64,000 nucleotides of DNA from Terriglobia bacterium (GTDB taxonomy: Bacteria > Acidobacteriota > Terriglobia > Bryobacterales > UBA6623), in assembly GCA_009841225.1 (NCBI GenBank), contig VXMF01000021.1, positions 154,583 to 218,582 of the forward strand. The letters are read 5' to 3'. This document shows, one piece after another, positions 1 to 64,000 of this stretch. A model generated the notes under the pieces. That model did no database searches. It worked only from the letters and a program-made list of their open reading frames with translations, and was not told the DNA's origin. The first letter of the stretch is position 1. Each line of letters starts with the position of its first letter. The translations under genes were made by a program, and so were the position numbers.

Positions 1-1518
1 GTCTAGGAGAACGTCGACGCCAGACTCGCGCAGATCGGCATAGAGCTTCTCCGCGGCCCGCCGCTGATCCTCGTTCTTGAGGTTGACCGGCGTGATGACT
101 GCCTCGAACGGGGCGATCGCGACCGGCAGCGCCATCCCGGCATCGTCATGGTTCTGCTCGATCGCGCCGGTTAGGACGCGCTCCACACCGATGCCATACG
201 AGCCCATGATCGGGGTGACAGCCTTGCCGTTCTCGTCCAGGACCGACAGCCCCATGGACTCGGAGTACTTGTAGCCCAGCTTGAAGATATGTCCGACTTC
301 GATGGCCTTGCGCCGCCTCACGGGCTGCCCCGAGGCCACATCGATGTCGCCGTCCTCGGCCTCGCGCAGATCCGCGAAGCGCGCCTGGAAGTCGCGCCCG
401 GGCGTGACGTTTCGCAAGTGAGCGTCGGCCTTGTTGGCCCCGGCGATCAGGTTGCGGCGCCCCTCCAGAGCCTTGTCGGCGAGCAGCGCGATGTCGCCAG
501 CCCCTACCGGGCCGATGAAGCCCGCGCCTGCCCCGAGCCACTGCTCGATCTCGGCGGGATGGGCGGGCCGGACGTCTGGATCCTGCGCCTCGGCCGCGAG
601 CTTTGTCTCGCTGAGCTGGTGGTCTCCGCGCAACAACGCCATCAGGGGCTTTCCCTGAGCGACCATCACCAACGCCTTGATATGCGAGGACGCGGGCAGG
701 CCGTCGAACTCGGACACTTCCTCGATCGTCTTCTTGCCCGGCGTGGCGAACTCCTCGGGCAAGGCGTCGCCTTCCGGGTCCGGCACGGCAGGCGGCCGCG
801 GCAGAGTCACCGCTTTTTCCAAATTGGCGCGATAGCCAGAATCGGGGCATTCGATCAGCCAATCCTCGCCAGCGGCGGAAGGCACCATGAACTCGCACGA
901 CTCGCTGCCTCCCATCGCGCCGGAATGCGCGTCTACGGGCAAGTACTCCAAGCCGCAGCGGTCGAAGATGCGGCTGTAGGCCGCGTAGTGGCGCTGGTAA
1001 GCGGCATCGAGGCCAGTGCTGTCCATGTCAAAGGTGTATGAGTCCTTCATGGTGAAGCGCCTCACGCGCATCAGGCCGGCCTTGGGCCTCGGCTCGTCGC
1101 GAAACTTCGCCTGGATCTGGTACCAGATCTGCGGCAGTTGCTTGTAGCTGCGCAACTCGCCCCGGGCAATGAAGGTGACGACCTCCTCCTCGGTCATCCC
1201 CAAGCAGTGCTCCCTGCCGAAGCGATCCTTGAGCCGGAACATGTCGTCGCCGATCGCGTCCCAGCGCCCGCTCTCTTTCCAGATTTCTGCCGGATGCAGT
1301 TCCGGCGTATAGATCTCCTGCGCCCCGATGGCGTCCATCTCCTCGCGAATGATGCGCTCGATCTTGCGCAGGCTCCGCTGGGCGAGGTACAGGTAGCAGT
1401 ACAGCCCGGCCGAGAGCTGGCGCACGTAGCCCGCTCGCAAGAGCAGCTTGTGGCTCACGACCTCGGCGTCGGACGGCGCATCGCGCAACGTCGGAATAAA
1501 GAGGCTGTTCCAGCGCAT
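1..1518 (-). CDS. proS: Prolyl-tRNA synthetase, C-terminus cut by window edge
   Basis: Charges tRNA(Pro) with proline in the cytoplasm. The frame runs off the left edge with no stop. From the ATG the protein opens MRWNSLFIPTLRDAP, continues SHKLLLRAGYVRQLSAG and REEMDAIGAQEIYTPE, the standard N-terminal class II catalytic segment of bacterial ProRS, and the last visible residues GVDVLLD match the anticodon-binding domain. About 506 codons are present; bacterial ProRS with an inserted editing domain is usually near 570 residues, so roughly 65 residues are missing. The family assignment rests on long, ungapped resemblance to the known N-terminus. It points the same way as the gamma-glutamyltransferase gene upstream of it, about 100 bases away, but there is no functional link between them. 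Confidence 0.95.
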   Translation of the reverse strand, partial: MRWNSLFIPTLRDAPSDAEVVSHKLLLRAGYVRQLSAGLYCYLYLAQRSLRKIERIIREEMDAIGAQEIYTPELHPAEIWKESGRWDAIGDDMFRLKDRFGREHCLGMTEEEVVTFIARGELRSYKQLPQIWYQIQAKFRDEPRPKAGLMRVRRFTMKDSYTFDMDSTGLDAAYQRHYAAYSRIFDRCGLEYLPVDAHSGAMGGSESCEFMVPSAAGEDWLIECPDSGYRANLEKAVTLPRPPAVPDPEGDALPEEFATPGKKTIEEVSEFDGLPASSHIKALVMVAQGKPLMALLRGDHQLSETKLAAEAQDPDVRPAHPAEIEQWLGAGAGFIGPVGAGDIALLADKALEGRRNLIAGANKADAHLRNVTPGRDFQARFADLREAEDGDIDVASGQPVRRRKAIEVGHIFKLGYKYSESMGLSVLDENGKAVTPIMGSYGIGVERVLTGAIEQNHDDAGMALPVAIAPFEAVITPVNLKNEDQRRAAEKLYADLRESGVDVLLD

Positions 1519-1623
1519 CCGGGGGATTCCGCAGCCTAAGGCAGCACCTCGGCAAGCTGCGGAAATCCCATCGTAGCACCGCCAAACAGCGCCAGCCGAG
1601 ATCGGGCGCGGCACCCGCAGGCG

Positions 1624-3450
1624 TTACCAAGCCAGAGCGTACGACTTGTCGCGGCGCGGCCCGGCCGCCCCGTAGAGCACGCCCCGGCGTCGGTCCAGCA
1701 TCAGCGCCGTGGCGTCGCCGATGGACCATGGCCCAGCGGCGAGGACAGTGTGCCCCATTGCAGCGAGAGCATCCACCGTGGACTGCGTCATGCGCGACTC
1801 GACGCGCATGACTCCGGGCTGCGTCTGCCGGGGGAAGAACGAGGGCGGGAAGTCGAGGATCTGGATCAGGGGAGCGTCCAGCGCCGTCTGGATGTCCATT
1901 CCGAATTCCAGCACGTTGAGAAGGAACTGGAGGTTGACCTGGTCCTGGGCGTCGCCGCCTGGCGTGCCCCAGGCCATGAAAGGCTGGCCGTCCTTCATCG
2001 CCAAGGTGGGCGTAAGCGTGGTGCGCGGGCGCTTGCCCGGCTGCAGGCGGTTCGCCGGTTCCTCCTCCAAGACGAAGCTCTGGCAGCGTGTGCCGAGCAC
2101 GAAGCCGAGTCCCTCGATGATCGGCGAGGTCGTGAACCAGCCGCCGCTGGGAGTGGCCGAGAACACATTGCCTTGCGCATCGGCCACGCGAGTGCCAGTC
2201 GTGCCCGGCGGGTCGGGCCGAAACGCAACGGAGTCCGGCACGGCGGCGTGCGCGAGCTGCTCGTTGTGGAACGGGTACGGATTGCCCGGCCGCAGATTGA
2301 GGGAAGGCTCCTCCAAGTCAATCAGCTTGCGCCGGTGCGCGGCGTAGTCCTTCGACAGCAGGCCGTGCTCGGGGACCCCGACGAAATCAGGATCGGCGTA
2401 GTACCACTCGCGGTCGGCGAAGGCCAGCTTCATGGCTTCTGCCAGCAAGTGCAGGTACGGCGCGCTGTTGTGCCCCAGCGAGCGCAGGTCATAAGCTTCC
2501 AGCAAGTTCAATGTCTGAAGCAGGACGGGCCCTTGGGACCAGAAGCCGACCTTGTACACGTCGACGCCGCGGTACGAGGTCCGGGCAGGCTCTTCGATCA
2601 CCGGGCGGAACGCCACGAAGTCCTCGACTTCCAAGAGGCCGGGAGATGTGAAGCCATTGGCATCGGTACACCGGAAGTCCTTCTGAAACTGAACGATTTC
2701 CGCGGCAAGCTCGCCGCTGTAGAACAGGTCGTGAGCGGCCTGCAGGCCGGCATCCCGGCCAGCGTCCGACGCCTGCTGCTCGGCTTCGACCAGCCGCCGA
2801 AGCGTGCGGGCCAGGTCCTTCTGCACCAGCAGGTCCCCGACGCTGGGCAGTTCCCCGCCCGGGAGAAAGATCTGCGCGGAAGTCGGCCATTCTGCCCGGA
2901 TCCGGCCTTGGACCCTGCGCAGGTTGTCCAGGTAGCTCGGAAAGACCGCGAACCCTTCGTCTGCGAGACGAATCGCCGGAGCCAGCACTTCGCCCAATGT
3001 CATCGTGCCGAACTCGCGCAGCGCTGCGATGAGCGAGCCCACGACAGCTGGCACTGGAGCCGGCAGGAAGCAATCCCCTGGAATGGCCGCGATGCCGTTG
3101 GCGCGGAACCATTCCAGCGTCGCCTTGCGGGGCGCCTGACCCTGTCCGTTCACGGCGACCACGCGGCCGTCGGCAGCGTTGTGGATCAAGATCGGGACTT
3201 CCCCGCCAAGGCCGAAGCGGTCGAATTCCGTGACCGCCTGTGCAAACACGGTGGCGACGCCCGCATCGACAGCGTTGCCGCCGGCCTTGAGCATGTCGAG
3301 GCCGGCGTCGCTGGCTTGGTGGTGCCCCGAAACGACGACGCCTCGCGTGCCCATGACATAGGGTCGCGTGCCGGCGGCGATGGTCACGGTAGAGACCAGC
3401 ATAGCCAAGCCGATCTTCAGCGGTGTCTGGAGCAGAATCGAGCGCTTCAT
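1624..3450 (-). CDS. ggt: Gamma-glutamyltransferase family protein, exported
   Basis: Predicted to cleave or transfer gamma-glutamyl groups, for example of glutathione, in the periplasm. The 608-residue protein starts with a signal peptide (MKRSILLQTPLKIGLAMLV...). It then shows the family N-terminal block with GGNAVDAGVAT, and the autoprocessing site GTTGTRVADAQGNVFS, where the nucleophilic threonine is near residue 417. GTPGGDAQDQ in the small subunit matches the family GxPGGD block. The ATG at 3450 is preferred over upstream starts because a GGAAG ribosome-binding site lies just before it and the signal peptide begins there; the open frame extends to 3618. The histidine that often follows the catalytic threonines is a glycine here, as in many gamma-glutamyltransferase-like paralogues, so the exact substrate is open. 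It is divergent from the following DUF1553 gene. Confidence 0.9.
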   Translation of the reverse strand: MKRSILLQTPLKIGLAMLVSTVTIAAGTRPYVMGTRGVVVSGHHQASDAGLDMLKAGGNAVDAGVATVFAQAVTEFDRFGLGGEVPILIHNAADGRVVAVNGQGQAPRKATLEWFRANGIAAIPGDCFLPAPVPAVVGSLIAALREFGTMTLGEVLAPAIRLADEGFAVFPSYLDNLRRVQGRIRAEWPTSAQIFLPGGELPSVGDLLVQKDLARTLRRLVEAEQQASDAGRDAGLQAAHDLFYSGELAAEIVQFQKDFRCTDANGFTSPGLLEVEDFVAFRPVIEEPARTSYRGVDVYKVGFWSQGPVLLQTLNLLEAYDLRSLGHNSAPYLHLLAEAMKLAFADREWYYADPDFVGVPEHGLLSKDYAAHRRKLIDLEEPSLNLRPGNPYPFHNEQLAHAAVPDSVAFRPDPPGTTGTRVADAQGNVFSATPSGGWFTTSPIIEGLGFVLGTRCQSFVLEEEPANRLQPGKRPRTTLTPTLAMKDGQPFMAWGTPGGDAQDQVNLQFLLNVLEFGMDIQTALDAPLIQILDFPPSFFPRQTQPGVMRVESRMTQSTVDALAAMGHTVLAAGPWSIGDATALMLDRRRGVLYGAAGPRRDKSYALAW

Positions 3451-3732
3451 CTTGTACTTCCAGCGTATTGTAGACGTCGCGCCGGCGGCGCGCCCAGACT
3501 CTTCGCTTGCCGACAGCACGTCGCTATCGCGTATCTGGGCAGGCTGCTGGCGCGCATGCAGCAGTCGCTGAGCCGGAACCCTAATCCAACCAAGAGGCTC
3601 ACGGCGCCCGGCCGGCAACGCATCCGACAGCGTGGATTTGCGTCAAACTCCTGAAGGCCGTCCGCCGGGCAGCCGAATTCAGCGCGCGATCGAATCGCTT
3701 CGAACAGGCTTGGGCGGGCGAAGTCTGATATT

Positions 3733-6315
3733 TTGGCTGCGAAGGCCTTCCTCGTGGCGACCCTACTCCGTCAGTCCGTGCTGCTAGTCAGCCTCTGGCT
3801 TGCGCAGCTCGCAGCGCAGACAGCCCAGATCGATTTTCGTACTGAAATCGAACCGATCTTCCGCCAGCACTGCATCGCATGCCACGGACCGGCCAGCCAG
3901 TCTGGGGGCTTGCGTCTCGACCGTGCCGCCACTGCGATGCGTGGCGGCTACTCGGGGCCTGCGATCAAGGCCGGCGACGGCGCGGGCAGCCGACTTGTCC
4001 GGATGCTCAGTCGGTCCGCTTCGGAAGGCCCGGTAATGCCGCTCGGCCGGGAGCGCCTCCCCGTCGAACAGATCAACCGGATCGCGGCCTGGATCGATCA
4101 GGGAGCGGCGTGGCGGGATTCCCGCCCGTCGGGAAGGGAGCCCAGCCGAGACGCGACGCATTGGTCTTTCGTACCGCCTGTCCGGCCAAAGATCCCGACA
4201 ACGCTGACCGCGGGATGGGTGCGGAATCCGATCGATTCGTTCATCGCGGCCAAGCTGGAATCCGAGGGCATTGAAGCTTCGCCTGAAGCGCCCCCGGCCG
4301 TCCTGCTGCGACGCCTGAGCTTGGATCTGATCGGCATTCCGCCAAGCCCCAGCGAAGTGGCCGCGTTCTCTAGCGGAGAGATGAGCTACGAGCAGGCCGT
4401 TGAGCGCCTGCTGGCATCCCCGCACAGCGGCGAGATGCAGGCCCTGCACTGGCTGGACCAAGCACGCTTCGCCGAGAGCGACGGCTACCAGGCCGACTAC
4501 ATCCGCCCCTACGCGTGGCGCTGGCGACACTGGGTCATAGACGCGTTCAACCGCAACCTCGGGTTCGACCGGTTCACAGTGGAACAGATGGCCGGGGACC
4601 TGATCCCGGGGGCAAGCCGCGGCCAAGTCGTCGCGACCGGATTCCACCGCAACGCCCTCCACAACCGAGAGGGCGGCTTCCCCCTCGAAATGGACCGGGT
4701 GGAGCGAGTCGTGGAGCGGACGAGCACTGCCGCGACAGTCTGGCTGGGCCTGACGGCCGGGTGCGCCAGATGTCACGATCACAAGTTCGACCCGATCAGC
4801 CAAAGGGACTTCTACAGCCTGTACGCATTCTTCAACACCGCCATCGAGCGCGATATCGACGCCCCTCTGTCGGGGGAGCGTCGAGCATACATGGCACACC
4901 GTCCCGAGTTCGAGAGGCGGAGGTCGGAGCTGTTCGAGCGGTACCGGATTCCGGAGTTGCAGGACTCCTGGGAACGTCGCATCCTCGCAGCTGCGACCGA
5001 TCCCGACACGAGCCTAGAGCCGATCTGGAAGATTCTGTGGGACCTGCTCCTATTCGAGCTGGACGGCGGGGCCGAGACAGTCCGCACCGCACCCGAACAA
5101 CGCACCGCCAAGCAGAGCGACCGGTTGTCCGGGTACTTCGTAAGGAACGTTGTAGGAGGCTATGACTTTCCGACGCCAGACGGTTTCGAGGATCTGGAAT
5201 TCGGCGAGCTGAAAGAGGAGTTCAAGGCACTGGAGGAACAATTCCCCGCCCTCACCCAGGCCTACACGATGGCCGAGAACCCGGACCCGCCCGACACTCG
5301 GATCTTGATTCGCGGGGACTACCGCAACCCCGGGGTTCGAGTAGACCCGTCCGCGCCGTCCGCCCTGCCGCCGTTGCCAGTCGGCCAGCGCGACCGCCTC
5401 GCGCTAGCCCGCTGGCTGGTCTCTGCCGACAACCCCCTCACGGCGCGGGTCACGGTGAACCGGATCTGGCAGCGGTATTTCGGCACCGGCTTGGTATCGA
5501 CATCAGATGACTTCGGGACACGTGGTGAGGCGCCTAGCCATCCCGAGCTCCTCGACTGGCTGGCCGTGGAATTTCTGGAGAACGGCTGGGACACCAAGGC
5601 CCTGATCCGCCTGATCGTGACGTCTGCGACCTATCGGCAGTCCTCCGATGTCCGCCCGGACCTCTCGGAAGTTGATCCTTCCAACCGGCTGCTCGCGCGT
5701 CAGTCGCGCATCCGGCTGCCTGCCGAGATCATCCGGGACTCGGCCTTTGCGGCGGCAGGACTGCTTGACCGCCGAATCGGCGGGTCCAGTGTGCGGCCGT
5801 ACCTCCCTGAGGGGGCCACCGAGATCGGCTTCGGGAACTTCGTAAAGTGGCCGCAGAGCGAGGGTGCGGACAACTTCAGGCGAGGCCTGTATATCTTTCG
5901 CCAGCGCACGCTGCCGTACCCGCAGCTGGAGACTTTCGACGCACCCGACAACGTTCAGGTCGTCTGCAAGCGAGACCGCTCCACCACTCCGCTACAAGCC
6001 CTCACACTGCTCAACGACCCAGTCTTCGAAGAAGCGGCCTTGCATCTGGGAAAAAGGATTCAACGGGAAGGCGGAGTATCAGTCGACGAACGCCTGCGCT
6101 ACGCGTTTCGACTCTGCGTATCGCGCGAACCGAGTGCCGAGGAGCTAACAAGGCTGGCTGCGTACCACGACAGGCAAACACAGATCTTCATTGAAGAAGT
6201 CGAGACATCGCGGTCCCCGGAGGGGGCCGCCCGGTCCCGTGCCGGGGAAGGCGCAGTCTGGGCCGCTGTCGCGAGCGTTCTGCTCAATCTGGCGGAGTTC
6301 ATCACCCGGGCGTGA
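3733..6315 (+). CDS. Cytochrome-type DUF1549/DUF1553 protein, stand-alone
   Basis: Exported protein of the planctomycete-type cytochrome family, whose biochemical role is not established. An N-terminal hydrophobic signal of about 30 residues is followed by a heme-binding CIACH (residues 47-51) in a PSCyt1 domain. DUF1549 follows, with the PIDSFI/LEGI-like start near residue 160 and a second CxxCH in [12 protein letters not shown]. The C-terminal DUF1553 contains NRIWQRYFGTGLV and [10 protein letters not shown]. The start is a TTG with no clear ribosome-binding site, so it is uncertain. Unlike the two other family members in this window it has no DUF1501 gene beside it. The 860-residue length is typical. 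The downstream neighbour is a TonB-type receptor on the same strand after about 170 bases. Confidence 0.88.
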   Translation: MAAKAFLVATLLRQSVLLVSLWLAQLAAQTAQIDFRTEIEPIFRQHCIACHGPASQSGGLRLDRAATAMRGGYSGPAIKAGDGAGSRLVRMLSRSASEGPVMPLGRERLPVEQINRIAAWIDQGAAWRDSRPSGREPSRDATHWSFVPPVRPKIPTTLTAGWVRNPIDSFIAAKLESEGIEASPEAPPAVLLRRLSLDLIGIPPSPSEVAAFSSGEMSYEQAVERLLASPHSGEMQALHWLDQARFAESDGYQADYIRPYAWRWRHWVIDAFNRNLGFDRFTVEQMAGDLIPGASRGQVVATGFHRNALHNREGGFPLEMDRVERVVERTSTAATVWLGLTAGCARCHDHKFDPISQRDFYSLYAFFNTAIERDIDAPLSGERRAYMAHRPEFERRRSELFERYRIPELQDSWERRILAAATDPDTSLEPIWKILWDLLLFELDGGAETVRTAPEQRTAKQSDRLSGYFVRNVVGGYDFPTPDGFEDLEFGELKEEFKALEEQFPALTQAYTMAENPDPPDTRILIRGDYRNPGVRVDPSAPSALPPLPVGQRDRLALARWLVSADNPLTARVTVNRIWQRYFGTGLVSTSDDFGTRGEAPSHPELLDWLAVEFLENGWDTKALIRLIVTSATYRQSSDVRPDLSEVDPSNRLLARQSRIRLPAEIIRDSAFAAAGLLDRRIGGSSVRPYLPEGATEIGFGNFVKWPQSEGADNFRRGLYIFRQRTLPYPQLETFDAPDNVQVVCKRDRSTTPLQALTLLNDPVFEEAALHLGKRIQREGGVSVDERLRYAFRLCVSREPSAEELTRLAAYHDRQTQIFIEEVETSRSPEGAARSRAGEGAVWAAVASVLLNLAEFITRA

Positions 6316-6483
6316 GCCTGCAACACCGGAGATGACGAGCGCACCGTACACGCGTCCGTTGCGACTAGCGCACTCGTTGGTGTAGCATCTAGGCGACCCG
6401 CTGACTGAGGCATCCACTCCATGTGGGCTGATTAGCCTAGACAGTCTCGGCTCATTTAACGCCTCCGGGCGAGGAGCGACCGC

Positions 6484-9400
6484 ATGTTTCAGATTTCCCA
6501 TCTCATCCCCCGAGTGGTTCAGGTACTGATGATCTGCTTCATCGCCAGCGCTTCGGCCTTCGGGCAGAGCACGACTGGTGGCGTGAACGGAACCATCACC
6601 GACACGACCGGAGCGGTTGTGCCTGGCACATCGGTCACCCTTTCCAACGTCGAGACCGGGGTGGAAATTACTACCGAGGCCAACGCCAGCGGTTTCTTCG
6701 TGTTCGTCAATGTGCAGCCGGGCAACTACACGCTGGTTTCCGAACAAACCGGCTTCAAGTCGGCCGTTCTGCCGACGTTCAACGTGGGCGTCAACCAGAC
6801 CGTCACGCAGAATATCGCCCTCGAGGTGGGCAGCGTGACGGAAACGATCGAGGTGATGGCGCAGGCCGAGCAGCTCCAGCAGTCCACTTCCGAGCTGGGC
6901 ACGGTGATTGGCGTCAAGCAGGTCGAGGACCTGCCCTTGAACGGCAGGAACTTCACGCAGCTTCTCACGCTCACGCCGGGCGCAACTCCCATTAGCACTG
7001 CCCAGAGCAACGGCATTGGCAGCCACGACCTTGCCAACGTCGGGGTTCCGGGAGCGTCGTTCTCCAACCCCTCCATCCACGGGCAGTGGAATCGCATGAA
7101 CATCCACCTCCTGGACGGTGTCAACAATACGAATTACATCGGCAACATGTACGTCATCCCGCCGATCATCGATGCCATCGAAGAGTTCAAGGTCCAGTCG
7201 CACAATGACAAGGCCGAATTTGGCGGCGTGCTCGGGGGCATCATCAATGTCATCTCCAAGACCGGCACCAATGAGTTTCACGGCTCGCTGTGGGAGTTCG
7301 TCCGCAATGACGCCCTCAACGCGCGCGATCCTTTCACAGATGAGTTCAACGTGAAGCCCGCGGCGTTCCGCCAGAACCAGTTCGGGGCGGCCGTTGGCGG
7401 ACCGATCATACGGAACAAGACATTCTTCCACTTTGCCTACGAAGGCTGGCGCTTCAGCAATCCCCGTTCGAACCGCTATTACGTGCCGACGGATGCTCAG
7501 CTGGGCGGGGACCTCTCCAACTGGCCCACCGGCATGAACATTTACGACCCGCTCACGACCCGGATGGATCCCGATACCGGGGGATCGATCCGTGACCAGT
7601 TTCCCGGCAACGTGATCCCGTCCTCGCGCCTGAACCAAACGATGCAGACCTACCTGAGGGGCTATTACGACAAGCCGAACCTGCAGGGCGATCCGCAGTT
7701 CAACGTGATCAACCAAGATGCGGCAACCAACAATGCAGACAACTTCCAAGTCCGCTTTGACCACCAGTTCAGCGAGCTGGACCGGGCCTGGGTTCGATAC
7801 AGCAAGATCAATGGCGCACAGCTGACCCCGTCGACGCAGCTGATCAATGAGGTTGGCGAGTTCCCGTTCGTCAACTACGGCGGCGGCTGGTTTCACAGCT
7901 TCTCTCCGACCGTGATCATGGATCACAGCTTCGGCTACGCCAAGGAGCCCTACCGGCAGGGCACCATTCCAGATGACGAAGTCGGTGACGGCCCAGCCCT
8001 AGCAGCCGGCTTCGGCAACCTTGAGGGCGTACGTGCGATTCCTTCGATTGCCATCGGCAGCGGTGGCTTTGCAGGCGGCGACGTGGGGGCACTGCGAAGG
8101 ATGGAAGGGCCGCTCGAGTTCCACTACGAGCAGTATCACTACACCGGAAACCTAAGCTGGATTCGAGGGAACCACACGCTCAAATTCGGAGCCCAGACTC
8201 TGCGCCACACCCTGACCCCCAATGCCACAGGTGGGATCAGCTTCAACTTCACCGAAGTGCCCACGCAAGGCCTCCGGCCAGGCGAGGTGGGAACGACGGG
8301 TGATCCAGTCGCCACGGCCTTGCTGGGAGTCCCGTCCCAGGTCTCGGGCGGACTGCCCTCGTCGATTTTCTTCGGATACCAGACGTTCGGAGCCTACGTG
8401 CAGGACGAGTGGAGGATAAGGCCCAACCTCACGCTGAATATCGGGCTTCGTTTCGACCACTTGATGTGGCCTGACGTGGAATCCGCCACCGGCCGATTCA
8501 AGAACTACCAAGACCTCCACACGGGGGAATTCCTGCTGGGCCTCGAGTCCATGCCCCCGCCCTGCAATCAAGCAGGAATCGCGCCATGCATTCCGGGTGA
8601 CGGCCTGCAGGACGTGCTGCACGGGGACAAGATCCGACTCGCTGATCACACGAGCATCGGCCCGATCCCGGTCTGGGACAACTGGCAGCCCCGATTCGGC
8701 TTGGCTTGGAGCATGAATCCTACGTCAGTTCTTCGGGTGGGCTACGGCATCGTGTTCGACCAGCTGACGGGGGTCAACCAGTCCTGGCAAGGCTCAGGCG
8801 GGTGGCCCAATAACGATGGTTTCTTCCAGCCCGCGAACGCCGTCGGGGAGCCGGTCCAATTCATCGACGACCTTCGCAACAAGCTGGGGAGCCCGCTGCC
8901 GGGCCCGCATCCGTGGGGCGATACGTGCTGGTGCGTCGACCGCGAAAACAAGAATCCCATCGGCCATCAGTGGAACGTCGAATTGCAACAGCAAGTCGGC
9001 CAGAATCTCGTGCTGTCCGGAGCTTACGTGGGGAGCATCAGCAGACGCCTCCAGATCACGGGGCTTGGCAACACGGCAGCTCCCAGTACAGGCACTGCGG
9101 AACAAGTAGCCGCGAGCAAACCGCAGCCTCACTATCCGACGTTGTTCTGGGGTGACGACCGCGGGCGGTCCAATTACCACGGCCTTGAGTTCAAGGCCGA
9201 CAAACGCTTCTCGAACGGCTTCTCGCTGCTCGCCTCCTACACTTGGTCGCGCGCCGTCGACAACGGGGCGAGCGGCTTCTTTACCGCCGAGAACGGCCCG
9301 GGCGGTAGCTCGTACGTGCAGGACTTCTACAACTTGGAAAACAACAGCGGAGTCGCAGGCTACAACGTCCCGCACTTCCTGTCGGTGTCTTCGGTATGGG

Positions 9401-9912
9401 AACTGCCCGCCGGCAAGGGTAAGCGGATATTCAACAGGGGTCCTGCCGCATGGGTGCTGGGCAACTGGCACGCCAATAGCCTGTTCCAGACCCGGAGCGG
9501 CCAGCCGGTCAACATGGTAGTCAGCGGCGACGTAGCCAACATCGGCAATACTGTCGCTTGGTGGAGCTACATGCGGCCAAATCTGGTCGGAGACCCCAAC
9601 TCGGGCTCGCGCAGCTCAGCCAGATGGTTCAACACGGACGCTTTCGAACCGCCCCCCTTCGGGAGCTTCGGCAACGCCGGGCGCGGGCTGGTGTACACCG
9701 AGACTGTGACCTATCTGGACTTCTCGCTCTTCAAACGCTTCGCTTGGGGCGACAGTCGCTGGGTGGAGGTGCGCTCGGAGTTCTTCAATGTCCTCAATCT
9801 GGCCAATTACGGCCCGCCGGACACCACGGTGCTCTCGCCCACCATGGGCAGGATCGTCAACACGATCGTGCCGATGCGCCAAGTGCAGTTCGGGTTGAAA
9901 ATAATATTCTGA
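6484..9912 (+). CDS. TonB-dependent receptor with carboxypeptidase-regulatory domain (Oar-like)
   Basis: Predicted outer-membrane transporter or adhesin of the large Acidobacteriota-type receptor family. The 1142-residue protein has a signal peptide ending in ASAFGQS and a carboxypeptidase-regulatory-like beta-sandwich (about residues 30-115, TGGVNGTITDTTGAVVPG). A plug domain follows, with VEDLPLNGRNFTQLLTLTPG. The rest is a long beta-barrel region rich in aromatic strands, and the protein ends in the aromatic FGLKIIF expected for outer-membrane insertion. The ATG has a strong GAGGAG ribosome-binding site 8 bases upstream. The substrate cannot be read from sequence. A hairpin follows the stop, suggesting the transcript ends before the TPR gene. 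Confidence 0.93.
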   Translation: MFQISHLIPRVVQVLMICFIASASAFGQSTTGGVNGTITDTTGAVVPGTSVTLSNVETGVEITTEANASGFFVFVNVQPGNYTLVSEQTGFKSAVLPTFNVGVNQTVTQNIALEVGSVTETIEVMAQAEQLQQSTSELGTVIGVKQVEDLPLNGRNFTQLLTLTPGATPISTAQSNGIGSHDLANVGVPGASFSNPSIHGQWNRMNIHLLDGVNNTNYIGNMYVIPPIIDAIEEFKVQSHNDKAEFGGVLGGIINVISKTGTNEFHGSLWEFVRNDALNARDPFTDEFNVKPAAFRQNQFGAAVGGPIIRNKTFFHFAYEGWRFSNPRSNRYYVPTDAQLGGDLSNWPTGMNIYDPLTTRMDPDTGGSIRDQFPGNVIPSSRLNQTMQTYLRGYYDKPNLQGDPQFNVINQDAATNNADNFQVRFDHQFSELDRAWVRYSKINGAQLTPSTQLINEVGEFPFVNYGGGWFHSFSPTVIMDHSFGYAKEPYRQGTIPDDEVGDGPALAAGFGNLEGVRAIPSIAIGSGGFAGGDVGALRRMEGPLEFHYEQYHYTGNLSWIRGNHTLKFGAQTLRHTLTPNATGGISFNFTEVPTQGLRPGEVGTTGDPVATALLGVPSQVSGGLPSSIFFGYQTFGAYVQDEWRIRPNLTLNIGLRFDHLMWPDVESATGRFKNYQDLHTGEFLLGLESMPPPCNQAGIAPCIPGDGLQDVLHGDKIRLADHTSIGPIPVWDNWQPRFGLAWSMNPTSVLRVGYGIVFDQLTGVNQSWQGSGGWPNNDGFFQPANAVGEPVQFIDDLRNKLGSPLPGPHPWGDTCWCVDRENKNPIGHQWNVELQQQVGQNLVLSGAYVGSISRRLQITGLGNTAAPSTGTAEQVAASKPQPHYPTLFWGDDRGRSNYHGLEFKADKRFSNGFSLLASYTWSRAVDNGASGFFTAENGPGGSSYVQDFYNLENNSGVAGYNVPHFLSVSSVWELPAGKGKRIFNRGPAAWVLGNWHANSLFQTRSGQPVNMVVSGDVANIGNTVAWWSYMRPNLVGDPNSGSRSSARWFNTDAFEPPPFGSFGNAGRGLVYTETVTYLDFSLFKRFAWGDSRWVEVRSEFFNVLNLANYGPPDTTVLSPTMGRIVNTIVPMRQVQFGLKIIF

Positions 9913-9949
9913 CCCGTGGTTCGATGGAGCCAACATCACGCCCCTGAGG

Positions 9950-9992
9950 TAGCCTAGAGCCGTGAGGCCACGGCTCCCGGGGGGCTAGGCTA
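9950..9992 (+). terminator. Hairpin after receptor gene, possible terminator
   Basis: An 8-base perfect stem (GAGCCGTG/CACGGCTC) with a 4-base loop lies at 9957-9976. It is extended by outer arms TAGCCTA (9950-9956) and TAGGCTA (9986-9992), with a G-rich bulge on one side. It starts about 40 bases after the receptor stop. There is no T-run, so it is not a classic intrinsic terminator. Confidence 0.4.
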
Positions 9993-10019
9993 GGTTCCGT
10001 CAGGCCGCTCGCCAAAGCT

Positions 10020-11369
10020 TTGCCTCAACAGCCGGGATCGTCGCAAATTGCCTCAACAGCGTCGGCGAGTGCCGCGCCAAGTGGGGTTCCCGCACGACTT
10101 GGGCGGGCCGCGAGCGCCGATCTGCGCACACCTCAGGCGGCGACCGGCTCGCCGCCCGTTTCGTCCAGCCGCAGGCTATTGCTAGCGGGCGCCGTTGCGC
10201 TCGCTCTGGTCGCCTGGCCCTCCCACGCCCCGGCGCAAGCGCCCGGTAGCTCCGCCCCATCCCGCACCGACGAGGCGGAGGCGATGATCGAAGACGGCAA
10301 GGTGAGCGAAGCGGTGTCGCTCTTGAAAGGGATCACTCGCGCGAATCCCGACAACGCCGAGGCCCATTTGCTCCTAGGGGCTGCACTGTCCCTGATACCG
10401 CAGCGGGGGGACTCGATTCAAGCTCTGCTGCGCGCTCTGGAACTGAGCCCCGATGACGCGCAGATCCACGCTTCAGCCGGAATGGCACTGGCGAGACTGG
10501 GTGAGCAAGACGCGGCGCTGCAGGTGTTCGAACGAGCGGTCAAGCTGGATCCACACCTAGGGGCGGCCCACCTGAACATCGCGATCATCTCAGCAGGCAA
10601 GGGAGAATTTCAGCGCGCGCTGCGCCACATTACGACAGCGGTCAACCTCGCGAGCGACGGCCCGCGGCGGGCGCATCTCCACATGCTCAAGGGAAAGATT
10701 CATGCCGAGCGAGAGCAACTAGAGCAGGCTGCGGAGGAGTTTCGGAAGTCTATAGAGGTCAACCCTTCCAACGGCGAGGCCCACCTCGCTCTGGGCGTGA
10801 CGCTCAAGCGCCTCCTGCGCGACGCAGAGGCCTATCCGCTGCTAATGCGGGCAGTCGAGCTGCTTCCAGAAGATTCGACCGCGCACTACCAAGCGGCACT
10901 CGAGCTGCTCCGTCGCCGCGACGCCGGGGGAGCCGCCGACCACCTGCTGCGCGCGCACGAGCTCAGCCCAGAAAACCAGGCCATCCTGTACAACTTGACC
11001 CGGGCCCTACACAGCGCCGGACGGCCTGCAGAGTCAGAGGTCTATCGCACGAAGCTGTCCGCCCTGATCGCGGTCGCTGATCGCGCTCGCGAGCACGAGC
11101 TCGAGACGGCTCGCCTGCACGGCGAGGCGGTTCGCCTAGAAGAAAGCGGCGATTACGCAACGGCACTGGCCACCTACCAGAAGGTCTTGGAATTTGAACC
11201 GCTCAACGTCACGGCACGTCGCAACTACGCCCTGGTCTTGTGTCGCCTAAGTCGCTGGGGCGAGGGCATTGAAGAACTCGAGGCGATCCTGCGGGATAAT
11301 CCCGACGACGCGGAGACTGCGCGAGTGCTGGCGATCGTCTTGGACCAATCACAGCAAGTCTCGAAGTAA
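10020..11369 (+). CDS. TPR-repeat protein, probably exported
   Basis: Protein-protein interaction scaffold made mainly of tetratricopeptide repeats. After a basic stretch there is one hydrophobic segment (RRLLLAGAVALALVAWPSHAPAQA), a likely signal peptide or anchor around residues 50-74. About eight TPR-like units follow, for example NAEAHLLLGAALSL, AALQVFERAVKLDPHLGAAH, AAEEFRKSIEVNPSNGEAH and ALATYQKVLEFEPLNVTA. The start is unclear: the first possible codon is a TTG at 10020 and no good ribosome-binding site is visible; a later TTG inside the hydrophobic segment is also possible. No enzymatic domain is visible. Similar proteins often sit beside receptors in Acidobacteriota, but a joint role here is only inference. 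Confidence 0.75.
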   Translation: MPQQPGSSQIASTASASAAPSGVPARLGRAASADLRTPQAATGSPPVSSSRRLLLAGAVALALVAWPSHAPAQAPGSSAPSRTDEAEAMIEDGKVSEAVSLLKGITRANPDNAEAHLLLGAALSLIPQRGDSIQALLRALELSPDDAQIHASAGMALARLGEQDAALQVFERAVKLDPHLGAAHLNIAIISAGKGEFQRALRHITTAVNLASDGPRRAHLHMLKGKIHAEREQLEQAAEEFRKSIEVNPSNGEAHLALGVTLKRLLRDAEAYPLLMRAVELLPEDSTAHYQAALELLRRRDAGGAADHLLRAHELSPENQAILYNLTRALHSAGRPAESEVYRTKLSALIAVADRAREHELETARLHGEAVRLEESGDYATALATYQKVLEFEPLNVTARRNYALVLCRLSRWGEGIEELEAILRDNPDDAETARVLAIVLDQSQQVSK

Positions 11370-11525
11370 TGATCTTCATGGCCAGGCCGCGAGTGCTACC
11401 CGCACACCACGAGAGTGCAGCGGCTACTCGATGTGCGCGCAGTCGGCGCGGCATGTCGGCCTGCCCAGTCTGGAGAGCCGGCCCAGCGGCGATTTGATCG
11501 CTCATTGATTCCCTCTCCCCGACTT

Positions 11526-12299
11526 ATGGACCGAGAAACTCACGCGACACCGATACCGCAGGAAATCGATCCCACTTCGGAACTGCCGATCGGTCCAAGG
11601 GTTGCCAACTCACGGCCTGCCAGCATGCCTGAGCGCGTCGCGCTCCAAGGGCGTTACGCACGCCTCGAACCTCTCGACCCCGACACTCATCGGGACAACC
11701 TCTTCGCCGCCTCGAGCCCACCGGATCGGGCCGCGCGCTTTCGCTACATGCCCGAGCCGGCACCAGCCTCGCTCGCGGAATTCGATGCCTGGCTTGCCGG
11801 CGCAGTTGCGTCTGTCGACCCCCTCTTTTTCGCGGTGATCGATCGCTCCACCAACCGATGTGAAGGCCGGCAATCGCTGATGAGGATCAATCCCGCTCAT
11901 CAGTCCATCGAGATCGGCCACATCTACTGGGGCCCGCGGATTGCAAGCACGCGAGTCGCGACCGATGCGATGTACCTGTTTGTCGTCTACGCCATGCAGA
12001 CTCTTGGCTACCGACGCTTGGAGTGGAAGTGCGATGCGCTGAACGCTCGGTCGCGCAGGGCCGCGCGGCGATTCGGCCTGACCTACGAGGGAACCTTCCG
12101 CCGAGCCGCAATCGTTCGCAACCGAAGTCGCGACACCGCGTGGTTCGCGATGATTGCCGAGGAATGGCCCTCGTTGAAGACCGCCTACGAACGATGGCTC
12201 GCGCCAGATAACTTCGACGAGCTAGGTCGGCAGAGGGTCAGACTGAGCGAGCTGACCTCGGCCGCGATCGAGCACCTGCGTCGGCCAAGACGAGGCTAG
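11526..12299 (+). CDS. GNAT N-acetyltransferase, RimJ/RimL-like
   Basis: Predicted acetyl-CoA-dependent N-acetyltransferase. The 257-residue product contains the family pattern GRYARLEPLDPDTHRDNLF, then EIGHIYWGPRIASTRVATDAMYL, which includes the acetyl-CoA pocket. This is followed by YRRLEWKCDALNARSRRAARRFGLTYEGTFR and the end block RDTAWFAMIAEEWP. The last part, RWLAPDNFDELGRQRVRLSEL, is characteristic of one widespread subgroup whose substrates are not well known. An open frame extends upstream to 11415, but the ATG at 11526 is where family-like sequence begins. It is not obviously part of the neighbouring operons. Confidence 0.88.
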   Translation: MDRETHATPIPQEIDPTSELPIGPRVANSRPASMPERVALQGRYARLEPLDPDTHRDNLFAASSPPDRAARFRYMPEPAPASLAEFDAWLAGAVASVDPLFFAVIDRSTNRCEGRQSLMRINPAHQSIEIGHIYWGPRIASTRVATDAMYLFVVYAMQTLGYRRLEWKCDALNARSRRAARRFGLTYEGTFRRAAIVRNRSRDTAWFAMIAEEWPSLKTAYERWLAPDNFDELGRQRVRLSELTSAAIEHLRRPRRG

Positions 12300-12565
12300 A
12301 CCGGAAAACTGAGCCCCAGACGGCACCGGGATCTGCGTCACGCCATCACCGCATCCTCGAGATGGGTCGGGCACCTGCCCCTGCTCGGCGCCATAGGCGT
12401 TGCCGCTCAGGAGATGCAGAGTACTTGGTTCGCGAGGCAGTTCGACCCCGCCCGCGCCTGCGTCCTTCCGACTGTTTCCGAGTAGACTGAAGCGCAAGCG
12501 CGTGCCACGCTCCCTGCTCTCGGGTCTGTCGGCTTAGTCTTGCCACGACTTGGGCAACGTCGAAC

Positions 12566-14086
12566 ATGAACCGCCGCGAATTCACGTCCAACTCGGCGCT
12601 TGGCGCCGCAGCCTTTATGGCCGGCTGCTCAGGCGAGACTCGCCCGCCCAATGTCGTGGTTTGCCTCACCGATCAACTGCGGCCCTTCGAAATCGGCTGC
12701 TACGGCAATTCGATAGTCCGCACGCCGCACATGGATCGCTTGGCTGCGCAGGGATGCCGCTTCGAAGTCGGAGTGACCAATAGCCCGGTCTGCTCTCCAG
12801 CCCGGGGCAACGTGCTCAGCGGCCAGTACGCAAGGACCTGTGCGGGCTCCATCCGCAATGTCGGCTCGATTGGGACCACCCGCACTCGGCTGCTGGACCC
12901 GACATTACCCGAAATCCTGTCCTCGGCCGGCTACAACACCGGGCACGTCGGAAAGTGGCATGCACATGTGGATCCGTTCCTGCTGGGATTCGACTACGCC
13001 TACTACCCGGTCGAGATCCCCCATCGCTACTACGGGCGAGAGATGCGCGAAGCGGTGCGCGAGGCGGGCAAACTGTCCACCGACACCGGGACAGAGACTG
13101 TTGTCGAAGGGTTCATGCCGCAAGCGGCGAGCGACAAAGCCCGGGAGTATATCCGTGCCAACAGGGATCGCCCCTTCTTCCTCAACTACTGGATATCGCC
13201 GCCCCACATGCCCATCGGCCCGGGCAACCTGCCGGAGCGCTACGACGGCATGTACAGCCGGGAGGAAGTGCTGCTGCGAGACAACGTCTACGACCGAGAC
13301 GGCGACTTGTTCCGAGACGACTGGTGGTTCAAGGTCTACACCAAGTGGGACTACTTTTGGCGCACGCGGGGCGGGGCGCCGGATGCCCCCGGCGACGCGC
13401 TCCCGGAAGGCTTTGACCTGCGCGATCTAATCGCGCACTACTACGCCGCGGTGACCTGCACCGATGATCTGATCGGCGAGTTGCTGGCGGCGCTGGAGGA
13501 AAACGGAATCGCGGACAACACAATCATCGTGCTCTCGGCGGATCACGGAGAGTTGCTTGGAAACCACGGCACCTTCAACAAGGATCGCCTCTACGAGGAA
13601 GCGATTCGCGTGCCGATGATTTACCGCTACCCGAACGGCTTCGGCCCTTCCGCCAATACGAGCCAAGTCGCATCGAACGTTGACATTGCCCCGACCGTCA
13701 TCGAGGCGTGCGGCTTGGCGGTTCCCTCCCATATGCAGGGACAGAGCCTGATGCCGGTACTGCGCGCACAGCGCGCGTCACTCGAGCGCCACTACGCCTT
13801 CGTCGAGGCGGCGGGCTACCCAGGGGTCTCGTATGCGATGCCCTACTCCATGATGGGCATTCGCACGCCGTCGCATAAGTACGCGATCGAGGTCGAGGAA
13901 GACGATCGGACGATTCGCGACGACCGCGCGGCCTTCCACGATCTCCGATCCGATCCGTACGAACTTGACAATCTCGCGTCAAATGCCGCGCAGTTCCCGG
14001 AAGCCGCGGGGCTGCGAGACACGCTGATCGATTGGCATCGCGCCACACCCTGGCTTCAGGTGCGGGATGAGCTGCCCCATTTGTAG
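12566..14086 (+). CDS. Sulfatase (type I, formylglycine), exported
   Basis: Hydrolyses sulfate esters, probably on a carbohydrate, outside the cytoplasmic membrane. The 506-residue protein begins MNRREFTSNSALGAAAFMAGC, combining a twin-arginine-like motif with a possible lipobox cysteine at residue 21. The metal-binding start NVVVCLTDQLRPFEIGCYG is followed by the formylglycine signature CSPARGNVLSG, with Cys76 as the residue to be oxidised. Further family blocks are HVGKWHAHVDP, SPPHMPIGP and VLSADHGELLGNHG. It is the first gene of a plus-strand run that continues with a GH38 glycosidase and a symporter, which suggests removal of sulfate before glycan cleavage. A formylglycine-generating enzyme is not seen in the window. 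Confidence 0.93.
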   Translation: MNRREFTSNSALGAAAFMAGCSGETRPPNVVVCLTDQLRPFEIGCYGNSIVRTPHMDRLAAQGCRFEVGVTNSPVCSPARGNVLSGQYARTCAGSIRNVGSIGTTRTRLLDPTLPEILSSAGYNTGHVGKWHAHVDPFLLGFDYAYYPVEIPHRYYGREMREAVREAGKLSTDTGTETVVEGFMPQAASDKAREYIRANRDRPFFLNYWISPPHMPIGPGNLPERYDGMYSREEVLLRDNVYDRDGDLFRDDWWFKVYTKWDYFWRTRGGAPDAPGDALPEGFDLRDLIAHYYAAVTCTDDLIGELLAALEENGIADNTIIVLSADHGELLGNHGTFNKDRLYEEAIRVPMIYRYPNGFGPSANTSQVASNVDIAPTVIEACGLAVPSHMQGQSLMPVLRAQRASLERHYAFVEAAGYPGVSYAMPYSMMGIRTPSHKYAIEVEEDDRTIRDDRAAFHDLRSDPYELDNLASNAAQFPEAAGLRDTLIDWHRATPWLQVRDELPHL

Positions 14087-14232
14087 GCACCCGGCAGGAC
14101 CCTTGGCGAGTGGCGGGTCTCGGCATGTCGCCGCGTCCAGGTGAAATCGCCACCATGGCAAACCGCCCTCAGTGGCGGGTCAGACTCAGTCGAGCTACGG
14201 CACTTCCAACGCGCTAAAGTAGCCTCTTGCTT

Positions 14233-16962
14233 ATGACGGTTGACAGGCGCGAGTTCCTCGGGATGATGGCCCTGCTCGGAGCGGCGGCGCAAGCTGCAGC
14301 ACAAGTGGGCGACCCGGAGTCCACGTCTTATGAGGAGGTTCGCGAGAAGATAGCCGACGCAAAGATCTTCCTTGTTCCCTACAGTCACAACGACTTCTCG
14401 TGGTTCGCCTCGGAGGCCTGGCACTGGGAACGCGCGGCGCTGATCGACGAGCGCGCGGTGGAGATCATGCAGCGCGACGAGAACTTCAAGTGGTTCATCG
14501 ACGTCAAGCTGGAGCGCATCGATCGCACGGCCGAGCTCAAGCCGGATGTCCTGGCCGAGCTCAAGCGGCTCTCCCGAGAAGGACGCGTGGGAATCTCGGC
14601 GGGCACCGTAGTCAACAACGACAACCCGTTCAACGAGCCCGAGGCAGTGATCCGCAACATGACGCTGGGCCGGAAGTTCTTCGAGCGGGAGTTCCCGGAC
14701 GCCAAGCTCGACGTGGCCTGCTTTATCGACATCCACCCAGGCCACACCCAGATGCCGCAAATCCTGCGCAAGGCCGGCTACGACTACTACCGGTTCACGC
14801 GCCCCATCTGGGCGCTGGACCGCAAGGGGTACAAGCGGGAGTTCACATGGGAGGGTCTTGACGGCAGCGAGGTGACCCTGACCTACGGCCCGTACGGCTG
14901 GCTGGCCGGCGGCTGGGGCATGGGCAAGGGTCCGGGCGGCTACCTGGACGAGCTGAACGCGTACCAAGATGACTGGGAAGGCGCTGTGCGAGCGCTGTAC
15001 GATTCGGCGCTGCGCTTTCTGATGCCAGCCAGCGACACCAAGATTATCTGGCTGCCGGTCGGCCTGGACCACACGCTCCCACTCTCCTTGCCGACCTACA
15101 ACGCAGCCGCAGACGGAGAGCCCACGCTCAACCTGCCCGGCTTCGTCAAAGCGTGGCAGCAGCGCGAGTCGACGCCGCTGCAGTTTGCGACGCCGACGGA
15201 GTACTTCGCCGAGCTGGAAAAGGCGCGCTCGGCGATCCCACGCTTCAGCGGCCCGGTCGATCCCGTTGGCTGGCCGTTCTGGTACGGGCAGTGCGGCAGC
15301 CGCGGCTTGGACAACTGGCGCGACCGCGTGAACAACGAGCTTGTCGAAGCCGAGATTTACAGCTCCCTCGCGGCACAGGTGGGCGCGGCCTACCCCGAGG
15401 ACCAGATCGAGGACCTGTGGCACGAAGCGCTCACGCTGTACCCCCACGACGGTCTGTACGTCGGCGATGAGGACATGCCGGACGCCATCAATGTGGGGCG
15501 CAACGTGACCTTTCAGGCCGACAGGCTTCGCATGGAGGCGATGCGCGAGCTGACACATCGCATCAAGACAGACGGCGAAACACAGACAATCGCGGTGTTC
15601 AACCCCCTGGCTTGGGAGCGCCGAGAACCCGTCGAGATCAAGGCAGTCTTCGCCGAACCACGATTCACCAAGCTCAAGCTGGTCGACGCCGATGGAGCCG
15701 AGCGCCCCCACCAGCTGCTACGGGTTCGCCACTTCAACAACTCCAGCGAACACCTCCCTCCCGGTGCCAAGAACACCTACAAGGAAGCCTGGCTGCTGGC
15801 CGATGTCACGGTGCCGGCTCTGGGCTATACGACCCTGCGGGTCATGCAAGTGGACGGGGACGAGGAACCGAGCTATCCGGACGAGTCCGTGAGCGCTCTG
15901 GAGAGCGAGTTCGCCCGGGTCGAGCTGGACTCCGGCGGAGTGCGGGCGATACGCGACAAGCGGCGCGGCACCACCTACCAACGGACGGGTAACGTTGTGT
16001 TCTACAAGAACGACGATCCATGGCCCTGGCACGGCGGACCGGTAACTGGCGAAGAACACATCCAAGACGCTCGATGGCGCCTCGTAGAACACGGCCCGCT
16101 GCGCAGTTCGGCCAAGATGAGTGGTCGCATCGGGGACCACTCGGTCGAGCTCACCATGTCGCTGGACCACAACAGGGAACAGATCGACTTCGCTTGCGAC
16201 ATCGACAGCGTGGGGGGGTCCGGCTACTTCGCGGCCAATGCGCTGTTTGACTTCGATGCCATTCCAACGGCAGGGATCCCGTTCGGCGCCGAGCCCCGGG
16301 ACCTGTCGGGCGAGCCGTGGGGCGACGGCACGGACCCGAATGAGGAATTGCTGCGCAGGAACGTGTTCTTCGCGCACCATTGGGTCGACTACAGCGCGGC
16401 CGACAGGGGCATGGCAATGCTGGCCGCCGAGGGCAAGCGGGGCTGGCTGTTCCACCCGGAGAAGCGCTCGCTCGAGCACATCCTGATGATGACGATCGAG
16501 CCCCGGGGAGAAATGGAGAACCTGTTCGCGAATCCGTATTTCACGGGGGAGGGCAAGCACAGCTTCCGCTATTCCCTGGTTCCCCACGGAGGCGACTGGC
16601 GCGCTGCGCGAGTGCGGCAACGGGCCGACGAGCGCATCCATGCCTGCTCTTCGCGTCACGTTTACAGCCGCGAGGGCGCGGACTTGCCGCTAGCGAAGAG
16701 CTTGCTGTCGGCGACACCGGACAGCATCGCCGCTTCCAGCTGGCTTTATCGAGACGGCGGGTACGAGATCCGCCTCTACGACGCTGCCGGTCGCAGCGGC
16801 ACGGTCACGGTCCAACTGCCGATGCGGGCATCGTCGTGTCAAGCCGTTGACTTCAACGGCCGACCGTTGGCATCTCCCGGCATCCGGCACGACGGCGACC
16901 AGGCATCGTTCGAGATCCGTCCTTGGGAGATCGTGACGCTCCGTTTCACGCCGCAGGCGTAG
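14233..16962 (+). CDS. Glycoside hydrolase family 38-like alpha-mannosidase, Tat-exported
   Basis: Predicted to release alpha-linked mannose or a related sugar from a glycan. The ATG gives a twin-arginine signal (VDRREFLGMMALLGAAAQAAA). The N-terminal GH38 barrel carries LVPYSHNDFSW, supplying the zinc ligands His and Asp, then GTVVNNDNPFNEPEAV. IDIHPGHTQMPQIL follows, at the position where GH38 enzymes have the nucleophile in DPFGHS. The middle and C-terminal thirds are the usual beta-sandwich domains (QTIAVFNPLAWERREPVEI). The nucleophile region is divergent, so substrate specificity could differ from classical mannosidases. The upstream TTG at 14227 is an alternative start two codons earlier. 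It lies between a sulfatase and a sodium symporter on the same strand. Confidence 0.85.
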   Translation: MTVDRREFLGMMALLGAAAQAAAQVGDPESTSYEEVREKIADAKIFLVPYSHNDFSWFASEAWHWERAALIDERAVEIMQRDENFKWFIDVKLERIDRTAELKPDVLAELKRLSREGRVGISAGTVVNNDNPFNEPEAVIRNMTLGRKFFEREFPDAKLDVACFIDIHPGHTQMPQILRKAGYDYYRFTRPIWALDRKGYKREFTWEGLDGSEVTLTYGPYGWLAGGWGMGKGPGGYLDELNAYQDDWEGAVRALYDSALRFLMPASDTKIIWLPVGLDHTLPLSLPTYNAAADGEPTLNLPGFVKAWQQRESTPLQFATPTEYFAELEKARSAIPRFSGPVDPVGWPFWYGQCGSRGLDNWRDRVNNELVEAEIYSSLAAQVGAAYPEDQIEDLWHEALTLYPHDGLYVGDEDMPDAINVGRNVTFQADRLRMEAMRELTHRIKTDGETQTIAVFNPLAWERREPVEIKAVFAEPRFTKLKLVDADGAERPHQLLRVRHFNNSSEHLPPGAKNTYKEAWLLADVTVPALGYTTLRVMQVDGDEEPSYPDESVSALESEFARVELDSGGVRAIRDKRRGTTYQRTGNVVFYKNDDPWPWHGGPVTGEEHIQDARWRLVEHGPLRSSAKMSGRIGDHSVELTMSLDHNREQIDFACDIDSVGGSGYFAANALFDFDAIPTAGIPFGAEPRDLSGEPWGDGTDPNEELLRRNVFFAHHWVDYSAADRGMAMLAAEGKRGWLFHPEKRSLEHILMMTIEPRGEMENLFANPYFTGEGKHSFRYSLVPHGGDWRAARVRQRADERIHACSSRHVYSREGADLPLAKSLLSATPDSIAASSWLYRDGGYEIRLYDAAGRSGTVTVQLPMRASSCQAVDFNGRPLASPGIRHDGDQASFEIRPWEIVTLRFTPQA

Positions 16963-16998
16963 CCCGAGTCCGGAGAGTCCGCAAGAAGGGGATTGCCG

Positions 16999-18582
16999 GT
17001 GCCAGCAGGCGACGCTATGGGTTCGTTGGACTTATCGGTATTCGGGGCCTACTTCGTCGTGGCTCTGGCGATCGGGTTCTGGGCAGGTCGGCGCAAGAAG
17101 GAGTCTTCGCGCGATTTCTTCCTCACATCGGGAACGCTCTCGTGGGCGGTCATCGGATTCTCGACCATCGGAGCATCTCTGAGCACCGAACAACTGGTCG
17201 GCGTGGTGGGCTACGCCTACACGCATGGAATGGCCGTGGCCAACTGGGAATGGCTCAACTTCGTAGGCTACAGCCTGCTGATCGGGGTCTTCCTGCCGGT
17301 GTACCTGCGCAACCGAGTGGTCACGATGCCGGAGTTCCTCGAACTGCGCTACAGCGTGACCGTGCGCCAGATGTACGCCGTGATCAGCGTGATCAGCTAC
17401 GTCTTCATCAACCTTGCCGGCGTGATCTTCTCGGGCGCCTACTTGCTGGAGCAAATGCTGGGCATCCCGCTACAGGCAGGCATTTGGGGGCTGGCGATCC
17501 TGTCCGGGACGCTAACCATATACGGCGGCATGAGCTCCGTAGCTTGGACGCAGGTCTTCCAGTCAGCCCTGCTCGTCGCGGGCGGACTGCTCGTGTTCTT
17601 CCTTGGCCTGGCCGAAGTCCCGGGCGGTTGGCAGGCGGTCGTGGGCACAGGCGAGCGCGCCCATCTCGTCTTGCCTGCATCCGATCCCGAACTGCCGTGG
17701 ACGGCCATGGTGGTGCTGGCTCTCTCCACCGGGCCGTGGTACTTCTGCACTAACCAATACATCAACCAGAACTCGCTCGGCGCTAAGGATGAATGGCACG
17801 CCCGCATGGGCATCGTCCTAGCCTGCTTCTTGGGCGTCTTCACCGCGCTGGCGTACATCTTCCCCGGCATGGTGGCTTACGCGCTCAGGCCAGACCTTGC
17901 TACCGGGGACGAGGCTCTGCCGTTCCTAATCAAGACGGTGATCCCGACGGGCATGCGGGGCTTGATCCTGGCCGGCCTATGCGGCGCGATCATGTCGACC
18001 ATCCAAGCCCTGATTAATTCCAGCGCCACGATCTTGACCGTGGACTTGTACAAGGGACTATACCGGCGACGAGCTTCGGAGGCCGAGCTGATCCGTTTCG
18101 GGCGGTTGTCGGGAGTCGCGATCTTGATCGTGGGGGCGCTGTGGGCTCCGGTCGTGATGAGCTTCGGCAACATCTTCTCGTATTTCCAAGAATGCTGGTT
18201 CCTGATCGCCGCTCCCATCATGGCGATCTTCCTGCTGGCCGTCTTCTGGCGGCGCGCCTCAGCAAAGGCGGCGGCATGGACGCTGGGCCTGTGTTTTCCG
18301 ATGTTCGTGCTGCCGTATTGGCTGCGCACCGCGGGAGTCGAGATGAACGCATTCAACATCGCGGGGATCGTCTACGTCGGATCCTTGGCTTGCATGGCGC
18401 TGCTCAGCCTAGTAACACCGCCGCCAGACCCCAAGTCCGTGGACAGGGTCATCTGGTCGCGGGCGGTGTTGTGCCTTCCGAAGGCGATCGTGGCGAGCGG
18501 CTATCCGATTTACCGCCGCGTGGGCCTGTGGTGGGCGCTCACGGTGGGTATGTTCGTAGCGCTCTACATCGCCTACTGGTAA
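16999..18582 (+). CDS. Sodium:solute symporter (SSS family)
   Basis: Inner-membrane transporter using the sodium gradient to import a solute, here probably the sugar released by the neighbouring sulfatases and glycosidase. About 13 hydrophobic helices are visible. The SSS hallmarks are GRRKKESSRDFFLTSGTLSW near the start, GASLSTEQLVG, the helix YGGMSSVAWTQVFQ, and ILAGLCGAIMSTIQALINSSATILTVDLYK. The GTG at 16999 is chosen because AAGGGG sits 7 bases before it; a TTG at 16993 and an ATG at 17017 are alternatives. It begins about 35 bases after the GH38 stop, consistent with co-transcription. The following part of the sugar operon is separated from it by an inverted vapBC pair. Confidence 0.92.
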   Translation: MPAGDAMGSLDLSVFGAYFVVALAIGFWAGRRKKESSRDFFLTSGTLSWAVIGFSTIGASLSTEQLVGVVGYAYTHGMAVANWEWLNFVGYSLLIGVFLPVYLRNRVVTMPEFLELRYSVTVRQMYAVISVISYVFINLAGVIFSGAYLLEQMLGIPLQAGIWGLAILSGTLTIYGGMSSVAWTQVFQSALLVAGGLLVFFLGLAEVPGGWQAVVGTGERAHLVLPASDPELPWTAMVVLALSTGPWYFCTNQYINQNSLGAKDEWHARMGIVLACFLGVFTALAYIFPGMVAYALRPDLATGDEALPFLIKTVIPTGMRGLILAGLCGAIMSTIQALINSSATILTVDLYKGLYRRRASEAELIRFGRLSGVAILIVGALWAPVVMSFGNIFSYFQECWFLIAAPIMAIFLLAVFWRRASAKAAAWTLGLCFPMFVLPYWLRTAGVEMNAFNIAGIVYVGSLACMALLSLVTPPPDPKSVDRVIWSRAVLCLPKAIVASGYPIYRRVGLWWALTVGMFVALYIAYW

Positions 18583-18741
18583 GCTCCCCTAGGCGCTTGC
18601 GCAGAAGTCTTCGAGCGTTCCGCTCGCACCGTCGACGTTGACTCGCGAGCACTGAGAAGCGGCTCGTGCGGATCCGGCGGGTCGGTGAAGTTGCTCTTCC
18701 CTAGGTCGAGGCAACGGTTCCTAGATCGGCGGTTCTGACCA

Positions 18742-19137
18742 TCAACTGGCTTGCACGTCCAGCACGGGGATGCCCATGGCGCGGGCCGCGTCTACCATCC
18801 GCTGGTCGTAGCTCGCAAGCTTGATCGGCTGCCCTTGGCGCCACAAGAAGTCGAACGTCGCCAGATGCAAGGCATCAAGCGTGCGTACAGGACAAGGGAA
18901 CTCGTCCAAGGCCCGCTCAACTACTGGAGGAGCCAACTCTACCAACGCGATACGTTCGATGATTTCGTTGGCTGCTTCGCCATGGGACTCTGCCAGCTTG
19001 TACGCGTGCAACCGTGTCCAAATTTCGTACTCGATCAATCGGCTGGCGACGAGCGTCCCTTCCCAGAGTGCGGGCGGCGGGCGGCGATCCTCTGCGAGGA
19101 GGTGCGCAAGGGCCACGGAGGTGTCTATGTAGGTCAC
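18742..19137 (-). CDS. vapC: VapC-type PIN-domain toxin
   Basis: Predicted ribonuclease toxin of a type II toxin-antitoxin pair, cutting RNA when the antitoxin is degraded. The 131-residue PIN domain retains all expected acidic residues: Asp5 in YIDTS, Glu36 in LIEYEIW, Asp88 in TLDALHLATF and Asp111 in SYDQRM, so it should be active. Its start codon overlaps the stop of vapB by 4 bases (ATGA). The pair runs against the direction of the surrounding sugar-use genes and separates the symporter from the enolase-superfamily gene, which looks like a later insertion. Confidence 0.9.
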   Translation of the reverse strand: MTYIDTSVALAHLLAEDRRPPPALWEGTLVASRLIEYEIWTRLHAYKLAESHGEAANEIIERIALVELAPPVVERALDEFPCPVRTLDALHLATFDFLWRQGQPIKLASYDQRMVDAARAMGIPVLDVQAS

Positions 19138-19427
19138 CGATCGCTTCGGTCAACTTCTAGATCCGCGAGGATCTCTTGTAGCGGAAGAACAGGCTTCGGC
19201 CTAGACGGGGGGCCCTCGAAGCGCAGGGCCGGAGGTGTCAACCAACCCTTGCGGACCGCTTCGGCCAGCACCGCATCTCCCAAGACCGGGCTGCGCGATT
19301 CCCTAGGGGGGCCTATTTCCGCCACGACTCGATCGCGGTCAGTGACCAGAATGGTCTCCCCGGACGCCGCCAGTCGCATGTACTCACTCAGCCGGCTATT
19401 GAGCACCCTGATCCCGACCGCTCTCAT
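19134..19427 (-). CDS. vapB: VapB/Phd-type antitoxin
   Basis: Antitoxin and probable autoregulator of the vapC next to it. The 97-residue product has the Phd/YefM N-terminal DNA-binding fold (VGIRVLNSRLSEYMRLAASGETILVTDRDRVVAEI, residues 4-38). A proline- and acid-rich tail (GPPSRPKPVLPLQEILADLEVD) would wrap the toxin. A perfect 11-base inverted repeat lies 8 bases upstream of the start codon and is the likely operator. The start ATG at 19427 is the only one that includes the full DNA-binding domain. Confidence 0.88.
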   Translation of the reverse strand: MRAVGIRVLNSRLSEYMRLAASGETILVTDRDRVVAEIGPPRESRSPVLGDAVLAEAVRKGWLTPPALRFEGPPSRPKPVLPLQEILADLEVDRSDR

Positions 19428-19434
19428 GCGATTT

Positions 19435-19458
19435 AATGTAGCAACTTGTTGCTACATT
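19435..19458. promoter_or_regulatory. Palindromic operator candidate upstream of vapB
   Basis: Perfect inverted repeat: arm AATGTAGCAAC, 2-base spacer TT, arm GTTGCTACATT. It ends 8 bases from the vapB start, the position expected for an autoregulatory operator covering the promoter or ribosome-binding site of a toxin-antitoxin operon. Binding by VapB is inferred from this family's habit. Confidence 0.7.
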
Positions 19459-19689
19459 GTCAAAGACTGCTTGCCGACAGATTCATGCCACGCCATCAAT
19501 GCGGTCTGGATGCGCAAGCGGAAGGCCGAGGGCTGAGAGCGTGTCAATGCGCAGCATGTTGCCGGTCTCCTTCTCGATCGAGACTAGACCTAGCCGGCCG
19601 ACAGCGAACCAGAAAGGGCTCACTCGTGCCCCAGGCAAACTGTAGTATTCTAGGCGCCATTGGATTGCAGTTCCCCGGACGGCCGTCCG

Positions 19690-21303
19690 ATGGAGCGAGC
19701 GAACTATCCTTGGCGCGGATTGCCCCCTAGGCCGCCGCGGATCGGCCGAAACGTGTTGCTTTGCATTGACGATGTCCGCGAATTCGACGCCATGCTCAAG
19801 CGTCGGATCGGGTCGTTCCGCGAAAAGCTGGCAGACCTGCTGGCACCGCACCGGCTAACGCTCGACGAAGCCAAGGTTCACAAGGTGCTGATCCCGATGG
19901 TGGGCGTGTACACGCCCGGCTGGCAGGCGTTGCCAGCAGTGTCGTGGGCATTCGTCGAATTACGGACCAAGCAGGGTCTCGCAGGCACGGGAGAGTGGTC
20001 GGTCGACCTCGACAGCGACGCCCGGGATTGTGTCGCGAGACTGCAAGGGCAGCCCGGCCGAAACCTGCTGGACGCGGAACTCGAGGAACCCCTGTTCATG
20101 GCTTGGTGGGATCTGGTCGGGCAGGTGCTGGGCAAGCCCCTGCACCAGCTTTGGGCCGAGCTGTTCGAGGCCGATTTCACGCCGTCGGATCGAGTTCCCA
20201 TGGCAGCCTACACCTGGCAGCGGTTCGCCGACCGGGAGGGCAACGACGCGATCACATACGAGACATGGCCGGACTTCGCAGCCGAGCGGGCTCGCGAGGG
20301 ATTCCCGGCGGTCAAGGTCTCGATGACCGCCTACCAGCCCGAGGATCACATCGAGCTGATCCACAGGATTCGCGATGCCGTCGGCCCAGACACCGCGATT
20401 CGCATCGATGCTCACGGCACCTGGAACTATCAAGAGGCCCGGCGTATTCTGCATGCCGTCGAGGACTGCCATCTGGAGTACGCAGAGCAGCCCGTGCACT
20501 CGTTGCTGCCCCAGCGCTTCTACCCACGGTCGGAGCGCCCGCCGCAGCGCGACACGTCCAAGGGCAGCTATCAGTCCGAGTACTATTACCGGCGGATGAC
20601 GGCCCTGCGCAGCGAATTGCGCACGCCGTTGTCGTGCCACTGGTGGCCCCCGATCATCCACCCGCCTGGCGCCGGCCCGATGTCCAACCGATGGGAGCCC
20701 GATTGGTACATGCTTGAGCGCTACGAAGGGGCGGACGTTTCCGTGCCCGACATCAACCTCGGGCCCTGGGGGCTGTGGCGCTTCGCGCAGCTGGCCAAGT
20801 TCATGGGACTGCATATCGCCCTGCACAGCAATTTCGAGCTCTGCACGCAGCTGGCGTTCCGGGGCGCGATGGCGGCGGCGTTCCTGCAGGAGCCGGAGCG
20901 GGTCGGGATTTACATGGGCCGCACGCCGCGCACCTGCCATCCGATCGATAACGAGACGATTCACGTCAGCGACGATGTGATCGCGGGCGGACAGTTTGAC
21001 TGGAGCGGCGGACACCTAGGGCTGTCCCCACGCCCCGGGCATGGGCTGTGCTTGGACCCGGAGCGTCTCGAGAAGTACCGCTATAGTGCCGAGGCGGTGG
21101 CCCCGCATCGGGAATACGCCCGCCAGATCTATGCGAACTACTTGCTCGACCGGCCACGCCGGACCACCCTGTCGGGTTGGCCGAAGCGGCAAGCCGCGGA
21201 GAGCTTCGACCGCCACCTGTGGCCTTACGAGGTGGCGAGCATCCTGGGCAGCGAGGACGGGCAGGACGTCGACGTGGAACTGACTGGAGAGCAGTCAGGG
21301 TGA
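19690..21303 (+). CDS. Mandelate racemase/enolase-superfamily dehydratase
   Basis: Predicted sugar-acid dehydratase that turns an aldonate into a 2-keto-3-deoxy acid. From the ATG the 537-residue protein has the capping domain (AKVHKVLIPMVGVYTPGWQALPAVSW) and then the barrel. Likely catalytic and metal residues are Lys209 in PAVKVS, Asp240 in IRIDAHGTWN, Glu266 in EYAEQP, an Asp in the DVSVPDINLGPWG stretch (350-354), and His379 in IALHSNFELC. About 40 residues between the second and third metal ligands (residues 272-312, QRFYPRSERPPQRD...) look like an insertion. The first possible start is a TTG at 19660. It is followed after 8 bases by the SDR gene. The exact sugar acid cannot be assigned by reading. 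Confidence 0.87.
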   Translation: MERANYPWRGLPPRPPRIGRNVLLCIDDVREFDAMLKRRIGSFREKLADLLAPHRLTLDEAKVHKVLIPMVGVYTPGWQALPAVSWAFVELRTKQGLAGTGEWSVDLDSDARDCVARLQGQPGRNLLDAELEEPLFMAWWDLVGQVLGKPLHQLWAELFEADFTPSDRVPMAAYTWQRFADREGNDAITYETWPDFAAERAREGFPAVKVSMTAYQPEDHIELIHRIRDAVGPDTAIRIDAHGTWNYQEARRILHAVEDCHLEYAEQPVHSLLPQRFYPRSERPPQRDTSKGSYQSEYYYRRMTALRSELRTPLSCHWWPPIIHPPGAGPMSNRWEPDWYMLERYEGADVSVPDINLGPWGLWRFAQLAKFMGLHIALHSNFELCTQLAFRGAMAAAFLQEPERVGIYMGRTPRTCHPIDNETIHVSDDVIAGGQFDWSGGHLGLSPRPGHGLCLDPERLEKYRYSAEAVAPHREYARQIYANYLLDRPRRTTLSGWPKRQAAESFDRHLWPYEVASILGSEDGQDVDVELTGEQSG

Positions 21304-21311
21304 GGAGAGAA

Positions 21312-22082
21312 ATGGCGCAACAAGAGCGGAAAGTGGGATTGATCACAGGCGGAGTCGGCGACTTGGGATACGCCTCTGCCGAAAAGATGGTCGCTATGGG
21401 CATGGACGTCGCCCTGCTGGACATCAAGCCGAACGCCCAGCGGGTCGACGCCCTGCGTGACAAAGGCGCCCGCGTGCTGTACGCGCAGGTCGACGTGGCA
21501 GACCGGGGGGCCGTGCAGGCTGCATTGGAATCGGTATGGGCGGAATTCGGGCGCCTGGACGTGTGCATGTGCAACGCAGGCATCTCGATGAACGTGCCGT
21601 TCCTCGAGTACACGGTCGAGGAATGGAACCAGCACATGGATGTCAACCTCAACGGCTACTTCCATGTCACGCAGGAAGTGGCCAAGCGGTGGGTAGCCGA
21701 CGGCCATAAGGGCAAGGTCATCTTCACGGGATCATGGGTGCAGGACGTCCCCTACAAGCTGATCGCCCCGTACTGCGTTTCCAAGGCGGGAGTATGGATG
21801 CTCGCGCGCTGTGCCGCCTTGGAGCTCGCGCCACACGGGATCACCGTGAACGCGATAGCGCCGGGAATCGTCGAGGCCGGGCTGACCGCGCGCGAGCTAA
21901 GGGACTTTCCGGAGTTTCGCGAGGAGTTCATGAGCCTGATCCCGCTGGGCAAGATCCAGCAGGCGTCGGACGTGGCCGACATCGTTGGATTCTTGGTCTC
22001 GGACGCCTCGAACTACGTGACTGGCACGACCATCACCTGCGATGGCGGGTGTGTCGTGGGAGCAGCATCGGCACCGAAATGA
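21312..22082 (+). CDS. Short-chain dehydrogenase/reductase
   Basis: Predicted NAD(P)-dependent sugar or sugar-acid dehydrogenase. The 256-residue protein shows the nucleotide-binding TGGVGDLGYA near residue 13, CNAG in the fourth strand, and the catalytic Ser/Tyr/Lys set in FTGSWVQDVPYKLIAPYCVSKAG. HGITVNAIAPGIV and the C-terminal NYVTGTTITCDGG are typical. A GAGGAGAG ribosome-binding site starts 10 bases before the ATG. Its stop overlaps the start of the aldolase gene by 4 bases (ATGA), so the two are translationally coupled. In this operon it could oxidise the free sugar to a lactone or act on the 2-keto-3-deoxy intermediate. Confidence 0.93.
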   Translation: MAQQERKVGLITGGVGDLGYASAEKMVAMGMDVALLDIKPNAQRVDALRDKGARVLYAQVDVADRGAVQAALESVWAEFGRLDVCMCNAGISMNVPFLEYTVEEWNQHMDVNLNGYFHVTQEVAKRWVADGHKGKVIFTGSWVQDVPYKLIAPYCVSKAGVWMLARCAALELAPHGITVNAIAPGIVEAGLTARELRDFPEFREEFMSLIPLGKIQQASDVADIVGFLVSDASNYVTGTTITCDGGCVVGAASAPK

Positions 22083-23005
22083 AGACCGCCCAGATCACCG
22101 GGATCGTCCCCGTCCTGCCGACACCGTTCGATATAGAGGAGCAACTCGACCTCGGGTCGCTGGAGCGACTCGTTCGATTCTGCGCGAGCTGCGGCTTCAG
22201 CGCCGTCTGCCTGCCGGCATACGCGAGCGAGTTCTACAAGCTAACCGAGCGGGAGCGCGAAGCAGTGGTCGGCACCGCGGTCGACGCCGCGGGCGGAAAC
22301 GTCCAAGTCATCGCGCAGTCGAACCACTATGCGGGCATCCATGCCGCGACGATCGCAAGCGCCAATGCAGAAAGAGGCGCCGACGTCATTTCAGTGGCCG
22401 TGCCGAGAATGTTCGAGATCTCGGAGCAAGACGTGTACAAGTTCGTGGCCGATGTGGCAGGCGCGACATCCCTTCCGGTACTAGTGCAGGACTTCAACCC
22501 GGGTGGTCCGACCATGTCGCCTGAGACGGCCAAGCGCCTGCACTCGGACTTCCCGAATTTCTGCTACCTCAAGCTCGAACAGCCATTGATGGCGCCCAAA
22601 GTGGCCGAAATCCTAGAGGCGACGAACGGTGGCGTGCAAGTGCTCGAAGGCTGGGGAGGCATGTACCTGCTAGAGGGCATCGATGCTGGAATCTGCGGAG
22701 CCATGCCGGCGCTGGGTGTCGCCGACATACTCCAGGAGGTCTACGACCTCGCGGTCGGCGGTAACCGTGACAGCGCCATGGATCGGTTCGAAACGGTGCT
22801 ACCCTACCTGGCCTACAGCCTGCAGAACATGGAGCTGCTGCTGCAGATCGAGAAGAGACTCCTCGTGCGTCGCGGGCTCATCGAGTGCGACACCGTCCGG
22901 CAGACCACATTGACACTCGATCCCTACACGGACCGATACGCGGACTATCTCATCGACCGCGTGATGTCTTTGTTCGGGAACGGCAACGCCGCAAACGAAT
23001 CGTGA
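22079..23005 (+). CDS. DHDPS/NAL-family aldolase
   Basis: Class I lyase of the dihydrodipicolinate synthase/N-acetylneuraminate lyase family, probably splitting a 2-keto-3-deoxy sugar acid into pyruvate and an aldehyde. The 308-residue barrel opens with GIVPVLPTPFD. The Schiff-base lysine is Lys165 in CYLKLEQPL. At the place of the usual catalytic tyrosine the sequence is VLVQDFNPGG, with phenylalanine (residue 139), a deviation from true DHDPS. The start overlaps the SDR stop and the stop overlaps the next gene's GTG, indicating one tightly packed operon. The activity is inferred from family and context. Confidence 0.88.
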   Translation: MKTAQITGIVPVLPTPFDIEEQLDLGSLERLVRFCASCGFSAVCLPAYASEFYKLTEREREAVVGTAVDAAGGNVQVIAQSNHYAGIHAATIASANAERGADVISVAVPRMFEISEQDVYKFVADVAGATSLPVLVQDFNPGGPTMSPETAKRLHSDFPNFCYLKLEQPLMAPKVAEILEATNGGVQVLEGWGGMYLLEGIDAGICGAMPALGVADILQEVYDLAVGGNRDSAMDRFETVLPYLAYSLQNMELLLQIEKRLLVRRGLIECDTVRQTTLTLDPYTDRYADYLIDRVMSLFGNGNAANES

Positions 23006-24780
23006 GACAGATCCTAGCCGCCATAACGCTCTGGATCACGGCGTCCGGATGCTATGCACAGCAGGACTGCAAGGCGGTACCCGAGCCGGCATTCGACGGT
23101 GTCATCGGTCGCACGGCCGAAGCTTCCACACCCTCCTTACTGCAGCCAGTGCGACCGCCCGCCGACAGTCCGAACGTCGTGTACATCGTTCTCGACGACA
23201 CCGGTTTCGGAGACTTGGGCTGCTACGGCTCGTCGGTCTCGACACCCAACATCGATTCGCTAGCCAAGGCGGGCCTGTTATTTAACAACTTCCAGTCGAA
23301 GGCGGTGTGTTCTCCGACGAGGGCCTCGCTGCTGACAGGACGCAACGCCCATTCGGTCGGGATGAAGGAACTCCCGGGCGGTGACCAAGGATACCCACAT
23401 ACGCGCGGGCGCGTGCCTGCATCGGCAGCGAACATCGCACAGATCCTGGGCCGTTACGGCTACAGCACGTTCGCTGCCGGGAAGTGGCACTTGGTACCCC
23501 GGGAAGACATGACGCCGGCAGGCGACCGCACGCACTGGCCGCTGCAAAAGGGATTCGACCGTTTCCATGGGTTCCTCTCCGGCTGGACCGACCAGTATCG
23601 GCCCGACCTTGTGGTGGACAACCACGCGGTTCCGGCGCCCGAGCGGACGGCCTACCATTTCTCGGAGGACATCGTGGATCAGGCGATCGCGATGCTGTCG
23701 GGAAAGCTCGAAGCGGACAGCGAGAAACCCTTCTTCCTGTACCTCGCGTTCGGGGCCACGCACGCGCCGATCCAAGTACCCAAGCGCTACATCAAGCGGT
23801 ACGAAGGCGCGTTCGACGACGGGTGGGACGCGGTCAGGGAGAGGCGCTTTCGCCGGCAGTTGGAACTCGGCATCATTCCGTCGGGAGCCAGGCTTCCACC
23901 GCGCAATCCGGGCGACCCGGCTTGGAGCGACCTTAGCGAGACCGAGCGTAGAGTCTACGCACGGTTCATGGAAGCCTACGCCGGGTTCACCGAGCACACG
24001 GACGAGCAGATCGGCCGGCTGATCTCGTTCCTGAGGGAGAGCGGCCAGTTCGACAACACTGTGATCGTGCTGATCTCGGACAATGGCGGCGCACCGGAAG
24101 CTGGCACAAAAGGGAACTTCGCGCGTTCGTACGGGGATCCCACGACAGTGGAAGAGATGCACGAACGGCTGGACGAACTGGGCGGACCGGGCACGCAGCC
24201 GCTCTATCCCCGGCCTTGGGCAATGGCCTCAAGCGCGCCGTTCAAGTACTACAAGCTGTGGCCGTTCAATGGCGGAGTGCGCACGCCGATGATCGTCTCG
24301 TGGCCCGATAGAATTCGCACGCCAGGATTGCGCGAGCAGTTCATCGACGTCATCGACATCACTCCAACCGTGCTCGACTACCTCGGAATCGAGGCACCGG
24401 AAGCCTTCGATGGTGTCTGCCAGATGCCCATGCACGGGGAAAGCATGAGGGCGGCATTCGAGGATCCGGCGGCTCCCGCTCCACGCGACACGCAGTTCTT
24501 CGAGCTGTGGGGCAGCCGAGGAATCTACCACAAAGGCTGGAAGGCGGTGGCGTTCCACACCCCGGGGACTGATTTCGAGTCCGACCACTGGGAACTCTAC
24601 AACGTTGAGGCGGACTTCACGGAAACCGCCGACCTAGCCGACCAGCATCCCGAGAAGCTCCAGGAACTGCAGAAGTTGTGGTGGACCGAGGCAGAAAAGT
24701 ACGGCGCACTCCCCCAGCTCGAAGCCATACCCATGCGGCAACGCACCTATAACCAGATCCTCTCCGATCCGGCGCCGTAG
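23002..24780 (+). CDS. Sulfatase (arylsulfatase-like, formylglycine), exported
   Basis: Second sulfate-ester hydrolase of the locus. The GTG at 23002 overlaps the aldolase stop (GTGA) and gives a good signal peptide, RQILAAITLWITASGCYAQQ; an open frame extends further upstream but would lack a signal. The 592-residue protein has the metal site NVVYIVLDDTGFGDLGCYG and the formylglycine motif CSPTRASLLTGRN with its cysteine near residue 104. Also present are AAGKWHL and IVLISDNGGAPEAGTKGN. Cleavage after YA or lipidation at the preceding cysteine are both possible. Together with the first sulfatase it points to a multiply sulfated substrate. Confidence 0.92.
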   Translation: MRQILAAITLWITASGCYAQQDCKAVPEPAFDGVIGRTAEASTPSLLQPVRPPADSPNVVYIVLDDTGFGDLGCYGSSVSTPNIDSLAKAGLLFNNFQSKAVCSPTRASLLTGRNAHSVGMKELPGGDQGYPHTRGRVPASAANIAQILGRYGYSTFAAGKWHLVPREDMTPAGDRTHWPLQKGFDRFHGFLSGWTDQYRPDLVVDNHAVPAPERTAYHFSEDIVDQAIAMLSGKLEADSEKPFFLYLAFGATHAPIQVPKRYIKRYEGAFDDGWDAVRERRFRRQLELGIIPSGARLPPRNPGDPAWSDLSETERRVYARFMEAYAGFTEHTDEQIGRLISFLRESGQFDNTVIVLISDNGGAPEAGTKGNFARSYGDPTTVEEMHERLDELGGPGTQPLYPRPWAMASSAPFKYYKLWPFNGGVRTPMIVSWPDRIRTPGLREQFIDVIDITPTVLDYLGIEAPEAFDGVCQMPMHGESMRAAFEDPAAPAPRDTQFFELWGSRGIYHKGWKAVAFHTPGTDFESDHWELYNVEADFTETADLADQHPEKLQELQKLWWTEAEKYGALPQLEAIPMRQRTYNQILSDPAP

Positions 24781-24782
24781 GA

Positions 24783-25652
24783 ATGTCAATGACACTCGCC
24801 TCGCCTGAAATCGTCCGATTCGTGTGCGCTGGCCTGGACCATCCCGAGGGCCTGTGCTTTGCGGCCGACGGCTCGCTGGTGTGCGGTAGCGAGGCAGGAG
24901 CAATCTACCGCATTGATCCGAAGACCGGTTCGTTCGAGACCACGGCGCAGACCGCAGGGTTTGTCCTCGGACTGTGCTCTGACGGAGCTGGTGCGGTCTA
25001 CGCCTGTGACGCCGGTCGCAACGAGGTCTTGCGGATCGAACCGAACGGCTGCGTCGAAGCGATTTCGACCGGTCGCCTCGACAATCCGAACGACTGTGCG
25101 TTCGACGCGGCGGGCAATCTGTTCTTCACCGAGTCGGGCACATACCATCCCACTCGACACAGCGGCCGGCTATTCGCCATCACTCCCGAAGGCGAGACGC
25201 TCTGCGCACACCCCGGGCCCTTCCGATTTGCCAACGGAGTTTTCATCGACCACAGGAACGCGCTGCTTTACATGGTCGAGAGCACTGCCCCCAGCATCCT
25301 CGCGTTTCGAATCGACGGCCCGCAAGTGGCGAGCATCGAACCGGTGCGCCAGATTCCCTTGCAGCCCGGCACCGTACCCGACGGAGTCGCCCTCGACACC
25401 GAAGGCAACATCTACGTCGCCTTCTACTCCCCTGACCAAATCGGCGTGATCCGAACGGACGACCGATTCGAAGTGCTATATCGAGACCAGTTGGCAGAAT
25501 GGATGAACCGACCAACCAACATCGCGCTGCGCACAGACGAGATCTACTTCGCCAACCTCGGGGGCTGGCACATCGGTGCCGTAGAGCATCGGCTCGAGCC
25601 GATGCTTCCCTTCCTGCCTAACCAAGGGCCACGTCGCGAAAGCGCCTTGTAG
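24783..25652 (+). CDS. SMP-30/gluconolactonase-family protein
   Basis: Predicted sugar lactonase of the six-bladed propeller SMP-30/LRE family, which opens an aldonolactone to the aldonate. The 289-residue protein starts 2 bases after the sulfatase stop; a second ATG two codons later is equally possible. Typical repeats are HPEGLCFAADGSLVCGSEAGAIYRID, DNPNDCAFDAAGNLFFTES and VPDGVALDTEGNIYVAFY, supplying the expected Glu and Asn/Asp metal ligands. NLGGWHIGAVE is the family C-terminal motif. No signal peptide is seen, so it acts in the cytoplasm. It closes the sugar operon. Its last codons lie inside a direct repeat that recurs 914 bases downstream. Confidence 0.88.
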   Translation: MSMTLASPEIVRFVCAGLDHPEGLCFAADGSLVCGSEAGAIYRIDPKTGSFETTAQTAGFVLGLCSDGAGAVYACDAGRNEVLRIEPNGCVEAISTGRLDNPNDCAFDAAGNLFFTESGTYHPTRHSGRLFAITPEGETLCAHPGPFRFANGVFIDHRNALLYMVESTAPSILAFRIDGPQVASIEPVRQIPLQPGTVPDGVALDTEGNIYVAFYSPDQIGVIRTDDRFEVLYRDQLAEWMNRPTNIALRTDEIYFANLGGWHIGAVEHRLEPMLPFLPNQGPRRESAL

Positions 25653-25680
25653 CAGATCACACCAGCAGTTTCTCGGCCAC
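25633..25680. repeat. Direct repeat, copy 1
   Basis: A 48-base segment covering the end of the SMP-30 gene and the start of a DUF1501-like gene end recurs at 26547-26594 with 45 of 48 positions identical. Weaker similarity extends outward on both sides. The two copies bracket the ribbon-helix-helix/MazF pair. Confidence 0.85.
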
Positions 25681-25735
25681 TACCCAACCGGCGTCCGTCG
25701 GGCGGACGTAACGCCCCGGGAGCAGTAGGCCCAGT
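25656..25735 (-). pseudogene. Remnant of a DUF1501 gene 3' end
   Basis: On the minus strand this stretch reads LLPGRYVRPTDAGWVVAEKLLV and then a stop. This aligns with the last residues of the intact DUF1501 protein 900 bases downstream (FQGRDFRLTDVSGEVVEKLLA, stop). Nothing further upstream in frame resembles the family, so only the last 25 or so codons survive. It forms half of a duplicated convergent gene-end junction. Confidence 0.6.
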
Positions 25736-25855
25736 TGACGCGGTTTGGATACTCCCCAGAAGCACGTTGCTACAGCAGCACCAGGTGGCTGAGAAACGTG
25801 TGGAACGTGAGGATTGATGCCCTCATGATTATCTACAAGTCAACAACAGAGTCTG

Positions 25856-26107
25856 ATGTGGAGTATATTGCATATTGTGAAGACAGTCCAAGTAGTTCTC
25901 GAAGCCGACCTTCTTGTACAAGCTGACGAAGCCGCTAGCCGAGCTGGCACGAACCGCTCAGCTCTGATCCGCGACGCTCTGCGCGAGCACCTGAGGCGTC
26001 TGACGATTCTTAGACTCGAGGAGCAACATCGACTGGGGTACGAACGCTTCCCGGACGTGGAAGACGACCTGAAGGGATGGGAGGCCGCGGCAGCATGGGA
26101 CGAATAG
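25856..26107 (+). CDS. Ribbon-helix-helix antitoxin (CopG/MazE-like)
   Basis: Predicted antitoxin for the MazF-like toxin that overlaps its end by 13 bases. The 83-residue frame contains a ribbon-helix-helix domain (VKTVQVVLEADLLVQADEAASRAGTNRSALIRDALREHLRR), followed by an acidic tail (FPDVEDDLKGWEAAAAWDE) suited to toxin binding. The ATG at 25856 is the first start; the GTG at 25877 begins exactly at the conserved domain and may be the true one. The upstream 150 bases are AT-rich compared with the neighbours. Confidence 0.82.
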   Translation: MWSILHIVKTVQVVLEADLLVQADEAASRAGTNRSALIRDALREHLRRLTILRLEEQHRLGYERFPDVEDDLKGWEAAAAWDE

Positions 26108-26418
26108 AGCGGGGCGAGATCCGGCTTTGTAGGATCTCTGGCGACAAACGGCGCCCAGTCGTCGTGCTGACGCGCTCTTCGGCGATTCCCTACCTGACAA
26201 GGGTCACAGTTGCGCCAATCACCAGCACGATCCGGTCAATACCTACCGAGGTTGTGCTAGGCATCGATGACGGCCTCAAGCGTAGGAGTGCTGTCAATCT
26301 AGATAATTCCGTGACGGTGGAGAGGAAATGTCTTGAAACCCGGGTAGGCCAATTGAGTGCCGCGCGGTTGGGGGAAGTCTGCAGCGCGATCAAGTTTGCT
26401 CTGGGCTGCGAATCGTAG
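26095..26418 (+). CDS. mazF: MazF/PemK-type endoribonuclease toxin
   Basis: Predicted sequence-specific mRNA-cutting toxin. The 107-residue protein has the MazF order: MGRIERGEIRLCRI at the start, RRPVVVLTRSSAIPYLTRVTVAPITSTIR with the conserved arginine and threonine/serine region, and VNLDNSVTVERKCL. The end helix is ARLGEVCSAIKFALGC. The ATG at 26095 lies inside the antitoxin gene, giving a 13-base overlap. The frame is open further upstream, but family similarity begins here. The pair is bracketed by duplicated gene ends. Confidence 0.9.
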   Translation: MGRIERGEIRLCRISGDKRRPVVVLTRSSAIPYLTRVTVAPITSTIRSIPTEVVLGIDDGLKRRSAVNLDNSVTVERKCLETRVGQLSAARLGEVCSAIKFALGCES

Positions 26419-26486
26419 CTCCTGTCGGGGCGTGGTCACAGCGATGCTGAGGCTGGACAGATCCAAACTGCAATGCCCAGTCTCAA

Positions 26487-26570
26487 CATCGGCTTGCATG
26501 CTGCAGCCAGATCGGTGGTTCCCCTCCCGCCGAACCTAGGTGCCGTGTCGCGAAAGCGCCTTGTAGCAGC
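26487..26570 (+). pseudogene. Remnant of an SMP-30 gene 3' end
   Basis: The plus strand here reads NIGLHAAARSVVPLPPNLGAVSRK, which lines up with HIGAVEHRLEPMLPFLPNQGPRR at the end of the intact SMP-30 gene, with small gaps that shift the frame at the end. At DNA level the last 24 bases before the shared stop are nearly identical to the intact gene. With the following DUF1501 gene it repeats the junction seen at 25.65 kb. Confidence 0.5.
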
Positions 26571-26594
26571 TCACGCCAGCAGTTTCTCGACCAC
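26547..26594. repeat. Direct repeat, copy 2
   Basis: Partner of the repeat at 25633-25680, in the same orientation, 3 mismatches in 48. The second half is the true 3' end of the DUF1501 gene; the first half is a decayed SMP-30 end. Confidence 0.85.
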
Positions 26595-27971
26595 CTCTCC
26601 GCTCACGTCTGTCAGCCGGAAGTCGCGACCTTGGAAACGGTAGGTCAACTTAGTGTGGTCGAAGCCAAGCAGGTGCAGCACGGTCGCGTGCAGGTCGTGG
26701 ACGTGAACCCTGTCCTCGACTGTGCGGAAGCCTAGTTCGTCAGTCCGCCCCAACGTAATTCCGGGCCGGATTCCGGCTCCCGCCAGCCACGTTGTAAAGG
26801 CACCGGGATGGTGGTCGCGCCCGTCGCCAATTCCGTTGGTGTCCTGGGTCATGGGCGTCCGTCCGAACTCCCCGCCCCACAGCACCAAGGTCTCATCCAG
26901 CAGTCCCCGCCGCTTGAGATCCTTGATCAGCGCCGCCGAGCCCTGGTCGATGTCTTTGGCCACCTGTTTGATTCCCTTGGTCAGGTTGGCATGGTGGTCC
27001 CAAGCCTCGTGGTAGAGCTGCACGAATCGCACCCCCCGCTCCACGAGCCGCCGCGCCAGCAGGCAGTTGTTGGCGAACGAGGCCTTGCCCGGCTCGGCCC
27101 CGTACAGGTCCAGCGTCTCCGGGGTTTCGTTGCTGATGTCCATCAGCGCTGGAGCGGAGCTTTGCATGCGAAACGCGAGCTCGAACGACCGAATGCGGGT
27201 CTGGATCTCCGGATCCCCCATTCGTTCGAGCTGGATGCGGTTCATTCCGTTGATCGCATCGAGGGTGTCGCGTTGGACGCGGTCGGTGATTCCCCGCGGG
27301 TTGGAAAGAAACAAGACGGGTTCGCCGCCGGAGCGGAATGGCACGCCTTGGTGCACGGTGGGCAGAAAGCCCGCGCCCCACAGCGCAGTGCCTGCGCTCG
27401 GCCCGGAGTCCGATGAGTTCAGAACGATGAAGCCCGGCAAGTCCTCCGACTGGCTGCCAAGCCCGTAGGTCACCCAAGCTCCCATGCTGGGCCTGCCAAA
27501 CTGCTGGGCACCGGTGCTCATGAGAAGCTGCGCTGGTGCGTGATTGAACGCGTCTGTGACCGTGGAACGGACAAAGGCGACGTCATCGACCACGGTCGCC
27601 AGATGCGGCAGGAGCTCGGATATCTCGAACCCGCTCTGCCCGGCCCGCCGAAACTTGTATTTCGGGCCTAGCAGTTTGGAATTCGGATCAATGAACGCCG
27701 CCCGGTAGCCCTCGAGCAAATCCGGCGGCGGGAGCGTGCCGTCGAACTTTGCCAGCTCTGGCTTGTAGTCGAAGAGCTCCAGATGGCTCGGACCGCCAGC
27801 TTGGAAGAGAAAGATGACATTCTTGGCCTTGGGCGCGAAGTGCGGCAGACGGGTCGCCGCGCCCGCGTCGCCGCGCAGCAAGTGTGCCAGCGCCGCTGTG
27901 CCCAGCCCGAATCCGCAACGCTCGAGAAACCAGCGGCGGGCAATCGGGTTCGCTGTGTCAGGTGCAGTCAT
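26571..27971 (-). CDS. DUF1501 (sulfatase-fold) exported protein
   Basis: Member of the DUF1501 family, which is alkaline-phosphatase/sulfatase-like in fold but without a known reaction. The 466-residue protein has a Tat-type start (IARRWFLERCGFGLGTAALAHLL). FAPKAKNVIFLFQAGGPSHLELFDYKP is the hallmark block, and GGEFGRTP and HDLHATVLHLLGFD complete the family pattern. The ATG at 27971 overlaps the stop of the DUF1553 gene by 4 bases, so translation is coupled and the products probably act together. This pairing is a fixed feature of the families. Confidence 0.92.
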   Translation of the reverse strand: MTAPDTANPIARRWFLERCGFGLGTAALAHLLRGDAGAATRLPHFAPKAKNVIFLFQAGGPSHLELFDYKPELAKFDGTLPPPDLLEGYRAAFIDPNSKLLGPKYKFRRAGQSGFEISELLPHLATVVDDVAFVRSTVTDAFNHAPAQLLMSTGAQQFGRPSMGAWVTYGLGSQSEDLPGFIVLNSSDSGPSAGTALWGAGFLPTVHQGVPFRSGGEPVLFLSNPRGITDRVQRDTLDAINGMNRIQLERMGDPEIQTRIRSFELAFRMQSSAPALMDISNETPETLDLYGAEPGKASFANNCLLARRLVERGVRFVQLYHEAWDHHANLTKGIKQVAKDIDQGSAALIKDLKRRGLLDETLVLWGGEFGRTPMTQDTNGIGDGRDHHPGAFTTWLAGAGIRPGITLGRTDELGFRTVEDRVHVHDLHATVLHLLGFDHTKLTYRFQGRDFRLTDVSGEVVEKLLA

Positions 27972-30900
27972 TGCTTCGTAATGGTCTCGTCGAGATTGAG
28001 CAGCGCCCTCGCCAACACCGTCCACGCTGCCTCATCGTCCGGGCTGGGTCCCTCTTCGGAATCGGCAGCGGTCAATTCGCGCGCGTCCAGCAGGCCGCCA
28101 GCGAGCTGGTCGTGCGTCTTTCGCAGCAACTCCAGCAGGAGCTCGGCCTCATCGGAATTGGCGTCTCTAGACAAGCACGACCGGAACGCGTGGTCGAGTC
28201 GTTCCCGCTCGCCCGCTGCCGCCGCGACGGTTCGCTTCGCCAGTGCACGTGCGGCCTCCATGAAGAGCTCCTCGTTCAAGGTAGTGAGCGCCTGCAATGG
28301 AGTGTTCGAGCGGCTGCGCCTGACGCACGCCGTCGCGCCGTTGGGGGCATCGAAGACTTCGAAGGCCGGATAGGGGGCCGAAATGTACTGGAAGGTGTAA
28401 AGCGCTCGCCGGTACCGATCCTCGCCCTTCGAGGCAGGCCACGGTTTCTCGGAGAAGCTGATGGGCGGCTTGAACAGCAACTCCGGGGCGGGCGGATGCA
28501 CCGGCGGGCCCCCGACCTGGTGGCTGAGCAGGCCGCTCGCGGCCAATGCGGTGTCGCGAACGATCTCGGCGTCGGCCCGCACTCTTGGGCCGCGCGACAG
28601 CAACAGGTTGTCCGGGTCAACAGCACGGGCCTGATCGGTCAGGCGGGAAGTCTGCTGGTACGTCCCGGAGGTCACGATCAAGCGGTGGAGGTGTTTCAGG
28701 CTCCAACCGCTATCCATCAACTCCACCGCCAGCCAATCGAGCAATGCTGGATGTGAGGGCAGATCCCCTTGCATTCCGAAATCCTCGGCGGTGGCGACCA
28801 AGCCCGTGCCGAAGTACGCCTGCCAAATGCGGTTCACGATCGCTCTGGCTGTCGTGGGAGCGCGGCGGTCGACGAGCCACTCGGCAAACGCCAACCGCGG
28901 GGGGTGGCCGCTCTCGCCTAGAGCATGCAGGAACTCGGGTACGCCCGGCTCAACCTCATGCGCCGGCTCTAGGAAATCTCCGCGCCGCAGTAGGTGGGTC
29001 AGGCGCGGTTCCGCTCGCTGCTTGAGGACCAGTTGCGTGTTGCCCTGCGGGAAGCGCTCCCAAGCCCGCTCGATGCGCTCGTTCGCATCAGCCCAAGCCG
29101 GAATCGTGGTCCGCCAGAAGCCGAATACCGCCCTGTCTTCTTGGGGCGTGCGGCCATTGTGATCTTGCTCCACGATCGCGCGGACTCGCGCGGGCAGAGG
29201 GTCTGCCACCGGATCTTCGGCACTGGTCACCGAGAGGCGGATCCGGCCGAGATTGTTGTTCTGGCCAACGTTGCTGTCGTACCCCCCGTGGCTCTGGTCC
29301 AGAAAGAACGTCAGCAGTGTGCCCGGGCTGTGCCGGATCGGCCGGTCCAGCACAAAGACCGCCTTGCGCGGCTGGTTGCTGCGACCGTGCCCGGCAAAGA
29401 GTTCCCAAGCCGTGTCAACGCAGTCGTCGAAGGCGAAGTGGATCGGTCCGGTAAAGCGTTCCGAGCCCTCCTTGTGAGGGAAGACCTTCGGATCCAAGCT
29501 GCGCTCCGGCAAGTCGATGTCCGCGCTGGCAGTGCGGATCCAGATGTCGCGTTGGGCGGACGGGTCGTCCGCGGGCGCGGCCCGCAGTCGGAACTCGCTC
29601 AAAGCGCCGGTGCCGTAAACAGACCGTCCCGGCCCGTTGAGCGGGAGATTGGGGTCTGTCAGCACCTCGAGCCGCACGGCCGTGATCTCGGGCAGGCTCG
29701 TTTCCGCGGTGAACTCGGCCACATGCTCGGTCGGTGCGTAGCCTTGAGCCAGCAGGGAGCCATCGCTCTGTAGCAGGTAGCGCTGGCCCCCCGTGGAAAG
29801 GTCGTCCACTTCCGGATGCAGCACCGTCCACTGCAGCTGGTTGCCACGCATTTCCCGCTCCCACGAGGCCATGCGGGATTGCCAGTCGGGATTGGCTGCC
29901 ATGAGTTCGTCTTCGATAGAACGAATCTCATCGAGCACCGCTTGGCGGGCTTCCGCGTCTTCGTCCGTGTACACCGCCACCTTTGCCTCATCGGCATTGT
30001 TCAGGAACGCAAACAAGCGGTAATACTCGTCGTGCGTTAGGGGGTCGTATTTGTGCGAATGGCACTGAGCGCATTGGATGGTGAGGCCCAAGATGCCCTT
30101 GCCGATAGCATCCATGCGGTCGAATAGCGCCTCCATGCGGAACTGTTCCGGATCTGTGCCGCCCTCCTCGTTGACCATCGAGTTGCGCAGGTAGCCAGTC
30201 GCGACGATCTGCTGCTGGGTCGCTTCGGGCAGCAGGTCGCCCGCAACCTGCTCGACAACGAAGCGGTCATAGGGAAGATCCCGATTCAGCGCGTCTACGA
30301 CCCAATCGCGGTAGAACCAGACCTGTCGAGGCATGTCCTTCTCGTAGCCGTCGGAATCGGCGTACCGCGCGGCATCAAGCCAGAGGCGGCCCCAACGCTC
30401 TCCGTAATGGGGGGACGCCAGCAAGCGCCCGACCAGTGCGTCGTAGTCCGGATCCGCTGCGAATGCTGCCAGTTCTTCCAATGTCGGCGGCAGGCCCGTC
30501 AGATCCAACGACAGGCGGCGGAGGAGGGTGGCCCGGCTTGCTTGCGGCATCGCTTCCAAGCCGGCGTCCGCTAGCTTGGCCCGAACGAACGCATCGATCG
30601 GGTGGAGTGATCGATCGCCCGGCGGGAGAGGTTTCCGGGGAGCTACGAACGCCCAGTGCCGCCCGACTTCCTCGGGGGCTGCGCCCGTCCCCTCCGGCCA
30701 GTCCGCTCCAGCTTCAATCCACTGGCGAATCGTGTCGATCTCGCCTTCAGACAACGCACCGCCCATTGGCATGCGCGGGCCCGCGCTGAGGCCAGCGATG
30801 CGCCGGTACAGTTCGCTGTCCTGCGGGCTTCCCGGCACCACTAGGGAACCTGGCGCGGAGGCCCCCACCACTGACACTCTCGAATCCAGCCGCAAACCGC

Positions 30901-31069
30901 GAAGCTGCTGGTCCGGTCCGTGGCAGCCGAGGCAGGACCGTTGCAGGATCGGGAAGACCCGCTCGCTAAAGTCCACCTCGGCCGCAGCCGGCCAGATGGC
31001 ACCGACAATCGCCAACACCAAGACCGGCATGCGGTGGGCTAGCTGAACCTGTGGTCGCTGGGTGCGCAT
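27968..31069 (-). CDS. Cytochrome-type PSCyt1-DUF1549-DUF1553 protein
   Basis: Exported partner of the DUF1501 protein; function unknown, perhaps a heme-linked step in breakdown of complex organic matter. The ATG at 31069 gives a signal peptide (LAHRMPVLVLAIVGAIWPAAA); an open frame reaches 31249 but adds only low-complexity sequence. The heme site is CLGCH in the PSCyt1 domain. DUF1549 then shows HPIDAFVRAKLADAGLEAMPQ and a second CxxCH in QCAQCHSHKYDPL. Between DUF1549 and DUF1553 lies an extra beta-rich region (about residues 420-620, EITAVRLEVLTDPNLP) that may bind carbohydrate. DUF1553 carries NRIWQAYFGTGLV and SHPALLDWLA. Length 1033 residues. Confidence 0.9.
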   Translation of the reverse strand: MRTQRPQVQLAHRMPVLVLAIVGAIWPAAAEVDFSERVFPILQRSCLGCHGPDQQLRGLRLDSRVSVVGASAPGSLVVPGSPQDSELYRRIAGLSAGPRMPMGGALSEGEIDTIRQWIEAGADWPEGTGAAPEEVGRHWAFVAPRKPLPPGDRSLHPIDAFVRAKLADAGLEAMPQASRATLLRRLSLDLTGLPPTLEELAAFAADPDYDALVGRLLASPHYGERWGRLWLDAARYADSDGYEKDMPRQVWFYRDWVVDALNRDLPYDRFVVEQVAGDLLPEATQQQIVATGYLRNSMVNEEGGTDPEQFRMEALFDRMDAIGKGILGLTIQCAQCHSHKYDPLTHDEYYRLFAFLNNADEAKVAVYTDEDAEARQAVLDEIRSIEDELMAANPDWQSRMASWEREMRGNQLQWTVLHPEVDDLSTGGQRYLLQSDGSLLAQGYAPTEHVAEFTAETSLPEITAVRLEVLTDPNLPLNGPGRSVYGTGALSEFRLRAAPADDPSAQRDIWIRTASADIDLPERSLDPKVFPHKEGSERFTGPIHFAFDDCVDTAWELFAGHGRSNQPRKAVFVLDRPIRHSPGTLLTFFLDQSHGGYDSNVGQNNNLGRIRLSVTSAEDPVADPLPARVRAIVEQDHNGRTPQEDRAVFGFWRTTIPAWADANERIERAWERFPQGNTQLVLKQRAEPRLTHLLRRGDFLEPAHEVEPGVPEFLHALGESGHPPRLAFAEWLVDRRAPTTARAIVNRIWQAYFGTGLVATAEDFGMQGDLPSHPALLDWLAVELMDSGWSLKHLHRLIVTSGTYQQTSRLTDQARAVDPDNLLLSRGPRVRADAEIVRDTALAASGLLSHQVGGPPVHPPAPELLFKPPISFSEKPWPASKGEDRYRRALYTFQYISAPYPAFEVFDAPNGATACVRRSRSNTPLQALTTLNEELFMEAARALAKRTVAAAAGERERLDHAFRSCLSRDANSDEAELLLELLRKTHDQLAGGLLDARELTAADSEEGPSPDDEAAWTVLARALLNLDETITKQ

Positions 31070-31268
31070 CCCGTTGCAACTCACTGTATCACCGGCCTGC
31101 CTCTCCGAAGGAAGCATACAGGCCGTCAGGGCCTTCCTTTCGTGCGCACTCAAGAAGCGGCCTGAGCCAGTCAGTGTGCGTTTCTGGCGGGATGATGCCA
31201 TGCGACCCGCGCGAGCCACCCTTGAGCCGGAGCCAGATGAGAGCACCACGCGGCTGGGCTAGATGGAT

Positions 31269-31287
31269 TGTACCTTATCGTGGTACA
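31269..31287. promoter_or_regulatory. Inverted repeat upstream of higB
   Basis: Arms TGTACC and GGTACA separated by 7 bases, ending about 10 bases before the possible higB start. The position suits an autoregulatory operator for HigA, but the arms are short and this is only a candidate. Confidence 0.35.
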
Positions 31288-31296
31288 CTTCGGTAA

Positions 31297-31581
31297 CTGG
31301 CAATACGGAGCTTCAAGCGTGGCGCGGCCGAACGGTTTTTCAATCGCAATGACGCGCGGGACATCAATCCGGCGCATGTACGGCGGCTGCGGGACATTCT
31401 GGACGCGCTGGACGGGCCCGAGCCGCTACGGGCACTCTCGCTGCCGACATACCGGCTGCATCGCCTACACGGCAAACGGGCGGGCGATTGGAGTGTCCGG
31501 GTTTCACAAGGCTGGCGCGTGACTTTCCGCTTGGACGGCGAGGACGTGCGCGCCGTGCTCTATGAGAACTACCACCACTGA
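31297..31581 (+). CDS. higB: HigB/RelE-like toxin without a standard start codon
   Basis: Predicted ribosome-dependent mRNA interferase. The frame opens after a TAA at 31294 and reads LAIRSFKRGAAERFFNRNDARDI, then RRLRDILDALDGPEPL, LHRLHGKRAGDWSVRVSQGWRVTFRLDG and YENYHH, a complete HigB of about 92 residues. No ATG, GTG or TTG precedes the conserved start. The likely initiation codons are CTG at 31297 or ATA at 31303; HigB proteins typically begin with a start residue followed by IRSF or IKSF, favouring ATA. Either initiation is weak, which may keep toxin levels low, or the gene is losing function, or there is a sequence error. higA starts 12 bases downstream. Confidence 0.82.
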   Translation: MAIRSFKRGAAERFFNRNDARDINPAHVRRLRDILDALDGPEPLRALSLPTYRLHRLHGKRAGDWSVRVSQGWRVTFRLDGEDVRAVLYENYHH

Positions 31582-31593
31582 TAGGGGGCGCCT

Positions 31594-31908
31594 GTGGACG
31601 AGATCGAAGCGAGAGAAGACGCGTGGCAGCGGCTGAACCCGCAGCATCCAGGCGCAGCCATCGCGGACGCCTGCATCGGGCCGGAAGCAGTTCAGCATGG
31701 CGGCGCGGCGAGCGTGAGGGCGGCTGCTGAGCGGCTTGGCGTGGATCGCAAGACGCTATCCCGCGTCATCCACGGCCATTGCGCGGTCTCGCCGGACATG
31801 GCCGTGCGATTGGAGTCCGTGGGATGGGGCAGCGCGGAATCTTGGCTATGGCGTCAAGCCCGCTACGATCTGGCGCAAGCGCGCCAGCGGCTATCTGCCG
31901 CTGCATAG
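31594..31908 (+). CDS. higA: HigA-type antitoxin (XRE helix-turn-helix)
   Basis: Antitoxin and DNA-binding regulator for the HigB frame just upstream. The 104-residue product begins at a GTG with AGGGGG 6 bases before it. It contains the HigA pattern: HPGAAIADACI, a helix-turn-helix VRAAAERLGVDRKTLSRVIHG, VSPDMAVRLESVGWGSAESWL, and the terminal RYDLAQARQRL. The toxin-first order is the standard higBA layout. The reading frame is intact, in contrast to the decayed vapC remnant that follows it on the other strand. Confidence 0.87.
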   Translation: MDEIEAREDAWQRLNPQHPGAAIADACIGPEAVQHGGAASVRAAAERLGVDRKTLSRVIHGHCAVSPDMAVRLESVGWGSAESWLWRQARYDLAQARQRLSAAA

Positions 31909-31934
31909 GCTCGCGGTTGAAGCCAAGAGGTGGC

Positions 31935-32136
31935 GCAGCAGTCTAGCGTCCTTCCATTGAAGGGCGACATCTCGCGTCGCATGGCGGGCGAGGAACGTAA
32001 CGGTTTCGAGCATCACAGGTACGGACGTAACGATGCGAGCGTGGCTAGCCGCCAGCTGCTCCCATGCAGTCTATGCTCTGGGATGGAGTGGATTCCAGCT
32101 AAGCGCAAGCGCGATCCACGCGCTGGTATCAACAGG
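31935..32136 (-). pseudogene. Decayed vapC (PIN-domain toxin) remnant
   Basis: Directly downstream of the ribbon-helix-helix antitoxin, the minus strand reads DTSAWIALALSWNPLHPRA, a TAG stop at 32073-32071, and then in the same frame TAWEQLAASHARIVTS and MLETVTFLARHATRDVALQW. This is the N-terminal half of a VapC PIN domain, with the first Asp (codon at 32130) and the Glu in MLETV. The start codon is lost, an amber stop interrupts it, and the C-terminal half with the remaining acidic residues is missing at the junction with higA. Confidence 0.72.
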
Positions 32137-32156
32137 TACCCTGGAACGAGAATGTA

Positions 32157-32366
32157 TCAGGCCTCATCGTAGATCGCATCGTGTTCGAAAGATGTCGTAG
32201 CCGGCGTTCCGTCCCATAGGGCGACCGGGCCACTTGAATCGGGACGCAGCCAGACACGACGAACTGCTTCTAGTACCAAGTCCGCCACGCTCCTCCCGGT
32301 TCGTCTTCCCACGGAGCGGAGCGCCTCCAGGTCCTCATCTGGAAGATAGACTTGCGTCTTGGTCAT
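32157..32366 (-). CDS. Ribbon-helix-helix antitoxin, now orphan
   Basis: A 69-residue CopG-type protein: MTKTQVYLPDEDLEALRSVG forms the ribbon and first helix, GRSVADLVLEAVRRVWL the second, and the acidic tail TTSFEHDAIYDEA is what binds a toxin in vapB-like pairs. It is followed on the same strand by a decayed PIN-domain gene, so it is a solitary antitoxin. Such orphans can still repress their own promoter or neutralise related toxins; either role is inference. Confidence 0.8.
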   Translation of the reverse strand: MTKTQVYLPDEDLEALRSVGRRTGRSVADLVLEAVRRVWLRPDSSGPVALWDGTPATTSFEHDAIYDEA

Positions 32367-32727
32367 ATATGTCAGTTTACGGGCTAACCTTACAAATCTT
32401 GGGACAGAGGGGCCTTGCGGCGCGGTTTATGGGTACTCGCCGCACCAACTGATTCTGGGTCGCACGTGCGGCCAAGACCGAACGTGGGCCGTGAGGGATG
32501 CAGGACAAGCATGAAGGCGGCAGTAATGGCATGACAGCGAGTTGGTAGCCGCGCTCGGCGATGGCGCCAATGGCCGCTCTCCCCGCAGCAACACAATGGC
32601 ACCGACTGGTTCTGGTGAGGCATTGTGCTTTGTTTCTTCGCGCTCGCAGTCGGCCACACACGCCATCCAATATCCGCCTCTGGCGGGACCAAGCACACCA
32701 CCCGCGAGGACTCGGCCAGGCCGCTGG
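32367..32727. other. Non-coding gap of 361 bases
   Basis: Between the orphan antitoxin and the end of the dimethylformamidase-like gene. Open frames here have no recognisable protein pattern on either strand, and I see no clear repeat or hairpin. Confidence 0.5.
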
Positions 32728-34983
32728 CTAGGCGCGCTCGACGCCGAAGTGGTGCAGCGCATTCCTCATCAGCGCCTGCATCTTGGGGTCGGCCGACAGT
32801 GCCCAGCCCCCCGCGATACAGCCTGTGTGAAACACTTTTCCGCCCTGCGGCCGCTCCCAGTACGTCATTTCGGCGTACACGCCGTGCCCGAGCGGTTCCC
32901 AGCGCCCGAAGTAGTCGATTCCCCGGCGGTCGCGGTCCACAATCTGCGCCAGCGGCACGATGCCCGCCGGATCGTCCGGAACTGACGCGCCCGTTGGGTG
33001 CTGTTGCGTGATCGCCTGGATCAGGCTTGGACGGACGTCGGACTCGTGACCACCCACGCGGGGCGGCTGTCCATCCGGGGCCTGCCCGAACATCTCTCCT
33101 GCCCGCAGCCCGACCGCTTCCGGATCGTGGAAGAGGAAGTGGTCGGGACGGACCACCTTGTAGGCCCCGAAGTAGGCCTCGGTAACTGGCCACCAGCCAA
33201 TACACTCCAAGCCCAGCACTTTCCAAGCGGGCAAGCCGCAGAAACGCATCAAGCTGCCGCGGCGGCCGTCGTGGCTGTGGAAGATCTCGCCAATGTCGGC
33301 ACCCTCCCTGCCACCGATGTCGATGCCGTGCTTGCGGCACTCCATTGCAGAGCCGTCCGGATCGTAGGACACCCTCCAGAACATGGTGTTGCCGCTCATG
33401 ACGATTGCGGCACCACCCGAACGCAGGAACTCGTCCACGGCCCGGTAGGACTCCTCGGACCAATACTCGCTGTGACCGTTGATCACTACGACCTTGTAGC
33501 CCCGGAGTTGATCGGGGTCGAGGTGCAGATCGTGATCGCTGGCCACGTCAAACTCATAGCCGTTCTGCTCCAGCCAGCGATGGGCGAAGAGCTCGCCACG
33601 CATGAGGTGGCTGTAGTTGAGATCCCCCCGGCTGAAGATCACCTCTGGCCCGGCCACCGGCCATGGCAGTTTCATCCCGATCGCGTACGTCGGCTGCCCC
33701 TGTGCGTGATTGCGGTAGCAGCAATAGGCCGGCGCATCCGGGTGGGCGTTGTCCTGGCCCGTCGTCTCCCAGAACGGTTCCAATGAGTTCACCGCGAATG
33801 GTGTGGCGCTGTAGGCCTGCCAAGTATTTGTCGAGCAAACCACAAGGATCGGCGCCTTGGGACGAGCGGGAGAACGGCGCACTAGGAACGTGACGTCGTA
33901 GTGGAGCGGCTTGCCCTCGCGGCGGAAGGCAAAACGGCCGAGATAGACCCCGGGCTTGGCACTTGCGGGGATATTGACGCTGTGGCTAGGCTCCCAGCGG
34001 CAGTCATAAAGATCGTCCGAGGCAAATCGGAGTCCGTGCCCGCGCTTCGGATCGCTCGCTGGGCGGTAATCACCGTACCGCGGCACGGAGCCAGCATCGA
34101 ACGACGGCCCGCCGATCATCCAAGTGGCGCGATTGACGATCACTCCGTGGAGGCCGTCACCGCCGATATCGCGAATCCGATCGCCGCGCTCTTCGTCAAG
34201 AGGCCAGCAGGCCAACACATCTCCGGCAGGGGGCTCAAGCCCGCCGGATCTGAAGCGCGCCATCGCTTCGCCGGACGACAGCGCTCTGCTGTAAATCGCT
34301 GGCATTGCGACGTCGCCATCGAGGAACTCGGCAGCCCGACCGCCACCTCCGGACGCTCCGAGGCGCAGCGGCGCTTCGACTGTCGCGATGGCCTCAGCCT
34401 GCTTCCAACTGCTCTGGAACAGGCCATCGACGTACAGGCTGGTCAGCGCTCCATCCCAAGCCAGCACGACATGTCGCCAGCGGCGCCGATGCAGAGGCAC
34501 GTGCGCGACATGCCGCTTCCCCAACAGAAACTCGATCCACCCCCCGGCGGACACGAACAATCCAATGCCCCGGTCGCCATCGCAGGCAGTGACGATACCC
34601 TGCCTGCGTTCCGCCGACCAAGTGCGGACCCAGACCTCGATCGTCAGCGCATCGACTGTCTTTCCTGCCAAGCCTCGCTCCACGTGGGCGTAGGAACCGA
34701 CGTGAATCGGTTGCATTGACGGGCGCGGCTCGCGGAGCCTCGCGATGGCCTCCTCGGTGCCAGCCCGGCTAACTGTCAGTTCGTACGGAGTGTCGCTACT
34801 GACCCGGAAGTCGACGTTCGCTCCGGCGTCCAGGCTGCGCTGCGCGTAGGCATGCACTCCGGGCACGGAGATTTCCGCATGGGGCGGAAGCCCGTCTGGC
34901 GCTGCGCTCGCCCAGCCTGCGTTGGCGGCCGCGACCCCGGCCGCAGTTTGCTGTAGGAACCTTCGGCGGTCGATCGGCGGCAT
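32728..34983 (-). CDS. LamG-like plus N,N-dimethylformamidase beta-subunit-like protein, Tat-exported
   Basis: Large exported protein of unknown substrate. The Tat signal is DRRRFLQQTAAGVAAANAGWASA. A concanavalin/LamG-like sandwich spans about residues 110-240 (TIEVWVRTWSAERRQGIVTA, HVVLAWDGALTSLYVDG). The remainder matches the C-terminal domain of the N,N-dimethylformamidase large subunit: LVVCSTNTWQAYS, NGYEFDVASDHDLHLDP, KVVVINGHSEYWS and GGNTMFW-like VMSGNTMFWRVSYD. This glutamine-amidotransferase-like fold is found in amide hydrolases and in many uncharacterised exported proteins. A real dimethylformamidase also needs a small subunit, which is absent, so amide hydrolysis is only a guess. 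The ATG at 34983 gives the complete signal. Confidence 0.82.
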   Translation of the reverse strand: MPPIDRRRFLQQTAAGVAAANAGWASAAPDGLPPHAEISVPGVHAYAQRSLDAGANVDFRVSSDTPYELTVSRAGTEEAIARLREPRPSMQPIHVGSYAHVERGLAGKTVDALTIEVWVRTWSAERRQGIVTACDGDRGIGLFVSAGGWIEFLLGKRHVAHVPLHRRRWRHVVLAWDGALTSLYVDGLFQSSWKQAEAIATVEAPLRLGASGGGGRAAEFLDGDVAMPAIYSRALSSGEAMARFRSGGLEPPAGDVLACWPLDEERGDRIRDIGGDGLHGVIVNRATWMIGGPSFDAGSVPRYGDYRPASDPKRGHGLRFASDDLYDCRWEPSHSVNIPASAKPGVYLGRFAFRREGKPLHYDVTFLVRRSPARPKAPILVVCSTNTWQAYSATPFAVNSLEPFWETTGQDNAHPDAPAYCCYRNHAQGQPTYAIGMKLPWPVAGPEVIFSRGDLNYSHLMRGELFAHRWLEQNGYEFDVASDHDLHLDPDQLRGYKVVVINGHSEYWSEESYRAVDEFLRSGGAAIVMSGNTMFWRVSYDPDGSAMECRKHGIDIGGREGADIGEIFHSHDGRRGSLMRFCGLPAWKVLGLECIGWWPVTEAYFGAYKVVRPDHFLFHDPEAVGLRAGEMFGQAPDGQPPRVGGHESDVRPSLIQAITQQHPTGASVPDDPAGIVPLAQIVDRDRRGIDYFGRWEPLGHGVYAEMTYWERPQGGKVFHTGCIAGGWALSADPKMQALMRNALHHFGVERA

Positions 34984-35101
34984 CGCGGCGATTGTAGCCG
35001 AAGCCGGGTCTCGACGTGGGGCGCTACTTCAGCGACAGGATGAAGATCAAGCGGGCCATTGCGAATATCGCGCGTGTTCCGTATGGAGAGATACGGAACT
35101 C

Positions 35102-35278
35102 GTGACAAGTCTGAAGGACGTGCTCGAGTATGTAGCGGTTTACGAGATCCCGCCGTTCATCGAACCCACCCACGGCGAGTGGTTCGTCGAGCTAATCGGA
35201 AGGCACCATCCCGCCTGGAACGAAGCAGCGGCTGATCTGAACGAGCCGCCATTAGCCAGCGCCATGCGAACCGAATAG
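35102..35278 (+). CDS. Possible small hypothetical protein
   Basis: A 58-codon frame from GTG, reading VTSLKDVLEYVAVYEIPPFIEPTHGEWFVELIGRHH... with a mixed, protein-like composition, but no family is recognised and the ribosome-binding site is weak. The frame is open upstream to 34922 across the start of the neighbouring gene, so it could also be the tail of a broken gene. It lies in the divergent gap before the DUF4143 ATPase gene. The rest of that gap (34984-35101 and 35279-35392) shows nothing I can name. Confidence 0.3.
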   Translation: MTSLKDVLEYVAVYEIPPFIEPTHGEWFVELIGRHHPAWNEAAADLNEPPLASAMRTE

Positions 35279-35392
35279 CGGCATTCCTGATGCTAGGTTT
35301 CCAAGAATACGGCGACTCAGACGGCCATCCGCAGCTCCGAAATCGAATAATCTGGGAGCGTTAGTGCATTATTTCATGATATTTTGGAATAG

Positions 35393-36559
35393 GTGTTCAG
35401 TCGTTCCCTAAATCTGCCCGTTGCTGGGACCGAGACCTTTTTCCTTTGGGGACCCCGCCAGACAGGGAAGACCACGCTGCTAAAGCAGCGCTACCCCCGA
35501 GGTCGCTGGATCAATCTGTTAAGGGCCAACGAATTCAGACGGTATGCTACGCGCCCCGAGCTTCTCCGACTAGAGATTGAGGCGGATCCTCCAGACCCTG
35601 CTCGGCAAATCGTCATCGACGAAATCCAAAAGGTGCCCGCCCTCCTGGACGAAGTTCACGGGCTGATCGAAGATCGAAAACTATGCTTCGCGCTTTGCGG
35701 CTCCAGTGCCAGAAAGGTCCGGAGAGGGGCGGCCAACCTTCTTGGGGGCCGCGCCCTGCGGTTCGAGCTGCGCGGCCTGACAGCGCATGAATTGGGATCC
35801 GCATTCGACTTGGAGCGGGTCCTCAACCACGGCTACCTGCCTCGGATCTACGAATCAGGCCGACCGGCAGAACGGCTCAACGCTTATGTGTCGGACTATC
35901 TGAGAGAGGAAATCGCGGCCGAGGGTTTGGTTCGCAGCTTGCCCTCGTTTTCGGATTTCCTCGACGCGGCCTCCTTGAGCGATGGCAGCATGGTCAGCTA
36001 CACGAGCATCGCGCGAGATTGCGGAGTCTCGAACAAGACTGCCAAGGGTTACTTTCAAATTCTTGAAGACACCTTGATCGGATCCTGGCTGCCCGCCTAC
36101 CGTAAGCGCGTCAAGCGTCGGCTCGCCGTGTCGCCAAAGTTCTACTTCGCCGACGTGGGGGTGGTCAACACTCTCGCCCGTCGCGGGCAGGTGCGTCCGG
36201 GGTCCGAATCGTTCGGCAAGGCGTTCGAGAACTGGGTGCATCACGAGCTCCGGAGCTACCTCGCATACTCTAGGCCAAATTCCGCGTTGGCTTACTGGCG
36301 CCTTCCAAGCGGCTTGGAAGTCGACTTCGTGGTCGACGACATCGATCTCGCGGTCGAGGCGAAGGCTAGTTCTCGCATCCACAGCGGTCACCTGAGAGGG
36401 CTGAAGGCGCTGGCGCAAGAACTACCTCGCGAGACACGGCGGATGGTAGTGTGCCTGGAGCCCAAGCCATGGCGCACCGGTGACGGCATCGAGGTCCTGC
36501 CTGCCCTCGAGTTTGCCAAGCGCTTGTGGAGCGGCGGCCTGATAGGGAACCCCATCTGA
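35393..36559 (+). CDS. AAA ATPase with DUF4143
   Basis: Predicted cytoplasmic P-loop ATPase of the mobile DUF4143 family, common in accessory regions but without a settled function. The 388-residue protein has Walker A GPRQTGKTTLL (residues 20-30), Walker B QIVIDEIQKVP, and sensor-like LCGSSARKVRRG. The C-terminal DUF4143 domain contains YFADVGVVNTLARRG and the nuclease-like block FENWVHHELRSYL...YWRLPSGLEVDFVV...VEAKAS, an E-D-ExK arrangement resembling restriction-like nucleases. The GTG start has no strong ribosome-binding site. It stands alone between the Tat-exported protein and the ADP-ribosylglycohydrolase gene. Confidence 0.87.
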   Translation: MFSRSLNLPVAGTETFFLWGPRQTGKTTLLKQRYPRGRWINLLRANEFRRYATRPELLRLEIEADPPDPARQIVIDEIQKVPALLDEVHGLIEDRKLCFALCGSSARKVRRGAANLLGGRALRFELRGLTAHELGSAFDLERVLNHGYLPRIYESGRPAERLNAYVSDYLREEIAAEGLVRSLPSFSDFLDAASLSDGSMVSYTSIARDCGVSNKTAKGYFQILEDTLIGSWLPAYRKRVKRRLAVSPKFYFADVGVVNTLARRGQVRPGSESFGKAFENWVHHELRSYLAYSRPNSALAYWRLPSGLEVDFVVDDIDLAVEAKASSRIHSGHLRGLKALAQELPRETRRMVVCLEPKPWRTGDGIEVLPALEFAKRLWSGGLIGNPI

Positions 36560-36705
36560 CGGCGGCGTTGATTCGATTGCCCTGAACACCCTGCCCCAAT
36601 TGGAAGTACGTTCTCAATCGCTAGCTCCACCGCCGCCCCAAGTGGCACTCATTGGGATCGGGCGGCTAAGCCCAAAGGTCGCGTATCCGGAAAAAGCCGC
36701 CTAGT

Positions 36706-38283
36706 TCAGCGGAAGACCACCAGGTCGACAAGAGCGATGTCGGAGCCTTGCGATCCCGGGTATGGCTCGCCCCGCACTACGACACGCAGGTCGTGCTTAG
36801 CATCCTCAAGGTAGTAGTCATGCCAGAGGGAATCGCTGCGCTTGAAGCGATCCTCGTCCGGGTATGCGTCGACAGTGCCGACCAACTCCCCATCGAGATA
36901 GATGTCGGCTTGGCCCCCTGTCGGCAGGTAGGAGGCCGCAATGATGGCGCCGGTGCCCTCGAACTCCACCAGTGCCTCAGCTCCCTGTTGCGAGCTGGTC
37001 TTGACGGTATAGGCTGTCCGCCGTGTCACCGTTGACTCGGCCCACTCGCCTTTCCAAGACCAGCGCGGGTCAGTGACCGCAATGCGCTCGACGGGTGACC
37101 CATAGTCGTCCCAGATGTCCAGCTCGGCCGGGACGGCATCCTGGGGCATGACCACCAGCCGGTCCCCTTTGACACCCCCGCCGTGGCGTTCCGCCATGGC
37201 GATGGCACGCTCATAGGTGCTATCCACGATCGTGCGAAACGAGTAATTGGTGTAGCTGAACTTTTCGTCCGCCATGGCGTCGATGCCGCTCTTGTACTCG
37301 TCAGGGATACCCTCGTAGCCCAGCACCACTCCGAGAACACCGACAGCGCTGGCCGGATTGCAGTCAGAATCTTGGCCGCACTGGGTTGAAATCGTCATTG
37401 TCTTGCCGAAATCACCTTCCCCGTAGAGCATGCCCAATGCGATGTAGGCCCCGTTGATCTTGGCATCGATGTTGAACGGATGCGCGGCACCCGCAGGGCA
37501 GGGCTCGCGGGCGTTCCACTTGTCTTCGACCAGATTCCAAACCTTGATCCAGTCGTCGGGATGCTCGCGCGACCAAGCGAGCACGTCTGCGATCGTCTTC
37601 GCGTACGGGCTCTCGGACGGCAGGCAGGCAAGTCCGGCCTCCACCAGCGTTGCTGGGTCGCTTTCGAAGAAGGCCGCCGCGTACATGCAGCTGACGAACA
37701 TGCCGCCATAAATCCCGTCGCCGTGGTTCATGACGCGGCCGGCCCGGTAACAGAGGTCGTTGGACGCCTGCGGCAGGCCCGGGCACATCAGGCCGACAAA
37801 GTCGGCCTCGATCTGGAAATCAATGTCATTGGCGTGCGCGTTGTACTTGGGCGTGCCGCTGAGCGTGGCCGGCACACCGCGCTTCAGCGCCCTGCGGGCA
37901 GCCAGGTTGGCGTGCCAGAGATGGTACCCGGCGTCTCGGAACATGGCACCGAAATCGTCTGTCGTCGCATCCAGCCCCTTGTCGTCCAGCACCTGCGCGA
38001 ACGTCATGTCAACGTACAGGTCGTCTTGGCGAAGCGCATTCTCCACGATGGCCGGATCCCACTGCGGCAGGTCTTCCTCGGCGATGATCTTCTCCAAGTG
38101 GCGAAATTCCGTAGGGGCTCCGTAGGTGACGCCGATCATCTGCCCGGCCCAGCCCCCTGCGATCTTGTCTCGCAGCTCTGAGAGCGAAATGTCTTTGGGC
38201 GCTGGCTCTACAGCCAACGTACAGGAAACGACCGAAACGGCGAGCAAGGCTGTGACGTGTGTTCGAGTTATCGAGATTCTCAT
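36706..38283 (-). CDS. Exported ADP-ribosylglycohydrolase-family protein with C-terminal beta domain
   Basis: ADP-ribosylglycohydrolase-fold protein, 525 residues, with a signal peptide (VTALLAVSVVSCTLAVEPA), which is unusual for a family best known from the cytoplasm. The metal sites are seen in RQDDLYVDMTFAQVLDD and in CGQDSDCNPASAVGVLG. The C-terminal 130 residues (RRTAYTVKTSSQQGAEALVEFEGTG, QADIYLDGELVGTVDAY) form a separate beta-rich module like those that bind carbohydrates. True ADP-ribose hydrolysis outside the cell is doubtful, so it may act on another N- or O-glycosidic bond. It is a single gene whose upstream gap holds a decayed SDR fragment. Confidence 0.82.
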   Translation of the reverse strand: MRISITRTHVTALLAVSVVSCTLAVEPAPKDISLSELRDKIAGGWAGQMIGVTYGAPTEFRHLEKIIAEEDLPQWDPAIVENALRQDDLYVDMTFAQVLDDKGLDATTDDFGAMFRDAGYHLWHANLAARRALKRGVPATLSGTPKYNAHANDIDFQIEADFVGLMCPGLPQASNDLCYRAGRVMNHGDGIYGGMFVSCMYAAAFFESDPATLVEAGLACLPSESPYAKTIADVLAWSREHPDDWIKVWNLVEDKWNAREPCPAGAAHPFNIDAKINGAYIALGMLYGEGDFGKTMTISTQCGQDSDCNPASAVGVLGVVLGYEGIPDEYKSGIDAMADEKFSYTNYSFRTIVDSTYERAIAMAERHGGGVKGDRLVVMPQDAVPAELDIWDDYGSPVERIAVTDPRWSWKGEWAESTVTRRTAYTVKTSSQQGAEALVEFEGTGAIIAASYLPTGGQADIYLDGELVGTVDAYPDEDRFKRSDSLWHDYYLEDAKHDLRVVVRGEPYPGSQGSDIALVDLVVFR

Positions 38284-38529
38284 GGCGGTGTTGAAGTGGA
38301 ACGCGTTGATCGGATTCGAAGTCGCCCCGCAAGAGTTGGGGCAGCACAGAATTTAGCACGACTTAAGACGACATATGCGGTCTGTCCCGGACTATTTGAG
38401 CTCACATACTTTCCAATGGCTACATCCGCGAATGAGCCGGTCACGAAAGAAACCTCGTCGGACAAGAGTCACAGTATCGTCGCAACTACTTCACCCGGAC
38501 TACCTCCTCGCCCCATAGGCAGTGTATTC

Positions 38530-38745
38530 TGCGATCCCTCGACCCGACTTGGGGGCCACCTGCCAGATGGGTTCCAGCAAGGGGGATCTCAGGCTGTACC
38601 GCGTTGATACGAATTCCGTCCTGTGCCACTTCAGGCGCAGGGCCGATCGTGAAGCTGTCGACCGCACCATCGGACGCAACGTTGGGCCCGCCTGTGCGGA
38701 AAGCGGCCGACGACAGGTTCACGGTTGCGTCTCCGGCCCCTGCGA
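38530..38745 (-). pseudogene. Fragment of a short-chain dehydrogenase gene
   Basis: The minus strand reads GAGDATVNLSSAAFRTGGPN, then GAVDSFTIGPAPEVAQDGIR and INAVQPE. This aligns well with the middle of glucose-dehydrogenase-like SDRs (NVSS...GGP...YAASKGAVDTFT...EGIRVNAVRPG). The catalytic Tyr-x-x-x-Lys is lost by a deletion before GAVD, and the whole N-terminal nucleotide-binding half is absent; the fragment stops being recognisable close to the end of the nuclease gene. The remainder of the 500-base gap up to the ADP-ribosylglycohydrolase start shows nothing else. Confidence 0.68.
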
Positions 38746-38787
38746 ATCCCAGAGGCACCCAAGTGGGGATTGCGGGAACCCTCTGCG

Positions 38788-39705
38788 TCAACGTAGCATC
38801 GCCCGACGAACAACTTTCTCAAGGTATGCATCGGCATCCTCGGTATCTACCCAGCACGAAATAGTTTCGGGATCAATCAGCACGATCGTAATATCGTCCG
38901 ATGCGAATCGTAGCTCCTGGGCGTAAGCGTCACTTGTAAAGCCGTTGGTTGCGAAGAACAGCCCAAGTCGGACGCTGCCTCGTTTTCCCTGCATCTTGAC
39001 TCGGAAGACCGAAACCTCAGCTTGCGTCACACGCGACGACCAGTTCTTGGCCTCAGCGAAGATGAAGGGGGCGGGCAACTGGGACCAACACCGTTCCCCA
39101 TTCAATCGCTTCCGCTGGACTACGGCATCGAGTTCTTCTGTTTCAGTCCGGAGGTTCCGTTCAACTACCAGAAAGTCATCAATCTGACTGAGCAATAGGC
39201 AGACTAGGCCTTCGAGACGTCGTCCTTTGACGTGTGGCGCAAGGTCGGGCTCTTGGCACAGATCCCACGCTTGTCTTGCGACGGAACGACGCGTCTTGTT
39301 TCCGAGGGAGATGCGATGATCTGCCACTTGCGCTAGTACCGGTGAAGGATTCCCCACCGAAGACAGGTCTTCCACGAGGTGGACCTGCGCATCGATAGCC
39401 GTGAGATCCCTGAGAAGATCCTCGTCGAAGAGAGATTCAAGCGGCATCGCAACATGGACCTCTTTGCCCAAGACGGATGCTAGCTTGAGTCTTCTTCGCA
39501 GGTAGGGCCTGATCCGTGACGCAAGATGAACACTCAGCACAGTGTCATTACCCTTGATGAGATCTGGTTTCCAGCTCAGATCGGAGTCAAGGCTAAGAGC
39601 ATGACCTAGTTTCCATTCTGGATCCTGGGCTTCGATAGTCTTCACTACATGGCCTACATCCTCGTCCGTCGGGAAGATCGGTATCTCGTTCCCGTCGGCG
39701 ATCAT
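38788..39705 (-). CDS. Mrr-like PD-(D/E)xK restriction endonuclease
   Basis: Predicted DNA-cutting component of a three-gene methylase/ParB/nuclease operon. The C-terminal half of the 305-residue protein holds a restriction-type nuclease core: Glu165 in RRLEGLV, Asp193 in TEELDAVV, and Glu218-x-Lys220 in FIFAEAKNW, followed by a helix-strand pattern ending SDDITIVLIDPETI, as in Mrr-type type IV enzymes. The N-terminal 150 residues are not recognised and may sense DNA or protein. Its ATG overlaps the ParB-like stop by 4 bases (ATGA). Codon and base use are poorer in GC than in the sugar genes. Confidence 0.8.
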   Translation of the reverse strand: MIADGNEIPIFPTDEDVGHVVKTIEAQDPEWKLGHALSLDSDLSWKPDLIKGNDTVLSVHLASRIRPYLRRRLKLASVLGKEVHVAMPLESLFDEDLLRDLTAIDAQVHLVEDLSSVGNPSPVLAQVADHRISLGNKTRRSVARQAWDLCQEPDLAPHVKGRRLEGLVCLLLSQIDDFLVVERNLRTETEELDAVVQRKRLNGERCWSQLPAPFIFAEAKNWSSRVTQAEVSVFRVKMQGKRGSVRLGLFFATNGFTSDAYAQELRFASDDITIVLIDPETISCWVDTEDADAYLEKVVRRAMLR

Positions 39706-40670
39706 TGCACTTGGCCCGCTATCAGTGCCATTAGCTTATTGATAAGGCCAGTGCCAACATTCCTTACATGAGTCCGCTCTTCATCGGAACGCGCTTTGTC
39801 AAGGAGCCGCTCAAAGGCCTTGAGCATGTTGTCGCTGCGCCGCTGCAATTTATCTGCTTCGACGATCACCATTACGGTGTCTTCATATGCGTCCTGAATG
39901 GTTGCATCTGGATTCTTGATCAGGTCTCGGATAGCAACGTCGAGGACAGAGTCTGCATCGACTTCTCCGGCGTCCTCGGCAGCGAGGTTGATTATCGGTC
40001 TGACGTTGCGAAGTGAAACTGTGTCCGTTGTTATTTCATGAAGGCGCTTCTGGACAAAGGCATCAAGTACTTCATTCTCACCAAACTCGGCCGCAAGTCG
40101 GGGACGTTGCTTGGCGAGAGGATCAATCACATTGCGCTTCAACTCCCAAAAGAAATTCAGCGGGATATCGCCGTCATGGATGTATTTCTGGTACTGATCT
40201 GGGAGTTCCAATGCGTGTCTGAGGCGCTTGAGCCGCTCAGGTGACAGCCCCGTCAAATCCGAGAGCTCCTGAGGTCTTTCAATCCCGGTTTCCTCCATTA
40301 GCTTCTTGAGGGCCCACGCTGTCGGCATATCGGCCCATGACTGTCGCACCATGTGGATGTTGAACATCTGGATTAGTGTCCGACGCTCATCAGGGGCATC
40401 CACGATGACCGCCGGTACCTCCTCCAGACCGAGCTGCCTCGCGCATCTCCAGCGACGTTCTCCGTCGATGAGCACGAAGCGATCGCCTTGGTTGTAAACC
40501 ACGATGGGAACGAGGACCCCCTCGTTGGCGATCGACTCGGCCAGCTGCTCCATCTCTTCTTCAGGAAACAACAGCCTCGGATTTCCAGGATTCGCGTCAA
40601 TTAGCTCAGTCTCGATGCGGTTCAGCTGAGGCATCATGCTTGGCGCATGGGTGTCAGGGGATGCAGACAT
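39702..40670 (-). CDS. ParB-like protein in a restriction-type operon
   Basis: ParB/KorB-like DNA-binding protein, probably a CTP-dependent clamp by family. The 322-residue product shows the ParB N-terminal core (IDANPGNPRLLF, LAESIANEGVLVPIVV, LIDGERRWRCARQLGLEEVPAVIV). A helix-turn-helix region follows (PQELSDLTGLSPERLKRLRHALELP). There is no ParA gene beside it; it is locked between an adenine methyltransferase (17-base overlap) and a nuclease (4-base overlap). This suggests a role in recognising or coating DNA for the system, not chromosome segregation. The ATG at 40670 is chosen because conserved sequence starts after it; the frame is open to 40718. Confidence 0.85.
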   Translation of the reverse strand: MSASPDTHAPSMMPQLNRIETELIDANPGNPRLLFPEEEMEQLAESIANEGVLVPIVVYNQGDRFVLIDGERRWRCARQLGLEEVPAVIVDAPDERRTLIQMFNIHMVRQSWADMPTAWALKKLMEETGIERPQELSDLTGLSPERLKRLRHALELPDQYQKYIHDGDIPLNFFWELKRNVIDPLAKQRPRLAAEFGENEVLDAFVQKRLHEITTDTVSLRNVRPIINLAAEDAGEVDADSVLDVAIRDLIKNPDATIQDAYEDTVMVIVEADKLQRRSDNMLKAFERLLDKARSDEERTHVRNVGTGLINKLMALIAGQVQ

Positions 40671-41856
40671 AGATGTTCTCCTTGGCCGGTTTGGATCTGT
40701 TTCCGTTCGACGCCCCAAGCGTCGAATGGTAGTGGTCGATGGAGGTATTGGCTACCGAAGAAAAGTTGCTCCGAAGGAGCTCCAGTACGGGGCAGCCCCT
40801 CATTTCGAGTAGGCCGTTCGAAGGGTAGGACAACACAAGTGGGATCTGAGCCTCAGCGACTAGGCTGAAGAGCTGCTCAAAGGATCGTCTTGCTGTAGTC
40901 ACGTGAGAGAACGGTGTGACGAAGCGATCCGAACGGTATCGGCCCGCTCCGCTTGAACTTGGATAATCGTAACGGTAGAGCGTTTCATAGACGTGATAGA
41001 ACCTTGAGTACTGATCTCGAGTGTACGGAGGATCGGCGTACACGGCTCCAACGTCGTACCGGTGCAACTTCTGGGAGAGCTTGAGTGCATCCTCTGACGT
41101 TACTACGTTCCCGAGCCTCCAATTCTTGGTCCCTACCTTTTCAAGGGACTCGAGCTTGCTCAAAAAGGCCGCCCAGATTCTGCGCTGCCATTGTCTGCGG
41201 ACCCTGATGTAGCTCGAAGAGTTTCGGGGCTTCAGATACTGAGCCGTATGTCCGGGAGCGTTGATTGCCGAGGCGGCTGCAGCGATCCAGGCGCTCAGGA
41301 GTCCGTCACGACTGGTTGAAACTTCGCACTGGTCGATCGCGTAACGTATCGAATCCAACTCAATCGCCTGAGCGGTACTGAAGTAGCCGGCCGAGAAGTA
41401 CAGGGTCGTAAGCTTATAGCGCTCAATTCCCTTTCGGCGTGACGCTTCTTCTGCCCTGCCACGCCAAGCGTCAGAATTGCCAACGTGATCTGCTTCGCGC
41501 ATGTGGGCATCGAGGGAATTCGGCGCCGAACATCGCAGCACCTCCTGCTCAGTGTGGATTCGGCTGGAGAATTCCTCCCGAAGATGAGAATGTGCGCGCT
41601 CAAATCGAGGCCAAAGGCACCTAGCCAACGTCGTGGCAGATGCCCGCTCACCGTCGGTGAATCGAGCTCGAAGCATGGACGCTGCGAACATGAGTGCGTC
41701 GTTGGCAAGCACGGGATGATCCGAAGCCAAGTTGGCCGAGACACTACCCATTCCAGCGAAGAGGTCGGCCACTCGACCGCGAGTGTCCAGTGACCTGACC
41801 GCATCACGCACGGCGGGCGCGAGCAATCTCTTTGTTCCCATGTATCGGATCGGCAA
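40654..41856 (-). CDS. D12-class N6-adenine DNA methyltransferase
   Basis: Predicted to methylate adenine in a specific DNA site. The 400-residue protein begins PIRYMGTKRLLAP, the D12-family start, with the AdoMet-binding motif I at residues 31-40 (DLFAGMGSVS) and the catalytic DPPY at 275-278 (AVYADPPYTRDQYSRFYHVYETL). The segment between these (about 60-260) is long enough to hold the target-recognition region. The TTG at 41856 is favoured because AAGGGT lies a few bases upstream and the conserved start falls there; an ATG five codons later is possible. It leads the overlapping operon with the ParB-like and nuclease genes. Confidence 0.88.
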   Translation of the reverse strand: MPIRYMGTKRLLAPAVRDAVRSLDTRGRVADLFAGMGSVSANLASDHPVLANDALMFAASMLRARFTDGERASATTLARCLWPRFERAHSHLREEFSSRIHTEQEVLRCSAPNSLDAHMREADHVGNSDAWRGRAEEASRRKGIERYKLTTLYFSAGYFSTAQAIELDSIRYAIDQCEVSTSRDGLLSAWIAAAASAINAPGHTAQYLKPRNSSSYIRVRRQWQRRIWAAFLSKLESLEKVGTKNWRLGNVVTSEDALKLSQKLHRYDVGAVYADPPYTRDQYSRFYHVYETLYRYDYPSSSGAGRYRSDRFVTPFSHVTTARRSFEQLFSLVAEAQIPLVLSYPSNGLLEMRGCPVLELLRSNFSSVANTSIDHYHSTLGASNGNRSKPAKENIYVCIP

Positions 41857-42165
41857 CGGTCTACCCTTCGCACTTCTATCCCGCTAGTTCCTTCTCAAAC
41901 AGTAGTCTCAAGTACGAGGGAGTATATATGACTCGCTTTGGCCGCACTTGGCAAAGCTGTGGTCGAAGGCATACTTCGACATCCGTAGGCCTAGAGGCGG
42001 TCGCTGGTCGGCAAGTTCTGAACGGTTTCGCAAGTAAGTGACCGTCCCGAGGGAGTTCCAGAGATTCCACCGTGACGTTTCTGCGTACATCTTCGTCGTT
42101 GACTAGTTCTTCACCTCGGAGTGTTAGCAGCCGGTCCTGACGCTCTCCCAACGGAACCAAGACGA
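41857..42165. other. Promoter region of the methylase operon, no gene recognised
   Basis: About 310 bases between the methyltransferase start and the end of a DUF1501 gene. Open frames on the minus strand have no recognisable pattern. The sequence is richer in AT (for example a run around 41930) and contains an inverted repeat described separately. Confidence 0.5.
41962..41980. promoter_or_regulatory. Inverted repeat upstream of the methylase operon
   Basis: Perfect 7-base arms GTCGAAG and CTTCGAC with a 5-base centre, about 105 bases before the methyltransferase start. It could be an operator or a loading site for the ParB-like protein; this is a guess from position. Confidence 0.35.
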
Positions 42166-43584
42166 CTAAGCCAAGATCTCCTTGACCACGCGGGCCGGAT
42201 ACTGGCCGATCAGACGCTCGTCGAGACCATGCACGTTATAGACCAGTTTTTCAGGGTCTAGGCCTAGCAGATGCAGCATGGTGGCATGAAAGTCATGCAC
42301 GCTAACGCGATCTTCCACGGCCTTGTGGCCGATCTCGTCCGTGGCGCCGTGGACGTGCCCGCCCTTGACGCCCCCGCCGGCCATCCAAATGCTGAAGCCG
42401 GCCGGGCCGTGATCACGACCGGTGGTGCCGGCCTGACCGACTTGAGCCAAAGGCATGCGCCCGAACTCCCCGCCCCAGATCACTAGGGTGGAATCCAGCA
42501 AGCCTCGCTGCCTGAGATCCTTGATCAGCGCCGCGACCGGCTTGTCGGTCTTGGCACATGCATAGCCCAGTTCGCGATCTAGATTCAGGTGGTTGTCCCA
42601 GATCTGGTACTCGATGAAGACCTGCACGAAGCGCACTCCTCGCTCGACCATGCGACGGGCGAGCAGCAGTCGCGCTCCATATGCCCGTGTGCGCTCGTCG
42701 TTCATGCCGTACATTTCCTTGGTCGCCTCGCTCTCCGACGAGAGGTCAGCGACGTCTGTGGCAGCCATCTGCATGCGCGCCGCCAGCTCGTAGCTCTCGA
42801 TGCGGGCGTCTAGCTGCGGCTGCAACGGCCGGGCGTCCCGATGGGCGAGGTTCAGCCTCCGCACGAGCGCGCGCTCGGCTTCCATCAGGGGGCTGGGCAG
42901 TTCCTGCTCCCGGCGCAGGTTCAGCACCGGCGGACCCTCGGCCCGGAACTTCGTGCCCTGGTAAACCTGCGGCAGCCATCCGGACTGCCAATTCTGGAGA
43001 TCGTTGATCGGATACCCGAGCGGATCGTCGAGCACGATATAGCCAGGCAGGTTCTGGTTCTCGGTCCCCAGCCCGTAGACCGCCCAGGCTCCCAAGGCCG
43101 GACGCCCCGGCAGGGTGCGCCCGGAATGCATCAAATACAGCGAGGGCTCGTGGTTGAAATGCTCGCCGTACATCGAGCGGATGAGCGTGATGTCATCCGC
43201 GACGCTGCCCAGGCCCGGCAGGAGATCGGAAATCTCCATGCCGCACTGGCCGCGCCGGCTGAAGCCGTACGGGGACGGCATTAGCGTGCCGACTTCGTCG
43301 GTGAACTCGAGCTGGTTGGCGATATCGCGCGGAGCCGCAGCCCCGGCATGCTTCTCCAGCTCCGGCTTGTGGTCGAAGAGATCGACCTGGCTCGGCCCGC
43401 CGTTCATGAACAGGTGGATGACAGACTTGGCCTTGGGCGCGAAGTGCGGCTGTCGCGGCTTCTGGTCATACGTGCTGCGCGTCTCACTCGCCGCGAGTTC
43501 GCCGTTCAGCAACCACGCCAGCGCGGCCCCGTGGAGACCGTCTCCGATGCGGGAGAAGAAGTCGCGGCGGTTCGGTCGTTGCAT
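42166..43584 (-). CDS. DUF1501 (sulfatase-fold) exported protein
   Basis: Second DUF1501 protein of the window, 472 residues, with a Tat-type start (PNRRDFFSRIGDGLHGAALAWLL). Family blocks are FAPKAKSVIHLFMNGGPSQVDLFDHKP, GGEFGRMPLAQ and HDFHATMLHLLGLDPEKL. It begins 8 bases after the stop of the DUF1553 gene and must be co-transcribed with it. Compared with the copy at 26.6 kb it is clearly diverged, so the two pairs are old paralogues and not a recent duplication. It is wedged between two defence gene clusters. Confidence 0.92.
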   Translation of the reverse strand: MQRPNRRDFFSRIGDGLHGAALAWLLNGELAASETRSTYDQKPRQPHFAPKAKSVIHLFMNGGPSQVDLFDHKPELEKHAGAAAPRDIANQLEFTDEVGTLMPSPYGFSRRGQCGMEISDLLPGLGSVADDITLIRSMYGEHFNHEPSLYLMHSGRTLPGRPALGAWAVYGLGTENQNLPGYIVLDDPLGYPINDLQNWQSGWLPQVYQGTKFRAEGPPVLNLRREQELPSPLMEAERALVRRLNLAHRDARPLQPQLDARIESYELAARMQMAATDVADLSSESEATKEMYGMNDERTRAYGARLLLARRMVERGVRFVQVFIEYQIWDNHLNLDRELGYACAKTDKPVAALIKDLRQRGLLDSTLVIWGGEFGRMPLAQVGQAGTTGRDHGPAGFSIWMAGGGVKGGHVHGATDEIGHKAVEDRVSVHDFHATMLHLLGLDPEKLVYNVHGLDERLIGQYPARVVKEILA

Positions 43585-43592
43585 GACGGATC

Positions 43593-46505
43593 TCAGTCGA
43601 TGTACAGGAACTCCGCAGAGTTCAACAGGGCATGCGCGAACGATCCCAAGGCCATCCAGCGCGCCGCCTCGCGGCGCGGCCCGACATGGTTCGTCTCGTC
43701 AAGGTGGGCTAGCCAGTGCCGGTCCAAGGATTCCAAGTCCTCCACGGCGAGCTCGGATTCGGCGGCAGTGGGCCGTCGTGACAAGATGCGCTCGTACGCC
43801 TCGTCCACCTGTGAGGCGCGATCATTGGGATGCTCGTCAATCAGCCTGCCCGCCAAGAACCTGGCATGCTCGTGGGCGGCCTCGCCGTTCATCATCTGCA
43901 GCGCTTGGGGCGCCACGTTGGACTCGCGTCGCTCGGTGCAGTTGGGCGCGGGTTTCGGGGCATCAAATACCTCTAGCAACGTCACGGGAGTGCGACGCTT
44001 CTTCAGTACGTAGACCGCCCGCCGCCAGCCATCGTCGGTTGCCTCGGGGACGATCTCGCCGTTCTCCTTCTTGGTGACCTTGACCGGGCGCCCAAAGCGC
44101 GTCGGATCCAACCTTCCCGTCGCCCGCAGTATCGAGTCGTGCAACACCTCGGCATCCATCCGGCGCAACGGCATGCGGGACAGGAGGAGGTTTTCCGGAT
44201 CCGCCGCGGCAACCTCCGCGGCCACCCCGGACGTTTGCCGATAGGCACTCGAGGTCATGATCAACCGATGCATGGCCTTGATGCTCCAGCCCTCGCGCAC
44301 AAATTTGGTTGCCAGCCAATCCAGCAGTTCGGGATGTGATGGGGTGGCCCCGGTGAGGCCGAAATTCGAGGGCGTCGAGACGATGCCGCGTCCGAAGTGG
44401 CTGAGCCAGATTCGGTTGACCATCACGCGGGAAGTCAGGGGGTGCCGGGGATCGGTGAGCCAGCGCGCGAACGCCAAGCGATTGCCGCTCGTGCCCTGCC
44501 TCGGGGGCACCGCATTGAACGGTTCGGTGTGAGCGCCTAGCATGCGCGGCACTCCGGGCCCGACGCGCTCCCCGATAGCCTGTGCGTCGCCTCGCTGCAA
44601 CAAGTACGTGCGCGACGGCTCTCCGCCCATGTCGTAGACGGCCCGAATCTTCGGCGTCGGAATCAGTTTGGCCTTCAGTTCGCTGATCTTGGTGTTGACC
44701 GGCCCGGCGGTGTCCTTGAGTTCCGGAAACGCCTCGGCGATCTGGTGCCATTCGCCATCGGCATTGGGAATCTGCAGCAGGTCCTTGTGCTCGCTAGCGA
44801 GCTTCTTCTGGGCGGCCGTCCGCGTCTTGCGGGGAGTGTGCGCGACGTTCCGCAAGCTCTCTCGCAGCTCCGCGGGAACCTCGGCCAGCCTCCGCTCGAG
44901 CTCGCGTTCGAAGAACGGCGTGACCAATGCATCGAATTCCTCTTGCAATAGCTCGATCTCGGCTTCCAGCGGAGCATTTGCCTCTGCCGCCGCCTCTTTC
45001 TCCGAGGCCAGGCCGACTTCTAGGAAGCGCTCGGTGGGATCGAGCCAGTCGTACGGATCCAAGGCCGACTGAAACACCGCTCCAAGGCTGTAGTACTCCC
45101 GTTGGGACAGGGGATCGTACTTGTGATCGTGGCATCGGGCGCAACCGACAGTGACCCCCATGACAGCGGAGCTGAGCACCTCGATCTCATCCGCAACCAC
45201 GTTGAAGCGCTCGGCAATCGAGCCAGTGGCTGATCCGTAGGTGCCATCGGGCGTCATCCGCAGGAATCCGGTGGCAGCCAAGGTGTCGACGTGCTCTTGA
45301 GTAACGCTTTCCAGCCCCTCGTGGTCCAGTAGTTCATCGCCTGCCAGCTGCTCGGTGAGGAACCGGTCATAGGGCTTGTCGCTGTTGAGTGCCCGGATCA
45401 CATAGTCGCGGTAGCGCCAGGCGTGCAGCCGCAACCTGTCCTCGTCGATCACGCCCTCCGAATCGGCGTAGCCCGCAAGGTCCAGCCAGACCTGTGCCCA
45501 GCGCTCGCCGTACTCCTTCGAATCGAGAAGCTGGTCGACTAGCCGCTCGTATGCGTCGGGCCGCGAGTCCTTCGCATAAACGCGAATCTGCTCGGGCGTC
45601 GGGGGCACGCCGGTTAGGTCCAGATAGGCACGGCGCAGCAGAGTGACGCGGTCAGCATCCGCCGACAGCGCGAGACCCTTGGCCTCCAGCTTGCGCAGCA
45701 GGAAGGCATCGATCGGATTGCGCACCCGGTCGGCATTCTCGACCTCGGGTGGCTCGGTGCGCGCCGGAGTCTGAAACGCCCAATGGGAGAGTGCCTCGCC
45801 ACTCAGCGGGCGGTCTGCGACCGGTTCGTCGTGCTCGGACGCCAGAGCGCCATCGGCGATCCACTTTCGCAGGAGCGCGACCTCGGCGTCGGTCGGAGTC
45901 TTGACATGGTTCTCGAAGAGCATGTCGGGCGGGGGCATTTCGCCGCGAACGATGCGCTGCATCAAGAGGCTGTCCTCGGGCTTGCCCGGCACCAGCGCAG
46001 TGCCCGAATCCCCGCCCTCCAACAGCGACGCCAAGCTGCGCAGATCCAATCCGCCTTCCTGCCGTCGCTTGCCATGGCAGGTCTGGCATCGCATCTGGAA
46101 CACCGGCAGCACATCCGCCTCAGTCACGCGCAGCTCTGCAGCGACGGCGTCAGAGCGGCCAGCCTCGTCAATCCAGGCGCGGATCGTGTCGATCTCAGAC
46201 TCGGGAAGCTTCTCACCGCCCATGGGCATCTGCCCCGAGACGACCTTGGCCAACAGCAGGCTGCGATCGGGATACCCAGGCACCACCGCAGCGCCTGACT
46301 GTCCCCCTTCCAAGACGTGGCGCTGCGTGTCGAGCTTGAGGCCGCCTTGAGGCTGTTCGCCATGGCAGGCCGCGCAGCGCCGCTCGAAGATCGGACGCAC
46401 GGTCGACTCGAAGTCCCCCCCCTGGGCGCTGACAGCGAGGCACCACGCCGCAGCTGCGACCAGCCACCTGCCAAATCTGCGAGGGCGGGACATTGCCAAG
46501 TCCAT
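43593..46505 (-). CDS. DUF1549/DUF1553 protein with two cytochrome domains
   Basis: Exported partner of the adjacent DUF1501 protein, about 970 residues. After a signal ([19 protein letters not shown]) come two PSCyt1-type heme motifs, CAACH and CQTCH, each followed by the GGLKLD/GGLDLR and GxPxxSLL pattern. DUF1549 ([17 protein letters not shown], with a third CxxCH in [13 protein letters not shown]) and DUF1553 ([23 protein letters not shown]) follow. A long charged helical segment around residues 500-580 may be a coiled coil. The ATG at 46505 or the one at 46493 is the start. A decayed copy of its 5' end lies near 61.5 kb. Confidence 0.9.
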
Positions 46506-46950
46506 CTTACATTTCGCGCCTTCGGATGGAAACCCGAATGGCCCAGCAAGTGCCGTCATGCGGGTCGGCATAGCAGCGGCTTACCTGATACTGCGGCCCC
46601 GTGCCGTTACTTCGCGACACGTCGTCCTTCGATTCAACTCTTACCGAAATGTCCAGTTGAGAGCGTCGGGCCTCGACCAAGCAGTCTCTATGGTCCCAAG
46701 TTCTGTGTCCCTTCCCAGCCACGGCACGAGCCTCGAACGCTCCGAATGGCACCTGCGGGACTTCGTGGAGCCCCGCGATAGACGCGACAGAAACGCTCCG
46801 ACCAGTTCCATCTTCTTCGCTCAGCAATGGCGGGCAAGCGGCGTACTCCATAAACTATTGGGCCTAGCAGAGCCCAACGGAGGCATCCTTGGGGTGGTCT
46901 CCGCCGAACACGTGGGCAAACGAATATAGCTCAGGAGTCACGGGCACTAT
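46506..46950. other. Non-coding gap of 445 bases
   Basis: Between the DUF1553 start and the HerA stop. A 123-codon frame on the plus strand and a 114-codon frame on the minus strand have no family-like pattern. The first 30 bases next to the DUF1553 start also occur near 61.78 kb as part of a pseudogene copy. Confidence 0.5.
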
Positions 46951-48642
46951 TCACCGCTCTTGGCTGCGCCAGCGATTAACAATTGCCTCCACGTCCAAAT
47001 CGTCGAGTCCGACTTTCCATTTCTCGTGAAAGTCCACATCGTCGCTATTTGGCGTCGGATTCGGCTTCTGGAATTGTAAGCGCGTGGGTAGGGGAACTGC
47101 CTCACCTAGGACAAGCGCCTCGCCACGTCCCAGCCCCGCCAAGACACTGACCAAGTCACCCTCACTCTCGGGCACCAAACTTCGGACGTAGTTTTGGTCG
47201 TTCGGGTTCGTGATACGTAGGCAGATAAACGTGCCACACTGCGCAAGCACCGTCTCGGATACCTCGTGTGGACGCTGACTGGCTATTGCAAGACCAACAC
47301 CGTACTTCCGGCCTTCCTTCGCAATTCTCTCCATCGACTTCCGCGACCCCGCGAACTGAGTCTCACTGGTGCGGGGAATATATGCGTGGGCCTCTTCACA
47401 GATGAGGAGGATAGGGAACTCTCGATACTCCGGGTTCCAATAGTTGAATTCGAATGCGAGACGCCCGATCTGAGCCGCAACCGTCGGTCGGACATCGAAC
47501 GGCACTGAAGACAGATCAATCACGGTGATGGCAGCTCTCGGCTCACCCAAGCCAACAAAATCACGCAACAGTGCTCCTAGCGAGGCGGAGGAAGTGCGTT
47601 CCTTCGGCTTGAGCAAGAAATCGTATCGAACATCGTTCATTCTGCTTTCGAGCCGGACGAGGAATCGATCAAACGCACCAAACATCTCTCCGCGCTTTGG
47701 GCCCCTTTGCCCCGTAACCATTTCGCTGTTCTTCGATCTGACAGCCTCGACAAGTTCCTCAAGAGAAAAGTAGACTGGCGTATCGACTGTAACCCTTTCG
47801 AGTCGGAGCGGGGCCATTTCCTTCTCGCGGAGTTGTCTAAGCGTGTCGCGGAAGAAGGCTGTCTGATTGTGTGCCGCTTGCTCAGTTCGGTCAATCAACA
47901 GGTCGCACAACTCGGCATAAGTCATCAGCCAATAGGGGATCTCAAGGTCTCGAGCATCCACATGTCGGACTATTGAGTCGGCAAACGCGAAGTGGCGGGT
48001 TCCGTCATCTCGCTTCCAACAGTACTCACCATGCATGTCTAGGATGATGATGTGGGCCTTGGGCATGACGCTTACGGTCTTCTGGACAAGCGAAGCGACT
48101 GTCCACGACTTGCCCGACCCGGTCTGTCCCAAAATAGCCATGTGCCGACCATACAAGTTTGTGGGATCGAGGTAGACGTTCATTGAAGGGTGCGATGCGA
48201 GGCTTCCAACCGCAAGGCCCTTGGCCTGAAAGCGGTCGAACATCTTTGCGATGTCTCTTGCACCAACAGCATGGACTTGCGCACCCGTCGTCGGGTATCG
48301 TGCAACGCCGCGTTCGAATTCACCAGTTCCAACGATCGACCCTACAGGCGTTAGTCGAGCTACTCGCTTGGCGAACGGCAACCTAGCGGGTGTATCCCCT
48401 GGTGTCTCGATGGTCGGTACGGCAAGGGCCTCTTGTTCGGTCATCCGACTGACGATCGCGATGAGGTGAACTAAGTTCTGTTTGACGGCGACGTATGAGC
48501 CTAGTTGCCCAACCAGCACGTCCTCGTCGCCGATTGTGACGGTTGGCACTCGACCTTGTTCGTCCTCGACCAGTGCTGCCATGAGAAGGTCGCCTTGGAC
48601 GTCTACGACGTGGCCGATCACAGTATTGGTGGAATCTGGCAT
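46951..48642 (-). CDS. herA: HerA-family ATPase of a SIR2-HerA defence pair
   Basis: Predicted hexameric DNA-translocating ATPase. The 563-residue protein has an N-terminal HAS-like barrel, Walker A GQTGSGKSWTV (residues 172-179), Walker B ILLICEEAHAY (about 411-421), and the conserved GRKYGVGLAIASQRPHEVSETVLAQ. The ATG at 48642 follows the SIR2 stop after 3 bases; a TTG one codon earlier would give zero spacing. In known SIR2-HerA systems the ATPase assembles with the SIR2 NADase and activates it on phage infection, causing NAD depletion. No NurA nuclease gene is nearby, which separates it from DNA-end-resection HerA. Confidence 0.9.
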   Translation of the reverse strand: MPDSTNTVIGHVVDVQGDLLMAALVEDEQGRVPTVTIGDEDVLVGQLGSYVAVKQNLVHLIAIVSRMTEQEALAVPTIETPGDTPARLPFAKRVARLTPVGSIVGTGEFERGVARYPTTGAQVHAVGARDIAKMFDRFQAKGLAVGSLASHPSMNVYLDPTNLYGRHMAILGQTGSGKSWTVASLVQKTVSVMPKAHIIILDMHGEYCWKRDDGTRHFAFADSIVRHVDARDLEIPYWLMTYAELCDLLIDRTEQAAHNQTAFFRDTLRQLREKEMAPLRLERVTVDTPVYFSLEELVEAVRSKNSEMVTGQRGPKRGEMFGAFDRFLVRLESRMNDVRYDFLLKPKERTSSASLGALLRDFVGLGEPRAAITVIDLSSVPFDVRPTVAAQIGRLAFEFNYWNPEYREFPILLICEEAHAYIPRTSETQFAGSRKSMERIAKEGRKYGVGLAIASQRPHEVSETVLAQCGTFICLRITNPNDQNYVRSLVPESEGDLVSVLAGLGRGEALVLGEAVPLPTRLQFQKPNPTPNSDDVDFHEKWKVGLDDLDVEAIVNRWRSQER

Positions 48643-48645
48643 CAA

Positions 48646-49680
48646 TCAAACCATCCCTGAGAGCTGCTCGAAGCTCCATAGGTCGCAATGGCCACGGTCG
48701 GTCCTTCCATTGAGCGAGCAACGATTCTCCGTCACGACGATCACATTCGACTTCTTGCTCCAACGGCCCCACGCCCGGTTCGACAGTGTCTTGGTAAATA
48801 TCAGCAGAGTGAAGTCCGTTCGTGCCAATGCAGCCTCGATAACCGCATTCACATGTTCATCGGCGAAGCCGTAGCCGAAGCAGGCCAATCTGTTGATCGG
48901 ATTCGCATCCTGACCCAAGCAACCGCGAAACGCCGACCACAGCGCCGCATAAGGCTGAAGCATGGTTTCATTCGCCTTCCTGCGCTGAGGGGGTATCATC
49001 AGTCGTTTCGAGTTGCTTGGTGGCGACAATCCGTATGGGCAACGTCGTACCCCCTGTTGAGGACATTCATACCAACCCAGTGAGCCGTGAAGCTTCAATA
49101 GATGAATTGGCTTGACAGTCTCGTCGAACTGCCGTCCTTTGTACGTGCCGCGGATCTGACCGATGCGTTCCTCGAACACCTCTGGAGCAAAATAGGCACG
49201 CTCCACACCAAGGAATCCGTCAGAGAGCCGAACTCTGGCAGTCTCTGCGGCACGTTCGACAAGTGGGTCGTAGTTAAGGTTGAACACCTTCACGCTCGGG
49301 TCAGCGCGGTAGGACAGTCGACGGACAAAATCAATGTGTCGGTCGAGATTCGGCTTCATGGGCATGAAATGGTCCGCGATGGCATCAGTAACTAGATGGC
49401 GGTACGGTGTCTCCATGGCACCTCCATCATCGAGCTGATCTAGGGCGTATTCGATACCCGTCGCCCCATCATCCAGCTTGGCTTGGATGTCGGCGCGCTT
49501 CTGAGTATCAGCGATTCCGTCCTTGATGAGGTCCCAAAGTTCGAACGTGAGCGGGTATCCGGTGTTGTCTAGGTACGACGAGCCCGCCCCTAGCAGGTAC
49601 GCCACACGCTGTGCCCGCAGTTGTTCGGTAACCTTGGCCTCTAGTTCGCCGATAAAATCAGGTTCGGCCATCACTAACAT
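48646..49680 (-). CDS. SIR2-like NADase of a SIR2-HerA defence pair
   Basis: Predicted NAD+-cleaving effector of an abortive-infection system. The 344-residue protein carries the Rossmann motif YLLGAGSSYLDNTGYPLT (residues 28-45) and FNLNYDPLVE (133-142, with the Asn and Asp of NYD). The catalytic histidine is His198 in LLKLHGSLGWYE, and FGYGFADEHVNAVIEAAL follows. All key residues are present, so it should be active. There is no separate extra domain. The ATG at 49680 or the one three codons later may be used. A palindrome lies 30 bases upstream of the start. It is followed immediately by the HerA gene on the same strand. Confidence 0.88.
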   Translation of the reverse strand: MLVMAEPDFIGELEAKVTEQLRAQRVAYLLGAGSSYLDNTGYPLTFELWDLIKDGIADTQKRADIQAKLDDGATGIEYALDQLDDGGAMETPYRHLVTDAIADHFMPMKPNLDRHIDFVRRLSYRADPSVKVFNLNYDPLVERAAETARVRLSDGFLGVERAYFAPEVFEERIGQIRGTYKGRQFDETVKPIHLLKLHGSLGWYECPQQGVRRCPYGLSPPSNSKRLMIPPQRRKANETMLQPYAALWSAFRGCLGQDANPINRLACFGYGFADEHVNAVIEAALARTDFTLLIFTKTLSNRAWGRWSKKSNVIVVTENRCSLNGRTDRGHCDLWSFEQLSGMV

Positions 49681-50274
49681 CTACATGCGATCTCAGTTAG
49701 CCCACAGCTAGCAACGTTGCTTGGGATTCGGCTAGAAGGGCCAGTCCCCCCGCCGTCGCAATGGGTAGACAAACCACGAGCTCTAAGTGCATCGAACACA
49801 CCGCGAAATGCTGGAAAGGGCTGTTGGTTGCGTGCAGGCTAGGCTGGAGCAAACGAGGAAGAATCGACAGGACAACCTCGGATGCTGTGATACCACTGTC
49901 GCACGGCGTAGAACTAACGTCTAGACTGACTGACACTCGCCTGACTATGAACGGGTAGTCATCCTCCCGTAGTTTACTGGCTCCCAGCCTCTCGCGCTGC
50001 CGGACTCCGGCGAGGTGCTGGGCGGGCTCTCGCGGCAGCCAAGTACCGCGGGACCGTGCGGGACGCCGACTTGTTCTGAGAGCGGATGAAGAGTACGTTG
50101 TGCGAGCGAAAAGCTCTGAATCGGGGTGCACTCTCCGGTAGATCAACCACCTCAGGTGACGACGCGATGCCACGACCAGCGAAACTTGAGGCTGTTCGGA
50201 ACGGTTACGGGCACGTTTCAATCGCTGCGGCCGCCAGTCAGCGGGCTGGCTTGGCGAAAGAGGGACGGCGCATA
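49681..50274. other. Spacer between the SIR2 and Res genes
   Basis: About 590 bases with no recognised gene. A 65-codon plus-strand frame at 49761-49958 has no family pattern. It should contain the SIR2-HerA promoter and the end of the upstream transcript. A 13-base palindrome GCCGGA-C-TCCGGC at 49999-50011 may be part of a terminator, without a T-run. Confidence 0.5.
49710..49721. promoter_or_regulatory. Palindrome upstream of the SIR2 gene
   Basis: Perfect 12-base palindrome AGCAACGTTGCT, about 30 bases before the SIR2 start. Its half-site AGCAAC also forms the core of the vapB operator candidate at 19.4 kb. A regulatory role is possible but unproven. Confidence 0.35.
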
Positions 50275-53040
50275 TCATTGTTGAGCGATGACATCTTGAA
50301 GAGTCGTGTCGTGGTGGGCATGAAAGCTCGCCTGGTTTACACGAACGTATCGCCATGTCGTTTGCGTTGCGGCGGATACGCGGTCACACCAGTTCTTCAT
50401 CGCAGCATCCTTGATCTCTGTGTCTTCCCAGACACGTCCCTTGGTCTCGACGATCCAGTTGACTTCCCCGTCTGTCGTATTCTGTACAATCACCCAATCC
50501 GGATGGTAAAAGCCGATGGCACCGCTTAGTTTAAGGTAGTCGATTCGAAACTGTGTGCCCGAGTCGCCCTGCTCAGTAGTACCGAGTGCGGCGAAACGGA
50601 GCACGTCGGTCGCAATGCTGTCTAGGAACTCTGCGAAACGACGCTCGAAGTTGTTGTAGGTGGCAACGTAGTTGAACACGGTCCTTTTGGCTTCGAGTGG
50701 TGGCAGGTTCCGGCGCCAGCCGAAGGGCTTTGTCTCGGATAGGTGGAAATCGGCTCTCTCGAACTCGACAGATCGACGCTCGATCGTGAGTTCAGAGATC
50801 TTGCGGGCGAGGTACTTGGCGATACCTTCCTGCAGCTCTGGGCGAGAGAGGTGGGAGCGCAGTGCTGGATCTTCGAGATCAACCGAGTGGCCGAAGCACC
50901 GGGCAGCGACATAGCCCCGGACCGTAGGGTACACCTCTGCGAACCGATTTGGCAGTTTGGCTCGCTCGGTCACCTTGTTGGTGATGGCGGCCAAGAGCTC
51001 GTGTGAGCGAGGCGGCTCTCCGTGGGCCATGTCAATTTGGTGGACCTCGGTCTCCGTCGTAGCGAACTCTAGCCTCAGCGTCACACGAAATGGCTCAGCC
51101 AGGTCGTTCTGGTCGTAGATTGCGTCTAGCGCCTCAACTCTCAACTTAGAGAGTTTCCGGACATCGTGCTTGAGACTGGGTTTGGTGAGGGGGATCGCGA
51201 TGTCGTAGTGAAGCCGTTCCTGAGTTGGCGAGATGATGATTGACGGCACCGGATCGGTTTTGGATTTGGCTACGCCCACGCCCTCAGCCTCAAGTTGTGT
51301 GCGAAGGACATTGAGCAGATTGCGGGTGCCGAGTACTTCCAGCGTTTGCGTTCTGTCCGGGCTGACTTGGGTCATCAGCCGTAGCCCTCGACCGATGACT
51401 TGCTCTGGCAAGATCTCGGCCTTTGCCGTGAACGGGCGAAGGCCAAGGACGACGGTAACGTTTCGGACATCCCAGCCCTCGCGCAGCATCATCACGCTGA
51501 CGATCACTTTGACGTTGCTCTCGGCCGTGTCTATGTCGCGAGCCGCTGCGCGTGCCTTTTCTAAATCCCTCTTAGTGATCTCACCCGCCGAATCGGTGTG
51601 AATCACCAGAACCTCAGTCCCCTTGAAGCCGAACTCTTTGGTCGTCAGCAAGTACTTGCCGATCACGTCGGCGTAGACATTCTTCTCGGTCATGATGAAG
51701 AGCACCGGCCTCATGCCGAGATCCTTGTAGACCTTGTGGTGCTCGTGCCGACGCTGGACCGCCGCTCGCAACCAATAGCCGTACTTTTCACTTATGTTGT
51801 TCTTGGTGACATTGTCTGGATCGTTCTCGGGCTGCTCAGGGTCGTCCTCCTTGGTGACAATGAGCGGTGCCTTGACGATGCGGTCCTCGACGGCTTGGGC
51901 TAGCGGGTAGTCGCACACCGTCCACGGAAAGAACATCCCGTTCTGATCCCGTGGCGTGGCGGAGAAATCAAGCCAGAGCCCCAGCCCCTGTGGTAACGCC
52001 TGACGGATCGCCTGAAGCGATTGAGTCCATTGGAGGTCGTCGTCATGCACGTGGTGAGCTTCGTCGTTCATGACCACGAGGTCCTGAAGTGACTTTAGCC
52101 GCTCCAACATCGAGCGATAGCCCGTAGTGGTGAGGTCTTTAGCGGGCTTCTTGCCCAGCAGCGACTCGATAGCGTTCTGAGGAGTCCATGCCTGATCACG
52201 CGATTCGTAGAGCTGCTGGACATTGGTCAGGAAGAGATTTCCGGACGGGTCGGGCTCTGTGGTTTCACCGCGCAGGATCACCTTTTGGGAAAACGCACTC
52301 AGCCACTCAGGAGGAATCAGCGGCAACTCATGGAAAATTCGATTGGACGCGAAGTCACGCTCGAGCCTCTGATAGACGATCACGTTCGGTGCAACAATCA
52401 GGAAGTTTGTCGATAGCTCCGAGCCAGGAACTCTCTGTTTGTGGAATCGAGCCCAGACGATTGCCATAGCCATCACCCAAGTCTTGCCCGAACCGGTTGC
52501 CATCTTGAAGGCGAAGCGACGCAGATTCTCAGGGGGAAGATCCTGAACACCGTCTACATCAAGTTCTGGCACGTAGCGCAGAAGCTGCCGACGCCCGTCG
52601 ATGGTGGTCTGAAATAAGATGTTGTTGCGGAAGAGGTCCTTCTTGAAAATCGTCGCGTGGGCTTCAATCAGCTTTGCAGCGTCACGTTCGCCGACGATCT
52701 CCACCAGCCAAGCAAGCGTCTCGACCGCCTCGCGTTGGCAATAGTAGTAGCGGAAGGGTACGCTGAGGCCCTTGACTTCGTGATCCTCCTCAAACCAGTA
52801 CTCAAACAGCCGACGGGTGACTTCTGATGCGCCCTCATAGCCGCTGTCTCTCCAAGCGTCGACCTCAATGCGGATTTTCGGTACGAGCAGCAATTGGCTC
52901 GGTCGCCGACCGGAATAGTCGACCCTCCATCCCGTAGCTGCCGCCTCGTCCTTGACAAGATAAGAAGTCGGCTTCTCCCATGGGCGACGACCCGGGACTT
53001 CCGGCAGGTCTTTGTCGTATGCAATGACGGCGTTGGCCAT
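50275..53040 (-). CDS. Type III restriction (Res)-like helicase-nuclease
   Basis: Predicted ATP-dependent DNA translocase and endonuclease, last gene of the four-gene unit. The 921-residue protein has Walker A MATGSGKT (residues 180-187), the DEAD-box-like NDEAHH (325-330), LDFSATPRD and the C-terminal helicase motif LPEQVIGRGLRL. Near the end is a PD-(D/E)xK site: Asp848 in HPDWVIV and Glu865-x-Lys867 in WIVETKGR. This is the order of type III Res subunits. Its ATG follows the methyltransferase stop after 2 bases. The paired Mod gene and the two extra upstream genes distinguish it from an ordinary type III system. Confidence 0.9.
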   Translation of the reverse strand: MANAVIAYDKDLPEVPGRRPWEKPTSYLVKDEAAATGWRVDYSGRRPSQLLLVPKIRIEVDAWRDSGYEGASEVTRRLFEYWFEEDHEVKGLSVPFRYYYCQREAVETLAWLVEIVGERDAAKLIEAHATIFKKDLFRNNILFQTTIDGRRQLLRYVPELDVDGVQDLPPENLRRFAFKMATGSGKTWVMAMAIVWARFHKQRVPGSELSTNFLIVAPNVIVYQRLERDFASNRIFHELPLIPPEWLSAFSQKVILRGETTEPDPSGNLFLTNVQQLYESRDQAWTPQNAIESLLGKKPAKDLTTTGYRSMLERLKSLQDLVVMNDEAHHVHDDDLQWTQSLQAIRQALPQGLGLWLDFSATPRDQNGMFFPWTVCDYPLAQAVEDRIVKAPLIVTKEDDPEQPENDPDNVTKNNISEKYGYWLRAAVQRRHEHHKVYKDLGMRPVLFIMTEKNVYADVIGKYLLTTKEFGFKGTEVLVIHTDSAGEITKRDLEKARAAARDIDTAESNVKVIVSVMMLREGWDVRNVTVVLGLRPFTAKAEILPEQVIGRGLRLMTQVSPDRTQTLEVLGTRNLLNVLRTQLEAEGVGVAKSKTDPVPSIIISPTQERLHYDIAIPLTKPSLKHDVRKLSKLRVEALDAIYDQNDLAEPFRVTLRLEFATTETEVHQIDMAHGEPPRSHELLAAITNKVTERAKLPNRFAEVYPTVRGYVAARCFGHSVDLEDPALRSHLSRPELQEGIAKYLARKISELTIERRSVEFERADFHLSETKPFGWRRNLPPLEAKRTVFNYVATYNNFERRFAEFLDSIATDVLRFAALGTTEQGDSGTQFRIDYLKLSGAIGFYHPDWVIVQNTTDGEVNWIVETKGRVWEDTEIKDAAMKNWCDRVSAATQTTWRYVRVNQASFHAHHDTTLQDVIAQQ

Positions 53041-53042
53041 CG

Positions 53043-55046
53043 TTAGCTAACTTCCACTTCGAAGGCCTGCGAGGTGTCGTTGCCGAAGATATCGATCACT
53101 TTGATGAGGATTCGGTACTTGCCCGGTCCGCTGTATACACGGAGGTCGGAGGCCAGCGCCAGTTTGCGATTCTTGCGGGTGCGGTAGGTGACCCAGCCCT
53201 GCATAAAGGTGTCGTTGTGGAAGTCCCAGTCCACCGCCCAGTAGTCAATGTAGTCCGACCACTTCTGCACCTTGCCGCGAACATCTTTGGGAATCAGCTC
53301 GCTGTTTGGGATGACGAAGTGCTTGAGCGTGACTTGGACGGTGAGACTTTCCACATGCTCGATCTCGGCCTCAAGATACGCCAGTTCGAAGAAGCGAACG
53401 TCGCCCTTGACAGCAGCCTGCTGCTCCATTGCTTCCCGGGGAATCTGAAGCAGCCGCAGCTCTACGCTCTGCTTCTTCGTGGCCTCGACCATCAGGTCGT
53501 ACAGGCCCATCTCCCACTCCCAACCCAGCACGTGCAACTCGCCCAGCTTGAGCTTTCTGCACTCGGCCACAGCAGCATCGATCTCCGTGATCGTCACCGG
53601 TGCATCCACCGCACCGATGTGCACCACGGCTTTGCCTTTCTTGCCATGGAGGTGGGCCAAGCCAACAAGCGGTTGAGCACCGTAGAGTTTGAGGATGAAG
53701 GCGAGGTATTCGTATAGCGCCTGCTCGGTGAGTGACTTGCTTCGCTCTTCATTGAAGGTTACGCCCTGCCAGTATTGACGCTCGTACTTGCCGAGGTTTA
53801 GCACCTCGAAAGGATTGCAGTTCTCGATAGCGAGCAGCCGCTTGCGTGTAACGTGGATACCCCAGCGGCCCAAGTCACACCCTATCCAGCGGCGGCCGAG
53901 TTTCTCAGCTACTGCCAGAGTCGTACCTGATCCGCAGAAGAAATCGGCGACTAGGTCACCTTTATTCGATGATACTCGCAGAATCCGTTCCAGCAACCCT
54001 TCTGGCTTTTGAGTTGCGTACCCAGTCAGTTCACCCGACTGATTATGGATCTTGCTGATGTCTATCCAAATATCCTGTAGTGGCACACCTTCGTGCTCAC
54101 TCTCGTACTTCTTGAGTCTGGGCACACCCCCTTTCTTTTTCGGCCAATGAAGCCTTCCCTCTCGATCATGTTTCTCGAGGGTCTCAACAGGACACCGCCA
54201 ATTGGTACGGATTCCCTTGTATTCATAGTCGTATCCGCCACCCGATAGTCCCCCTGCTGATAGGCTCAGGCGCTGGTACCGCTCCCCACGTTCGTCGTCA
54301 AATTGGTCAAAAAACCTATCAATATATTCCTTCTCAGCGGGTTGACGCAATTCGTTCCAGATACAATTATCTCCCTTTGAATAGTAAAGAATTGCATCGT
54401 GAATCATCCCATATCGGCGTGAATCGCTGTGCCCAAAGGCTCTGCGCCATACAACTTCATTTAATGCATGATCTTCGCCGAATATTTCATCACAGAGTAT
54501 ACGGACTAAATGGTTGATATTTGGGCCTATGTGTACATAGACACTACCGGTTTCAGATAGCAGCTCTCGAATCAAGATTAGGCGTTCATAAATCATCTGC
54601 GCGAATGATTCAGTTCCGCGAGCCCATGTGTCACGGTAGGCTTTTTCCTCAATAACCGACTGTTCCTTGACGAGCTCCTCGTTCAAGTCCCCGATGGCGG
54701 TCTTGAACGAGAAATCCGCTCCGGTCGCGAAGGGCGGGTCGATGTAGATTAGGTCGATTTTCCCCGCAAACTTCTCTAGGAGTGATCCCATCACAAGTAA
54801 GTTGTCCCCCCAAATGAGCTTGTTCCGCCAACCCGCCTCGAATGTGTCTCCTTCTTCGCCCGAGTAGATGTCGAATAGAGTGTGCTGCACGTTTCTCTTG
54901 GCGGCCTCGCGTGTGGCGCGACTCTCATTCACTGTCTCGATTACCTGGAGAGGCAAGCTCACGCGTGGCACTTCCTTTAGCGTGCCGTCCTCGCTGTATT
55001 TGCCTGGCCAGATCAACTCCGTCTTGGTGATATTGATCTTTGCCAT
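53043..55046 (-). CDS. Type III-like DNA methyltransferase (Mod)
   Basis: Predicted adenine (or cytosine N4) DNA methyltransferase that marks self DNA. The 667-residue protein has DPPF at residues 103-106 (LIYIDPPFATGADFSFK) ahead of the AdoMet motif DFFCGSGTT at 368-376, the order of beta-class Mod enzymes. The target-recognition part would lie between about 200 and 340. This stretch of DNA (54.0-54.6 kb) is markedly AT-rich, a sign of exchange of specificity domains by transfer. The C-terminal 230 residues include a beta-rich end (YSGPGKYRILIKVIDIFGND) not usual in short Mod proteins. The start follows the DUF3883 gene stop after 1 base. Confidence 0.9.
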   Translation of the reverse strand: MAKINITKTELIWPGKYSEDGTLKEVPRVSLPLQVIETVNESRATREAAKRNVQHTLFDIYSGEEGDTFEAGWRNKLIWGDNLLVMGSLLEKFAGKIDLIYIDPPFATGADFSFKTAIGDLNEELVKEQSVIEEKAYRDTWARGTESFAQMIYERLILIRELLSETGSVYVHIGPNINHLVRILCDEIFGEDHALNEVVWRRAFGHSDSRRYGMIHDAILYYSKGDNCIWNELRQPAEKEYIDRFFDQFDDERGERYQRLSLSAGGLSGGGYDYEYKGIRTNWRCPVETLEKHDREGRLHWPKKKGGVPRLKKYESEHEGVPLQDIWIDISKIHNQSGELTGYATQKPEGLLERILRVSSNKGDLVADFFCGSGTTLAVAEKLGRRWIGCDLGRWGIHVTRKRLLAIENCNPFEVLNLGKYERQYWQGVTFNEERSKSLTEQALYEYLAFILKLYGAQPLVGLAHLHGKKGKAVVHIGAVDAPVTITEIDAAVAECRKLKLGELHVLGWEWEMGLYDLMVEATKKQSVELRLLQIPREAMEQQAAVKGDVRFFELAYLEAEIEHVESLTVQVTLKHFVIPNSELIPKDVRGKVQKWSDYIDYWAVDWDFHNDTFMQGWVTYRTRKNRKLALASDLRVYSGPGKYRILIKVIDIFGNDTSQAFEVEVS

Positions 55047-55047
55047 A

Positions 55048-58000
55048 TCAGTCAGATCTCTCGGTGTGCTGCTTCGGGTACATTTCGGCTATCTCGAGCC
55101 AGCCGTGGTCGAAAGTGAAGGTACGGGCATTGTCGTACGGGGACCGGATGCGGACGATTCGGGCATCGTCTGAATTCGCCCTCTCGACCACATAGAGCCA
55201 GTACGCATGGCCGTGCTTGCGGGCAGAATCGAGCTGAGTTCGAGACAGTCCGACCGGACGGTCGGTAAGGCTGCCGGTCATAGCCTTCACTTCACACCAC
55301 TGGCTCGGCCGTTTATCCAGTCCGATCTTGTAGAGATCGAAACCCGGGTTGTGCGTCGGTGTCCGCAGCCATTCGGGTTCAACCGACAGTATCAACTCAA
55401 TGGCCTTCTTCTCAAGTGCCAAACGCATAGGATGGTCCAAGCCATCGGGGTCAGAGTCCTGGTCATCGCAGTGCGTCCCGACGTATGAAACGAACGGCCG
55501 TCCTCCTACGCTTCCCAAAGTGCGCCTACGAGTTAACGCAGTGCCGCTTCCATTACGGCTGTACTCGCGGCCTCCCACCGGTCGAGGTTCCACTCCGCTG
55601 AGCTCCACACCGGGGGGTGTAGGCGGCTCTGTGACGCCGCCAAGCAGATTCTGCACTGCGTTCTGGACGTCGCTAGGACTAGTTCCGTTCTGAGTATCGT
55701 GCTCCCCCTGCACGCCGAGCCGCTCTCGAAGGTCAGCCTCGCTTGTAACCCCTAGATTCCTCAGCAGGTCCAAGACCCCCGGCTCGATGCCAGCCTCCTT
55801 CGCAAGCTGATCGAGGATCGGCGGCTTAAAGCAAATCTTGGAGAGCAAGAACGGATTTGACTTCCAGCCGAGCGCCTCGAAGGTTACGAGACTAGGGTAT
55901 TGCAGATCGCCGTTCGCGTCTGGTACCCAAGCCGTCTCATTTAGCTTCCGCACGAATCCGGCGTCCAAGATCGAACTACGAGGTTGGTAGTATGACCAGC
56001 GATACGTCGTCGAGAATATGCTACGGCCACGCCTCTCTTGTAGCTCATCGAGAGACTCCCAGAGCAGCCTTGCCTTCTCCAAACGACTTTCCGAGTCGAA
56101 GTGCGGAAGGAGTGCCAAGAGACTTTCTAGCCCTCGCAGTGTCTGATCCTGAATTGGTTGCTCGCCCGCCATGTCCTCGCAGCCTGCGCTTGCCCGAATC
56201 TCTCGGCGTTGTTCCCAATCGAGGTCGGCATCGCAGCGGATCGGGCAGATGTAACGCGTCACACCGCAGGCTTCGAGCAGTTCACGGATGTCTTCGCCAC
56301 GCAGACACGCATGAGCGTTGTCCACCAGAAGCACGCCAGCAACCTCGGAAAACAACTCCCTGAGGCGTTCCGTTGCCAGATAGACGTCGCCCGGCTTCGA
56401 GAATGACTTGGACGCATCGCATGCGTCGACAGTCTTCACGAACGCCGATTCTCGCAGTGCGTCCAGCAGATTCTCCCGCTGCTCTTTTGAATCTGTGCCA
56501 TACGCATTCAGGATTCGACCAATATCCGCTTCGTAGTCTGTATCGCTCGCAACGACCTTTCGCCGCTGGTATCTCGGCAGAATGTTGTAGACAACGTCAT
56601 CCACAGGGTTGGGCTGCGTCAGTCCAAGTGACTGCAGGAACTTAAGTGACCTCTCACTGACACACACAGCCTTACGCACGACCGGGAAGCTTGTATCGAC
56701 AGGACCTGGGAGAAATGCCTGGGGGTGGCCGTCCGACCGAGGAGGGACTTGCGAGCCGTCCTCCAGCCTAATTAGTGGTAGGCTCTTGAGTCGGCTCCAC
56801 AGGCCGGGTTGCCCGTCTAGAAATTCGTAAAGCTTGCCGACCCAGTCGTCCGGTTGCGCCTCAAGAAACTCGTGATCGAGGCGCTGGATGACTGCCTCCG
56901 GCGTCAGTTCAGCCACATCCAACTCGCGCATCAAGTAGGAGCGAACCTCGGGTGTCCGATCCTGCGTGATCTCACCGCTCAGCCAGACAAGTTGGCCTTC
57001 CTCTGCGCAAAGCGCTGCTAGCTGTGCCGGCGTGAACAGCTCTCGAATTTCCTGAGTACGGCCTAGCCGTGCGCATGTGGCGGCCACGTATCCGGTGTCG
57101 AAACGCGGAAGCAAACGGTCTGACAAGAGTGCTGACTTCGTAGCTTCGTAGAGCGGCGCGAACATACAGGACTCCGGAAATCTCAGCGGATCGAGCGGCA
57201 GGCACTGTAGTGCGGCAGTATCGAGAAGATCATTGTCCCGCAGCCAGACAAGAGCTTTCCGAAGAAGCGAAGCGGTCTTGTTTACGAGGTGCCGGTTCCA
57301 TCCGTCACTGTCTGGTACGTTGTCCCGGCTCGGAGTCGTCCGGTAGGGACCCTGCACAAGGAAGCCGAGGTGGGTCTCCACTGCTGTCGGGAAGAACACC
57401 ACGAGCGGGGAACTGCCAACGCGTCGAATGCGATCTCGTTGCGAGTCGTCTTCTCTAGCCACTGAGAACGCGAGCTCTACATGCCCCGCAAACTTCTCGT
57501 TCTCCGTCTGGACCGCTTGCGAGATGACTAGCCACTCTTCAGCTTGGTCCGGTTGCCCTCGTTGCTGACCGATTACAGTTACTTTACGGATCCCTTCCTC
57601 GATCTCTCTTGACTCCCGGAGATAGTGTCCCATCCGATCGCCGCCCTCAACTCTCCACTGGATCTCCTCGATCTCGTGCAGGAAGAGCAACACCGAGGCG
57701 TTGAGTTTCCCGAGTCCGCGAACGATCTCGTCCTGCTTGGATTCACCAGTTAACTCAAGGGGGATGCTGATGACGGTCTCGTCTGGATCGCGGTCGGTCT
57801 CTGCCACGGCGACCGGCCAGACGTAGTTCTCAATCGCGAAGGCTTCCGAACCGGAGTGGATCTCGGGCCGGTCTGTGAACGCGTAGACCGACTTGAAGCC
57901 GATCCCGAAACGTCCGATCGCCGTTAGATCTTTCGTGCTCTCCGCTATTCCACTGATGCCACGGACATCCCGCTCATCGAATGGAAGACCAAAATGACTG

Positions 58001-58218
58001 ACGCGTAGCATCTTGCCAGTCAGGTGAAACCTAACGGCGCGCGAACCCCGCCAGTCGATGCGACGAGCTAGCGCGTCCTCTGCGTTCTGCAGAAGTTCGA
58101 AAATGAAGTGCGTGCGGTCAGCGTACCGGTTGGCCAAGAGCATCGGCCCAATGCGGCCAATGTCGGTTCCGTACCGTCGTTCGTTGTCATGGCGAATGGC
58201 TTGATAGTCGCAGGACAT
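55048..58218 (-). CDS. GHKL (Hsp90/sacsin-like) ATPase with C-terminal DUF3883
   Basis: Large cytoplasmic protein, 1056 residues, likely a sensor or regulator in the defence unit. The N-terminal Hsp90-like ATPase fold is clear: FIFELLQNAEDAL (residues 38-50) is the N-box and IGRFGIGFKSVYAFTDRP (101-118) the glycine-rich lid, as in sacsin-type proteins. The middle is poorly conserved by eye. The C-terminus is a DUF3883 nuclease-like domain with Asp961 in GFDLY and Glu976-x-Lys978 in QWCEVKAM, a PD-(D/E)xK pattern. Its ATG overlaps the helicase stop (TGATG), so the two are translationally coupled. Whether the DUF3883 domain cuts DNA is unknown. Confidence 0.85.
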   Translation of the reverse strand: MSCDYQAIRHDNERRYGTDIGRIGPMLLANRYADRTHFIFELLQNAEDALARRIDWRGSRAVRFHLTGKMLRVSHFGLPFDERDVRGISGIAESTKDLTAIGRFGIGFKSVYAFTDRPEIHSGSEAFAIENYVWPVAVAETDRDPDETVISIPLELTGESKQDEIVRGLGKLNASVLLFLHEIEEIQWRVEGGDRMGHYLRESREIEEGIRKVTVIGQQRGQPDQAEEWLVISQAVQTENEKFAGHVELAFSVAREDDSQRDRIRRVGSSPLVVFFPTAVETHLGFLVQGPYRTTPSRDNVPDSDGWNRHLVNKTASLLRKALVWLRDNDLLDTAALQCLPLDPLRFPESCMFAPLYEATKSALLSDRLLPRFDTGYVAATCARLGRTQEIRELFTPAQLAALCAEEGQLVWLSGEITQDRTPEVRSYLMRELDVAELTPEAVIQRLDHEFLEAQPDDWVGKLYEFLDGQPGLWSRLKSLPLIRLEDGSQVPPRSDGHPQAFLPGPVDTSFPVVRKAVCVSERSLKFLQSLGLTQPNPVDDVVYNILPRYQRRKVVASDTDYEADIGRILNAYGTDSKEQRENLLDALRESAFVKTVDACDASKSFSKPGDVYLATERLRELFSEVAGVLLVDNAHACLRGEDIRELLEACGVTRYICPIRCDADLDWEQRREIRASAGCEDMAGEQPIQDQTLRGLESLLALLPHFDSESRLEKARLLWESLDELQERRGRSIFSTTYRWSYYQPRSSILDAGFVRKLNETAWVPDANGDLQYPSLVTFEALGWKSNPFLLSKICFKPPILDQLAKEAGIEPGVLDLLRNLGVTSEADLRERLGVQGEHDTQNGTSPSDVQNAVQNLLGGVTEPPTPPGVELSGVEPRPVGGREYSRNGSGTALTRRRTLGSVGGRPFVSYVGTHCDDQDSDPDGLDHPMRLALEKKAIELILSVEPEWLRTPTHNPGFDLYKIGLDKRPSQWCEVKAMTGSLTDRPVGLSRTQLDSARKHGHAYWLYVVERANSDDARIVRIRSPYDNARTFTFDHGWLEIAEMYPKQHTERSD

Positions 58219-61079
58219 CAGTTGCTCGCCTCCTTCGAAATGATGCCGTCAGCATGGCACAGTTTCTTCAAATCGCACTCCTTGCAGATTGTCGTTTCGG
58301 GTGTGGCCGTCACCGCGAACTCACGTGCTTGGATTCGGCGTACCGTCTCATCGAAATAAAGGCCCGCCTCTTCGACGTGCTGCGGATCGTAGGGTAAGAC
58401 CATGAGGGCATTCTCTTTGAGCGGTTCCGATGTCCAGTACAGCATCAGTCGGTCCACATGCCGCCCGTGGCGCCGTTCGAGAATATGAGCGTAGGTGCAG
58501 AGTTGACGCTCGTACGCCGCGATCAAATCGGGGCTGTCGCGCGGACGAGGTGAGGTCTTGAAGTCCAGAAGCTCTAACTTGCCATCACCGCCAAGCACTA
58601 GGTCCACCTTTCCAGATAGGATGTAGCCATCCTTCTCTAGCGAGACGTCGACTTCAGTCTGGACTAACCGGCTCATTTCGTCACGATTCTGACTGAAGTA
58701 GTTCAGCACCTGCATGAGTGCGGCGTCACGGGCCTCATGGCCGATCGGACGAACGTCGCTCAAAGTGAGGAATCGGAATGTGCGGTCAAACAGACCTTCG
58801 ATGCACGGCTCGTCGATCATGTCGAGACTGCCTTCGAGAGCGATCCGATGGATCTCTTCGATAGTCTGGTGCACGAGCAGCCCAAAGAAGATAACCGCCG
58901 AACGCGAGGGCGTAAAGTCATATTCACGAAAGAACTGATACTGGCGTGGGCAGGTTTCATAGATCTTGAGGTCACCGGTGAAGCTATACGTCTTCTTGAC
59001 TGGCGTCCGATCCCGTTCTTCGAATCGCTGGGCGGCCAGGAGGTCCTTCTTCACATATGGCCACTGTGGTAACCCGTGCCAGATTGACGCAAAGTGGTCC
59101 TTAGGTGGCTCGTGCGCTGTGAGCACCAGCAAGTTCTGGGGCCGCGAGAAAGCAACGTAGTGTAGGCGCATGCGATCGAAGGTAGTGATGCGGTCTTCAG
59201 GCTCGAAAGGAGGCCGATGGTAATAAGGGCCGAGATCCCGATCAATCTGCTTGGGGCTTGAAAGCTGTGTTGACAGTGATCCCACCACGACAACCGGAAA
59301 CTCGAGGCCCTTCGCCTGGTGGATGGTCATCACTTGCACGTGGTCTTTAGGAAAGGGCTGATCGGGGTCTTCGTACTCGTTGATGCCGCCATCGTAGAGG
59401 AGGCGCAGGAAACTGTTGAAGAAGTGGAAGCGGAGGGATTCCCGGTTCCGGTGTGTGATAACGGTGTAGTGATAGTACCTTTGAAAAACGTTCAGAAGCT
59501 TCGAGAAAATCGCGACATTGCGGGCGGTGTTCTCGTTGCGTACGGCATGCTTGAACGGATCGAGTGCAAGCAGGCGGTAGAAGTAGTCGGTGGGCCGCAG
59601 GTCGAGTGCTTCACCTTCTTGGAGTGCAGCAATCTCGCCAGTCCACTGCTGGAGAGCAAATGCCAGGGAATGCGGTACACCGAACCGGCGACCAAGCCTA
59701 ACGATGGTGTCATCCACGTACGCGGCGAGTTTAGCCACGGTGCCGCTGACCTGTCCGCGCCCGACGCCGTGCCAGCCGAACAGTACGGCGAAACACGCAA
59801 CAAGATCTCGAATTTCCGTTATTTCGAAGTACGCACGGGCCCGGGGACAAAATGCGGGAATGCCCTTAGCGTGCAGCGCGGCAAGATACGGGGAACTGTG
59901 ATCTTCACGCACGCTATGTAGGAGGAGGGCGATCTGGGAGTAATCTTTGATGACTTGATTCTTCTTCAGGAACTCAATCAGGTCCACAAGCCGTGTCGCT
60001 TCGTCGCGGCGGTCGCGGCCCCAGATGGCAACGACGGATGCGTAGTCAGGATGGGTTGCTGTGGCGCTGGCCTCGATCTTCTTGTCGAAACGGAAGCTTG
60101 CCCCGTGCTGGTTCGACCAGTCGGCTGAAGCCATCCATCGGTCGTAACGTTCCACGATTGCCCGATGGGAACGATAGTTTGTCGTCAACTTAACAGTGGA
60201 ACAGGCCGGTACTTTCTGCGGAAGCTCAAGAATGTTTCGCACTGTCGCCCCGCGGAAGCGATAGAGGCTCTGGTCCTCGTCCCCTACAACACAAAGGTTG
60301 CGACTTGTTTTGGTGAGTTCACTAAGGATTTGCTCCTGTATGTAGTTGGTGTCCTGATATTCGTCCACGAGAACGAATCGAAGGTCACGTGCTACAGCTT
60401 CGGAAGTGCTGCTACCGACGAGCAGGTCATAAAAATAGCGTTGCAAGTGCGCGAAGTCGGTTCGATTGGAATCGAGCAGCGCCCGTTCGTATCGGCGGCA
60501 CGCGTTGCCAATGGCGACGAGGAAGGGGTCGCCGGAACTGGTTAGCTGACTGGGGTCTACGAGTTCTTCCGTGACCTTGTCGATGTAGCGGCGCACCCCT
60601 TCGATTGCTGTCCATCGAGTCCTCCAGCGGTGCAGGAAACAGCCGTTCTCCGGAGGGCCGACGATTGTGTCGAAATGTTCGAGGATGAAGAGAAGTTGCG
60701 TGAGGTCGTCAAGCGTATCGAAACCCGGGCCAAGTTCAGTGAGGTGGCGATGCTGGGAGAGCTCCCGGCTACAGAGGCCGTGGATCGTAGAAATCGTCAG
60801 ATCCGAAAGATCTTCTGCATAGCCGACGGTGCGAGCGGCGGTCGCTACGCGGTCCCGCATCTCGAAGGCGGCCTTCTCGGTGAAAGTGCAGAGCGCGAGC
60901 TGCTTAGGCTGTACCTGCTCCAACAGTAGAAGATTGAGTGCTCTCAGGACGATGCTGTGAGTCTTTCCGGAACCAGGACCGGCAATGACCAGTAGAGGTC
61001 CAGCCAGATGGCCGATGATCGTCCGCTGGGCATCGTTGAGTTCAGGAAAGCGCTGTGTAATTGCGGGCGCGATGGTCAA
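58218..61079 (-). CDS. UvrD-type helicase with C-terminal iron-sulfur PD-(D/E)xK nuclease
   Basis: First gene of the four-gene unit: a superfamily 1 helicase fused to a RecB/AddB-like nuclease, 953 residues. Walker A AGPGSGKTH is at residues 33-41, motif II VDEYQDTN at 238-245, GDEDQSLYRFRGA follows, and motif V appears as VMTIHQAKGLEFPVVV. The nuclease has Asp826 in GKVDLVL and Asp839-x-Lys841 in LLDFKTS. Four cysteines, 710 (YETCPRQYQFF), 932, 935 and 941 (ICKECDLKKLC), form the pattern that binds a 4Fe-4S cluster in AddB and Cas4-like nucleases. The TTG start is the first possible codon after an in-frame stop. Confidence 0.9.
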   Translation of the reverse strand: MTIAPAITQRFPELNDAQRTIIGHLAGPLLVIAGPGSGKTHSIVLRALNLLLLEQVQPKQLALCTFTEKAAFEMRDRVATAARTVGYAEDLSDLTISTIHGLCSRELSQHRHLTELGPGFDTLDDLTQLLFILEHFDTIVGPPENGCFLHRWRTRWTAIEGVRRYIDKVTEELVDPSQLTSSGDPFLVAIGNACRRYERALLDSNRTDFAHLQRYFYDLLVGSSTSEAVARDLRFVLVDEYQDTNYIQEQILSELTKTSRNLCVVGDEDQSLYRFRGATVRNILELPQKVPACSTVKLTTNYRSHRAIVERYDRWMASADWSNQHGASFRFDKKIEASATATHPDYASVVAIWGRDRRDEATRLVDLIEFLKKNQVIKDYSQIALLLHSVREDHSSPYLAALHAKGIPAFCPRARAYFEITEIRDLVACFAVLFGWHGVGRGQVSGTVAKLAAYVDDTIVRLGRRFGVPHSLAFALQQWTGEIAALQEGEALDLRPTDYFYRLLALDPFKHAVRNENTARNVAIFSKLLNVFQRYYHYTVITHRNRESLRFHFFNSFLRLLYDGGINEYEDPDQPFPKDHVQVMTIHQAKGLEFPVVVVGSLSTQLSSPKQIDRDLGPYYHRPPFEPEDRITTFDRMRLHYVAFSRPQNLLVLTAHEPPKDHFASIWHGLPQWPYVKKDLLAAQRFEERDRTPVKKTYSFTGDLKIYETCPRQYQFFREYDFTPSRSAVIFFGLLVHQTIEEIHRIALEGSLDMIDEPCIEGLFDRTFRFLTLSDVRPIGHEARDAALMQVLNYFSQNRDEMSRLVQTEVDVSLEKDGYILSGKVDLVLGGDGKLELLDFKTSPRPRDSPDLIAAYERQLCTYAHILERRHGRHVDRLMLYWTSEPLKENALMVLPYDPQHVEEAGLYFDETVRRIQAREFAVTATPETTICKECDLKKLCHADGIISKEASN

Positions 61080-61487
61080 TGGGGCCGGCCTGACGTAAGC
61101 TGAATCTCTCCTACGCCAACACGGTCAGGAGATCGCTGACAATCCAGTGTAATGTAATGCTCTTCCAATGACTCTCTCGCAGAAGCTGAGCGTCCCCTGA
61201 ACCCTAATGTCCTCTGGTGCCGTAAGCTCTCGAAACGGGCCCGGTTCTCTTTTTTGGATTGCTACGAAGGGCATCTGCGCCCGGGAGCGCCACAAGCCTG
61301 TCCTTCCAGTCTTGTCAGCCCGTCTCAATGCTTTGGACAGCCATCTGTAAGGGCAAGTGATTGTCCCTAACCGTCGTTAACATCATCGTCCGCAGCGGCC
61401 TGCGGTCGGGGTTTCGAGCTGTCTCGACGCGTTAGCCTGTCAGGCGCCAGCCTTCCGCAACAGCAATCGAATCGCCCAACTCACAGT
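61080..61487. other. Upstream region of the helicase gene
   Basis: About 400 bases without a recognised gene; a 67-codon minus-strand frame has no family pattern. It should contain the promoter of the four-gene unit, but I cannot point to clear -35 and -10 boxes. Confidence 0.45.
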
Positions 61488-61802
61488 ACCAATGCGGCCT
61501 CACGCCCCGCCCCTCAACAGCCAGGCCAAGCTGCGCAGATCCAAACCTCCTTCCAGCCGACGCTTGCCATGGCTGGTCTGGCATTGCATCTGGAAGCTTG
61601 GCAGCAAGTCGGATTCGGTCACGCAGAGCTCCTCAGCGGCAGTGCCAGAGCGGCCAGACTAGTCGATCCATACGCTGACCGGGCCAATCTCTGACTCTGG
61701 CAGCTCCTGACCGCCAATAGGCATTTTGCCCAAGCCTACCTTGGCCAGCGGAAAGCTGCCCTCGGCCAAGCCATCTTGCATTTCGCGGGTGCAGATGGAA
61801 AC
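61488..61802 (-). pseudogene. Decayed 5' fragment of a two-cytochrome DUF1553 gene
   Basis: This stretch is similar, base by base, to two separated parts of the intact gene at 43.6-46.5 kb: first 46.01-46.26 kb (second cytochrome domain and the linker before it), then 46.49-46.53 kb (start codon region and leader). The intervening first cytochrome domain is deleted. On the minus strand the linker reads WID, a TAG stop, SGR, where the intact protein has WIDEAGR. The fragment has no DUF1549 or DUF1553 part. Boundaries are approximate, and the left end fades near 61.49 kb. Confidence 0.8.
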
Positions 61803-61972
61803 CAGAATCTATGCGCTACAGCCTGCTATCACCCCGACAAGTCCCGCCAGCGCGGAGGCAAGACCTGCCAAATGCCAGCCTCGTGCGAAGCCTTAGCTGG
61901 TCGGCAGCGATACACTTTGCAGCACGGCAAGGCCGACCCCGGCAGGCCGCCCGCGCTAGAATCAAGCCACTC

Positions 61973-63196
61973 ATGAAGTCACGAGACGCAACCCGTAGGT
62001 CGTTTCTGGGCACCGGCGCGCTAGCGGGCGCGGCGTGGACGGCCTGCAGCGCGCCGGAGGCCGAAGCACCGGCGGAACCGGACCAACCATCGTCGCTCGG
62101 CACGCCCGTGAGTCGCTACGGGCAGCGCAGCCCGCACGAGAAGGCCGCGCGGGGAGTGCGCGAGAGCCAGACTCCGGAGGCGGCATCGTCCCGGACGCCG
62201 CTGGACCAGACCTACGGCATCATCACGCCTTCGGCATTGCACTTCGAGCGCCACCACGCCGGCGTGCCGGAAATCGACCCGGCGACCCACAAGCTGCTCG
62301 TTCACGGGCTGGTAGACCGTCCGATGGCATTCAGCGTGGACGACATCAAGCGCTTGCCATCTGTTTCAAGGGTCCACTTCGTCGAGTGTTCCGGCAATAG
62401 CGGCGGCGAATGGAGTCCGGCTGGAGCGCCCACCGTCGCGCTCAGCCACGGCTTGGCCAGTTGCAGCGAGTGGACCGGCGTCCCGTTGCGCATCCTGCTG
62501 GAAGAGGCCGGAATCCAGCCCGAGGCGAAGTGGATTCTCGCCGAAGGCGCCGACGCATGCCTGATGCAGCGCAGCGCCACCCTCGAAAAGGCCTTGGAAG
62601 AGGGCATCGTGGCCTACGGCCAGAACGGCGAGGCGATCCGTCCCGAACAGGGCTACCCAATGCGGCTGATCCTGCCCGGCTGGGAGGGCAATACCAACGT
62701 CAAGTGGCTGCGACGCATCAAATTGACGGCGGGGCCGCAGTACGTCAAGGACGAGACCTCCAAGTACACCGAGCTGATGGAAGATGGCACCGCTTGGATC
62801 TTTACGTTCGAGATGGACGCCAAATCCGTCATCACGGCACCCTCGGGCGGACACATGGTCGACGGACCGGGGTTCCTGGAGATCTCCGGGCTGGCTTGGT
62901 CGGGCCGGGGCAAGATCAGGCAGGCGGAGGTCTCGACCGACGCAGGACAGACTTGGACTGAAGCAGAGCTGCAGACGCCGGTCTACTCCAAAGCGTTCAC
63001 ACGCTTTCGGCTGCCGTGGGCTTGGGACGGGAGCGAGACTGTCCTGTTGTCGCGGTGCCGGGACGAGACCGGGTACTTACAACCGGGGCGGGCGGAACTG
63101 ATCGAACAGCGCGGCCGGAAGTCGGCCTACCACTGCAATCGGATCAAAGGGTGGCACATCGCCGCCGACGGGAGCGTGACCAGTGCAGAAGTCTAG
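61973..63196 (+). CDS. soxC: Sulfane dehydrogenase SoxC-like molybdenum protein
   Basis: Predicted periplasmic molybdopterin enzyme that oxidises sulfite or the sulfane intermediate together with the cytochrome encoded next. The 407-residue protein has a Tat signal (DATRRSFLGTGALAGAAWTA). The oxidoreductase core is TYGIITPSALHFERHHAGVP, and Cys139 in VHFVECSGNSGGEW is the molybdenum ligand. GYPMRLILPGWEGNTNVKWLRRI and a C-terminal dimerisation domain (SGLAWSGRGKIRQAEVSTDAGQTW) are typical. The ATG at 61973 is chosen for the signal peptide; the frame is open to 61811. It overlaps the cytochrome gene by 14 bases. No other sox genes are in the window. Confidence 0.9.
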   Translation: MKSRDATRRSFLGTGALAGAAWTACSAPEAEAPAEPDQPSSLGTPVSRYGQRSPHEKAARGVRESQTPEAASSRTPLDQTYGIITPSALHFERHHAGVPEIDPATHKLLVHGLVDRPMAFSVDDIKRLPSVSRVHFVECSGNSGGEWSPAGAPTVALSHGLASCSEWTGVPLRILLEEAGIQPEAKWILAEGADACLMQRSATLEKALEEGIVAYGQNGEAIRPEQGYPMRLILPGWEGNTNVKWLRRIKLTAGPQYVKDETSKYTELMEDGTAWIFTFEMDAKSVITAPSGGHMVDGPGFLEISGLAWSGRGKIRQAEVSTDAGQTWTEAELQTPVYSKAFTRFRLPWAWDGSETVLLSRCRDETGYLQPGRAELIEQRGRKSAYHCNRIKGWHIAADGSVTSAEV

Positions 63197-63701
63197 CTTG
63201 CTATCGATCGCGACCCTGGTCGCCTGCGCAGCGCCGACGCTCGTAGCCCAGACCTACGGCGTAGGACGCCCAGCCACTGCCGACGAAGTCGCAGCCTGGG
63301 ATGTGACAATCGGGCCGGAGGGGCGCGAACTGCCCGCCGGCAGCGGCACGGCGAAGGACGGCGCGCAGGTCTACGAAGTGCGCTGCAAGGAGTGCCACGG
63401 CGACCAAGGCGTGGGCGGCGACCACGCCGGGCTCGTGGGCAAGCCCGAACAACTCAAGCAAACCCCGCCACTCAAGACCGTGGGCAGCTACTGGCCGTAC
63501 GCGACAACCCTGTTCGACTACACTCGCCGGGCCATGCCGTTCGAAGAGCCCGGATCCCTGAGCGCGGACCAAGTCTACGCCGTCACCGCATATATCCTGC
63601 ACCTGAACGGGCTCGTAGCGGAAGACGACGTGTTGGATCGCGAGAGCCTGCCCCAAGTCGTCATGCCGAATCGGGACGGTTTCGTCCGCGACCCCCGCTG
63701 A
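63183..63701 (+). CDS. soxD: SoxD-like c-type cytochrome
   Basis: Electron acceptor partner of the SoxC-like protein in the periplasm. The 172-residue product starts at a GTG inside the end of soxC with GGGAG upstream. It has a signal peptide (LLSIATLVACAAPTLVAQ), one heme site CKECH (68-72) and a likely axial methionine in RRAMPFEEPGSL, and ends LPQVVMPNRDGFV. It is shorter than the two-domain SoxD of Paracoccus, matching the single-heme forms found in other phyla. It converges on ychF, with 21 bases between the two stops. Confidence 0.88.
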   Translation: MQKSSLLSIATLVACAAPTLVAQTYGVGRPATADEVAAWDVTIGPEGRELPAGSGTAKDGAQVYEVRCKECHGDQGVGGDHAGLVGKPEQLKQTPPLKTVGSYWPYATTLFDYTRRAMPFEEPGSLSADQVYAVTAYILHLNGLVAEDDVLDRESLPQVVMPNRDGFVRDPR

Positions 63702-63722
63702 CAAGAGCGGCTGAAGGTCGCG

Positions 63723-64000
63723 TTAGCCGTGCCGGAAGACCAGCACGTCTCCGTCCTGCACGACGTAGTCCTTGCCCTCGAGGCGCAGTTCGCCGCTCTG
63801 CTTGGCCTTTGCATAGCCGCCGTGGGACACAAGCGCGTCCCACTGGATCGTCTCCGCCCGGATGAAGCGCTTGGCAAAGTCGGTATGGACGGTGCCGGCA
63901 GCTAGGACGGCGGAAGCGCCCCGCCGAATCGTCCAGGCGCGGCACTCGGCTTCGCCCGCCGTCAAGAACGACATCAGCCCCAGCAGCTCGTAGGTCGCCG
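63723..64000 (-). CDS. ychF: Obg-like ATPase YchF, C-terminal part only
   Basis: Cytoplasmic P-loop ATPase of the OLA1/YchF family that binds ribosomes and responds to stress. Only the last 92 codons are inside the window; the N-terminal G domain lies beyond the right edge. The visible part is the TGS domain: TYELLGLMSFLTAGEAECRA, then AGTVHTDFAKRFIRAETI and DYVVQDGDVLVF, all strongly family-like. The stop is a TAA at 63725-63723. It has no functional link to the neighbouring soxCD. Confidence 0.93.
   Translation of the reverse strand, partial: ATYELLGLMSFLTAGEAECRAWTIRRGASAVLAAGTVHTDFAKRFIRAETIQWDALVSHGGYAKAKQSGELRLEGKDYVVQDGDVLVFRHG

What the first reader, a model, noticed from the sequence alone, without database searches (positions are those of the whole stretch)
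50275..61079. Four-gene unit: FeS-nuclease helicase, GHKL-DUF3883 ATPase, Mod and Res
Four genes on one strand overlap by 1 base or are spaced by 1-2 bases, so they form one translationally coupled unit of about 10.8 kb. The Mod and Res parts alone would be a type III restriction system, but the two leading genes are a UvrD helicase with a four-cysteine AddB-like nuclease and a sacsin-like GHKL ATPase with DUF3883. Three of the four proteins carry PD-(D/E)xK-type sites. It loosely recalls the helicase-methylase-ATPase (Hma) category of predicted defence systems; I cannot confirm a match, and no described mechanism for this exact set comes to mind.
Basis: partly seen in the sequence, partly recalled or inferred. 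Interest (0 to 1): 0.78.

Follow-up and report, generated by a model that had tools for sequence, protein, structure and literature searches.

The report
Restriction operon carrying a Tiamat-like gene
Four joined bacterial genes form a probable anti-virus unit: a known but untested trio (DNA methylase, DNA cutter, DNA-shredding helicase) with a gene related to a defence gene thought to act alone placed in the middle.

Summary
Four intact genes on the minus strand, joined by a 1-base overlap and 1- and 2-base gaps, encode UvrD helicase + four-Cys PD-(D/E)xK nuclease, a sacsin-type GHKL/NOV_C (DUF3883) protein, Mod and Res. It is not Hma: the methylase is N6/N4-type and no Hma model matches the GHKL or Res proteins. 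Three of the four genes are a known association: Hudaiberdiev 2017 (PMC5704561) reported UvrD-Cas4 beside Mod and Res as its commonest context. I find that trio in Acidobacteriota, Pseudomonadota, Bacillota, Bacteroidota and one phage. The GHKL gene belongs to PADLOC's TmtA family (Tiamat, from memory). It is cargo in a variable slot between uvrD and mod. UvrD and Res diverge in step across loci; GHKL does not. Even so, GHKL-type genes recur with this trio in several separate arrangements, once in a different gene order. Mod has a hypervariable target-recognition region, as in working restriction systems. Verdict: a new variant of a known kind, probably restriction with processive DNA destruction. 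No function was tested.

The parts
58218..61079 (-). uvrD-cas4: SF1 UvrD-type helicase fused to a C-terminal four-cysteine (Fe-S type) PD-(D/E)xK nuclease, 953 aa, TTG start
   Evidence: motifs GPGSGKT, DEYQDT (239), H737, D826, D839-x-K841 and C710/C932/C935/C941 conserved in 11 homologues; homologues start at the same residue (MxIAPAI)
55048..58218 (-). GHKL/sacsin-type ATPase with C-terminal NOV_C (DUF3883) PD-(D/E)xK domain, 1056 aa; TmtA (Tiamat) family, short form
   Evidence: Pfam SACS 9e-15 and NOV_C 1.6e-6; all 9 PADLOC matches are TmtA, best 1.1e-60; profile matches sacsin structures; NOV_C model resembles PD-(D/E)xK enzymes
55048..55476 (-). NOV_C nuclease-like domain (residues 915-1056); D961, E976, K978
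53043..55046 (-). mod: N6/N4 (type III Mod-like) DNA methyltransferase, 667 aa; DPPF at 103, FFCGSG at 369; hypervariable target-recognition region about residues 160-340
   Evidence: nearest solved structure EcoP15I Mod
50275..53040 (-). res: SF2 helicase with C-terminal PD-(D/E)xK site, 921 aa, BPTD_3080-like restriction subunit
   Evidence: NF046055 3.3e-83 below its cut-off, ResIII 8e-18, ATGSGKT/DEAH/SATP/HPDW/ETKG conserved
48646..49680 (-). neighbouring SIR2 gene (344 aa; NYD at 136, LHG at 197), first gene of a SIR2-HerA pair; separate system on the same island
46951..48645 (-). neighbouring HerA-type ATPase (564 aa), second gene of the SIR2-HerA pair
   Evidence: PADLOC HerA 2e-154; NCBIfam HerA_antiphage_2 1.8e-111, below its cut-off
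46540..61764 (.). inserted island carrying all six genes (GC about 0.50-0.59 against 0.63-0.67 outside)
   Evidence: GC; three same-genus genomes have the two flanks joined
46495..46539 (.). left copy of the 45-base direct repeat at the island edge (5' end of the DUF1549-type gene)
61765..61808 (.). right copy of the direct repeat at the island edge

Best explanation
It is an anti-phage restriction unit built from a three-gene core plus one exchangeable module. Proposed mechanism: Mod marks host DNA by adenine (or N4-cytosine) methylation at a site set by its variable target-recognition region. Mod with Res inspects incoming DNA and cuts unmodified sites using ATP. The UvrD-Cas4 helicase-nuclease then loads on the cut DNA and unwinds and degrades it, so that a single cut becomes destruction that cannot be repaired. 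The TmtA-like GHKL protein uses ATP-driven opening and closing to place its own C-terminal nuclease on the same DNA intermediates, either as a MutL-like second cutter or as a backup when phage DNA escapes. Shown here: intact genes and active-site residues, tight gene coupling, recurrence of the trio across phyla, parallel divergence of UvrD and Res, target-recognition hypervariability, and repeated joining of TmtA-like proteins to the trio. Inferred: every biochemical step and the anti-phage function.
For: Trio UvrD-Cas4/Mod/Res in the same order in own-phylum and viral-contig relatives at 56-81% identity and on plasmids of alpha-, beta- and gammaproteobacteria, Enterococcus, Priestia and Bacteroidota and in one phage. 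UvrD and Res identity to the window move together (81/77, 76/78, 68/65, 63/61, 76/74, 58/56, 36/23, 26/27), so they behave as one core, whereas GHKL does not follow (49% where UvrD is 36%, 51% where UvrD is 26%). Mod conserves both ends (about 64-89%) but falls to 10-11% in residues 241-320. SACS/NOV_C in the uvrD-mod slot in five loci (window, L002, L075, L047, L045), divergent beside the trio in G566 (L054), and as Mod-Res-UvrD-GHKL in G470 (L055+L071). Published: UvrD-Cas4 with Mod/Res (PMC5704561); an Fe-S helicase-nuclease beside a type III-like Mod proposed as part of a new restriction enzyme (PMC7430649); GHKL ATPases in restriction operons (PMC2292703); DUF3883 as a nuclease domain (PMC3710099).
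Against: No activity data. Most trio loci lack the GHKL gene, so it cannot be required for core function. Close GHKL relatives also occur alone (G830, G817) or beside an McrBC-like pair (L003). The GHKL ATP site lacks the canonical DxGxG, so hydrolysis is uncertain. Res has no sequence match to any solved structure, so its likeness to EcoP15I Res is only at motif and family-profile level. UvrD-Cas4 could instead be a repair helper.
Confidence: 0.6

Rival explanations
1. Two independent defences packed together: a UvrD-Cas4-assisted type III-like restriction operon and a self-sufficient Tiamat-like (TmtA) gene that happens to have landed in its transcript.
For: Most trio loci have no GHKL. Close GHKL relatives stand alone in G830 and G817 or with other defence genes. 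The slot can hold a Schlafen/HATPase_c_4 protein or nothing. TmtA is listed by PADLOC as a defence gene in its own right; Tiamat as a single-gene system is from memory.
Against: Of seven close GHKL loci reached with GHKL as the query, four sit beside UvrD-Cas4 and Mod/Res (window, L002, G566, G470), where chance adjacency is about 0.003 or less per genome (my estimate). Two different TmtA subfamilies occupy the same slot (window and L045). The genes overlap. A four-part set in a new order exists in G470.
Confidence: 0.3
2. Mod/Res is an ordinary restriction system, and UvrD-Cas4 (with RadC in relatives) is a repair arm that protects the host from self-inflicted cuts.
For: A RadC-like gene lies at the start of uvrD-cas4 in six relatives. 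The 2017 authors considered a RecB/AddB-like recombination role.
Against: The window lacks RadC. The unit is horizontally mobile and patchy (2 of 11 genus genomes), unlike housekeeping repair. UvrD-Cas4 tracks Res.
Confidence: 0.15
3. A non-cutting, methylation-gated exclusion system (BREX-like) in which GHKL and the helicases block phage DNA replication rather than degrade it.
For: Large ATPases beside a methylase resemble that general plan (own knowledge, no tool result).
Against: No BREX or DISARM models are listed for these proteins, and three nuclease sites are conserved.
Confidence: 0.08

Closest known systems
UvrD-Cas4 / Mod / Res loci (Hudaiberdiev et al. 2017, PMC5704561)
   Same: Same UvrD helicase-Cas4-like nuclease fusion beside Mod and Res; Schlafen-type extra genes also seen
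   Different: The section read does not mention a GHKL/DUF3883 gene or RadC; no mechanism tested
Tiamat (TmtA; PADLOC models PDLC03964-03972)
   Same: GHKL/sacsin N-terminus and NOV_C C-terminus; the long slot protein of L045 matches PDLC03969 over its full length (1510 bits)
   Different: Window protein is a 1056-aa short form with partial matches (best 204 bits) and sits inside a restriction operon instead of alone
Type III restriction-modification (EcoP15I type)
   Same: Mod belongs to the EcoP15I Mod family; adjacent Res with SF2 helicase and PD-(D/E)xK
   Different: Res is nearest the BPTD_3080 family with no detectable match to a solved Res; two extra genes in the unit
Bad (bacterial DNA2-like) helicase-nuclease, PMC7430649
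   Same: Fe-S cluster nuclease fused to an SF1 helicase, encoded beside a type III-like Mod
   Different: DNA2-like architecture, not UvrD; no Res or GHKL noted in the passage read
MORC/paraMORC GHKL proteins in restriction operons, PMC2292703
   Same: GHKL ATPase in an operon with SF2 helicase, nuclease and methylase
   Different: Sacsin-type GHKL here; partner helicases include SF1 UvrD; N6/N4-type methylase
Hma (PADLOC 2021, PMC8565338)
   Same: A helicase, a methylase and an ATPase in one operon
   Different: m5C methylase and SNF2/DEAD helicase in Hma; none of these here

Membership tests
UvrD-Cas4/Mod/Res association | UvrD helicase fused to a Cas4-like (pfam12705) nuclease | tested here: met
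   UvrD-helicase 1.4e-60, PDDEXK_1 8e-23, Cas_Cas4 1e-6; four Cys invariant
UvrD-Cas4/Mod/Res association | Type III Mod and Res genes adjacent | tested here: met
   recurs in other genomes
Tiamat (TmtA) | TmtA family protein | tested here: met
   All nine PADLOC matches are TmtA, 1.1e-60 best, in separate N- and C-terminal stretches
Tiamat (TmtA) | Full-length match to a TmtA model | tested here: not met
   Window protein is 1056 aa against models of 1063-1782 and matches only in parts; L045 slot protein does match full length
Tiamat (TmtA) | Protects alone as one gene | not testable with these tools
   Needs phage assays
Type III restriction-modification | Mod with N6 methylase motifs and variable target-recognition region | tested here: met
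   N6_N4_Mtase 4e-42; EcoP15I Mod 8e-29; 10-11% identity in residues 241-320 against about 64-89% at both ends
Type III restriction-modification | Res homologous to EcoP15I-type Res | tested here: inconclusive
   PADLOC REase_III 2.7e-16 and ResIII 8e-18, but no solved Res matched
Type III restriction-modification | ATP-dependent cleavage of unmethylated head-to-head sites | not testable with these tools
   Needs biochemistry
Hma | m5C methyltransferase (HmaB) | tested here: not met
   Methylase is N6_N4 type; Hma definition from PMC8565338
Hma | HmaA helicase / HmaC ATPase models | tested here: not met
   No Hma model among all 9 GHKL hits and all 4 Res hits; only the best 25 of 61 UvrD and 56 Mod hits were shown, none Hma
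PD-(D/E)xK superfamily (NOV_C domain) | alpha-beta-beta-beta-alpha-beta core with D...ExK | tested here: met
   Model pLDDT 68; best Z 9.2 to a SPARDA nuclease, then NhoI, DpnI, Hjc, RecU, EcoRV; D961/E976/K978 invariant in five relatives

The most novel reading that the evidence does not exclude
A four-component restriction machine in which a TmtA (Tiamat-family) ATPase-nuclease works together with Mod/Res and the UvrD-Cas4 degrader, so that part of what is now annotated as stand-alone Tiamat plus type III restriction is really one system, with a fixed operon slot into which different ATPase modules are swapped.
Probability: 0.3. Interest if true: 0.72.

Novelty: new variant of a known kind. 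Interest (0 to 1): 0.5.

Why it matters
Tiamat has no published mechanism that I could find, and the UvrD-Cas4/Mod/Res association, reported in 2017, has no test that I could find. Loci in which the two are joined give a direct handle on both: if TmtA needs, or is improved by, a methylation-guided cutter and a helicase-nuclease, its substrate is cut or unmodified DNA. It also warns that annotation pipelines would probably report one operon as two separate systems.

Tried and rejected
Hma membership: rejected (m5C methylase definition, no Hma model match). BREX and DISARM: no such models listed for these four proteins (only the best 25 of the longer lists are shown). RadC in the window: searched with six RadC proteins, no match. 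Whole-protein model of GHKL from four sequences: mean pLDDT 48, not used except for the order of elements at the C-terminus. GHKL in viral contigs by peptide patterns: none. Promoter and terminator scans: 7 and 9 sites against 6.3 and 13.7 expected, no signal. A tree of 16 GHKL proteins was too weakly supported to count gains exactly. The RadC-like proteins gave no meaningful PADLOC match.

Full report
OBSERVATION. The four genes are real and intact: uvrD-type 58218-61079, GHKL 55048-58218, mod 53043-55046, res 50275-53040, all on the minus strand. The first two share base 58218; the next gaps are 1 and 2 bases. The TTG start of uvrD agrees with the start of homologues (MxIAPAI). Pfam, NCBIfam and PADLOC give UvrD helicase + PD-(D/E)xK/Cas4, SACS + NOV_C, N6_N4 methylase and ResIII.

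ACTIVE SITES. UvrD-Cas4 keeps its helicase motifs, and its four cysteines (710, 932, 935, 941) and D826/D839/K841 are invariant in 11 homologues down to 27% identity. Mod keeps DPPF and FFCGSG; Res keeps ATGSGKT, DEAH, SATP, GRG and HPDW...ETKG. GHKL keeps E41/N45/D48 and GRFGIGFKS but has SHFG in place of DxGxG in all four aligned relatives; its profile finds sacsin first and Hsp90 next among solved structures. Its NOV_C domain, modelled alone, has the PD-(D/E)xK element order, and nearly all of the 50 best solved neighbours are PD-(D/E)xK enzymes (best Z 9.2, 116 residues, 3.7 A) with D961, E976 and K978 conserved. The model is of middling confidence (pLDDT 68), and Z of 8-9 alone would be weak; the uniformity of the list and the motif together make the case. 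This agrees with the published call of DUF3883 as a nuclease domain (PMC3710099).

THE CORE. Relatives of the window's UvrD-Cas4 at 45% or more: window, L002, L075, L017, L018, L019, L020, L021, L045, L046, L047. Mod follows in all eleven; Res follows in eight. In the other three, Mod is interrupted by an unrelated ORF (L002), Res was not found (L021), or the contig ends (L046). More distant relatives (26-37%) have the same trio on plasmids, in genomes and in one phage: L004, L005, L028, L029, L030, L032, L034, L035, L036, L048, L054, L055 and L060. Three distant ones (L031, L033, L049) have no Mod nearby. This trio is prior art: PMC5704561 names it the commonest context of UvrD-Cas4. Identity to the window moves together for UvrD and Res across loci, so they behave as a co-inherited core. 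Mod is conserved at both ends and nearly random in residues 241-320, the mark of target-recognition switching. Within the genus, L002 (genome G968) is 87.5% identical in DNA over window 54721-64000, and the match stops inside mod.

THE SLOT. Between uvrD and mod lies nothing (L018, L019, L020, L021), a Schlafen/HATPase_c_4 protein (L017; L075 has it in addition), two small proteins (L005), a 258-aa protein (phage L060), or a SACS/NOV_C protein (window, L002, L075, L047, L045). L047 adds an HTH/M78-peptidase gene. The L045 slot protein is a 1510-aa full-length match to TmtA model PDLC03969. The window's protein is a shorter TmtA relative. That TmtA is the Tiamat gene rests on my own knowledge; a review reached here lists Tiamat among systems of unknown mechanism.

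IS GHKL LINKED TO THE TRIO? Loci found with GHKL itself as query, 38% identity or more: window, L002, L003 (G347), L054 (G566), L055 (G470), L072 (G830), L073 (G817). Four of seven sit beside UvrD-Cas4 and Mod/Res; window and L002 are one inherited insertion, so three of six are independent. In G566 it is divergent, about 340 bases from uvrD. In G470 the order is Mod-Res-UvrD-GHKL on one strand, with Mod, Res and UvrD only 26-28% identical but GHKL 51%. L003 is beside an McrBC-like pair; L072 and L073 have no such neighbours. L047 and L075 add slot cases but were found through UvrD and so are biased. L075 is a second, diverged copy in the genome that holds L002. More distant SACS proteins pair with SNF2 helicases or with other Mod/Res sets. 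My reading: GHKL is an exchangeable module with a real preference for this trio.

SURROUNDINGS. Directly downstream on the same strand is a SIR2 gene with NYD and LHG motifs and a HerA-type ATPase, a SIR2-HerA pair. The six genes lie in DNA of GC about 0.50-0.59 against 0.63-0.67 outside. In three same-genus genomes (L089, L090, L091) the DUF1549-type gene and the molybdopterin oxidoreductase gene, which flank the island here, are joined, and the two window flanks meet at 46539/61765 with a 45-base overlap. So 46540-61764 is an insertion (or has been lost from those genomes). L002 keeps the same right edge. UvrD-Cas4 occurs in 2 of 11 genus genomes. The names DUF1549 and molybdopterin oxidoreductase for the window flanks rest on reading the sequence and on the Pfam call for the L002 orthologue of the latter.

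MECHANISM. Best reading: methylation-directed cutting by Mod/Res followed by helicase-nuclease degradation by UvrD-Cas4, with the TmtA-like protein as an ATP-driven second nuclease. Shown: genes, motifs, linkage, variability. Inferred: all activities. The two-systems rival keeps substantial weight (0.3), because GHKL is dispensable in most relatives and found alone in some.

NOVELTY. Trio: known association. TmtA: known family. Joining of the two, the slot behaviour, and a RadC-like gene at the start of uvrD-cas4 in six relatives were not described in the papers I could search; most subscription papers are not in that library.

Noticed in passing
   Followed up: partly
window 46540-61764; repeats 46495-46539 and 61765-61808: The six defence genes form a 15.2 kb low-GC island; three same-genus genomes show the empty site with a 45-base overlap of the flanks.
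   Followed up: yes
window 61505-61765: Decayed copy (78% identity) of an internal part of the DUF1549-type gene (46010-46270) at the right edge of the island; suggests insertion into, or recombination between, copies of that gene. Origin not explained.
   Followed up: partly
L017 12892-13836, L018 7801-8967, L019 5835-8105, L021 721-1422, L045 9288-10004, L047 9258-10004: RadC/JAB-domain gene with an N-terminal extension of variable length just before (mostly overlapping) the uvrD-cas4 start in six relatives; absent from the window and L002. A possible further component of the core.
   Followed up: partly
L060 8992-17145 (phage PV036426.1): An Acutalibacteraceae phage carries the whole UvrD-Cas4, 258-aa protein, Mod, Res set.
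   Followed up: no
L002 7139-16602: Locus of a same-genus genome is decayed: uvrD-cas4 frameshifted and mod cut short, followed by an 849-aa ORF without a Pfam match (perhaps a mobile element).
   Followed up: no
L006, L056, L057, L062, L064, L074: A separate recurring pair: SNF2-type helicase (DrmD/HmaA-like by PADLOC in the two scanned) followed directly by a SACS-type GHKL protein, in archaea and bacteria.
   Followed up: partly
L061 799-12890 and L063 2945-12731: Bacteroidota plasmids with Mod, Res and a 1600+ aa protein related to TmtA and annotated with an AAA domain; that of L063 also matches Mokosh helicase models at its C-terminus.
   Followed up: partly
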